Below are positions 1-64,000 of a stretch of 64,000 nt of DNA, one piece after another (position 1 is the stretch's first letter; every line of letters starts with the position of its first letter). The DNA is from Ascidia mentula (taxonomy: Eukaryota; Chordata; Ascidiacea; Phlebobranchia; Ascidiidae): assembly GCA_947561715.1 (NCBI GenBank), contig OX387202.1, positions 11,979,001-12,043,000 on the forward strand, given 5' to 3'. Under the pieces are notes generated by a model that ran no database searches, was not told where the DNA came from, and worked only from the letters and a program-made list of their open reading frames with translations. A program made the translations under genes and the position numbers.

Positions 1-49
1 AAATTTTTTTTAAATTATGAAAAATGGTATTATTGCCAAGTTTTGTTGA

Positions 50-3264
<3,215 letters not shown>

Positions 3265-4055
3265 AAACCAAATGTCAAGCACTTGTCAACAGATAACTCA
3301 AACAGACTATCTTCAATGTTTCTTGCAGGCGATGCAAATTGTCCCCAAGCAATTGTTAGACTTTAGTACTGACTTTTACCGAGTTGTTTCAATTTTTCAT
3401 AGTTTTGTGCTTTTATTGTTTTTGTGCCAGTTCCTCAAAAGAAAATGCGTCACCGACAAATTTAAATTTTTTCAGCATTCATTTGGTATTGTTGTGAAGC
3501 CAAATGGATTTGTTCATATTCACCAAATACTTCATTTCTCTCATTTAGGTGCAGCTTCATCCTATACGTAGTGTATTGGGATTAAACCTATTTTTGGCGC
3601 CATGTCCTCACCCCCAAAAAAATTTTTTGTAAATACCCCGAGGTTAAGATCTCCTGCAGTTCGTGTTCCCCGTCATTTGAACGTTGTCGTACGATTTTTA
3701 CCCAAGAATGGACGTACGCCTATGGTGTAGGTTGTTTTGAAGTTTTAGATCTGTGCATACGTTGTATAATGACCTAAATAAAAATTGCGCAAAAAATCTA
3801 GCGCATTGTGTTTTTTGCATATCGACGCGATTTTGTCAGAAAAATTGGATACGTTCTACGTATCAGCAAATGACGGTTTTGCTGTAGTAATGCATTGACT
3901 TACGACGGCATTAAGATTCGATTTTCTAAAAGGCAGGTATTACAATAACAGGAAATTATGTTGTTTAGGGCTCCCGTGACCTCAACAGTACATCTTACAA
4001 CGATTGCATGTAACATATAGCTGCGTTGTCTGGTTTGTTGGTATAGAGATCTTCC
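3265..4055 (+). other. PP1 3' UTR and intergenic spacer
   Basis: After the PP1 stop the sequence carries a likely 3' UTR of about 520 bases ending near AATAAA at 3777-3782. Open frames here (for example 3272-3571) have no domain and sit inside the UTR. Nothing else recognisable is seen before the SINE. Confidence 0.6.
3777..3782 (+). terminator. Polyadenylation signal of the PP1 gene
   Basis: Canonical AATAAA about 510 bases after the PP1 stop codon, the first clear signal downstream. Cleavage would be expected some 10-30 bases later. Confidence 0.55.
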
Positions 4056-4305
4056 GAGCACCCGTACCTTAGTTGGTAGAGCTTTGGACCTGGTTAGGGT
4101 CGAAAGTTCAGATCTCACCGGGAGCTTTGATGCTTCAGATCTTGCTCCGACTTGTCAGGAAAAAGTAGGAAACCCGACTAGGCTGTCATGCCATGTCTAA
4201 GCCTGTAAATCTAGTGATATCGATACGATAGCTGTTATCGTTTAAGTAAGGACATCCGCAGTGGGGCGATCCCGCCAATCATGTGATTACATGAAACTTT
4301 GCTAA
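4056..4305 (+). repeat. tRNA-derived SINE (copy 1)
   Basis: The left part looks like a decayed tRNA gene with an internal pol III promoter. An A-box-like TACCTTAGTTGG at 4065-4076 differs from the consensus at one position, and a weaker B-box-like GTTCAGATCTC follows at about 4105-4115. A non-tRNA body and tail run from about 4201 to 4300. That tail recurs in the same orientation at 46272-46370, including CGATACGATAGCTG and GGGGCGATCC, which shows this is a dispersed element rather than a working tRNA gene. Both ends are estimates and no clear target-site duplication was found. Confidence 0.65.
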
Positions 4306-4904
4306 CTTAAGATATTGCCAAATTTATAGATCAATGAAGTCACACGTAAATAATATACGGGAGATACCAAACCTTTGAAGTAAATGAAACCAGACTCCGG
4401 ACACAATTTTAGTGAAAAGGCCAGGAAAACCACTATTGTTTCAAGAATTTTAATAATTTGAACTGCGTAACAACCCTATTGACAAGTAATTTTCGTTGTT
4501 TGCAATGCAAGACAAGCTCGTGTTGATAAAAATAAACCAAACGAAAACTTCCGATTGAGTTCAACGGTGCGTGACTTGGCGAAGTATTTAATTTTTCTAA
4601 TCAACATCAGTATATGACATAAATACTAGCAGATGTACCGTCTGGCATAGACAAAGCACGGTTTCGTTTGTTCTGGTGCGACCGTAGAATGTTGTAGTTT
4701 TAGTATTCTGTGATGGGACAACAAAACTGCCGGTAAATAATTCATGCGGAACCAGGGTATACTTCTGGTCCCTGCACTCACTTTCCAAAAAGCGGACCAA
4801 TCATCCCATATGTATGTGATTTGTTGGAGAAACGTTACTGTGTTGTGTGCATACGCTTTTACCTAACTTGCTATCTGTTGCTTCAGATTCAGTGGTTTTC
4901 CAAA
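4306..4904. other. Intergenic region upstream of TMEM208
   Basis: No gene is seen. The 3' end holds a pyrimidine-rich splice-acceptor-like tract ending in TTGCTTCAG at 4886, followed by 18 bases and the TMEM208 start codon. This could be the acceptor of an unseen leader exon or a spliced-leader site. Confidence 0.4.
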
Positions 4905-5899
4905 ATGCCGGTAAGGCTTTGTGACGACATCTTTTGAAACTTCTTTCTTTGGCTGCTAAAAACTGTGACTGCCTAACTTGTTTATATATATATATATATT
5001 TTTGCTAATGGTTTTTGAAAGCCCGCCTTATATTAAAATGATAAGTATGATATTACTTGTGGGTTGTAGGCAAAAGGAAAACAGGGGACGAAGGGAGCAA
5101 AACAAATTAAGCAGGAAAATCAACAAACACTGCAATTTTACGCATCAATTGTAATTGGTGTCAACGTAAGTACAAGTTGTTGGGAACATAAGACTCATTG
5201 CAATTAGATTTTATGCAATTTTTTGTATAAATATTTTCCACAGGTGTTTCAATTCATTGTGCAGTTTGCTTCACATTATGATATTTTTCAAGGAAAAAAT
5301 GTGGTAAGTTTTGGAATAACAATTTGAGGCAATAGCAAACATGAAACATACTAAGTTATTTTTTTTACAACTGCCCCTAATTTGCTTTTACAAATTCCAC
5401 TACCATGTATTGTTTTACATTTCAACATTATTTCATATGCTTACAAAGTGTGTTATGTAGGCGTTTTTCATTTTTTCATCAGTCATTTATGCAATATGCG
5501 CTAAGACCATGACCTCAATGGCTTCGAGTGGTCTGGACTTAAACATGGAGTCAGGAATGTGCGAGTAAGTACCGTTACAACACCTTTGTTAGACTTAGGC
5601 CACTCAATAATAAAAAAACAACTTACATTGCAGACATGTGAAAGATATCTTGATTGTTACTGCCCTATGTCAAATTACAAGTTGCTACTCATTTTACTGT
5701 TGGCTTTTATGGTTGGTGGTAAGTGATAAAATATCAATAAAAACCAAATGTAGCTTGTCTTCAATAAAGCTGTGATGCACAGATACCAGCGGTGGCGCTA
5801 CAAAAAATTTGGGTAAACATTTTGTCACCATGGATATTCCAGGAGCCGGCGGAGTTAACAGAGAAACAGAAGAAAAAACTGGAAAAGAAAAGAAGATAG
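4905..5899 (+). CDS. TMEM208: Transmembrane protein 208 (TMEM208 / SND3 family)
   Basis: Six exons: 4905-4910, 5070-5165, 5244-5303, 5461-5564, 5634-5718 and 5783-5899. They total 468 bases and give 155 residues from ATG to TAG, close to the ~170 of the human protein. TMEM208 is an ER membrane protein related to yeast Snd3, which takes part in the SRP-independent route that targets proteins to the ER. The translation starts MPAKGKQGTKGAKQIKQEN, has hydrophobic segments at about residues 25-44 and 55-70, a third hydrophobic stretch around 98-125, and ends in the Lys-rich tail TEKQKKKLEKKRR typical of the family. Exon 1 codes only Met-Pro. All introns are short (78-159 bases) with GT-AG ends. 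A polyadenylation signal lies at 6194-6199. Confidence 0.92.
4983..4998. repeat. (TA)8 microsatellite in TMEM208 intron 1
   Basis: A perfect run of eight TA units lies within the first intron of TMEM208. It is a simple repeat with no further role visible. Confidence 0.8.
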
Positions 5900-6193
5900 C
5901 TTTGAAAACAATCATGTTTTTATTTTATCTAGTAAAAGTGCCTAGGTGTAATTTTATTTGCTGATTTGTTTTTCTGTGTGAAAGTAGGATATTTTCAATT
6001 GCAAAAGAATTCAAAATCCTGCAGTAATAGTGCTTTGTTGATTTTAATGAAAAGGGGGTTAACGATTTGGGTTTCAGCAAAAGAAGTTGTTGCATTTAAC
6101 TTGCTGTTTTGAGTGGCTGTGTTTAAGAACTTACTTGATTAAATGTTGTGCTGTACTGTTTGTTTCAATTAAGATCGGTACTTGCGAGTTTAA

Positions 6194-6199
6194 AATAAA
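6194..6199 (+). terminator. Polyadenylation signal of TMEM208
   Basis: Canonical AATAAA about 295 bases after the TMEM208 stop codon. Confidence 0.5.
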
Positions 6200-9100
6200 G
6201 GTGGCGAGCACTGAACTTGTGTAATGCTGAGTTTGGCAAAGAACAGAAAGTTACCTACGAGAAGCAGAAATAAAATTTCTGTGTTGAAACATCACATATT
6301 TAATGGGACTTTTAATGAAAGAGAAAATATCTAGCAAAATAAACTAATTTAATGAATTACCATTTGTTTGGATCGAAAATTGGATTTGTAAATGTGGATG
6401 AGAGACACCATACGTATTGCATGGTTCCTACGGCATAAATCACAGACTTTAATATTTATATATATGTATCGCTGGAGTAGTTACGCTTTTTGCGATCAGT
6501 GGCAAATCTGCCAGAACTTCTTTGAAGACTAAACCTATGCTTAAAATCACATATGGCAAATCGTCAAGAAAAAAAACAACAGTAAGTAAATGGTATATAT
6601 GTCATCATAATCATACCTGTCATGTAAGAAACACTGAGTGACCTCCTCAGCAGGGGTTGATCGTCGTTATCCTGATCTCCAAAAAGCGGATTGTGGTTAC
6701 GCCGACCGAACTCTGCCACGGTGTCAGTCGATGTCGTCTGATTTTTTGCAACGTACATAAAATTCACTTTTGTTCATGCAAACTTGCTGAACTTCAGAAA
6801 AATGCAAGCAATGATTTTAAAAGTTAATTTAAATCATTGAAGCAAGGAAATAAGGTAGTGCATCAAATAATCTTTTTACCCCGTTGTAGCAATTTGTATA
6901 GGCCTACCACCGACAACATAATATTGGAAAGTCAAACTTGTCCATATCCAAGCGTTTTGGACATTTTCAAATACTCTTTTCCAAACGCAGGACAAACCAC
7001 CGCACAGGGGCGCCTGACTCTTTTTATTGCTGACGCGTATTCGCCATATGCTGAAATCATTCGCGTAAAACAAAATAATATCTATGGAGCGGAAATTAAG
7101 GATGTCTTTCAGTGTTTTTTTTTTAAATATTCAGTTGATTGATTTTAATCACCAAACTTAGGTTCCGTTGCATGTAAGAGGATTTATTTTTTCGAGGACC
7201 TCCAAATATGCTTTGTTTCGCATCATTTAGATTGCATGCGCCCCCGTCGAGGACGACTGCACTGAATACACAAATTCCTATTCCCAATTTAGTTTTTGAG
7301 TGCAGTTAGGTTAGGTGCAAAATGCTAGACGCGTAATATAGGACACTCAATAGAAAAGCCAAATCTGTAAGATGTTGCTGATTGTCAGTATGATATATCA
7401 AATGACTTTGAGATTGACTGTATGAAATATACTCACCAACAGACTTAAAGTGTAAAACTAAATTTTCTCGAGTGTGTGTTTAAAAACTAATTACTTCTCT
7501 CCTATACAGATTGGTTTAAGATTAGTTGCATATAATCAAATATACGTTTGTGAAGATCAGCTAAATCTTCTGGCGTATAGGTAAGACTGAAAACTCACGC
7601 AAAGTCTATAGTTTGTTGCCTTGTTTGCAATCAGTTGCTTAAAATCTTTGCTGATTAAAAACTTACCGAATGGATAAACCAGCTTTTCTTTAGCATTAAG
7701 AATGAAATTACACGGAAAAGAGATTAACAAAGACATATCGCAGAATAGATTCTAATGAAAACATTGGACGTTTTCGGGGCGTCGATATAAAATAACTCGT
7801 TGGCTATACACTTACTTGGTATAACCAGCAACGTGTGACATTTAAGCACGTCAGTGGTTCTTGAACTCAACGCACTTGCGACGCACCATTCGTAAATCTA
7901 TCAGCAAAATTTGTCTCATGATGTTTACAATTTTTTAGTCGCAGAAGGTGGACCTAACTGTTTATTTGTCTCCATTTTGTGAAAGAGGCGATTTTGGTTG
8001 CAAATGTAGGCTCCCCAACGCCATAGGAAATTCGCATCGACGCACTGAGCGTCGCGACACAGTGTTTGATAACGGGTGGAACGCATACAAATGAACAGAC
8101 TATTGCCATGTGAAAAACGGGGCTGTGCTTCTTAGTAACGCTACGATTCTGAAAAGTGAAAAGTTCCGCCTGTTTTCATGGGCTACGGGAACAGGATACT
8201 CGTGAATATACAAAGCAGCGTTACCATATCACCCTGTAACTGAACAACAATTGCGACAGTGACAACAATATTTTTCCGCAAACGCCGTTTTGCAAAGTTT
8301 GCATTAGGTCTGGAGGACAAAGGTTCTTGTCGGTCGTTGACCCCACTGCCAGGCAACAACTATTCCCCTTGTCCTAAGTATCTGTTTACGGCAGCCAATT
8401 GGACTGTTGTTGTTCTTGTTGTAGAACTGGTTTTGGATTTTTTTTTCGTTTTGGGATTTTTGAAAGAGGCATAGGGTACTAAACGGAAGTTTTGCAAACT
8501 GATACACCATTGAATTCGTTTGTTTAGTTTAATCTATCATTTATTATGTGAAGACATTTATCAAATGACGATTATTTCGCGGTTTAACAAGTAACGTATA
8601 AAAAGGAAGAATCATAAGTTTCAACGAGCGGGAAAAAACGAACATTTTGTGTAAATACACCAGCAACTCTTGTAGTAATCCGCTTAAAAGATAGATGACC
8701 TGCTGTTGCACCCGAAGTGCCAGATGCATGGGCTTGCTGTTCTTTTGTCCAATGCGTGCGAACGATGCAGAGGCAATTGTATGACGCCGAGGGCAATGGA
8801 CGTTTTGCAAGCCGACATGTGTTGTGATACAAACAGCTCGTGCGAGTAACGCAGATTTAAGGTTAGTTGGTTTGTGTGTGTGTACATGTAGGTCAGGTTG
8901 TTGCTGTTGTGCAAGGTGCTGGTGATAAATGTGTATTTCGCAGAACAGTGCACTATTGAGTTCCACTTGCAAAATGTTCTGTGTTTAATAGGTTTAGAAC
9001 GAGATAACCCAAGCAATTGCAACCCAACCGAGTAGCCCCCGATTGGCGTAACCCTATCTTGTGTTGCGTGGCTGCCATCAAAATAGGTGGTAGGAACGTG

Positions 9101-9746
9101 TGATGTGATAACGTAACGCGTTAACCATTGTGCGAGGCGCGAACATTTTGCCCAATATCCGCCTGCTTTTCAGGAATTGACATGAATAAAATGAATCACT
9201 CAGAGCCGCATCCATTCAGGGCCGCATTGCACACGTGGTATGCCATATAAACTAATACCGCAATTACTACAGTGCACATTACGTGTTTCGCTTTGGTAGC
9301 TGTCAGTGGATATAGATTGAAAAACTATGCTGGTACGATGCAGGGAATACAAGCTAAGAATAAAACGACAAGGAGTAAAGTATGAGGGTAGATATATCAT
9401 ATATAAACAAAGAAAGTCTTACTGTGTTTTGTCGGCGCAATGTTCGTCATCGGCACCAACTTATCAGGGAAACAGTTGTGCTGATACGACCGTTGATACT
9501 TCGCGAAGTGCGCATAAACGGAGAGTTTACTAAGCCATAGATTACTGAATACAGTTTTGTAGACATCATCAATTATATTGGGATATCTGTGTTGATGCAT
9601 TGTTGTTTGGTAAACAGAAGCTTAAGTTCGTGTGCCAAGTGTAATTGAACTTATGTTAGTTCACTAAATCATATTTCCTTTGCTCGGGTGCCATCATGAT
9701 TTGCCGCTGTAGTTGGGTAGCACACAGCATATGAACAAACATTTAA
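6200..9746. other. Gene-poor intergenic region
   Basis: About 3.5 kb with only short, overlapping open frames on both strands, none showing a domain, a sensible splice pattern or a bias toward one frame. Around 8544-9022 three overlapping minus-strand frames are open together, which points to base composition rather than coding. No RNA gene or repeat was recognised. Confidence 0.45.
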
Positions 9747-9779
9747 ATGCATTTTTGCTTCAGAAACATATCAGGCATG

Positions 9780-10100
9780 TCAAATTCTGACCGCAAATTT
9801 TGCACGGTTACGTTCTCCTTAACCGCTCACCAACTGTTCAGCATGGTGGGCGTTTCCATATCTCCGTTTGGTGGTAAACCGATATCCCAATCCTTTCCTT
9901 TTCGCATCCACTATGTGGATATAGGAAATTGTGGTGTCACCGTTCATCATCGGTACAACACTGTGCCACGCGTTATCACTTATTATCGGCCTGGAGATAC
10001 TTGTAAGTTGAGGGTTCCTGTGTTTGGAGTTTTGGTTCAGGCTGTTGCTGGGTCACCGTTTAGACAATCACATGTTAAGAGTCTTTTTGTGTCTCCATAA
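9780..10100 (+). CDS. ORF with filamin-repeat-like motifs (possible last exon)
   Basis: An acceptor-like TTTTTGCTTCAG ends at about 9762 and is followed by an open frame of just over 100 codons ending in TAA at 10100. Two stretches resemble the closing strands of filamin/ABP280-type repeats: GGKPISQSFPFRIHYV and, later, VLVQAVAGSPFRQSHVKS. In that family the pattern G-x-P-x-x-x-S-P-F marks the end of each immunoglobulin-like repeat, found in filamins and some TRIM proteins. No other exon could be tied to it, so it may be a last exon, a gene fragment or chance. Function is not assigned. Confidence 0.25.
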   Translation, partial: SNSDRKFCTVTFSLTAHQLFSMVGVSISPFGGKPISQSFPFRIHYVDIGNCGVTVHHRYNTVPRVITYYRPGDTCKLRVPVFGVLVQAVAGSPFRQSHVKSLFVSP

Positions 10101-13100
10101 ATTTGTGAAACGTAATGTTATTTATTTTTTCGTGGTTTTAATTGGCGCAACAGCGCTGGTGATTATGATCAATGTACAGGAGTAACATCTTCGAAATTGT
10201 TGTGTAAAATCCCTCCGAAAACGATTTGGAAAAAAATCTTCAAGAAATATAACTCGCAGCTCAATTTTACAGCATGTTTTGCCTTAAATTATGATTAAAC
10301 ATAAGAGTTTTGTGTGACCGACTCTTGTCAATAAGAACTATGGTTGCACTTTTTATATGGGTCACTTGGGCTCATTTACATATTTGGTTCCAGGTGGTCC
10401 CAGTATAGCATATTTCGTCCCCGTTGAAACGAGCCTATATATGGGTTGTATGCAGCAATCCCTGCTGCGATTTCGAAACATTCCTTAAAACCGAGCATTA
10501 TGTAAAGTTGAAAAAAATCTTACATAATTCGTTCCATTCGACAAGCGTGCGCAATACAAACCCACAGGCGCACTGGCGACTTGCCGCAGCAGCATTAATA
10601 TTTATTTTGAGCTGGGCCACGGGACGCAACATGCGGACGTTACGCAACCATGAGTCGCGTAAACAGTTTGTAAAATTTTGCCGCTAAAACAGCTCCCCGT
10701 GTTGAAATTCTCCCAAAACTTCTGTATGTTGTAGCAAGCTGCTTCGGCACATTTTCTAGTGCGAATGTAAACGAAATCTCTTCGTCGTCTTCTTGGTCTA
10801 CTTCTAAATACTTTTGTCGTGTGAAACACCTTCTCTAAACTAGCTACTTCCAGGAAGACCAATGTTACCTTTAGTTTCCTTTCTGATGGTTTTAGAAACC
10901 GTCCTTTAGTTGTGCGACTTAGTGCTTTAAGTTGGTAGTTTCGCCTGTTATTTTGGCATAGAATAGAATTCTGCTCAAAAGGTATTTGTCTTGCGTTATT
11001 GCGCATAGAATTTTGATGTTACTGCCCCCGTTGTTGCGTTAACCAAGAATTTTGTACTCGTGCCTTTGCAATGCGTGCTGTATAATCCACATGTTTAGCG
11101 GAACTTGTACCTTATGCAAAGATTATCGATGTTTGATGCTAATTATTTTGTAACCGACCACATATGATGACAAACCAATGCATTTAAAGCGGGTCACTAC
11201 AAACCTTTTATTTTTTATATAATTAAACCAGGTCACAAAAAAACGTACTATTGCAGTCGTTTGTAGTCCGAACCATTGGCATTACGCACAATGACAACAT
11301 ACTGTAGTGGAGCAAGCGTGAGGTCTCTAAAGGCCATGACATTTCTCGCTTCGAAGCCACTCTAAGACGTAACAATATACCACAATGGAAGACGTATGAG
11401 CCGTTAAATAAAACACCATCTACGCTGCAGAGTTGTTTGGGGGATTTTGGTTTCGCTGAGTGCACATGAAAAGGGTTAAACCTTTCTAGGGCATTGTATA
11501 GAATCACGATTTACGTATATTGCGGTATTGAAGGACAGAATCGTTGCTCCCTGAGCGCTTCGATGGGCACATTTTAACTGTTGGAAGGTCAAATGCGCCG
11601 ACTTTTTCCTGGCTTAAAGTGTTATAAGCAACATACCATGCTTCACGCAGCAGTGACTGTGCAACGATCCCTAACATTCAACGAAATCTATTACTGGGTA
11701 TCACTGGGCGTCAGAACTGAGGCAATCAATTTGTACTGCTGTGACAGGCAGGAAAAGCCAATAATGTTGCGGTTATGGTGTCATGTCGAAGACCGTTACA
11801 GCGACTTGCAAAACAACATGTGACACGGTTCTCGTATTGCTTATGGATTTTGTTCTTGTGGCAGCTTGTGGTTGCATTGTCGTTATCAGTCGGTAATATA
11901 TGGGCAAATTACTTCGTAAACTAAACTAACCGAACTTGCGATTATTTTTTTGCGGTTGCAAATAGTCGGTTAAATTCTAATTAAACGACAAGCGCGTGTT
12001 TGCCAAATTTAAATTGTTGAAACGTTAAAGTTTTTACCAATCATTACAATGCACCTACAAAATGTGGTACCTTCGTTTAGTGACATATTGCTATTCCACT
12101 TGATTTAGTTGGTGAGCTCCTATGGGAAATTCATCAGAGAGTTAAATGAAATGTGGAATGTTAAACATGGGAATGCAACAGGCACAGCGTTGGTCTATCA
12201 ATAGAACCTTTACACATGTTTTTGTCAAATCCATCCGGATCAGCTAGTTCACGGAAATACACAAGAAAATAACTTTTCTCCGTTTTAAGACACAACTTTG
12301 TCTCAAAGCCAGTTGAAGCCGAGTTACGTTTAGGTCGTTCGTTTCTCATTACACAAACCAATTTATCTTACACCATATGCAAATAAGTCATCCTTTTGAG
12401 AGGAAGGCAACAATTTATCGTTACAAATACGAGGAGGGTGGGCTTGATATCTTTATTCAAACATGTCATTGATAGAAAAAAATCATTGTGTGGCATAACT
12501 GGTAAAGTGTCATTCCATGCTACTAATTGTTTGTTCAATAAAATGCATTTAGACGCAAATGATCGTTGATGGTAATTTGTGCGATGACAGTTTTGTCTTT
12601 CTAATGTTGTTGATTTTGAAAACTCATTTGGGCAAAAAGTTGTGATTTATTTAATTGAGATGTCTAGCGCAAAAGTAGGTCAATTTTTAGTTTTCGAGTT
12701 GTCGTCCAAACGCGAAATCTCATTAGGTTTGCGAGGAGGCGCGTAAAACAATTCAAATCAATCCTGATCATAAAAAAAAAAAACAGTTTTAAGATGAAAT
12801 TTCGTGTTCAAATATCAGTGTTGGGATGTTCTATCCACAAAAGCGGTGACAATTTACACAATACGTTAATAGGGGCCAAGAGTGACGATTGAGAGCCGCT
12901 GTTAAGAAGTTGAATGGTGTTATAAATACCATTTTTTATCGTAAACATATACTCGTTGTATAAAATAAATCTTGGCTACAAAATTGACTAAACGTGTTTT
13001 TGAATGCATCCTCGTGATCATGGCGTACAGTTCGAAAAATGTAAGTTAGAATAAAAACTCTCGAATGATGTAAACTAAATAAAAGGTTCGTGCGTACAAG

Positions 13101-15299
13101 TGTTCTTTCTTCATGTTTGACATTTATCCTTCTCCTGGGGAGCCGTAAAATTATAATACAGACGCAGAAATGTTTTTTTTTACAAGTTTTTCGTTTTCTT
13201 GTTCTTGTCATCCCTATTTGGCTCTTTGTGTGTTTTGTTTTATTTCCCTTGTGCTTAATGAACAACATATGACAAATGACTTACGACAGACTCATCTCTT
13301 TACAAACGCTTCGGTTGTTCCTTTTGGCAAGACCGTGTTCTTCATGTTAAAAAACTTCAACAAGTTCGGGAATTATCGCCGCGTCGCGATTTACGTAATG
13401 GCGATTGGGCGTTGTGTAACTCCCGGAACTTACGCTCGAAGAGAGGGAATGTGTGCGGGACGCTTTTCAGAGAAAGACCCACTAAGCCGGGGCCTTTAAT
13501 GCCAAGGTTTCTCGCTTTCACAGAAATCCGCTCCTTAAAGGTTACCAACGGCACGGCGAGGTGAGATTTTGCGCCGCGCGGAAACGGTGTGCGCTCGGCG
13601 GCACGATTTGCCGTCCCAGCTCAGCCTATAACTCGAGTGCGGATTTTTTGCTCGAAATCTTGCCTCCGGGCAATGCGTTATGTAACGAAGAAATTGACGC
13701 ACAGGACCGGCGCGCCATTCCACTTTTGAGCATGTGTGTTTGGTCTGTCGTATGCCTAGCAAGGGGGCCATTATCTCACCCTTGCGGAGTTTTTGGTGTG
13801 AACAAGGATTTTTGAGGGAGTGTGGGCAGTGATTAGGAGAAACTAGAGAAGTAACTGGCGGTTGAGCTGTGGAAAGGGCATGTTTCTGTGTGTAAAAGTG
13901 TTACGTAACCTCAATGGATGAAGGTTATGTAACTAGCGAGAATGAAAGAATAAGCGTTGGTTATCAGTATTGTGTTCGTGGTGTAACTTGTCAGCTCAGT
14001 GCGAACTGTGAATACTTTCACACAAACTTGTGTTACAAATTCAGTACATATGCATGTAAATGTTGGTGGAATTAAATGTATTTCCAATTGACTTTGTTTC
14101 AAATTGAGGTGTACCCTTATAAAAATTGCCTGCTTTGATGTCCTTTAAAGTTGATTGATTTTCCCACAACTTGGATGCTTATGACGATTGACATTTTATT
14201 AGTCAGAAATGCAGCATTATTGTTTGATAAGAACCTCATCCGTGACGTAGAATTGCGTGATGGCGTTGCCAGCATTCGAGTCATTTTCCGCTACCGGTCA
14301 ATGAGATTACGTAAAGCCACCAACCCGAAAGCAACAAAATCTAACGTTTCCGAAACACACCGCAGCAGCAATGGCTGCTGTGTGGTAGCTGTTTGGTTGG
14401 TTGCCGTAAGGTGAAGAGCGCTTAGCTTGCTGGAAACTTGAGATGCTGAACAGTAAGCAGGCATATTTTGTGTTTTTCGGTTTGGTAGTTTACATGTTTT
14501 GGTAAATTGCTCTGAAAGGTAATGAGATTTTCTGAAACTATGTCGACAAAAAGTGTATATGTTCGGTTTGTGCAGCAAAAGCGAAGAAGATATTATACGC
14601 ACGATCTAACTTACAACTTTTGTCAACTGACAACCCGTTGCAAGTCAGTTTTCGTTTGCAGCAAAAAATAGTATCTGTATTTGCGCGAAAAAATGTAGTT
14701 TGGTCGTTAATTATGTGCAGTGGTACATTTAATTGCTATCAAGCAGGTACGCAGTGCTGTCGGGAGCTGCAACCGGACGCAGTTGACTCAAAAAGCAGCA
14801 ATCGACCACCTACGGGGTTTCCTGTAGAAGAAGATCCTTCCCCAATATAGCAAGACGAGACGCACAGCGTGTGGCAATTGTTTGGAAGTTGCAGGTCTTT
14901 ATGGTCAACAGGCATCATGAATAACAGCTTTTAAATACGCCCGCCACTGGTTGTTAAACTTGGCAAAAGTGTTCGTAGTTGTATCCGCATCGAGGAGTTT
15001 ATTCTGGTATTTTGCTTCGATAAAAATTGCATGCGCATGTATAATTGATGAGACTGCCGCTGGCAGGCTGTTATCAGATTTATATAGCTGTTTTGAACAT
15101 CCAAACTATTTATACACAGCAGATATTTATACCTTAAGGATGAGACCAGTTTAGAATATGCTAACGAGATTGAAATAAAGTTTTACGGCAATCCTCAAGC
15201 TAACAATTACTATATGTGAAGTTTACAACATGCTTTTAGCTTTCAACACGAATTATCTTCCAAAGCGGAAACGCTGCATTTGTTAAAGTATGTCAACAG
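10101..15299. other. Gene-poor intergenic region
   Basis: About 5.2 kb with scattered short open frames on both strands (for example 10602-11006 minus and 13170-13499 plus) that lack domains and overlap one another. A CpG-rich patch lies at about 13550-13760. No repeats or RNA genes were recognised. Confidence 0.4.
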
Positions 15300-17263
15300 C
15301 CAACTTGACTTAGTATCTTGTGCCACATACTTGCACGTGTCTGGCCGATGGTCGAGCCGCGGCTTGTCCTGTGTACGCGTGGTTGTCGGTTGAGGTGTTG
15401 GTTACTTTCTGGTTCGTTTGCAGCAAGTGAATGAGACACGCATTTTTCTGCAGGGGTGCGCGCAGTTGCACTTTACTTTGAAGCTTAGACGTGCGGGCGT
15501 GCTGGAACTTTGTGTGCAGACAGTAGTGTTTTTTCTCGCCTGAGCGGGGAGAAGTCGAATTCCGGTCGTTTACGTCAGGATTTTTTCCAGGTTAGTCGGA
15601 GAGTGCATGGTTATGCTGGATAACCAGCAAAGCCCACACAAAAGAAAGATGCTGTTAGTAATGACATTCAGGCATACCGCGCAAATCTTTACAACACCGA
15701 GTCCTAGATCAGGGAAAACTTCCTGTGGGTAAATGACGTGTTCACAGCCTTTATGACGTCATCGTGCTTCGCGGAAGGATTACATGCGCTCGATCCGCAC
15801 CGGAGGTTTATATCGCGAGACGATAAGTTGTCGCTCGATTTCTGTGGAAAGTGACTAAACGTTGCTCGTTTTCCTGAAGGAAATCCAAAGTTTACGGTTA
15901 TTTAAAGTCACGCGAGAGTTATTTTACGCTACAGTCATTTTGACATTCACTTGCTGACTAATATGCGGTAGGGTCTTGTGGTGTGATTTTTGCGCTGATG
16001 CCTTTATAGCATGAGTCACCATGGAGATTATGTTGCACGCAATTACAATTGTTGCGATTGATCATAGAAGTGTTGACTCGTTTGGCATTTCTACCGAATT
16101 CACGACTTACCAAATATCGAAAAGAAACCGAAGAATCTCGAATTACTGGACCGTAACATTTTTTGCATAAGTCTTCTATCAAAAGCATTCCACTGTCTTT
16201 TGTTACATTGCCCCAGTTTCTGCCTTTTTTAGCAAGGATCAGGCAACCTTGACAAGAGTTTCTCATTTATATGGCGCACCAGGCACCACCTGTGACGTTC
16301 AAGGTGAAAATGCGATCAAATTACAACAACAAGTTACCTCGAAGCGCGCGTCTTTTCCCCGAAAAACCCCGACCGCGATACGACGCCATTTCAGGAAATA
16401 AAAGCGAAAAGTCGCCACCTTTCTCCGGCATTCAACCCACTTTGCGCTGCCCCACTGGTTTGAGGTCACGGAGGTCATCGGCCATGCTTATGTAACTTAA
16501 ATTAGGCCCCAGGCTATGGTTAAAATCAAGCGAGGTGCTCGTATCTTTGATGCTCCTCACCATGAGCGCTACACGCACGAGCAATTCTGATAAGTTGTAG
16601 GCAAATTTGACCTTTTACTACAGCGCCGTGGGTTGGTAGAAGTTTGGCACGCGATAGTGAAATCAGACGCATTGGAGTGCAAAGATAAGCTGATAAATGC
16701 GTATTTGTAGTTTTCTTTCCGGTGACAAAGGTTAGTCCCGATGTCGTTAACCTTTGTGGCTAGAACCAGTTGGTTGTGTAAAACAACAGTCTTTGCACTT
16801 GGTTTGATCTTCGCAATTTTTGCGGCCAGCTAAAATGTCAAAGAGATAGTGTTGGGCCGAAAGTAGTAGCTACACTGGAAGCTTCGGTGAACGCTCGCCA
16901 CACAGTTAGACCGCAAAATACGTACGGTTATACCCGCAAATAAGGACCTTATACAAGAGGGGCCCATTATACGCGGTCGAATAATCATACATAGATCCGT
17001 TACTTAACAAAACAAAGAGGTTATTTAAGGTTGCCGATGCTTTGGTGTACCGCAGCTAGAAAAAAATGCGACCACAGTAGTTTAATGGAGTGTGGCTAAA
17101 GTCTATCACGTGCAACGTCTTGACAAATTAATTAGACGCATTGGCTGACGATTATATAATTTTTGTTGTTGCAGGTTTATGCTTAGGACTGATTTATTTT
17201 TGGTATAACGCTGGCCCAGTAGCGAAGTAGGAATGTGAAGTGATACGTTTTTGTGTCATAAAT
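15300..17263 (+). promoter_or_regulatory. Candidate upstream regulatory region of the SOCS gene
   Basis: This CpG-rich stretch precedes the likely first coding exon of the SOCS gene. It holds a full cAMP-response element TGACGTCA at 15754-15761 with TTCGCGGAA at 15768-15776 beside it. Further STAT-type TTCNNNGAA sites lie at 16355-16363 and 16884-16892. No TATA box or start site could be fixed, so promoter status is inferred from position and motifs only. Confidence 0.35.
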
Positions 17264-17332
17264 ATGAATAAGAAGCTGAGGAGAATCTTACGTCGCCGGA
17301 GGACGAACAACACCGACGACGTCACAAATAAG
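17264..17332 (+). CDS. Candidate first coding exon of the SOCS gene
   Basis: An ATG at 17264 opens 23 codons rich in Lys and Arg (MNKKLRRILRRRR...) that end at a good donor, AAG|GTAAAA, in phase 0. The next SOCS exon at 20913 begins in phase 0 with AAACAACGC after a strong acceptor, so the two join in frame. No better upstream ATG was found. The link spans a 3.6 kb intron and is inferred only from phase, splice motifs and position. Confidence 0.4.
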
Positions 17333-20300
17333 GTAAAAAATATTTGCGAAAATTTAGGAACAAATTGTAAAATGTCAGCTGATCTAATGTATATTTTTAT
17401 AACTGATCGTTATTATAAAAATGTGCAGTTGGAGTTTTGAAAATCTTTGGCCTTGTGTAATATGGATTGGAAATTTTTGTTGTGGCAGCAACTTTACTTG
17501 TGATATCACCTTCCACATCATCACCCGAAACATTGTAACGAATTAATGGTACAATTTCTCACTACCTCGTATTCGCTCTTACGTCATGCCCACAGACGTA
17601 CACATTTCAATAATCAGGAGAGCGTAGTCCTACGTGTTTTGCTTGCGGCAGTCGGTAGTAAACGACGCTCATTGGAAAGTAAACGTCGTTCCTCATAATT
17701 TTCCTAGAACTGTTTCCTTACTTGGGGAACGTTCTGTGCTTGCGGTCGTACGTTACAAGGCCGCTCCTTGTTGATTTGAACGTCTTCGTGTATTGTCCTT
17801 CGTTTTTCCACAAAGCGGATGTTTGCATGTTTTTGGGCTCCCTTTTGGACCCGTCTGACTTAAACATGTTTTTTTGGGCACGGGAGGTCTGTCACAGATA
17901 TAAAGCACGGGACAACGCATTTATACTTTCCCATACATTTTGTGAGCATTTTGTATCTAATTTCCGAACCTGGAGGAAACCCAAATGCTAAGAGTTTGTA
18001 AATGTTATTAAGCCGCCAACCAATTCAAAAAAAAAGTACCAATTATGCCTAAAAGGTCCAAAATTAAATAGGTTATGTAAAGGCCGGAAAGGATTTCACT
18101 TACCAGCACGTTGGCAGATGCTTTCAGCACCTCATGAATACAAACGTTATTCAAAAATCACGCAAAAAAGCGTGCTTGGAAAGACAGCCGCACAAGTGTA
18201 CGTGTCAGGCAACCGTTAAAGCAGCCGTCACACTTACGATAAAAATAAACCGATAAATTTACTAAAAAGAGCGGGGCTTGCGCAACCGAGTTAATTTAAT
18301 ACACGTATGCATTGTTTGACTTACGGGAACACGGTTAACAGTCCTCGGGCATTTTGGGAAACCGACCACGCGGAGAATAGAGCAACCTTTCACAACGCTG
18401 GACGCTTTGAGGTCTCGGTAGACTTTAGTCTCGGGTGTGCCAAGTCGTTTTATTTCTTCTCGAATCTTCAAACCCCGACCTCCATCTCAAGTCTGCCTAT
18501 ATTTGCTCGAATCTTGGCAAATAAAAATTCTTTACCGTCTTTTCGGGGAAACTGAGCTTTTGGCCGTAAATTCAATTCGCGTAAACCGGCCGCGGATCGT
18601 AAAAATCGACGCCAGTCACCCCGTACTTCAACAAACCGCGACGTCGCATATTCTAACGCCGCCTGCAATCGTACGGGCTTATCACGCGGTACCCGAGTGA
18701 AATTGTTTGCCTTCGCAGCAATGGGTTGTTTACTGGAAATACGATGGATTCCTAAAAATCGTCGAAGCTAGGTTGCGCTCGGTTGATTTTCTCGCACGCT
18801 CATCCCACATTTGTCCAGCAGCCTTGTAAGGTAAGGAGGCAAATGCGTCGAGCCAACCCTTACTTGTGAACAAATCTACATATTTATTACCTTGACAGCA
18901 AGGCATGCAAAGTAAAAAGGAAAGGTGTATGGGTGTTAAAGCTTACGATATGAAATAGGTTGCCGAGTATTGTAGACTTGTAAAGTAAAGCAAGACTATG
19001 CTGTTGTGAACTAATTTATTTATTGCGTTTAGTCAGTCCTTCAACGTTTAGCAATTAGTGCATTTAGGAAGTCCAGATTATGCTTTTGGGGTATACGTAA
19101 AAAGAATCAATTTTCAACAATTGTCGAATTAACAGTGCAAAAAAAACGTACGGCGATTATAATACTGTTCCCTTAGTTTTTTTCCGAATCTAGCCCTCTG
19201 GTTGGCATTGTTTACTAATCAGCGACACCAATCTCCTATTTAGTATTAAGAATTCAATGAAACTAGCAGAAGTTTCGAATTATAGTGACCTAGTTTTTTG
19301 TGGTTGCTGAATTTTTTCCCCAACCGTTTAACAAGACATAGTCAAGGTCATTTCACCGGCAAGGCCGTACAAAGTTCACCTTTTCTCTCCGTCACAAACG
19401 TTAGGAGTGGTATTTGCGTCAGCATTACAAACAATGTTTGCAGAACAAACTTATGTGCTTGACGTAAGAAAGGTCACTAAAGGGTATTTCAACAACTGTT
19501 ACATCGACAAATGTTTGATTTTGTAAAGGATCTTTTTCCATGCGAACTTTTCTAATGAAGAAAGAACACCGGTAAATTAAGTTTTTACTACATCTGAACT
19601 TAAAATCACCAATTTCCCGATCAAATACTCACATACCCTGATTTTTAAACATGCAACTGTGTTTTAATTTTAATTTGACGAGGGCCTGCTTTACAGTAAC
19701 TTAGAAATGAAGCTCTAAATGTAAATGGCATACCGCCTTTCGCCATATTTTATAAGTGGATTGCACTCCTGCTTATCTTTTTCACGGCGTCAAGACAAAC
19801 AAAATGGAGAGGCTTCCTCTGGCATTCCCAACCAGGCGTGCTGTTGTGTTCTGCAGTACTGATACCACCAATAACAGCGTTTTGTTGTGATTTTTTTGTA
19901 TAACAACAACAATCGCATATTTTTTAAATACACATTTCTTCGGTTTTTGATCGGCCAGGTTAGTTTTCCAAGTGTGAAATTTAATTTGAATGTGCTCCCA
20001 TGCACCGAAGTTGCGCAAGTAGCAAAGGCATGTGGGATAAATGGAAGAAGGTGAGAAACGACGGGCGACGATACGGGTTATTTTATGAGTGCGCCCTCGG
20101 AAAACCTTGGTTTAGGGAAGTGTTTGTTTTACTGATTTTATCACCAGTTCGGCGGTCAAAGTCAATGTGTATTCTGTGTGCGGTCGTTGTTAAAACCGCA
20201 TTGCCCAAAAATGCAGCGAGGCCCGAAACCACAGGAAATTGTGTTTATTAAATCCTCAATACCACAATGGATAGGTTAATTTATATGCATAGACTCGCCT

Positions 20301-20912
20301 TTACGGTGTTGTTAATAGCTACCACCGTATATTTTTACTCTCTTCGTGCTTTTTATGTGTATAGTTGCATTTATTTATTTTTTAATTGAAAAGAAAACAA
20401 ATGAAAGGACGAAATAACTTTAATTTATATTAAGAAAGGCGTTTAATTACAATATTAAAGTCATTTTTGTTTAACGTTAATATCGATCCTGCATTTTCTA
20501 TCAATCACCGACACTGGCCGCACACGAAATCTTGAAAAAAGTTTAACCTTTGAATCCTATTTGCAGTATTAATAAACACAAAGCACACTCCGACTATAAC
20601 CGATTAAGTTCTTGGATGCAAATTCGTGTAAAGGATTTAAACAGCTGCCTTCAGGCGTTCGCAGGCCTAAAAAGTTCAAACAATTTCCTTTATCATGGTG
20701 AAAGGTTCCGTTTGGATTGTAACTGCATTTTCGAAACTATAATTGGCTTTAGGTTATTTACGCACAAAATTTTGCCACTATTTTAGAAAAAAATTGACGA
20801 ATTATTTCGGGTTTTGAAATTCAGTTGATCTCAGCAAAATCATAGACTAAAAACCGCGCCGCTGAAAAACCTAAAACCAAGAATATCACAAGAGTTTTTG
20901 CTTTTTTTGCAG
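17333..20912 (+). other. Putative first intron of the SOCS gene
   Basis: About 3.6 kb without a convincing gene. CpG-rich patches occur around 18240-18700. It ends in the strong acceptor CTTTTTTTGCAG at 20912. Short open frames on both strands (for example 19782-20018 and 20000-20251) show no domain. Confidence 0.4.
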
Positions 20913-23900
20913 AAACAACGCGATTTGCCGGCTTTGCTGAGCGAGAGGGAAAAAGCTGAGCCCAATTATTATCTTAGTAATGACCAGAGCAGCAACAACC
21001 ACAACGCCGCCGACGACAAAGATCCGAAAGCTGAAGACCTCATTGTAAACACGGAACCCACAGATTTAAAGCAGGGAGACATTGAAATAACACTCGAAGA
21101 AGTGAAATACGAATGCTCGGATCGGATTCCGAACGATTCCAATCCTTTCCGAAGCAGCCCAAACTCGACGGAAATTCAACGAAGTGGGGATAGCGCAAAT
21201 AAATCGAAGCCGAATGCTTTGTTCGAGTCGCGAAACGAAGTAAACCACTCCAAATGCAAGTTACATAACAATAGCCGGCGGCTAACCCGCGCCGAGGCAT
21301 CCAGTATGCAGAACGATCGTCTGGCGCTCGCATTCAGTCGAGCTGCTCGCTGCGACAACATCACTTCCGAGGCCGTAGACGAAGACGACTGGGGTGTTCG
21401 CTGCGACAGAGACTTTCCGTTTACGCATTGTCAGAACGCAAGTAAAAGTTTCCGGATGAAGCGACTGCGGGACGAACGGATGAATCAAATATCTCAATGC
21501 GATGCAGACTGGGGCTGGGTTACTCTGCCCAGAAATGATGAGTCTTCCTCAGGTAACTGCGGCTTCTGCGATCATCTTCCCGCGCTTAACACGCGGTGTA
21601 CTGTGACGTCACAACGTGGACGGGACCGCTGGAGCCCCTGGAAGACATGCCGTTGCGCATCGACATCGTGCCGCGGAAGACGACACGCCTGTGGTACTGC
21701 GCGCGATCTTCCCAACAATTCCAGAACAACTTCGAGTCACACGCGGCGATTCAGAACATCCACAGCGGTTCTTTTTACCATTGTGGACGAAGACGCTCTC
21801 GAACGAAGGCCGCGGGTCCTCGAATTCGGCCGTTCGTTGGTCACAGAACAACCACTACCTCCCCAACACCAACGCCAGCACCACCACCAGCACCACCGCG
21901 ACGCGCTGCACGCGCACCGTTGCCATGAAGACGGCGCCTGCAACATTTCGATGCGCAGCGACGGGATGGACTGTAATGAAGATTTCGAAGGTAAGTCTGG
22001 TCCTTACTCCTCGTGTCTGAGTAATGTTTTGGTTGGTAGTTCATTAAATATTACGCAGTGCAGTGCGTTTTAAAGTCGTTTTGAGAAATTTTATATGCGA
22101 AATCATAGCCGTTTTTTATAACTGTAGGATTCACAACATTTTCTTCCTTAACGATAATCGATACCTATAAGTAGAATAGTTCTCTTGTCGAACCTTCGCG
22201 TTATAAAGCGTTTTGGCATTAACATTCTTGATAAACGAGCTTGTTCGCAGTAATTTATTGATACTCAGGAAGTGATACTCTCACATACCAAAAAAAGATG
22301 TTTTTCTGTTGAATTTAGCAACAATGAAATTTAACCCTTCCAAAGGTCGTCTGAGCAGCGGACTGAACTTTTATAAAATATAACACAGGCAGGGAAAATG
22401 ATGCTTCAGAAGCGAACAGCGCACAGTCATAGGAAATACCACTTCCCATTTTTGTATTGTGACGCCCTTTTCTAACCTCGCCTAAATACGCTTCAGTATT
22501 TGTCGGTCCGGGAAAGGCCAAGCTAACATCCCCGACATGGAACGACTACGCCCACTTTGTGTGTACCCACTCTGATCAATACAAACGAATTACCAGTTAC
22601 GGCCTAATTGCTTGGTAATACCCTGCCCACTAGTTTCAAACACGTGCCGTTATTAAACCTATTTCAGTTTAATCTAGTGCCGTAGAAGCATTTCGAAATC
22701 GATATATTTGCCCAATAATGACAATGCGATTTGACTCAGGAGTCGCTCCCGATGATGCGGTTGTCTGCATATGCTCATTGGTAAATATTAACCCGTTTTG
22801 AGGCGGTAACCCTGTGTGTTAAATCCCAGTGCTGATTCATACAAGACGGACATATTATGAAATGCCACCGTTTTTATTATTTAAATATTACTTATTGCCT
22901 TACTTGCTGGTATGCGAAAAACCTTGAATTTAAAGTTGGTTACTAACCGCGAGGATGCTAGACTATGATTTCTGTAGTTTTGTGCCTTTCTTCTTTTATA
23001 GTTGGAGGAACGTCTTTTTTATACTTTCCGCCAAAAAAATATCCAAGCTCCGGTTTACGCAAGTGGCGTAAATTTTTAATAAAACGGTGGCCCGACAATG
23101 TATCTGCAATTAAGTATTGCTTTGGTCGAGGTTTTACCTGCATTCGTAACAAACGAATTTAGTTAGGAAATTTGGCGAGATATATATAAACATACTAGCA
23201 CGTGAAAAATATCAGGGCTATTTTAAAAGTAGCGCCGGCAAAAGAAGCATTTCACTGGATTATCGCCAGTCCAGGTACCAAGTAAAGTAGCGCTAATAAA
23301 AAAAATTGACGCAGCGCCTGTAGCCAGAGGGCACTTTGTTGCGTCACAATGCGTATGGTGACGCATGAGAAGAAACGCGCCTTCTTTTTCCTTTGCGCAA
23401 GTGCTTCAATGTATGCCCAGTGCCAGTCAGATTTGAGCTCAGGTGCATTCGTTGACAAGTATCGTTATCTTAATCAGACGGAAGTGCGATTTTTAAGTTT
23501 CTCTCAGGATACGTGGACATACTGAGAAATCAAGCAGTTGTTGACGCTGGCAGATTTGTACAGAACATCAATTGAAGCGTGTACATCTTGACTGTTCATT
23601 TAGTTAGCTCGCATTACTTTTCGCAATGAAGGTGGCCCAAAAGTTATAATGTTCCCAGTTCCAAATTTTCTGGATAGTTGTCAATCAAATCCGGCTGGAT
23701 AATTTGGATCCGGCAGTTTGTTAACACCGATTCGTGTATTTTATCGGTATGGCAAAAATGTTTAATTGCCAAATAGAATGCTATGTTAAGGTTAGCCTAT
23801 CATGAGTGGAACAAATGAACGTGGGTATTTATTAGTTTGGTACAACACGTCACTAAAAACCTAAATAACAAACAACAGAAAAATCGTATGTCGGCGAGTA

Positions 23901-26900
23901 TCACAGACTGCTGGGTCCCAAAAACGAGTAATTTGCGAAATGTTTGTCCGTTTTTCGGACAAAAATGCTTTCCCGACTATGCGATAAAATTAAGTGTATT
24001 AACCGGCTGGGTCCGGGATTTGAAAATTGGTCAATGTCCGGCTGGGTCAGGGTACCCGGATCCGGCGCAAGACGTCATTACTCAAAAGTCGAGTCAGTGA
24101 GTTATATGTATGGTGCAGCTAACACTTGACCTTGCCAAAATGTTTGCAAGGGCAGGTTCTCGTGCGAATGTAACAAAAAACACAAGAAATTCCCTAGCGA
24201 AGCCATTTCTGGTTCCCAGTGCTGAGCGGTCCGACTCCCAAGTGTTCGTACACATTGTGGTTTGTGTTGGGTAGATTAGTTAACTGGGCCGTAGCGAAAG
24301 GAACGGTTTTGACAGCCGTATAACAACAACTTGTCATCATGTCCTTTGTACTTTGTAATTTTGCGGGTTCCAATTCCTGTTTGAAAGCTACGTACGAGTC
24401 GGCAGTAGAACAGTAAGATGACTGACGCAAGTTCCACCGCCAGGCTTCGGAATCACTACCTCGCTACTTGAAATGTGATGATTGAAAATATCACCGTGAC
24501 ATTCTTGAACACTCTGTCAGGCAACATTCGTGGAATTACAGCTACCCCTCTTCCTCGGGAACAACTACTCTCGTTTTAGTTTGTTGATTGAAGCAAGAGG
24601 TGGAATGAGAAAATAGGAGGTGCTCGGTTCAACTCTTGCATGCGTGCCACCCTTTTGAAAGGCGGTATATTAATCGAAGTATAGTGTACGTGGCAACTTA
24701 CTAACCACATATATTTGAAATAGTTTCACTTAAGCATAAAGTAAGGTTCTTTCAAAATAGCGAACCTTACTTTATTTTTTCAAGCATTGTAGATCTGTCC
24801 CTTTCTCCTAATAATAAACATGGTGATGTCATAATTTTATGCGTTCCAAGATGTGTAACGTCAACATTGATTAAGTTTTATAGGGTGTCGCCAAACGTAA
24901 AGTGTCTTGGGGTCTTTTGCTACTGTTTGTCGTACATTTTAGTTTTATTCTGGTAAGTTTTGCCTGGCAATGTTCGGTTCATAAGTGGACCATGCACGTG
25001 GTTGTATACTAAACCTATTTGGTCGTTATCTTTTAAAATAACAGCATATTTACGTCATTACCCTAATAACGTCCTAAAGGATGTTGATGATTTTGAAAGC
25101 AAACCTTCCGAGAATGGACGAAAAGCTACAATCCCAGTTACGCACCAGGGAGCAATAAACGACATGTTATCGAAACCACCCCCTTTGAGTAAGAACGCGT
25201 TGGTATCGGATTTCCACATCCTGTACGTCTGCAGACTACGTATAACATCTATAAAAGTGTCTTGCCTTTCCCAGTACTGAGAACTGGCAACCACTGCAGC
25301 CAGACGACCTTTCTTGCGGCGTGTTGCGTTGCCTTTTAAAAGCCACAATCAATACGCGCTCCGTTCCTGTTCCGCAAAGGGCTTTTGTCAATTTGCGTTT
25401 AGAATAGGGGGGGGGGGGGGTTTCAAGTACCGCGCTGTATGAGCCTGACGTTTCGTTTGATCCTGATCAGAACACGCACGTGTGGAATATGGAACAGTCG
25501 TATAGGTTGTACGACAAAAATAAAAAAAATGGTTGCTTTCATAGCATTTCGTGCGACACTGTTTTTGTAAATATTGTAAATGAGTGTTTTTTTCCAAACA
25601 CCAAGAGTGCTTTTTTCAAATGATGTCACTTGTTTGTCGCGTGGGCCAAAGCAACAACCTTACCGCGAGGGTATTTCTTTGAATCTTCTACCTCGTAAAC
25701 ATTATTCATTACCCTGCCAAACAAACCGCTTTCGTGAATCCAGTCCTGCGTAATTCGTTTATGAGTTCCATCTGAATTTCTCGTACGGACTTTCTTCGTC
25801 GTTGTTCGCCGTAAATCCTTGTGATTCATGCAAAATGCGACAGCGCAGTACTTGCAGAACAAACCGCGTTACCACTGGTCAAATACCTGTTCGCGGGAAT
25901 GGCAAACAGGACGTCGGTAGCTGTTGTTCGCACTTCGTTGCGTATTGATTCGCGTTCTCGGCGCAGGACTTACGTCTGGGATATCGTGTGTACTGGGAAG
26001 TGGTATTTCCTATGACTGTGTGCTATTTGCTTCTGAAGCATCGGCATAGTCGTTTCACTATTGTCGGCCGTTTACATTGTAAGGCTAGATCACCGCTGTG
26101 AATTACTCGGAAACCTTTACACTTTAGGCGCAAGGAAATGGGATCAGTAATTGCGGGGTCGATTCACGGCGGTCAGCGATTTCGAGAAAACAATAGACTT
26201 GAATCGATTTGTTCGCGGAACTCCCGCAACCAGCCGAGGTTACTTAGTCTACAGACAGTATTTGTGTTAAATATTAAAATGAGAAGATCGTGAATCTTAT
26301 GTCAGTGGTAGGCGAGGTGTGTACTGTAGTGGATTATCAGGGCGTACCTGTGCACAAATTTTTATAAACTTACTTCAAGCGCCCCTCGCAACTAAAAACA
26401 ATACCCCATGTGTTTTAAAATCTAATCCCTATCTAAATACCATGACAACCAACCGCCGCCACTTCACTATCTGCCTTGATCGCTAACCTACCATTGTTCT
26501 GCCCCAGTTCCAGGTAATGTCAGCTGGGAATAGCGCCCGTTTATTCATCTATTTGCTAGTTCCCCCGCCTGCCCGAGCGAACAGGTTAATGTTCAACCCG
26601 GAGCTGGAAGTCAGTGTTCGCAAAAACTCTCTCGCTTTTCGTCGAAGCGCTACCTTTTCTCTCTGGCACGTTCTAAAGCTGATTCAGCCCTCTCTCGGTA
26701 CTCAGTCATTCATGAACCCCGAATGGGAAGGAGTGTGGTGAAATAGGACAAGGGCCGCCACTGCCGGTGGTTATTCCGAACAGATATGTAACAAACGCAG
26801 TTTGCTGTTAGAGGTGGAGAAATGATTGGAATGCGGCATCTGTGTTCATGTTGTTACTCGATTGAAGGTAGTTGTTCGTTCCAGTCTTGGCTAAGAATCA

Positions 26901-29900
26901 TTTATCTGGACTTTAGTATTAAATGTGGTTACATGCAGTGCAGGTATTGTGCGTATTCATCGTAACTCTTGTGTAACGATGTACTTTATTGTGATGCGAT
27001 CCATGTTAAGGTCACAATATTATTTGTTGGCGTTTTGTGTATTTTTTAACGGTTGTCTTTAAAAAGCATTTTGTATGCGACATATGGCAGCTAGTGAGGT
27101 CAAGGCCATGTTCTTTACAAATTGGCGCTTTGACTAGGCGGTTAGGCCGCGAGATGCGGTATTGTGGCGTCACAATCGCTGAATGGCGATGATCTGCGCA
27201 GATAGAGGCTGTAAAAACATCGCAGCGGGGATTTCGCAGAAGTGTGGTTTTTGCCATTGAAACTTCACACTGTACTGCTCTTGCCGCTAACCGTTTTACG
27301 TTGTAGAGTCTAGGGTAGAAATTGTATTTATAGACTGGGCAAAAAATTAACAATTTTATTGTTTGTAGAAACGAACGGTGACCACCATAGCAACCACTGT
27401 TTGGCTGTTGCCACAATCAACAACAACTGTCTTCAAGTCAAAAACGTCAACGCACTCTCGACGTCACAATCGTCTCCAACTACGTCATCAGGCATGGGCC
27501 CCTCAATCGCGTTCTTAAGTGGCACAGATACTTCCACAGTCGGCGCGCGGCAACAAATCCACTCCAGCTTCTGCCACTGTAACTGTCGCGCCAGAACTAT
27601 GACGTCACGACCTAAGACGTCACACCACAATCCCTTCGACAAGCGAATGTCTGATGAGGAGTGGCTGGAGCAGGACGACTTTGGGCTCGAGGCTACAACG
27701 TCGTTCGAACATTTCGAGCTATCCAAACGCGCCTATGCAAGACTAATCGCCTACTGTCATTCCAAAAAACTGCTCGCAGACATTTACACGAATTCGGGCC
27801 TAGAGGATGGCCAATGCGACTTCGTTTCCGCGACTGATTCCAGTGGATCCAGCGATGACAACGCGCCGTCATCTTCATTCGCGGGATTCAGCGACTCTAA
27901 CCCCGGTGCAAGCGACTTTGTTTCTGCCAGCGCTTTCGATTCGGCCCAAACCCTTTGTCACCTGGCACAGGTGTTCGAAACAGTCGACGAGTGTCCCTGG
28001 TATTGCGGCGCCATGACGGGCCAAGAAGCTAAAATGCGGCTCCGTGGGACCCCTCCTGGAACATTTCTTCTCCGTGACAGCAGCGATTCAAGGTAAACAT
28101 TTCTGTAATTTCTCCCGAGATTTTTCATAATTTATGAAAACGCAGTTTGGCACAAGTGTGTGTATTTTTTTTTGCGGAAGTAAATGCACATCAGCATTTT
28201 GACCTCCAGGGCAAGATAACGTTATAAATCTTGATAATATTCAAATCCAAAAGGCATTTGTGATGTAACCCAAACCCAACAATTTAAAATCAATTGTAAA
28301 TTCAAATGAGAGAGCCACGTAGAAATCTCTATTCAATTTCCTGCAGTCGTTTTCTATAGAGCCACTTAACCCTGGCCTTCCAAGAACGGTCGACTTTAAA
28401 TTGCGAGTGCGCGTTTCCAAGAAATTTGGCGCGACCCACAAGTGCTGCTTTTGTTGTAAACCGCACTGACCACTGCCAATCACACTTGACGCGCAGCTCA
28501 CTACGCGACGAGCATGTCCTTGTCGTGGAAGGTCGTTGACACATAACCAACGGAAATAAATTCGACCACGAAATGTACAGATTTGCATACTTCAATCACC
28601 ATTTCAGCCCACGCATGTTTGTATTTTTGTTCGCTAATCGGCTATAGGGTCACAACCTTTTGTGGTCCGGACGGTTTTTGTCAAAATTTCCCTTATTCGT
28701 GTAACAGCCCGACGTACTGTTCCATTTAAACGACCGCTGTCGCTTCCGCAGCAGCCACATTTTCCTAGCTATACCACGAAACCGATCCAAGATCGAAGAA
28801 ACGGCTTGAAAAAAAAAATCCGGATAAATACGAAAAACTACGAAACGCGGCGCAATTTCACCATAAAGGTCGCGTTTTAGTAAGAATGTCGAGTTCAATT
28901 TCCCGCGAGCTCTAGTCACGCGTGTGACCTTTGGTACCTGTCAAGGTCAATTCTCTGTGATCGTGGCCGTTGGACGTAAAATAACGACCGGGCTTTCGAA
29001 AGGCACGTTTCCGAGCTTTCTGAAACGTTTCTAGGAAACACAGGCCTCTCACCCTGGCATTCGAATTGCGTTTTGGATTTCGCACGACCGTGCGCTCTCA
29101 GGGCTCCAGACAACCGCGCCACAATGATCCAGCGTCCGCTCGAGTTTTCCAAGGATTGGAAAACCGCTGAAATTAACAAAAGCGAAGCACTTGGGTAATT
29201 GTAGCGGTTCGCGCCTCTGTTCTGGGAAATAACTTCTGAGTTTATGGAAAAACCGGCACTCGCCCACTGTTCGTGCGGCAATTATTGCGAACGAACTCCA
29301 TTACGTGGACTTGAGACGTGTCGCTCGTTCTAATTTACGACCTTGTAACTTTCCACCATGGCAAATGTTTAAACGAACCTTAGTTTACCGACAAGGAGTT
29401 GGAAATTACTGTTTGCAGGAGAAACCGCAGAGTGAATAGCGTTTCGAAACTTGTTTTAACAACGAGCTCATCTCGTAAACCCTCAACATAGCTTTCGTCG
29501 GACGAACTCCGCTTCTGTGCAAATTAAGCAATAGTGTATTTTATGAAGGAACGGCAAACAATAAAAGTCGAACAAACACCGGTGAATTGCGACCTTCGTA
29601 TTCAGAAGGGCGTGACAAAATAGGGTCGATTACGTGCAAGGTTAAAACTCCAAATGGATTTTGTTATTGATTTTAGGTTTCTATTATTACGACTTCCATA
29701 TATATTGTATTCATTTCCCAAATAGTGTAATGTGTTCAGGGTCGAAACGCCATAATTTTAAACATATGTGGTGGCAGAAATACGCATGTAAGTGCCCTCA
29801 AACAGCCCAAACTGTTCAATGCCCAAACTGTTGGCAACTGTTCAATGCACACTTTCTGTCCATTTTCCACAGTCTCTACGCCAGCTGTTAGTCACGACCG

Positions 29901-31815
29901 TAAACCAATAAAGTTTGCGCTGTTTCTCTCAGAGGGATCGAAATCAATCATCACGTCTTACGAATTTCCAAGAAAGCGATGGCAACAAGCTCATTAAACT
30001 GTTATTCCCTCCTTCTGCGGTTGCGCGCGTTATGTAACGTTGACTTCTAGGAACCTGGGCTGGCTAACATTAACGATCTCGCGTTACCACTACGGATTTA
30101 GATACTAGACACGCAATATATCTATCATCAGTTTTGCGGCGAGAATCGACTAGGTTATAGGCCATCGTTTCATATCGCTGTTAATATAGTTGGATGTTGC
30201 AGAATGTTTTTTCGTTTACGTGCTGTGGTATCTTGAATCACAGAGCTGTAGAACAAAGTTTCAAACTTCAAACACTGTTTTCGTGAATGCTTGACGATCG
30301 GCTTGTTTCATAACTAGAAATATAGCTTATCCGTTGTAAAATCCAAAACGTCTTTTTTCGTAGTAATATATCGAGAAAAGGTGATAAACGACGTCCCTCT
30401 CCCTCTACAGTACACAGTGGCCTTTACTCTAGTTTTTTCCTCTGAAAACCGTTGTTTGTGAATCTCTCGCTATGGTGGTTCGTGCCTAATGTCCTAACCA
30501 CGTTGAGGTATTCGCTGGAAAATCCGCAGATATTCCGCTTCCTTTTTCACAACGCCATTGAACCCGCATAACTCGTCGTTTCGACGAAGTCGGGAATGCC
30601 GCGACACGACAAAAGGCGCCCTCTTCTGGTCCGAACCGCAAATGCGTGGTGTAGATTTAAGGCTTGGCTGTCTGGCTCTCTGAGAGCTGCTGCTCTTTTG
30701 CAAATGACAGAACACTTCAGCTTGGGCGAGTTCGACGAAAAAAGGTTATTCTGTCCAGATTTTCGCGGAAAATGCGAGTAATGTGTTCCGTGATTTCAGA
30801 CTGCGTCGACATTAACACAGCGTGCTGTGCGGCCTTTGAGTTCTTAATAGACGACAACACATTCTTTAGATTAGATTTTCAAACTGCTTTTCCATTAAAA
30901 CACTGCGGCGCAATGTGGAAACAATTACATCGCTCACAATTACAACCAATTTTTTGAACAAAAATGTTTTGCCGTAAAAACTTCCAAAAGCGATTTTCGA
31001 ATGTTATGCAACAAAACTCAGTGTTACGTCATAAGGCCCTCAGGCTGTTGGGCCGGTCTCGGATCAAGATCTTATGTAACTCAACTTTACGTAACCTGTT
31101 ATGCAGCGTTCCTTCAATACAAAAATCTGAGAAAAAAAACTAGGTCAAAGGCATTCCTTTATATTTTTGCACATTTGCATTAGGTTGTGGACTAGGCATA
31201 AATACTAAACAATGAGAATTTTTAAATTTGTCAATATCTTTATAAGTGTTTTAAAGCTTGCACAAAATTTTATCATTTTCGTTTTTATCCAGATTCCTCT
31301 TCAGCATGAGCCTAATGACCCGACGCGGCGCTACAAGTATTCGAATCGTGTACGCCAAAGGAAGATTCGGTTTCGACTCGGAGGATGACGATTCCTCGAG
31401 CAGAAAGTCTTCCTCCGCGCACTCTCGTCGCGCCAGAAGCGACAGAACTAAATGCATCATCCGAATGATTCTTCACTACACCTCCTATCTCACCTCCAAA
31501 AACTCATCAATCGAAAATGCAAGAGACGCGCCGTCTAGCGGCTCCGAACGGTCGCCAAGCGAAACCTCTAGGAGTGCTAGCGGGCCAGATCGCAAGCGCC
31601 AGTTCTTGTGTTATTCGGTGGACAGGGGAACAAGGAAAGAAGTACCGATCCAACTGGTTCAGCCCATTAGCGGTGGAGTTCACAGCTTGCAGTTTATCAG
31701 CCGGGCGTGTCTGAACCGGCGGTATCGACTTTGGGAAAACCCCGCTTTAATATCCAGTCTTCCCCTTCCGTATGTGATGAAGAATTACGTACGGAAATAT
31801 CCCTATCCAGTATAG
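20913..31815 (+). CDS. CIS/SOCS2-like suppressor of cytokine signalling with long N-terminal region
   Basis: Three exons: 20913-21990, 27369-28092 and 31293-31815 (stop TAG). They total 2,325 bases, or 774 residues, in consistent phase. CIS/SOCS proteins bind phosphotyrosine through SH2 and recruit Elongin B/C and Cullin-5 through the SOCS box, damping JAK-STAT signalling. The SH2 domain straddles the exon 2/3 junction: WYCGAMTGQEAKMRLRG, then GTFLLRDSSDSR with the FLVRES-type Arg, then FLFSMSLMTRRGATSIRIVY. The C-terminus has a BC-box, SLQFISRACL, and a Cul5-box, LPLPYVMKNYVRKYPYPV, closest to CIS and SOCS2; KEVPIQLVQPISGGVHSLQ also matches CIS. About 590 residues precede the SH2 domain, unlike vertebrate CIS/SOCS2, and are Ser/Asn/acid-rich with His repeats. 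A Ser/Arg-rich insert lies in the second half of the SH2 domain. The frame in 21550-21990 is uncertain. A polyadenylation signal lies at 32153-32158. Confidence 0.85.
24736..24775. repeat. Perfect 14-bp inverted repeat (hairpin)
   Basis: Arms ATAAAGTAAGGTTC at 24736-24749 and its exact complement at 24762-24775 enclose a 12-base loop. It may be a tiny MITE remnant or a structured site; nothing decides between these. Confidence 0.6.
25407..25420 (+). repeat. Homopolymer of 14 G
   Basis: An uninterrupted G run stands out in AT-rich intron sequence. Its length may be unreliable in an assembly. Confidence 0.8.
28093..31292 (+). promoter_or_regulatory. Last SOCS intron with dense cluster of STAT-type sites
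   Basis: This 3.2 kb intron contains eight TTCNNNGAA motifs: 28378, 28415, 29029, 29220, 29966, 30045, 30580 and 30731 (first base given). Six of them fit the narrower form TTCYNRGAA preferred by STAT5-like factors: TTCCAAGAA three times, TTCTAGGAA twice and TTCTGGGAA once. By base composition about one site would be expected. CIS and SOCS genes in vertebrates are direct STAT targets, so an intronic negative-feedback enhancer is a fair inference. Confidence 0.55.
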
Positions 31816-33570
31816 ACGTGTTTTGTTTAGCAGAAAAAAACATCAAAATAATTTTCGTAAAATGCCGATTTGTCGAAGTTATAGGAAATCTTCAGCAAGA
31901 ATCGTTTCCGTCATTCGGTTGAAATATAAAAAAAATCTGAATTTGTTCTGTCGCTTCAGCGTACTTTGCGCTCCACTTACCTAAAGTTGCGTTCATTGGA
32001 GTAGCAAAGCGTCTATTCATTTTCCTCTCTATTTATCACTAAAGAGTTCCTCGCGTTGTTTGTCTTATTAATATTGTAATCTTTGAAGACGGCGACCAAA
32101 TTTTCACTGTCAACGGTCGGCCTAAACTCACGTTCAATGTTGAAGTATCTATAATAAATGCATTTCTATTGCTACTTGCTTGTGTTGCCAAAAAATGAGA
32201 CGTAGATGCTTGCAAAACTTTTTACCAGCGTCAGAGGGATGTAGTGAAGATTTTTATTTGCTTCTGCAAAGTTGAACAGGAATGCCAGAGCTAAAAATTG
32301 TAGTTGGCAAGTAAACTAGTTTTTTCAAGGAAAATGTGACGCACAAATGCCCTCTTTGACTGCAGTAACTTCGGCAAAATCAGCTTAAAATGGAAACTTT
32401 ACTCGGAAATCTCCGTCTAACATCAGCATGAAGGGTTACAAACAATTTTAGAAGATGACTGGATAACACACGTCTTGCTCTCAGCAAAGCAATATTTACG
32501 CAAAAGCACTGTAAGGTTGAACTGGCTTGCTGCAGTACTAACTGGTCAAAAGCCTATATACGTACAAGTCTAATATAACAGTTGTATGGGATTGCCTTGG
32601 TGAGAGATTAGTGAAATGGACTTTGCTCGGCAACGCATATTTCAGTCGAAAATCCACTTCAAAAATCCAACGAAAATCGGATCCTTCTGATAAGGCCGTC
32701 TAAATACACGTGAGATTGGCGCCCGACACTGTTTTGAGTAAGTTCGGAAATTTTATGACGGAAAAACACGACAAAAATGTGATTTACTGTAATTCGCAAT
32801 GGGGAAATTAGTGAAACGAAATTCAATGACACGATATTCAAACACACATCTGCAGCAAAATAGAAAAACAAACAATAATCCCAATTGAGCAGTTTCTTTT
32901 GAGAAAACTATCAAAGGCGACAATACAAGTACGTATCATACCCGAGGAATGTAACAAAAACGTGACTCTAAAAAACAATTTTCATGAAATCAAATTTACA
33001 AACAAACATATCTTGCTAACCAGGCAAAATAGCTTCGATATTCACCACGCAATATAAGGCAATACAGGGAAATGAACACGTCTTGCTCTGAAACAACGTT
33101 CATTACAATTTACATGACTATGTAAAACACGGTTGTAAAAAGGAACATGACTTGTTAGTGCAATAACACGTTTTTTGGATAACACATGGAATATAGTATG
33201 CAAGATGTTAAAAGGACGATACGATACACGATTGAAACTCGATTATTTTACATGTACTATTACGTTTAGTTATAAATCTCTTTGGTAAACTTTTTCACCC
33301 TTTTTTGACGCCGAAACCCACCATCGAAACATAAAAACGTGTACTACAATTTAAGATACAATTCACAATAGGTCGCTAAACACACGCAAAAACACAACAC
33401 AATATTTCGGCCGTCATTAAAAATAGGGATTTGAAGCATTCCTGAAAAATGATTTACCTGAATAAAAACAGCCAACAAAATGCCACACGTTAGTCATATT
33501 TTTCATGCATTCGGAAGCAGAGACGCAGATCCACCATTTTGTCATTTTCGACGTTATTACAACAGCCGTG
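31816..33570. other. SOCS 3' UTR and convergent intergenic spacer
   Basis: The SOCS 3' UTR probably ends near the AATAAA at 32153-32158. The rest lies between the tails of SOCS (+) and copine (-) and shows no gene, repeat or RNA structure that I recognise. Confidence 0.45.
32153..32158 (+). terminator. Polyadenylation signal of the SOCS gene
   Basis: AATAAA about 340 bases after the SOCS stop codon. Confidence 0.5.
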
Positions 33571-38884
<5,314 letters not shown>

Positions 38885-40561
38885 TTTTAACTTTCAGTTA
38901 AGGCACAAAAAAATAACACTCTAAACATTGGAAATAAAGCAATTGGCATGAATAGCAATGTAAAATATATCCTCAAAATTCAAATATTTGAATAATAACA
39001 AGCCTGCAAATACTAGTAATTATCTTGCAAGCTACTATGGGTTGAAACTGACGAACTTTAACTACTGCCTATTCTGCCTAGCTGGTGTCTCCTTAAAGTC
39101 AAGTTGTAAATCCAAACAACTCGAACATTTTTGCAGTGGGTAAACAATAAACCAAACCAAACACCCAGTGTGACGTCGGACGAAACTACTCACGCGTTTA
39201 CGTCACGCCTCACGTGATTTAGCTGACTGTTGACGACAAATCACGAGATAGGTTATTTTATGAAATGCGGAATATTACAAGTCCTATGTCACGTATTCAC
39301 GGTTCCGACTTCGCGTCATCAATGGGCCTGATGTCACAATGGCGCAGTTAAAGATTGGATGAAAATGCATTGGTATGGGTAGGAGTTATTCACTAAAACG
39401 CGTGTCGCGCAGCCCTAAATCCTTTTGTTGGAAAAGTTTTACGTTCAGACAAATCAGAAACTGTCGAAGAATATGAAAAAGTTCCAAAAACGAAAATTTA
39501 CGCACAGGCGAAAAGAAAACGTTTGGAATGAATGGCACTTAGCGCGCCTGGCAGCAACTTGGCTGTTGTGTGCATTTTGCATGTCCGCACTACAACAAAC
39601 GCGCACATCAATGCAATGTAGCTGCCTGACGCGTTATTTACGATTTTCTTCTCCTTCACGCAAATTTTATTGTTTGGTGCTTCGTACTTATACATTCCTC
39701 GATAATTTTGGCTCTCCTTAAAACAAAAAAACCTTCCCACAAAATGATTTACGGCAGCGCTACGCTCGTTTTATTGCAGAATCTAAACCATTGCCTGTAA
39801 TTACCTGTAGCATTGTGACGCCAGACCCATTGTTGACGCGAAGACGAAGCCATGAATTGGCGCAGACAGGGAGTAAAACTCTCCTACTTGATTACTGTTT
39901 TGTTGACGATGTTTGAAATCAACAACTTTTAATTGGCTACGCCACCAATGTCACGTACCATAACTTTTAGAATGTGAGAGATTTTCGACAGCTAACCTCA
40001 AAACATGCAATAGCAACTATGTCGAGGGATTGTGATGATGTTTTTTTAGGTCTGCAGTGTTTGCTTTTCTGTTCGTCCAGAAACGAAACTAGTGGTCATT
40101 TCGGGGAACTTGTCCAATAAAAAAAGTATTTCCTACGTCAACATCCACACACAATGGACCCGAGTTTTTACTACAGCATTCTGGAAAGCTGCACCCTCGC
40201 TCGCAGGGAATTTTGCACTGAACCTCGAATTGAAGAAATGAAACAAGAGGTTTGGTTAATATACACCAAGGTTAATTTTGAGACACATGGCACCAATATA
40301 AGAAATATAGGCACACCAATGTATACGTGACAGTAACAATATGATACAAAAACATAACATAGCTTTGTTATTTCACAAGTAGATTGTTCAGTTAGGCACA
40401 GACTTGAGAGCGGAGACATACAGCAGACTAATTATTCGAACCAAAAACGAAAGGAAGAAGAAGCAATGTGTTCAAAAAGAAGTCTCGTATGCACAATATA
40501 TGTTCAAGGAAATGCAGCCTGTGAATTTATGCCACTAATTCCAATTAAACTGACTCGAAAA
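38885..40561. other. Region upstream of copine and downstream of the TNF ligand
   Basis: About 1.7 kb. The copine promoter should lie in the left part, where CpG and CRE-like half sites (GTGACGTCGG, near 39170) occur. The right part should be the 3' UTR of the TNF ligand gene. Open frames at 39425-39740 on both strands overlap and have no domain. Confidence 0.4.
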
Positions 40562-43381
40562 TTACATGTGAAGAAAGTAGGCACCAAAATAGGCTTTCGA
40601 CTTTTCTGTGAAGAATCTTTCGGTTCTGACATTGCTGTTGACAGGCCTGACACCGATTTTGTCGTTTTCGTAAAGATAAAACACACCTCCATGGTACCCG
40701 CTATCCAACGAACGGCGACGATGCTGACTGTTTTGATGCGCTGTACCTCTGAAATAATCAAAATGAAACATTACGAAATAATTACTTTTTCCGTCTGTAT
40801 TTAATTTTTCCGAACACACAGTTTACTTTTTTGCCCATGTGTAGGTTAAAGTGTTTGATTAGTTAAATCCAGTAGTCTGGATGTACATTGTCGCATTACA
40901 TCTCGTAGATACTTGCATGTTTCGTTGACGCATAAACAGTAATTGAGCTTGTGACGTAATAGAATCACATGCAACAGCATTCGGCCGCTATGTTGTCCAC
41001 AATTCATTCTATTTGTGAATAGCTGCTGTGTGGACGTGTTTTACTTGACATTAAAGTTTTACTTAACAATACCCTCGACAATTACAAATATTACAGCACT
41101 AGGCTAAAATACGTGACAGTCATATCTTATACGGGGCGTGGAAAACAGGACTTACAACTTCTGTGTTGCGATAGAAGTCATCAGTACATTGTATTCAGTG
41201 AAGTCCCGAAACTTTACGGTTTCGTGTCCGGTTGAACGCAATCCTGCACTCCAGTATGTCACCTGCAAATGTTTACCATGCTTACAATTGAAATCAGTAA
41301 TTTTCAACACATAAATATACTTTTTTAGAAACAATTTAGTGCATGTTTGAGTATGGAGTATGGACATTATGTGTTTACAGGCGTGTTATTTGTACCTGAG
41401 AGTATACGTAGTAGTAGCCTTTAGCACGGATTTTAATGAACGTCCCAATGGGGGACTCCAAGTCGATAACATCTATTCGGATTGGTGGAAAAGTGCTCGA
41501 CGAATCAGAGCTCCACACAAAAAAATCGCCTGCAAAAATTCAATGTTGTTAGCCTAACCTTTTTGATATAAAAAATAACGTAGATTGTATTCAACGGAAG
41601 CTTCTTCTGCGGGAAAACTTTGAAAGGTTAACTCGTTGGTTGAATACAACGTTAGTTTCTGTGCCAGGAGGGCAGTTAAATATAAAAAAATATTGTGTTG
41701 CTTACCATAAGGGCACATCAAAACGACGCTGAATAGCATGACGCGACGAAAAATGTATTTTTTAGTGTGTGCAGCCATGCTCATAAAAGACACAAGTGTA
41801 AAAAAAACTTATTACCTGTTTCTGGCATCTGCATGTTATCACATATGGTTCTGTCGATTGAGCACAGCCTTGAGTTTCGGCCTCTGATCCCGACCAGATG
41901 AGCCCCGATAAAGGCTTCTGCAAAAACGTATAGGCATATAGGGATGCAATGTTTGCGAGACGTGTTATAGGAACATATACATAAAGCTACTGCCCCGTTC
42001 GCGTTGCAACAACGTGTACAAATGCTAGTATTTTAAAAAAACAGACAGTGCAATCGGAAAAAAATTGTAGCCTGTGATTATTTGCCTCTTTTTGTAGAAC
42101 ACAATCGTATTTCAGAATCAAAGTAATAAAAAACAATTGGCGAAATTTTGAGACTTGTACAGTAATTCTGATATACTTTTTTTCATCAACTAGGCGTAAA
42201 GACACACCTATTTACAAATAGGTCACATCTATCATTAATGTGTTCAAATTTACTTGCGAGAAAAGTCGTACACGCAGCAACAATGTAGGATTTTTCATTT
42301 CGGCAGAATACGTGAACTTAAAGCATGCACAGTATTCGGGGGCAACTATTAAGTGTGAACATACCTTGTAACGAACGTTCTGTGCGCCGAAGTGGTTGTG
42401 TTTCATTGTGACCAACCACCTTAAAACAAAAAAATTCAATTCCACTATAGGTATACTCAGTTAATCCTGTGGTTATTTATTAAACTTCGGTCAAATTTCT
42501 CAATTTGGCAAGCAATCAATTTTTTTTCCGAAATCGCGTGAATTGCGGATTTCTATTGTACGAAATATTTTGCCTGGCATAAATTTCAATGCACTGAACA
42601 TACTTTTACTACATCCACGTGGATTTGTTAGCAACGAATTCAGCGAAAATTACAATTACAGCAGCAGTCAGTATTCCTGTAGTATAATACCTCATCGTGA
42701 TGATCTTCAACAATTTGTGTCAATTCTTCTATCCTTTCTTCATTCTTTGTTAATTGGTTCCTTAACTCTGCGAGCTAAAGGTTAACAAAGCGGTTGTTAT
42801 AGTAACGTCGTGTTTTGATTTAAAATAAACATAAGATTAGTGCCGGATAAACTATTAGGCAAACAAGACTCATGTCTTAATTAGATCCACTCAAAAATCC
42901 AGGCAGCCGAAATAACTTGACACTCAGGATTAAAGACGTTAACGGTCAGCGCATAAAAAGTTAATTTCTTGATAAGTTCGACTTCAGAAAAAAGAATTTG
43001 TTGCTACGTTCTTGCGTTTTACCGTTATATTTTGGTGAGCGCAATATATGGGTATTTTGGGCAACTTTTAATATCTGATTTTTGGGCTAAAACAGAGCCT
43101 TAATCGAAAAAAAAACTACATAAAATGGATGGGTACGTTAAACCCAGGTAAGGCTAATATCTGGTATAAGAATACGGTTAATTTAAGAATGTGAAATACT
43201 ACACCACCTCCATGGATTGGTTATGGAGCTGCCAACCGTACAACAATCCGATAAGAATAAATACAGCAGCAATAACAAGTATCCCTCCAGTTTTGCGGAA
43301 AGCTCGTTTTTCAACATCTGATTGTTCAGCGATACTCGCGTAACCGCGCTTATCAACTTTTGTTGCTACGCGTGACATCAT
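40562..43381 (-). CDS. TNF-superfamily ligand (type II membrane protein)
   Basis: Seven exons in consistent phase: 43208-43381, 42691-42774, 42365-42419, 41816-41917, 41396-41529, 41156-41262 and 40562-40748. They give 280 residues. TNF ligands are trimeric type II membrane or shed cytokines that engage TNF receptors. Residues 1-30 are cytoplasmic and polar, and about 31-52 form the membrane anchor (GGILVIAAVFILIGLLYGW). A heptad-like stalk follows (LAELRNQLTKNEERIEEL), then a sequon NET and an Arg-rich stretch LRRTERSLQ with an R-x-x-R that a convertase could cut. The TNF homology domain begins FIGAHLVG and includes IKIRAKGYYYVYSQVTYW, VLMTSIATQ, GGVFYLYENDKIGVRP and the closing KAYFGAYFLHM. 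These match the A, D/E, G and H strands of the fold. The subfamily (EDA, BAFF/APRIL, TRAIL type) is not clear. The exon 1 donor is GTGGTG, weaker than the others. Confidence 0.88.
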
Positions 43382-43573
43382 CTGTTGCTGGAGAAGTCAA
43401 AAAAATTCTTTTGCTTCCCACGGTTTATTTACGTTTCATTCAACCTGTTTTCTGTAATTTGTTTTCTATATTTTGTAGGTGTTGTTTCCATGAAGCTGAC
43501 TGCATGGGCAGGGCATACAATTCTTGCCTAAACTGACACACTAACAAGCAATGTGGAGCCAATAATATGAATT
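43382..43573. other. Upstream flank of the TNF ligand gene
   Basis: A short spacer between the TNF start codon and the MITE. An acceptor-like CCAGCAACAG sits directly before the two ATG codons on the minus strand. No promoter motif can be named. Confidence 0.35.
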
Positions 43574-43765
43574 GTGTATAAGCTGCAGACAGATGGCCAC
43601 TGTTTCGACCTAAAAGGTCTAATCAGTGCAGCTGGTGTATAGTCACCACAATGTGGAAGTCTTTGCTTGGCCGTTTGGTCAGCAAAGTCGTCTGATAGTC
43701 ACACCAGCTGCACTGATGAGAACTTTTAGGTCGAAACAGTGGCCATCTGTCTGCAGCTTATACAC
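43574..43765. mobile_element. MITE with 65-bp terminal inverted repeats
   Basis: The left arm, 43574-43638, and right arm, 43701-43765, are inverted copies of each other with two mismatches over 65 bases (ends GTGTATAAGCTGCAGACAG). They enclose a 62-base unique core that includes TGGAAGTCTTTGCTTGGCC. It has no coding capacity, as expected of a non-autonomous DNA transposon. Related pieces lie at 46094-46170 and 48982-49092. Flanking target duplications are not clear. Confidence 0.8.
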
Positions 43766-43840
43766 ATGACACACTAACTGTTGCATAAACGTCATGTAGG
43801 CTCAATGGTCACTATTTAGAAGTTGCTGATGCTGCCAGGC

Positions 43841-43915
43841 AAAATTTTTCATGTTGCAAAATGTAAGATTTGAATTATTGAGTCATTGTTTACATTTTGC
43901 AACATGAAAAATTTT
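43841..43915. repeat. Perfect 26-bp inverted repeat, possible mini-MITE
   Basis: Arms 43841-43866 and 43890-43915 are exact reverse complements (AAAATTTTTCATGTTGCAAA...) around a 23-base loop. It lies 75 bases from the larger MITE but is unrelated to it in sequence. It would form a strong hairpin if transcribed. Confidence 0.75.
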
Positions 43916-45050
43916 CTGAACTTCATAGATATTTCTACATATTGTACAGTATGTCGTATCAGTATCTTATTACTCGACTTTTCTAGCGTCTTGGCATCTA
44001 AAAAGTACCAAGCTTATACATAGTACACTATTCAAATTCTAGCCCTTCCGCTTTAATTTCACAAGAATACTAGCGCCATAGTCTGACAAAACAAATTTAC
44101 TGCCTCTCCGCCAAGCACTTCTTCGAACAACAACAACAAGCTGATCTACGACCTGCATACTTTTTAAAACTTTGACTCGAATAAAATCCCCCAGCCTAAC
44201 ATTCCACACTAACATTTTTGACCAGAGAAACACGATAGTCTTTGACTGCATATATTACGGATCACTGCTTACGTGAGTTCACCAGGTCCTTGCCAAACCG
44301 CAGTAACAACTGCTCCCCGTACAGGACTCAATGGACCGAGACATGAGAACCCAGGGCTTGCGAAAGCGATTGTTTCCGTTTCGGGCAAGACCTAAATTTT
44401 GATTTCCAGCAAACTCTGAAAGCAAATTTCGTATTGTGTTGTGTCATTTGAACGTTTGAGAAGTGATATCTGTTGTTTACGGCAAACACTTTTTGTGTGT
44501 TTGACAAACAGACACGTACACTAACGACCTTTTACATTGGTATGCAGATTTGGGCGTGTTATTTTACAAACTCAAAGAAACGCAAGAAAAAGTATTATTA
44601 GTCAACATTTGTTGAATCTCAGGCTCTGGCAACATTTTTTTTCTAACTATTAAATCTATGTTTTTCATGTCTCTTTCTTCAGGTGAAACTCTTGAGTGTG
44701 GTTGGTTACAACTAGCACATAGCAAACAAACACTTTGGATAGAATAAGTTTATTACAAGATGAAAAACATGTTGTATTGGGAGCAGGGCCGGATATTTTT
44801 AGTCAGCCCGGTGAACTACGGAACTGTTTCCGAGCACTGGACTTTCCGGGTGCGGTTTTATTCTTAATGTTGAAAAGCAAATACGATCTAAATTAACTGC
44901 ATATAAACAAGTAAAGCAATGGGGATCATATAATAACACTGATTTTCACTCGCAGGCACGCGAATACAACGAATGGGACACGTCTTATGTAAAGAGTAAC
45001 AGTATACAACTTTATGCACCGGCCCGTGACGAAATTATTTAGTAACATTA
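43916..45050. other. Intergenic region with one unexplained minus-strand ORF
   Basis: A minus-strand frame at 44039-44251 reads as a plausible basic/hydrophobic peptide (VRLGDFIRVKVLKSMQVVDQ) but matches no family I know and has no splice partner. It may be a fossil piece of a repeat given its MITE-rich setting. The rest shows nothing definite. Confidence 0.3.
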
Positions 45051-45057
45051 GATGGCA

Positions 45058-45990
45058 TTACACGACGTCAAATCGGTTTGTCTTTATGATACTTTCGTTT
45101 GAGTTTAAAGCCTTTTTATAAGCGAAATTTTTCCAACCCATCGGCATTTCCGTTGCGTCTCGACAGCAACGTACGCAATGGCCACAAAGATCGTACAACA
45201 CAGCACATGTAATTGTGAGAGCAATTACGACAAAAGATACAGCAATTAATGCAAGGCAAGCATTTCCAATCGCGTCATCGTCCTTATGGTTTAATGTTGG
45301 TGAATCTGTAGCAGAGTTTACTTGATGCTGATGTTGTTTCAAATCCGATCGGTAATCTAAACAAATATATGATTAACGAAGGAATTAAAATATAGTGCAT
45401 CATCGCAATATGAAAATTCAGGCAGTTTAATAATTTTTGCAGCATGGTAGAGTTCTGCGTTGTTGACTGTCTGACCTCTTTTATCATGAGTCTAAGATGC
45501 TCCCTGAAACAAGGTATCCTCCTGCCGGCTATCAAATACGTTTGTTTTCAATTAAAACTATGCATCTTGCAAGTTTCCTAATGCACGATAAATTCCTTGG
45601 TGGAGCAGGTATGTGTTATCCCCTGGAGCTGTGCGCTAAGCGTAGTATGCAAATTTTCCTTACTTTTCTGGGAAGTGATACTTAACTGCTAACGTGTCTT
45701 ACCCTACGAGCTAGATAGGCCTGCATTCAATTATTTAGATTGAAAGGAAACCCGTTAACTTTGGAAATACAAAACCTTTACCAAACAGGAAGCCTTCCAA
45801 CAGCATCAACGAAGATCCCAGTGTAAGGCACCCTATTTATACCTCGCAAAACACTTACTATCATGCTGTTTCCCCAGCTTGAACAGACAATACTATGAAA
45901 TTGGGTCTGCTCTTGAATTACGTCACAACTTGGATACTGGAATTGTTTTACAACAGAACCCACCAACTCGAAAGACCTCAACAACGGCAT
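45058..45990 (-). CDS. Putative small single-pass membrane protein (partial model)
   Basis: The surest part is a last exon at 45058-45352. After the acceptor TTGTTTAG it encodes a polar stretch, a hydrophobic anchor (ACLALIAVSFVVIALTITCAV), then LYDLCGHCVRCCRDATEMP, whose cysteines could be palmitoylated, and a short basic tail to TAA. A second likely exon, 45859-45990, starts MPLLRSFELVGSVVKQFQ, contains two cysteines and ends at a good donor (ATA|GTAAGT). They do not join directly in phase; a short exon near 45600-45650 reading RTAPGDNTYLLHQGIY could bridge them but has a weak donor. No family is recognised. Confidence 0.35.
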
Positions 45991-46093
45991 GAGTCACGTG
46001 ATCAAAGCAACCTGAGCTCAAATAACCGATTATCAACACCATCAAGCAGAGATAAATGACAACCACAAAGCCGACAATTTTAAGCTCCGCAAC

Positions 46094-46170
46094 AGTGCAC
46101 GACTATTAAGTCTTATCAGTGCAGCTTACGTTGACTGACGACGGTCTTGCCAGCCAAGCCACTCGACAAA
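46094..46170. mobile_element. MITE-related fragment at the head of SINE copy 2
   Basis: It starts with TCTTATCAGTGCAGC, matching the inner end of the 43574-43765 MITE arm, and continues with a diverged match to the reverse complement of its core (CAGCCAAGC, CGACAAAGACT). It is truncated and joined to SINE-like sequence on its right. Confidence 0.4.
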
Positions 46171-46375
46171 GACTACTTCGCAATCGCCGACACACCGGTG
46201 GGTACCAAATTAGGTACAGACTCTGAAATGTTGACTATATGGCAGCCAAGTTGAAATGCCTGGGCTGCGAAGCCTGTAAACCTAATTATCTCGATACGAT
46301 AGCTGTAATCGCCAAGTAAGTACCTGCGCAGAGGGGCGATCCAGCCAGCCATGCGTTTGTATGCAACATTACAGT
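46171..46375 (+). repeat. SINE-tail copy 2
   Basis: The segment 46272-46370 matches the tail of the SINE at 4201-4300 at roughly 70-75% by eye, with CGATACGATAGCTG and GGGGCGATCC shared exactly. The tRNA-like head of copy 1 is not evident here; the sequence to the left is different and partly MITE-like. Either the head has decayed or the family has more than one head. Confidence 0.6.
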
Positions 46376-47593
46376 ACAAATAAACTACTGAATAATATGT
46401 GAAGCCAATAACTTATACAAATACACAGCCTTCAATGTACGTTATTAGAACGTAATGTACCCTTGAACGCCACAATTAAATAAACAAACAATAGTATTTC
46501 ACGCACCCGTTTTTAACCTATTTGTTCACTTTTGTCAGTTAGAAATTCCACGGAACGTATACTCTGTCCACTTAATACCAACGTTTGACCCTGAATAAAC
46601 TAAACCAACCAAGCACAGACCATTACAGAAACCGTTGGCTTAAGAAAACCGTTCCTGCAAAGCAAAGACAGTGAATATGCATTGCAAAATGGCGGGCGAA
46701 ATTGATTAGAAGACAGTTTGGCGCAGTGGTTTCCAACTTCCGCAAACAAGTGAAGCACTTAGTCTATCTCTTTCAAAATGTTAGGTTGACACACCAAGGT
46801 TTTTCAGGGGCGTTTCTATTATATATTTCTCTCAAGGTATCTTCGAATTTATAAAGTTTACAGTTTCACAACTTGTACAGTTCTGTCATAGCGGTAACCG
46901 AACAGCTATAACTTTGCCGAATAATGTCGGTTTAAACAAATTGATTATAATTCGTAATGTTCCTATAAATATATTTGACAACATACGGTTTTCAACCGAA
47001 ACTAATTTGCAAAAAGGTGTTTTAATCCCTGTGACATTGTTGCCATCACTGAAATGGATAGAAAAAACGTTGCTTTCATGTTACCATTTTCATGGCATTA
47101 ACGTTATCTGCACGATTACTATCTTTAAATTTGCTACATGGTAATGATGTTTTTCAATGACCTTTTGCCCACAACTACAATGTCACCTAGCCGGGCAATA
47201 CTGGCTCCAGTTGATAAACATCACACTTTCCATGGAAGAACACGCCCGATAGTTGGAAATTACAAGTAATCAGTCATTCTGAAGGATAAGATATGATATC
47301 TGCTTCTATAGCTACTGTTGTAAAGCTCGGTGAGATAATTGCTAGGACACTGTATCGAGAAGTAAAATTTTCCAGATTTTTTGCCTGTTATTGGGCGAGT
47401 TAGGTGACGTGAACATAGCATTATCGTTCAACAATATACTGTCAACGTATCCCACACATGCAAATAAATTTAAACCAGATTCACATAGTTCTTAAATACG
47501 TCAATATATATGGGCTATGTCCATGCTAGATACATTGTCCATTACCTTTCAATTCAAACATTTTCCATTCCATGAACGTTTTCGCATCTTTTA
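46376..47593. other. Intergenic or intronic sequence upstream of the PKD-like exons
   Basis: About 1.2 kb in which further exons of the following gene may lie. Open frames at 46914-47144 and near 47180-47270 could code but have no clear splice pairs. Confidence 0.3.
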
Positions 47594-48500
47594 CAGCTGG
47601 TTTTGTTGTCTCCGTAGACACCGACCTGTTGTTGAACAGCACGAGTACAATTGTCAGAAAATTTACCCATCCTGGCAAGTTCATGGTAGCAGTCACGCAA
47701 TCCAACTATCGTTTAACAACTGGCGGCGGGTATATTAAAAGCCGGTCAGAAATCCAGCAGTTCGCCGCTAGCGATTTACAAAGTGTCTGGTTCGACGATT
47801 GTATGCAAATAAGGTACTTGACAATGTAAACTTGATCGGGCTGCGGTCAATAGCAAAGGTGTTGCTTATCCAAAAGGTTTATAAAGACGTCTGTATAGTT
47901 ATGATAATAATAGTATATACTACGCCCACACAGACACGTTTTAGTCTGGTAAAAGCTAAAATGCCAAAACAGTGGTTTGGATTAGCTTTCCATCTGTGGT
48001 CATTCTTTGTGTGATTTGCAATTAAGAGCGGGCATGGTATGTTATAAACAGAGCCCGGAGATTGGTTAAACACACAACAGTGACAATAAGTACAAACAGC
48101 GTTTGGAGGTGGGAAAAACAGAACGGTCGTAATTACAGTGTCTCGTGTAGCGGACAGTTGTACAAATTAAGCATGGCAGGATTGTTAATTCTTCGGGCAA
48201 AAACATGCAATAGACGTTTTACTGAACTTCAAATGACACAGGAAAGAAATTCTTGAAATATTTAATCGCATAAAATGGAATCCGATGTATGACGCAATGG
48301 GATTGCCTAAGGGCGGAAAGGTTTCCGAACCTCTGGTAATTGAGTCATATTTCCAGACGCTGACAACGTGTATTTTGGTAGCCTTTGCTTTCGGCCTTTA
48401 TCTGCATATTATTTTTTTTAATGAGCTTGGCACCTCCTTTTACAAATTGTCTAGAAAGAAAACGAACGGAAGGTCTCTGCATAGCGTAGACTTCGCATAA
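47594..48500 (+). CDS. C-terminal exons of a PKD-like single-pass membrane protein (partial)
   Basis: Two exons are proposed: 47592-47811 (approximate ends; acceptor TTTTACAG, donor ATAAG|GTACTT) and 48242-48500 (stop TAA). Both phases agree (phase 2 join). The first has a PKD/immunoglobulin-like strand pattern, STSTIVRKFTHPGKFMVAVT followed by QSN, close to the PKD consensus in which an aromatic-H-x-x-G turn is followed by alternating hydrophobics and a final N. The second has a hydrophobic anchor (TLTTCILVAFAFGLYLHIIFF) and a short basic tail ending HSVDFA. Single-pass proteins with PKD domains include TMEM130, PMEL and GPNMB, but I cannot choose among them. The 5' part of the gene was not found. 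Confidence 0.35.
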
Positions 48501-48981
48501 ATATACGTATATTCCGGGGACGTTTCTTTTCTTGGTATTTCCTTGTAAGCGTAAAATAGGCCCCACAAGAGGAGGGGGGTGCAGCCAGTGCGGCGCACCA
48601 GGCCCCCTGATCGTTAAGGGGGCCCATGAACAGCAAATGATGGCCCATGCATTAACGTTTTTTTGTCTTAAGTGGCTGGGTTTCACTGACAATGTCATGT
48701 TATCTAAATTACTAAAGGTTGTCGCGCCGGCACATTTTTTTTCGAGAAAGCCAAGTATTTAAACGGACGAATATTGACGCCCGAATTATCCTCAAATAAC
48801 AATACAAGACCAACAAATGTGAAAAGAATATCCAACAACATGACATAAAATACGCATAACCACGCAACAACAGGAGAAAAGAATCGCATGTACTATAAAA
48901 GATTGTTGCCAAGCTGACGCTCAGCGTTACCGGTGGCACAAATAATAGGCTACAGACTAGTTAAGAGCGAGCAAAAAAATT
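48501..48981. other. Intergenic spacer
   Basis: About 480 bases downstream of the PKD-like stop codon. Overlapping frames on both strands are open but none has a domain. Probably 3' UTR and spacer. Confidence 0.35.
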
Positions 48982-49092
48982 GTGTGAGCTGCAGACAGAT
49001 GGCCACTGTTGATTTTTTTGCTTGGTGTGACTCTTCTTGACGACTTTGTCGACCATACGGTCAAACAAAGACTTCCACTTTGTGGTGACTAA
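48982..49092. mobile_element. Truncated MITE copy
   Basis: It begins with the MITE end GAGCTGCAGACAGATGGCC, lacks the inner part of the arm, and continues with the core in reverse orientation relative to the 43.6 kb copy (GACGACTTTGTCGACC, AAACAAAGACTTCCAC). The far arm is missing. It therefore lies inverted and 3'-truncated relative to the first copy. Confidence 0.65.
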
Positions 49093-49149
49093 ATTCATTC
49101 GCAGGTTATTTACACGAGGATGTCTTTCGGCGTCTTTGTGTCCTTTGCA

Positions 49150-49780
49150 GAGGAATCATTATCACTATAAAATGATGCAGACTCGGAAGAATAGAAGAAA
49201 AATGAAAAAATCTTTAACGAACAGATTATTAACAAAGAAAACAAAGCAGAAGAAAACCTTTAAAATAATTTTGAGAACGAAATTACAGCGCAGCCGGTGT
49301 AGAGGCCGCGGACGAAAACTGCTGATGCCAGGAATGATAAAATAAAAATCTTTGCAACAAAAGATACTGGGCGAGGAATAGGAAACCAAACTATGAAAAA
49401 CCAAACAAACAAGAGGAAAAATCTAAAACTCAGAAGACAAAGCTAAAAGCCTTTGCTTTCTCGGAATTGGATCGTTCGGATGAATGTAAGCCGACTGCTA
49501 GTAATGTACAAGGTGAAAGTAAAATCGAACCCAAATCTTCAATTTTCCGAACGTTGTCGCGAAACTTATTTCAAACAAGACCACTGGATTAGCCTGGCAC
49601 ACAACGACGACATTGTTTGTCCAACAGAGAAGCCGGAAAGTTGGAAAGTCTGGAACGTTCTCGGCCCAAAACAATTTATGTTTAGCGCGGTCAAGCTTTC
49701 AGAGGCAAAAAACTTGTTTCTCAAAACGAGTTCAGAGAAACTGGCCGACATTGACAGTGAATGTTACCCAATTTAGCAAA
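49150..49780 (+). pseudogene. Decayed coding relic of unknown family
   Basis: Short stretches here read as protein with sensible composition, but in more than one frame and with several interruptions. A charged Lys/Glu/Asn-rich segment lies at about 49170-49300. ELDRSDECKPTASNVQGESK lies near 49465-49530, and EKPESWKVWNVLGPKQFMF is found near 49630-49690. No splice sites reconcile the pieces. It looks like a broken gene or repeat remnant beside the MITE fragment. The source family is not recognised. Confidence 0.3.
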
Positions 49781-50577
49781 TTTCCTGGGTGGGACGTCTT
49801 ACCGAGTAACAGATGAAATTCTTTTTTGAACTTCAAAAAATCAATGAAGGATCACTCATGTTCATCCTTACTAGCCAAAAATATATTTCCTGCGTAGATG
49901 GCAAGTTAATATTTACAAAAAAGGCTGTTGGAAATTGACTGAAGGAGATGATAAATGGTGTTTTTCGTGTACGTGAATGTGTGCTCACAAAAATTAAGTA
50001 TCCAGAAAAAATATGAGGATAATACCTTAATGTTGAGAAACTCTGTGTTGTGTTATATGTTTGTTAGAGGTTTTATTTTGAAATGGACATTATGAATTGG
50101 GGTGGAGTACGGAGGATATGGAGTATAGCAATGCCTTCCAAGCTTGTTAATAATCTTAAATTTGTACTTCAGCAATATTTTTCTGTGATACTTTTACAGG
50201 ATTTAAAAAAAATATTTATACAAAACGGCACTTTGTAGACATAATTACCAAATTTATAAACACATTTTAAACACATGCCAAGGAGCTAGAAGGTCTCAAA
50301 AGGTGTTTGGCTGTTGTAGACGAGTTTAAAGTTTCCGACGTAGTGACTAAAGGCATCCACAGACTAGAAAGTTTTTGAAAAATTACCATTCAAGAATCAA
50401 ACATTCAGTTGATACATGACATGTACATAAAGGTATAATCTTTTGCGTATAACCTTTCGATAGTGCTTCATCAGCAATAACAGTTCAAAATTTAGGTATC
50501 AAAAATAACTTGTCAGCACTAGGCAAACAGAAACAATGCGAAATTGTTGTAATGTGTGGTCAAAACGGTCTTCATGT
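49781..50577. other. Spacer left of the kinase duplication
   Basis: About 800 bases of AT-rich sequence with no gene, repeat or RNA recognised. Confidence 0.4.
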
Positions 50578-51119
50578 AAACAGCTCCAAGATTATTAAAT
50601 CTGTAGCGTAAAAACTGTAGTTTGCCTCCATAAATTCTGTGTGTGGCATAATATGTATTGCTAACATTAGCATATACACTACAACAAATGTTTCAATAAA
50701 TTCTTGCAATCCCGTTTTGGGAACCATAGTGACAAAGATTCTATGGTTAACGTAGAACTTGTCATGTGTGATTTGGCAATACATTTTGCTATGATCAAAC
50801 AACAGGGATTATATTGCTCTAAACCAAAACTGGAAGATATAAACATGTTGTTTTAATTTTATTAAACCAGTTTTACATAAATACATACCCATGTTTAATA
50901 TGTAATAGTTTTTAAAGCATAGTCAATCAAATTATACCCAACCATTACAAAAAACTCAAAATAAATTCAAACAATAGCATTATGACGTCATAAACGTATC
51001 TTGGGAAGCCAAGTTGTTGGTTGCTGTGTGAGAAAATATATTACCCTCGTTTTGCATTCTAGTGTGCGGTTGTACATTACAAATTGTTGCAAAATCTCAT
51101 CTGTGTTGAACAGAAAATA

Positions 51120-54100
51120 ATGGATCACCGTTTCGAAAGTCAATTGTTGAAGAAGGAAAAAGCTGCGTGTCATAGTAAGGGCTATGACATGACAGAGAGC
51201 AAGTTTCTTGGTGGTGGGGCAGTTGGCCGGGTATTCTCGGCAAATGTGATGGCAGATACAATTGCCAACAAGGAAAAAATGAGAGCTATCAGTGAAACTG
51301 GGAAGCAATTAAAGGTTAAACAAATATATGTTGTAATATATTAACTTAATAACATAGGAATTTAAAATATATTAAACGTACTTTCTTTAATGGTTTTAAA
51401 TATTGTGCTAGGTTGCAATTAAGATTATTTATGCTGATCTTGGTGCCTCAAGACTCAGCAAGTTGGCCGAGTGTGTACCCAACGAAATCAGCATTTTGAA
51501 CAAAGTATTTGGACATCCTAACATTGTACGTATCTTTTATCGTTAGTATTAATCTGTAGTGTTTTAATAAAATATTTTTAGATAATGTTACTGGACGTTT
51601 TCGTCTCCGACAAGCGGATTTATCTGGTCACGGAGTATGCCGCAAAAGGCAATTTGAAGCAGGTTTTGCATTCTTTTGCTCATAAGAACAAAATTGTGCC
51701 GTACTTGTCAGAAACAACTGCCAAATATTACTTTAAAAAAATGTTATGTGGAGTGCAGAAGTTGCACGAAAACAACATCGCTCATCGGTAGGATTTAAAT
51801 TTGCAAATAAATAATCAAACATTTTTTAATACAAAATAACAATCGATCCAAAGGGATTTGAAGCTGGAAAACATTTTTGTATCGGAGGACGGAGAGGTAA
51901 AATTGGGAGACTTTGGCTATGCCACTGAGATTCCAGTGTTGGATCCAAACAAAAATATTCAAGAAAAGCTCCAGGCCATGCTAAATAGGCCTACTAACCA
52001 ATGTGGGACAGCACCATACATGGCTCCGGAGGTATTGATGAAATTTTGCGGATACAACGCTATCTTTGCAGATCTTTGGTCAATGTAAGTCGTCTCATAT
52101 CATCAACTTTTTTCAGTCCACTAACTATAGCTTATCGTTTAGTGGAATTCTACTTTTTGTTCTGGTTAATGGATATTTTCCGTTTCCCGGGAAAACTGTG
52201 GAAGAGGTTTTGGACCAATATCAGAGTTCAAAGAATAAAGAGCTTCCATTTCGTCAAAGCGTTTCTCTTGGTTGGTTATTGTCTTTAATTCTCAATATTC
52301 TGCATTCTAAACAATATTCTGTATTTTCTGTATACAGAGTGCAAGGATTTGGTAAATCAATTACTGAATATTAAATCCTTTCAAAGGCCTAATGTTGGCA
52401 CAATACTTCGTCATCCCTGGATGATGGGTTTGGATTTAACTTCTTTCTGTGTTCCGAGATATGTAAGTATCTTCAGCAACAGCTTATCACAATCAACAAA
52501 TTTAGTGTATTTAAAACCCAATATCATTTTCAGCCACTGTTACGCAGTGAACTGAAGACAATTGAAGAAAATCCATGTAAGTTTTGCAAAGTTGTTAAAG
52601 TAGGGGGACATTGCAATGTTTTTTTTGGATTACAGTGTACAAATATCAATCGGATTATGTCTCAAACTATCTCGTCCAGAGAAGAGATCTAATTAAAGAG
52701 CGTCGCGTGTTCTTTAAAAGCAAAACAATCCCTGGTCATCACACTGCTGACGAGTTTGGTATTCAAATACGCCTTCCTCGTCAAGATACAAATGGTACAA
52801 GTGTGTACGAGATATGGCGATTTACAACCAATCCCAAGGAAGTTGGTTGTAAAGAAATTGAGACCGACGAAAATACTTCACTTGATTTTTCGTCGATCTT
52901 TGCAAGTGGCGATGAAGAAGCAACTCTTGGGATGCCGAAAGTTACGCAAACCCTAGACGAGTTACCGCTGTTACAAGTATGGCAAAAAATCCGAGATGAC
53001 AATTTGCCGCCGTTCGCCAGCATTGAAAAATGCGTCCAACTTTGTAATACAGTTGATTTAGACGCAAACGAAAGCTGGCCATTAAGTTTTAATATTCCTC
53101 ACCCTGAGCAAGAGTGGGTTAAAATTGTTGGTTTTCCTGACAACTTCAGTTCAAATTCTACATTCAAAGTAAACGAGGATGGCATCCGTATGGTTTTGTC
53201 CCATGTTGGGAAATGCAGCATCGCACCCAAAGACGTCCTTGCAATTCCACTAACAGTTGATGCGAATAACAATAGTGTTATGCCAATGGATACTGAAATA
53301 ACAAAGAAACACAAAGTGGTCAGTGATTCAAATTTACTCAAAAATTTACCACAAATGCACAGACTCATGTTTGCTTGTTAATTCGAAGATTCCAAATGAA
53401 AACCGATGCCAATTGGGAGAACTAGAGAAATGCAAGAAGGTTGAAATAATTGAAAGTCTTCCATCTTCTTCCGCATACATTCCATATGGTGAAGTAGACA
53501 ATTTAGTTGCTAAATTATCTGTAACCGCCCACTTTGCATTTTGTAGGTGTTGCACCGAAAAAACCTGGTAACGTTTCTTCTTCGGATTTGCCGCGAATTC
53601 TACATCGACTTAACGAAGAAACTTTTCAAATTCCCACTCTCAAGAAAAAAGGAGACTCCCTCATTCCGTATCACAGCAGCCGGAAAATTGTCGACGATTT
53701 TAGAAAGCGGCAGGAGAAGGAGAAAATAAGAAGAAAAACACTTCCAGCATGCGCCTTTTACAAAGTCCGAGGTAAATTAATATTTTTTATAACAATTTGC
53801 TCGAATGTTTGGTGTTAAATCACGTAAAAACTGCTACCCTTTCAGGACAAGACCCAAAGCCTTCAAAAACCATCAAACCAAAGAATCTGAATCTCGAAAA
53901 GATACTTTTGAGGCCTGAAAACGGCGCTACAAAAATACCGGCACCCGTTTGTATTAATGAGGCCTTTAAAAGATTTGAAAGTATTCGCCAAAGAGAGTAT
54001 GTCCTCCCAGGTCGGTTTATGTCGTGTATTTTTTATTTAGGCATTAAATAAGATTTTCGTAAACCAATATTTTCTTCAGAACGCTTAAAACGAAAAAGAG

Positions 54101-57100
54101 TAAAACCGACGATCAACAAAAAAACAGGAGGTTTGTTGCAATGGTTTAAAGATAGAGTTTTCGGAAAGAAAAATAAATCTTCTGACAAGGCTGCTGTTGA
54201 TCCAGAAGTTCCCGGTCTATCTGCTGGTAGCACGGATAATGGAAAAGTAAGTCTAATTCACCTTGTAAATACTGAGGCGTTGAAAGTGTGAAACAAACGA
54301 CACTACTGTTTTACCAGCCAAAACCTGCGACCGACACAAAAGACAATGTGCTACAGTCGACGGACGGAAAAGATGAAGACAAAACAACATTCAAAGTAAC
54401 TTGTTATATTGACTTAGTATTTCTTCGGTAATTAATAATTTGTTGAACTGTTTGCAGCAACTGAAAACCAGCGACATTCATAAGATAAAAGACATAAAGT
54501 CCCGGTCAGATTTCTCAACTATAAGAGGTAATATTCCAGGTTTAATATATATTTTTCCGACGTTTACATGTGTATTGTTAGGTATGTTGAAAGGAAAATC
54601 ACCGATAAAGTGTAACAAAGTCAAGCACAGTGACCAGTTACACAACAGTGCTGAAATCGCATGTCCTGAAATTCCGGGTAAATAATTAATTACTTACTAA
54701 AGCCTATTTGACTTTCGTAAGGTTTTTGATGCTTACAAGATCATTTTGTAACATCTCCTCGCCGAGCCCAAACAAATAAAAAATATTTATTCAAATTGCA
54801 TGAAATCATATATGGACAAATCTCGCATGCATGGTGATCAGGGCTGACATCTGTCTGGAAGCAAAAATAAGAAATGAAAATAAAATATAAACCTAATTTT
54901 CCAACACAAACATTTTTTCGAAAACAACATTTCTTCTTTTAAATACATTAATTAACAGATTTATGACACAATTGAGTTTCAAAACTACACTATTTATAGC
55001 ATGCATAGTGTGTCAACAAATTCCTTGGTGAAATATTTTCCTTAAACATGATAAATATGCATGTACGGTGGTTTGGGAAAATCTGGCATTAACTCTTACT
55101 AGAATCAAGACAAACATGATGCACGTTACATACATATTCGTTTTTACAAATAAAGACAAAATCAGGAAAACGTATAGTAGAAAGTGCGATGTGGCGACTT
55201 CGATGCGAGATTGAATCGCACTGTTAACAAATAAATTACATTACTTCACCTTTCAAGAAAAATTTCATAATTTTTTTTGGCTGTTTTGTTTACAGGTGAT
55301 AAAAAGCAAACTTTACCACTGGTCTCTGAACAATTCAAAAGATGTGGCCTATTGGGTGCAATGAGTAATGAGTCTTCGCATGCTGTGGGAGAATTGTGCG
55401 AACCAGGGAAACATGAGAGGGTTGAAAGAAATAGAAGTCCTCCATCTTGCTCCACTTTGACTCCAGCAGGTACAGTTGACAATATATTTGCTATATAAAG
55501 TACGGTATATTTATTTTGGACTTTTCTAGGTGCTACAGCCGAAAAGTTTGTCAAAGTTTCGAGTTCGGAATTATCGCGTGTTCTTCGACGACCTAACGAT
55601 GAAACTTCTCAAATTCCGACTCTCAAGAAAACAGGAGACTCCCTCATTCCGTATCACAGCAGTCGGAAAATTGTCGACAATTTCAAAAAGCGACAGGAGA
55701 AGGAGAAAATAAGAAGAAAAACGCTTCCAGCATGCGCCTTTTACAAAGTTAGAGGTAAATTTTTATTCAAAACTTTTCTTCGGAAAAATTTGCTTTCAGT
55801 AAGAAACATAAAACAAATGCTACCTTTACAGGACAAGACCCAAAGCCGACAAGGAATATTAAACCTAAGAATCTAGATGTTGAAAAGATTCTTTTGAGGC
55901 CTAACAATGGTCCTACTAAAATACCAGCACCCGTTTGCATTAGTGAGGCGTTCCAAAGATTTGAAAGTATTCGCCAGAAGGAGTATATTCTACCAGGTCT
56001 GTTTATGTCGTATAATTTGACTCGAGCGAGGATTTATTTAAACACAGATTTTTTTGCAGAACGCCTGGTAAGAAAGAAGGTGAAACCCGCAATTGACAAA
56101 AAAACAGGACGGCTCTTAAATTGGTTTAAAAAGAAATTGTGTCGGAAAAAAAGAGAATCTTCTGACAAAACTATTGTTTCAAAAGTTAACGACGTATCTG
56201 CTTGTGCAGAGAATTATGAACAAGTATGTTAAAAACGAAAGTGCGTCACACTAATATTTTACAAGACCATCGCTATTTTACCAGCCTAAACCTGAAGCCC
56301 AATCAATTGAAAATTTCCTGCAGTCAGAGGAACGCAATAAAGACCAAACAATATTCAAAGTTAGTTTTTTTTTAATTTAGTGGGTCTAGTTGATCAGTCA
56401 TTTATTAATGATTAAACTGTGTTTAGCAACCATATTCCAATGACATCCAGAAGACAGAAAGCATAACAAATCGACCGGATTTTACAAATATAAAAGGTAA
56501 TATTTCTGCTTCATTGACAAAGGCTTTTCGACATTTTACATGTGTATAAAATTGTCAGGTGAGTCAAAAGGGAAAATATCTGCACCAAAACAAACCGGTG
56601 AGCAAAGCAACATTGAAATCCCCAGTCAAGAAATAATACCGGGTAACTAATTGATTTCTTCCATAGCCGATTTACCTTTCGTACAGTTTTTAAACTTTCA
56701 TCATCATTCAATTAAGAAAACTCACCATTTGCATTGTTTCCCGTTATTGCTGAAAAAATGCATTTCGTTGTGAAAAAATGTCATCTTGACCGTCTCAAAA
56801 TATGATAACTAACTAAAAAAATTAAACGACTTAATTTCCACGTAAACTTCAAACTGAACAAATGAGAAAACATAGACATTTTTCTCACTGTGTTTTGTTC
56901 AGGTGATGAAAATCAAATTCCACCTCTAGCCGTTGATGAAGAAGAAGTATTGAATTTTGTCATGGGGAAAGGTGATGACAGAAAAAAAAAACAATTCCCT
57001 GCTATATAAATGATTTTATTTCATTTCAGGATCAGCATTTCAGAACCACGAGACGAAAAACTCTGTTTCTTCTTTGCATTCTTCGACAAATTCAGAATCA

Positions 57101-57838
57101 ACCAAATATTCTCCTTGTCCCCAGTTGCTTGAACCCGTGATTCAAGCGACAAACTTGACCGACTTGAGCACTATTGAAGGGCAAACAAGATGTGATGGCG
57201 CAGAATTTCATTTTCGCCCTAAACCCAATACGGGGAGGATAAAATTAGACGTGGAAAATTGGAAATCTACATCAACTCTTGGCAAACTTCCATTAGCAAC
57301 CGACCAAGAGTCAACTGAAAATCATCTTTGCGTCAAAAAAGAAAACTTACCTACAGTAAAGAGTATTGACACTGCGCATTCTTCAAAAACCAATTTAAAG
57401 AAAAATGAACTTGATATTTACGTACAAGGCGTAAAAATAAGTATCCTTAATACAATGCTGGAGGAAGCAAAAAAAGAACTACGTGATAGAGGAGGGAAGA
57501 AAAAACAAAAGGAAGTAAAGACGAAGCAAACGAACTCGATAGGAGTACAGACAAGCAACATAACAACAAGTAATAACAAGGGTAGCCAAACATCGGCCAT
57601 TATAGAAATTCCCCAGCATTTGTCCCAGGATAAATTACCACTGTCAGTGACAAGTCATAAAGAAAACCCGGAAAGTGTTGAAGACAATTTAGACCCATTT
57701 TGCACACCACCTCAAAGCACATCACCGACTCCAAGTGCATCAAGAAAAATGCTTGAATTTATTCAAGATATGAGAAGATTTCGAAAATATTTCGATCAAA
57801 AATACTCAGCGAGAAGGAGAAATACTGATTCTCAGTAA
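51120..57838 (+). CDS. Large serine/threonine kinase, tandem copy 1 (CAMK/TSSK-like)
   Basis: 24 exons are modelled, from ATG 51120 to TAA 57838: 4,458 bases including the stop, 1,485 residues. The kinase domain fills exons 1-6 (51120-51314, 51412-51525, 51582-51787, 51854-52084, 52143-52270, 52338-52462). It has a complete catalytic set: P-loop GGGAVGRVF, VAIK lysine, NEISIL glutamate, HRDLKLEN, GDFGYAT and APYMAPEV, so it should be active. The order of motifs and the HPWM end point to the CAMK group, perhaps TSSK-like; that is inference. Further exons: 52534-52576, 52636-53315, then a seven-exon block 53389-54677, its tandem copy 55296-56642, then 56903-56971 and 57030-57838. The tail is low in hydrophobics, Lys/Ser/Pro-rich and probably disordered, ending FIQDMRRFRKYFDQKYSARR. 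A 73-base intron between 53315 and 53389 holds an in-frame stop if retained. Polyadenylation signal at 57982. Confidence 0.9.
53389..54677 (+). repeat. Kinase tail exon block A (copy 1)
   Basis: Seven exons: 53389-53488, 53547-53771, 53846-54010, 54080-54246, 54318-54395, 54458-54527 and 54582-54677. Lengths are 100, 225, 165, 167, 78, 70 and 96. They pair one to one with block B in order, length and phase. The second exon encodes SLIPYHSSRKIV and RRKTLPACAFYKVRG, the best conserved part. Confidence 0.88.
55296..56642 (+). repeat. Kinase tail exon block B (copy 1)
   Basis: Seven exons: 55296-55469, 55530-55754, 55832-55996, 56060-56223, 56285-56359, 56427-56496 and 56559-56642. Lengths are 174, 225, 165, 164, 75, 70 and 84. 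Exons 2, 3 and 6 have exactly the same length as in block A. The first exon differs most, and a 618-base intron separates the blocks, unlike the ~60-110-base introns nearby. Confidence 0.88.
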
Positions 57839-57981
57839 AACTGTTCAAATCCATTTGCATTCAATGCAATTATTTTATATGTTGTATTATAGCACAACAA
57901 ATACAAAATCCACCGTCTGGTTGACGCTGGTAAAACATTTAACATGCGGAAACGTTTTTGCTCCACGATGCAACCAAAACC

Positions 57982-57987
57982 AATAAA
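57982..57987 (+). terminator. Polyadenylation signal of kinase copy 1
   Basis: AATAAA 144 bases after the stop codon. Confidence 0.5.
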
Positions 57988-58119
57988 GGAAACAGAAATT
58001 CATCACTGTACGGTTAGCAATTCATCATTTCATTCGTAAACATAGCGACCATGCATCACCACCGACGAAACTTACTTTAATAGAAATACAAATATTTGGC
58101 TTACATTAACTGAACCAAC

Positions 58120-58151
58120 GTCGGTGATTGGAAAAGTCGGTGATTGGAAAA
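58120..58151 (+). repeat. Two perfect 16-bp tandem units
   Basis: GTCGGTGATTGGAAAA occurs twice without a gap, at 58120-58135 and 58136-58151. No role is apparent. Confidence 0.85.
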
Positions 58152-59276
58152 ACGTTTATCTATATTTGAAATTAAACCCGTCGATTTGGAGAGAAATAAG
58201 TTTGGTTCCCACATCCTTTGCAGATGTTTGATTCAAAATAAAAATATTTCAATTATTATCAAACAATTAAATCGTAAACTGATCAGAAATTTCATTTCGA
58301 TTATTCAAATGAAGGTTTATTCATTGGTTCCAACACAAAGTGATTCAGTAACTAGAAAGCCTAAAGCCAGAATCTGTTCACTGTTATTACAAATACAAAC
58401 CTTGGTCGCACGTGAAAAAAAAAATTTCCTAATACTGTTTCAAATGAATAAATAAATATATGGCATCATAGTCTGGGCTGCCAGTTAAAAAAAGTATTAT
58501 CAAAAACGAGAATGCTGAAGAGTGAATCAGAACTGACTGTATTACCTCACCAAAGTTCATATTTTTTGAAAAGACAAGTAAATTTTACTAAATTAGTACT
58601 ATAATGACATTCGTTCAAAACCTTCAACTGATATATTATTGTAGCGCGTCCGGCCCAAAACGTGTCCTCCTTTTTAATGATGAAAACAAGGTAGCCTTTA
58701 AAACCATATAACACTAAACTCAAAACAGCTCCTATGTAAACAGGATTATTAAATCTGTAGCGTAGAAACTCTAGTTTGCCTCCATAAATACTATGTGTGG
58801 CATCATTTGTTTTGTTAATATTATCATATACTCTACAACATATTTTTCAATGAACTGTTAAAAAAACAGTTTGGGAACCATGGTGACACCGTTTCTTTGG
58901 TTAGATCTAGTCATGTGTTATTTGATAGTACAAAGTACATTTTGCTATGATTAAAGAAAAGGGACTATATTGCTCTTTAACCAAAACTGACAGATATAAA
59001 CATGTTGTTTTTATTTTAATAAACCAGTTTGACAAAAATACACACCCACGTTTCAATATGTAATAATTTTAAAGCATATTCAATCAAATTATACCCAACC
59101 ATTACAAAAAACTTAAAATAAATTCAAACAAGAACATTATGACGTCATAAACGTATCTTGGGAAGCCAAGTTGTTGGTTGCTGTGTAAGAAAATATATTA
59201 CCCTCGTTTTGCATTCTAGTGTGCGGTTGTACATTACAAATTGTTGCAAAATCTCATCTGTTTTGAACAGAAAACA

Positions 59277-62200
59277 ATGGATCAACGTTTCGAAAGTCAA
59301 TTGTTGAAGAAGGAAAAAGCTGCGTGTCATAGTAAGGGCTATGACATGACAGAGAGCAAGTTTCTTGGTGGTGGGGCAGTTGGCCGGGTATTCTCGGCAA
59401 ATGTGATGGCAGATACAATTGCCAACAAGGAAAAAATGAGAGCTATCAGTGAAACTGGGAAGCAACTAAAGGTTTAACAAATATATGTAGTAATATAGTA
59501 ACTTATCAACATTGGTATTTAAAATATATTAAACGTACTTTCTTTAATGGTTTTAAATATTGTACTAGGTTGCAATTAAGATTATTTATGCTGATCTTGG
59601 TGCCTCAAGACTCAGCAAGTTGGCCGAGTGTGTACCCAACGAAATCAGCATTTTAAACAAAGTATTTGGACATCCTAACATTGTACGTATCTTTTATCGT
59701 TAGTGATTAACAGTTATGTTTTAACAAATTATTTTTAGATAATGTTACTGGACGTTTTTATCTCCGACAAGCGGATTTATCTGGTCACGGAGTATGCCGC
59801 AAAAGGCAATTTGAAGCAGGTTTTGCATTCTTTTGATCATAGGAACAGATTTGTGCCGTATTTGTCAGAAACAACTGCCAAATATTACTTTAAAAAAATG
59901 TTATGTGGAGTGCAGAAATTGCACGAAAACAACATCGCTCATCGGTAGGATTTAAATTTGCAAATAAATAATCAAACATTTTTTAATGCAAAATAACAAT
60001 CGATCCAAAGGGATTTGAAGCTAGAAAACATTTTTGTATCGGAGGACGGAGAGGTAAAATTGGGAGACTTTGGCTATGCCACTGAGATTCCAGTGTTGGA
60101 TCCAAACAAAAATATTCAAGAAAAGCTCCAGGCCATGCTAAATAGGCCTACTAACCAATGTGGGACAGCACCATACATGGCTCCGGAGGTATTAATGAAA
60201 TTTTGCGGATACAACGCTATCTTTGCAGATCTTTGGTCAATGTAAGTCGTCTCATAACATCAACTTTTTTCAGTCCACTAACAATAGCTTATCGTTTAGT
60301 GGAATTCTACTTTTTGTTCTGGTTAATGGATATTTTCCGTTTCCCGGGAAAACCGTGGAAGAGGTTTTGGACCAATATCAGAGTTCAAAGAATAAAGAGC
60401 TTCCATTTCGTGAAAGCGTTTCTCTTGGTTGGTTGTTGTAGTTAATTCTCAATATTCAGCATTTCAAACAATATTTTGTATTTTCTGTATACAGAGTGCA
60501 AGGATTTGGTAATTCAATTACTGAATATTAAATCCTTTCAAAGGCCTAACGTTAGCACAATATTACGTCATCCCTGGATGATGGGTTTGGATTTAACTTC
60601 TTTCTGTGTTCCGAGATATGTAAGTATCTTCAGCAACAGCTTATCACAATCAACGCATTTAGTATATTTAAAACCCAGTATCATTTTCAGCCACTGTTAC
60701 GCAGTGAACTGAAGACAATTGAAGAAAATCCATGTAAGTTTTACAAAGTTGTTAAAGTAGGGGGACATTGCAATGTTTTTTTTGGATTACAGTGTACAAA
60801 TATCAATCGGATTACGTCTCAAACTATCTCGTCCAGAGAAGGGATCTAATTAAAGAGCGTCGTGTGTTCTTTAAAAGCAAAACAATCCCTGGTCATCACA
60901 CTGCTGACGAGTTTGGTATTCAAATACGCCTTCCTCGTCAAGATACAAATGGTACAAGTGTGTACGAGATATGGCGATTTACAACCAATCCCAAGGAAGT
61001 TGGTTGTAAAGAAATTGAGATCGACGAAAATACTTCACTTGGTTTTTCGTCGATCTTTGCAAGTGGAGATGAAGAAGCAACTCTTGGGATGCCGAAAGTG
61101 ACGCAAACCCTAAACGAGTTACCGGTTTTACAAGTATGGCAAAAAATCCGAGATGACAATTTGCCGCCGTTCGCCAGCATTGAAAAATGCGTCCAACTTT
61201 GTAATACAGTTGATTTAGACGCAAACCAAAGCTGGCCATTAAGTTTTAATATTCCTCACCCTGAGCAAGAGTGGGTTAAAGTTGTTGGTTTTCCTGACAA
61301 CTTCAGTTTAAATTCCACATCCAAAGTAAACGAGGATGGCATCCGTATGGTTTTGACCCATGTTGTAAAATGCAGCATCGCACCCAAAGACGTCCTTGCA
61401 ATTCCACTTACAGTGGATGCGAATAACAATAGTGTTATCCCAATGGATACTGAAATAACAAAGAAACACAAAGTGGTCAGTGATTTAAATTTACTCAAAA
61501 ATTTACCACAAAATCATAGACTTATGTTTGTTTAATATTTCGAAGATTCCAAATCAAAACCGATGCCAATTGGGAGAACCGGAGAAATGCAAGAAGGTTG
61601 AAATAATTGGAAGTCTTCCATCTTCTTCCGCATATATTCCATATGGTGAAGTAGACAATTTAGTTGCTAAATTATCTTTAACCGCCCACTTTGCATTTTG
61701 TAGGTGTTGCACCGAAAATAACTGGTAACGTTTCTTCTTCGGATTTGCCGCGAATTCTACATCGACCTTACCATGAAAGTTCTCAAATTTCTACTCTCAA
61801 GAAAACAGGAGACTCCCTCATTCCGTATCACAGCAGTCGGAAAATTGTTGAAAATTTCAAAAAGCGGCAGGAGAAGGAGAAAATAAGAAGAAAAACACTT
61901 CCAGCATGCGCCTTTTACAAAGTCCGCGGTAAATTAATATTTTTTATAACAATTTGCTCGAATGTTTGGTATTAAATCACGTAAAAACCGCCACCCTTTC
62001 AGGACAAGACCCAAAGCCTTCCAAAACCACCAAACCAAAGAATCTGAATCTTGAAAAGATTCTTATGAGGCCTGAAAACGGCGCAACAAAAATACCGGCA
62101 CCTGTTTGTATTAATGAGGCCTTTAAAAGATTTGAAAGTATTCGCCAAAGAGAGTATGTCCTCCCAGGTCAGTTTATGTCGTATATTTTTTATTTAGGCG

Positions 62201-64000
62201 TTAAATAAGATTTTTGTAAACCAATATTTTCTTCAGAACGCTTAAAACGAAAAAGAGTAAAACCGACGATCAACAAAAAAACAGGAGGTTTGTTGCAATG
62301 GTTTAAAGATAGAGTTTTCAGAAAGAAAAAGAAATCTTCTGACAAGGTTGCTGCTGACCCAGAAGTTCCCAGTATATCTGCTGGTAGGACGGGTAAAGGA
62401 AAAGTAAGTCTAATTCACCTTGTAAACACTGAGGCGTTGAAAGTGTTAAACAAACGACACTACTGTTTTTCCAGCCAAAACCTGCGACCGACACAAAAGA
62501 CAATGTGCTACAGTCGACGGACGGAAAAAAAGACGAAACAACATTCAAAGTAACTTGTTATATTGACTTAGTATTTCTTCGGTAATTAATAATTTGTTGA
62601 ACTGTTTGCAGCAACTGAAAACCAGCGACATTCATAAGATAAAAGACATAAAGTCCCGGTCAGATTTCTCAACTATAAGAGGTAATATTCCAGGTTTAAC
62701 ATATATTTTTCCGACGTTTACATGTGTATTGTTAGGTGTGTTGAAAGGAAAATCACCGATAAAGTGTAACAAAGTCAAGCACAGTGACCAGTTACACAAC
62801 AGTGCTGAAATCGCATGTCCTGAAATTCCGGGTAAATAATTAATCACTTACTAAAGCCTATTTGACTTTCGTAAGGTTTTTGATGCTTACAAGATCATTT
62901 TGTAACATCTCCTCGCCGAGCCCAAAGAAATAAAAAATATTTATTCAAATTGCATGAAATCATATATGGACAAATCTCGCATGCATGGTGATCAGGGCTG
63001 ACATCTGTCTGTAAGCAAAAATAAGAAATGAAAATAGAATATAACCCTAATTTTCCAACACAAACATTTTTTCGAAAACAACATTTCTTCTTTTAAATAC
63101 ATTAATTAACAGATTTATGACAAAATTGAGTTTCAAAACTACACTATTTATAGCATGCATAGTGTGTCAACAAATTCCTTGGTGAAATATTTTCCATAAA
63201 CATGATAAATATGCATGTACGGTGGTTTGGGAAAATCTGGCATTAACTCTTACTAGAATCAAGACAAACATGATGCACGTTACATACATATTCGATTTTA
63301 CAAATAAAGACAAAATCAGGAAAACTTATAGTAGAAAGTGCGATGTGGCGACTTCGATGCGAGATTGAATCGCACTGTTAACAAATAAATTACATTACTT
63401 CACCTTTCAAGAAAAATTACATAATTTTTTTGGCTGTTTTGTTTACAGGTGATAAAAAGCAAACTTTACCACTGGTCTCTGAACAATTCAAAACATGTGG
63501 CCTATTAGGTGCAATGAGTAATGAGTCTTCGCATGCTGTGGGAGAATTGTGCGAACCAGGGAAACATGAGAGGGTTGAAAGAAATAGAAGTCCTCCATCT
63601 TGCTCCACTTTGACTCCAGCAGGTACAGTTGACAATATATTTGCTATATAAACTACGGTATATTTATTTTGCACTTTTCTAGGTGCTACATCCGAAAAGT
63701 TTGTCAAAGTTTCGAGTTCGGAATTATCGCGTGTTCTTCGACGACCTAACGATGAAACTTCTCAAATTCCGACTCTCAAGAAAACAGGAGACTCCCTCAT
63801 TCCGTATCACAGCAGTCGGAAAATTGTCGACAATTTCAGAAAGCGACAGGAGAAGGAGAAAATAAGAAGAAAAACGCTTCCAGCATGCGCCTTTTACAAA
63901 GTCAGAGGTAAATTTTTATTCAAAACTTTCTTCGGAAAAATTTGCTTTCAGTAAGAAACATAAAACGAATGCTACCTTTACAGGACAAGACCCAAAGCCG
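59277..64000 (+). CDS. Large serine/threonine kinase, tandem copy 2 (cut by window end)
   Basis: Exons: 59277-59471, 59569-59682, 59739-59944, 60011-60241, 60300-60427, 60495-60619, 60691-60733, 60793-61472, 61546-61645, 61704-61928, 62003-62167, 62237-62403, 62475-62549, 62612-62681, 62736-62831, 63449-63622, 63683-63907 and 63984 onward. All kinase residues seen in copy 1 are kept (VAIK, HRDLKLEN, DFG, APE), and no break is seen, so this looks like a second working gene. Protein changes are few, but five fall within a short loop in exon 3: SFDHRNRFVPY here against SFAHKNKIVPY. Tail block A is complete, with one codon lost in its fifth exon; block B is cut off after its second exon. Introns match copy 1 in length to within a few bases, including the 73-base intron at 61473-61545 that carries a stop. 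Confidence 0.88.
61546..62831 (+). repeat. Kinase tail exon block A (copy 2)
   Basis: The same seven exons as 53389-54677. Its second exon (61704-61928) reads SQISTLKKTGDSLIPYHSSR, which is nearer to block B of copy 1 than to block A of copy 1, hinting at sequence exchange between blocks. Confidence 0.85.
63449..64000 (+). repeat. Kinase tail exon block B (copy 2, partial)
   Basis: Exons 63449-63622 and 63683-63907, plus the first bases of a third at 63984, match block B of copy 1 (55296 onward). The window ends inside it. Confidence 0.85.

Follow-up and report, generated by a model that had tools for sequence, protein, structure and literature searches.

The 64-kb window of Ascidia mentula DNA analysed here, meaning the whole stretch of 64,000 nucleotides, carries on its forward strand a gene of the SOCS family whose last intron contains a cluster of STAT-type sites. 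The coding exons and the intron between them are as follows:

27494..28092, plus strand: SOCS coding exon 1, N-terminal region and first part of the SH2 domain, up to ...GTFLLRDSSDS-AG
28093..31292, plus strand: last intron of the SOCS gene, 3,200 bp, GTAAAC...ATCCAG (GT-AG), phase 2, proposed STAT-responsive enhancer region
31293..31815, plus strand: SOCS coding exon 2, remaining SH2 domain and C-terminal SOCS box, including the stop codon

Exon 1 lies in an open frame (27314-28093) with its first in-frame ATG at 27494 and an alternative ATG at 27599, and its 3′ end is defined by a GT donor and the splice phase. Exact splicing of both exons gives an open frame of 338 amino acids, in which a central SH2 domain (PF00017, E 2.6e-8, residues 134-188) and a C-terminal SOCS box (PF07525, E 5.2e-6, residues 294-331) both score above the Pfam cut-off; with both domains present, the gene is a member of the SOCS family. 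The last intron, which has a G+C content of 0.424, interrupts the SH2 domain.

Matches in the PDB are best for SOCS2 (64.5 bits), followed by SOCS3 (52.5), SOCS1 (49.5), SOCS6 (45.4) and SOCS4 (35.1), and a chain named CISH is absent from the 37 PDB hits. The gene was initially annotated as CIS-like; by its best PDB matches it is probably a SOCS gene of the CISH/SOCS2 type (type II), a label that may stand for CIS, SOCS2 or a precursor common to both.

STAT-type sites in the last intron

We scanned the intron with a loose motif, TTCNNNGAA, and a strict motif, TTCYNRGAA, and found nine loose sites, of which six are strict:

28378..28386, unstranded: strict STAT-type site TTCCAAGAA, paired with 28415, 37 bp start to start
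28415..28423, unstranded: strict STAT-type site TTCCAAGAA
29029..29037, unstranded: strict STAT-type site TTCTAGGAA
29220..29228, unstranded: strict STAT-type site TTCTGGGAA
29966..29974, unstranded: strict STAT-type site TTCCAAGAA
30045..30053, unstranded: strict STAT-type site TTCTAGGAA, 79 bp from 29966
30580..30588, unstranded: loose site TTCGACGAA, outside TTCYNRGAA
30731..30739, unstranded: loose site TTCGACGAA, outside TTCYNRGAA, 31 bp from 30762
30762..30770, unstranded: loose site TTCGCGGAA

The initial annotation had listed eight loose sites, six of them fitting TTCYNRGAA, within the last intron of the gene; the motif scan recovers all eight positions and the same six strict sites (28378, 28415, 29029, 29220, 29966 and 30045), the exact splice sites at 28093-31292 place them where it said, and the ninth site, at 30762, is an addition. 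The strict sites form two pairs (37 and 79 bp apart) and are otherwise scattered over 1.7 kb. The surroundings of the site at 30762 read ATTTTCGCGGAAAAT, which we take to be E2F-like.

The cluster exceeds chance, judged against the window's own background, and it does so because of the strict sites. Six of these lie in the intron and six in the remaining 60.8 kb of the window, an excess (p 1.7e-6 against a background that, as for all site-excess figures here, is this single 64-kb window and not the genome) that ranks first among 384 degenerate palindromes; the runner-up, CTCWNWGAG, is close (3 vs 0, p 3.0e-6) and has no known meaning here. When 12 strict sites were placed uniformly, six were reached within 1.68, 2.4 and 3.2 kb in 0, 5 and 26 of 20,000 trials, respectively, and of 983 random degenerate motifs that have 9-16 hits, 2 reached six in 1.68 kb. 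Within the first 50 kb, 3 of the 384 palindromes attain six in some 3.2-kb span; besides TTCYNRGAA these are two whose fixed bases are all A or T. The enrichment is confined to exact matches (Fisher p 9e-6), one-mismatch strict sites being unenriched in the intron (3 vs 6.4 expected), and the strict share among loose sites is 6/9 in the intron vs 6/40 elsewhere (p 0.004).

For the loose motif the picture is more ordinary. Its excess in the intron has a Poisson p of 3.8e-4 relative to the rest of the window, and it ranks first among 576 spaced palindromes and 21st among 18,720 gapped hexamers, the top one of which, an ATT-5-CGA pattern seen 11 times vs 1.1 expected, is far more extreme. Of 2,200 gapped hexamers hit 36-56 times, 120 reach nine within 2.4 kb somewhere in the first 50 kb, and 424 do so within 3.2 kb. 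Uniform placement of 49 loose sites attains the observed maximum (6 in 1.68 kb, 9 in 3.2 kb) in 4,919, 238 and 1,328 of 20,000 trials at widths of 1.68, 2.4 and 3.2 kb, respectively, the first two widths having been chosen from the data. Clustering of the loose motif by itself is thus not exceptional, and the description of the locus as a dense cluster stands for the strict sites (p 1.7e-6; 2/983) and not for the loose motif alone, whose density 120/2,200 gapped hexamers match. The initial figure of about one expected loose site was slightly low: simulation gives 1.6-1.7, and the rest of the window 2.1.

Base composition was rejected as the cause of the site counts, since introns simulated with Markov models (orders 1-3, 400 runs for each) fall short of them: on average they contain 1.59-1.71 loose sites and 0.28-0.34 strict ones, and the highest counts in any run were 7 loose and 4 strict (vs 9 and 6 observed). 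Some statistics used intron bounds a few bases off, which leaves the exact-site counts unaffected. An origin of the sites in repeats was likewise rejected: no repeat family reported in 26000-33000 covers several sites, and at E 0.01 the intron matches no other part of the window.

Half-site spacing and sequence context

A spacing of three bases between half sites occurs nine times in the intron, where 15 other spacings average 1.9 (29 in all). Outside the intron, spacing 3 is likewise somewhat elevated in the window (34, the same count as spacing 1, with an average of 23.3 for 15 other spacings), which means that the intron shares part of the spacing effect with its surroundings. Neither the STAT6-like spacing of four bases (TTCN4GAA, 2 vs 1.4 expected) nor the heat-shock spacing of two (TTCN2GAA, 1 vs 1.4 expected) is enriched in the intron. 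Possible partner motifs in the intron (GATA, ETS, NF-kB, E-box, AP-1, CRE and IRF) occur about as often as expected. The Runx motif TGYGGT was seen seven times in the intron (3.3 expected).

The CpG observed/expected ratio is 1.01 over the window and up to 1.66 in 500-bp bins of the intron; in vertebrates it is about 0.2-0.25, and this difference is the sole ground used in the analysis for calling the DNA invertebrate. No RNA gene passes the Rfam gathering threshold, and ARAGORN with the bacterial code detects neither tRNA nor tmRNA. A pattern scan for relatives in one contig collection, by its description not one of animal genomes, gave 24 matches and none that was confirmed.

Six more loose sites lie upstream of the coding exon:

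24527..27241, unstranded: six TTCNNNGAA sites 5′ of the SOCS coding exon, 1/6 strict (25106)

In the region 24000-28092, which was picked after seeing the sites, spacing 3 occurs six times, whereas 15 other spacings average 1.8 (Poisson p 0.010); this excess is weak, and the main claim does not depend on it. If the promoter is taken to be the sequence immediately 5′ of the coding exon, pairs of the CISH promoter type are missing from it, no two of the six sites (24527-27241) falling within 110 bp.

Discussion

From what is observed at the locus, namely the sites, their excess over the window background and the surrounding SOCS gene, we infer STAT binding, enhancer activity, inducibility and a feedback loop. 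A STAT feedback enhancer is the most likely reading of the cluster: on the sequence, the intron is probably a homotypic STAT-site enhancer of its own SOCS gene, acting in negative feedback. This agrees with the initial suggestion, of which the part about an enhancer kept or rebuilt in an invertebrate is conjecture. Activity of a cytokine receptor and JAK would lead to phosphorylation of STAT, dimers of which would occupy the six TTCYNRGAA sites (28378-30053), perhaps aided by the three looser ones; bound STAT would raise transcription from the SOCS promoter, and the SOCS protein would then end the signal, its SH2 domain binding phosphotyrosines of the receptor complex and its SOCS box recruiting an E3 ligase. 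As most STATs accept TTCNNNGAA, the sites are best called STAT-type, a term that would cover STAT5 and most other STATs alike. The majority of STAT5 peaks in mouse erythroid cells have a central TTCYXRGAA, and about 15% of the peaks are in promoters, the others being intronic or intergenic (PMC5521770); a study of human T cells gives TTCCAAGAA under its STAT5 peaks (PMC3907443). Counting against the enhancer reading, the share of perfect GAS sites described as occupied at one time in the mouse is at most about 10% (PMC3564941), so that most sites would be idle.

The same numbers bear on the possibility that the cluster is a local excess due to chance, some nine-base motif being bound to cluster somewhere in 64 kb and a meaningful one having been noticed. 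This is quite possible for the loose motif, since 120/2,200 comparable gapped hexamers are equally dense and uniform placement readily gives six sites in 1.68 kb (4,919/20,000) or nine in 3.2 kb (1,328/20,000), and even the strict cluster is equaled by 2/983 random degenerate motifs. We nevertheless consider chance an unlikely explanation overall, because uniform placement seldom yields the strict cluster (0, 5 and 26 of 20,000 trials for 1.68, 2.4 and 3.2 kb), few motifs match it (2/983), and it sits in the one gene class expected to have it.

It is quite improbable that the sites serve another DNA-binding protein whose core is identical or overlaps (the strict sites a BCL6-type repressor, 30762 E2F and TTCGACGAA still others), or that they combine several functions. 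TTCYNRGAA-like sites are common to BCL6 and STATs, one paper's title reportedly couples STAT5 and BCL6 binding, and the context of 30762, ATTTTCGCGGAAAAT, presumably suits E2F; yet 6/9 sites match the STAT5 consensus TTCYNRGAA, and a BCL6-type repressor is expected to compete for STAT sites, not to replace STAT. That the intron is an internal promoter, or an enhancer for another transcript or a neighboring gene (e.g., the TNF-like candidate near 41-45 kb) and not mainly for SOCS, appears very improbable: SOCS genes are classical STAT targets, three of the five intron open frames of at least 90 residues were scanned and have no Pfam match, and there is no Rfam match at the gathering threshold. 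In favor of a promoter or a distant target are the intron's CpG ratio (up to 1.66 in 500-bp bins vs 1.01 for the window) and the reach of 60 kb reported as possible for STAT enhancers (PMC2877871).

A feedback enhancer of the SOCS gene would have close parallels. Drosophila socs36E, which is the SOCS5 homologue of the fly, has in its first intron a 441-bp piece that carries STAT92E sites and is in use as a STAT reporter (10xSTAT), five copies providing 10 potential STAT92E sites (PMC3238392). The likeness lies in intronic STAT sites within an invertebrate SOCS feedback gene, and the fly element is a precedent for the intragenic position of the Ascidia sites; it differs in that socs36E is a SOCS5 and not a CISH/SOCS2 homologue, whereas the Ascidia gene appears CISH/SOCS2-like, in that the fly element lies in the first intron and the Ascidia cluster in the SH2-splitting last one, and in that the former is experimentally tested and the latter a candidate from sequence. 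Drosophila dome has an intronic STAT enhancer with five sites in 700 bp (PMC2877871), and is thus also a pathway gene with clustered STAT sites in an intron; it is, however, a receptor gene with denser sites and an enhancer shown in vivo, whereas the sites in the Ascidia SOCS gene are read from sequence. Vertebrate CISH, whose promoter has two pairs of TTCNNNGAA that make it a target of STAT5 (PMC13006268), belongs to a related gene class and uses the same core motif, and STAT5-driven feedback is a CISH feature (PMC13006268, PMC5521770); its sites are promoter pairs, whereas the Ascidia sites lie in the last intron, where two strict sites stand 37 bp apart and the remaining strict ones are more scattered. 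The intron position was also set against accounts of vertebrate CISH/SOCS2, which state exon numbers and phases without giving a place within SH2. Among the matches listed in the open-access literature, judged by title and the start of the abstract, none concerns an invertebrate gene of the CISH/SOCS2 class with an intronic STAT cluster.

A more far-reaching proposal is that a CISH/SOCS1-3-type gene of an invertebrate had a dense intragenic STAT5-type feedback cluster before the vertebrate genome duplications, so that the STAT-to-CISH switch would be ancestral and its elements would later have shifted to the CISH promoter or become concentrated there; we regard this as improbable.

By comparison with these systems, the intron looks like an intronic STAT-site feedback switch, of which fruit flies and vertebrates already offer examples, and even a correct reading would bring no new mechanism. 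If the reading is correct, the intron would be a candidate STAT reporter element in an animal that is probably not a model species, and clustered sites would wire STAT-to-SOCS feedback in the CISH/SOCS2 class as well as in fly socs36E, which would make it easier to study whether this wiring is passed on by descent or repeatedly rebuilt.

The SOCS gene and its surroundings

The SOCS gene lies on the + strand, and its last intron, which splits the SH2 domain, is a GT-AG intron of 3,200 bp with exact ends at 28093-31292. Joining 27599-28092 to 31293-31815 gives a 338-residue protein in an unbroken frame. Pfam identifies an SH2 domain in it (E 2.6e-8) and, at the C-terminus, a SOCS box (E 5.2e-6); the open frame extends upstream as far as an in-frame ATG at 27494. 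Because SOCS2 chains (64.5 bits for the best) outscore SOCS3 (52.5), SOCS1 (49.5) and SOCS6 (45.4) among solved structures in the PDB, the predicted protein is classed by sequence as a SOCS of the CISH/SOCS1-3 type, closest to SOCS2 among those compared. The initial annotation had called the gene "CIS-like", a name that is justified for the class but for nothing narrower, because there is no CISH-named chain among the 37 structure matches. By eye, three CRE-like GACGTCA motifs are seen within 27460-27622, one of which, TGACGTCA at 27600, overlaps the gene's second in-frame ATG; these motifs may provide a cAMP/ATF input to the SOCS gene. CpG observed/expected across the window is 1.01, a value unlike that of vertebrates.

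Other features of the window

1652-2438, + strand: PP1-type protein phosphatase-like exons, from their appearance by eye
34856-35038, - strand: copine exon (E 6e-11)
35718-36146, - strand: copine exon (E 4e-21)
36827-36895, - strand: likely further copine exon, by eye
41387-41539 and 45061-45372, - strand: possible ligand of the TNF family (one weak match to TNF, E 0.022, short of the Pfam cut-off)
50587-55848 versus 58741-64000: tandem duplication (95.7% over 5.3 kb, 8.15-kb step)

In the phosphatase-like exons, 1652-1876 has a Pfam Metallophos match (E 8e-11), and the 38-residue piece at 2325-2438 has no Pfam match. The TNF-like candidate also includes a separate open frame without a Pfam match, which resembles a transmembrane segment by eye. 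The tandem duplication (50587-64000) carries a repeated coding gene, and shorter stretches inside it match one another at 78-86%; the open frames at 52599-53378, 55759-56229 and 57014-57835 have no Pfam match above the family cut-off.

A cluster of STAT-type sites in the intron

All eight sites of the loose motif, TTCNNNGAA, that had been claimed for this gene lie within the intron, and a ninth is found at 30762. These nine compare with 1.6-1.7 from Markov simulations of the intron and with 2.1 predicted from the remaining window (p 3.8e-4). The motif ranks first of 576 spaced palindromes in the intron, yet only 21st of 18,720 gapped hexamers. As a comparison, 2,200 gapped hexamers were taken that occur 36-56 times in the first 50 kb of the window; because 120 of them reach nine hits somewhere within 2.4 kb, and 424 do so within 3.2 kb, the loose cluster by itself would not convince us that it is more than chance. 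The most enriched of the 18,720 gapped hexamers in the intron (28094-31294) is ATT-5-CGA, on both strands (11 versus 1.1 expected, p 3.5e-8); it was not recognised as the site of any factor.

The strict form, TTCYNRGAA, occurs six times in the intron (28378, 28415, 29029, 29220, 29966 and 30045) and six times in the remaining window (p 1.7e-6), ranking first of 384 degenerate palindromes for enrichment, with CTCWNWGAG a close runner-up (p 3.0e-6). When the 12 strict sites were placed uniformly in 20,000 trials, six fell within 1.68 kb in 0 trials, within 2.4 kb in 5 and within 3.2 kb in 26. Among 983 random degenerate motifs that are about as frequent, 2 have six hits in 1.68 kb. Anywhere in the first 50 kb, 3 of 384 degenerate palindromes have six hits within 3.2 kb, two of these palindromes having A/T-only fixed bases. 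The chance tests on the cluster are not all in agreement.

TTC/GAA half sites in the intron number 9 at spacing 3, versus 29 summed over the 15 other spacings in the range 0-15. In the remaining window (minus 24000-28092), spacing 3 gives 34 and the other spacings 23.3 on average, with spacing 1 also giving 34; because spacing 3 is among the highest there too, a mild preference for it is general to the window, and the intron adds on top. One-mismatch strict sites show no enrichment in the intron (3 versus 6.4 expected), exact and near-miss sites are distributed differently between intron and remaining window (Fisher p 9e-6), and the strict fraction of loose sites is 6/9 in the intron and 6/40 elsewhere (p 0.004). 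Base composition, as modelled in the Markov simulations, does not account for this pattern, nor does any reported repeat. Upstream of the coding exon (24000-28092) there is a weak excess of loose sites (6, where the other spacings average 1.8; p 0.010), one of the six being strict. Runx-type TGYGGT motifs occur 7 times in the intron (28094-31294; 3.3 expected), and Runx is possibly a STAT partner in blood cells.

A candidate feedback enhancer

SOCS genes belong to the standard targets of feedback. On the simplest and most likely reading, the intron would act as a STAT-responsive enhancer of its SOCS gene, the product of which would damp the same pathway that turns the gene on. The initial annotation's proposal of such an intronic enhancer is plausible and has partial support. 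Directly observed are the sites, an excess of them over the window background and the SOCS gene; from these we infer STAT binding, activity and feedback. As a sequence, the motif is compatible with several STATs and does not single one out; TTCNNNGAA is described as recognised by STATs except STAT6 (PMC3564941). In a mouse erythroid data set, the majority of STAT5 peaks have a central TTCYXRGAA and ∼15% lie in promoters (PMC5521770), and TTCCAAGAA is among the sequences listed for human T-cell STAT5 peaks (PMC3907443). Sea squirts are reported to possess a STAT5/6-type protein, statb, together with one single socs1/2/3/cish gene (PMC3296744), so non-vertebrates may have a STAT5-type partner. 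Feedback on CISH is described as acting via its promoter, which carries TTCNNNGAA as two pairs (PMC13006268), and for fly socs36E there are 19 putative sites in the promoter region and a piece of the first intron that serves as a reporter (PMC3238392). Clustered STAT feedback elements in SOCS genes are of a known kind, with an intronic precedent in Drosophila.
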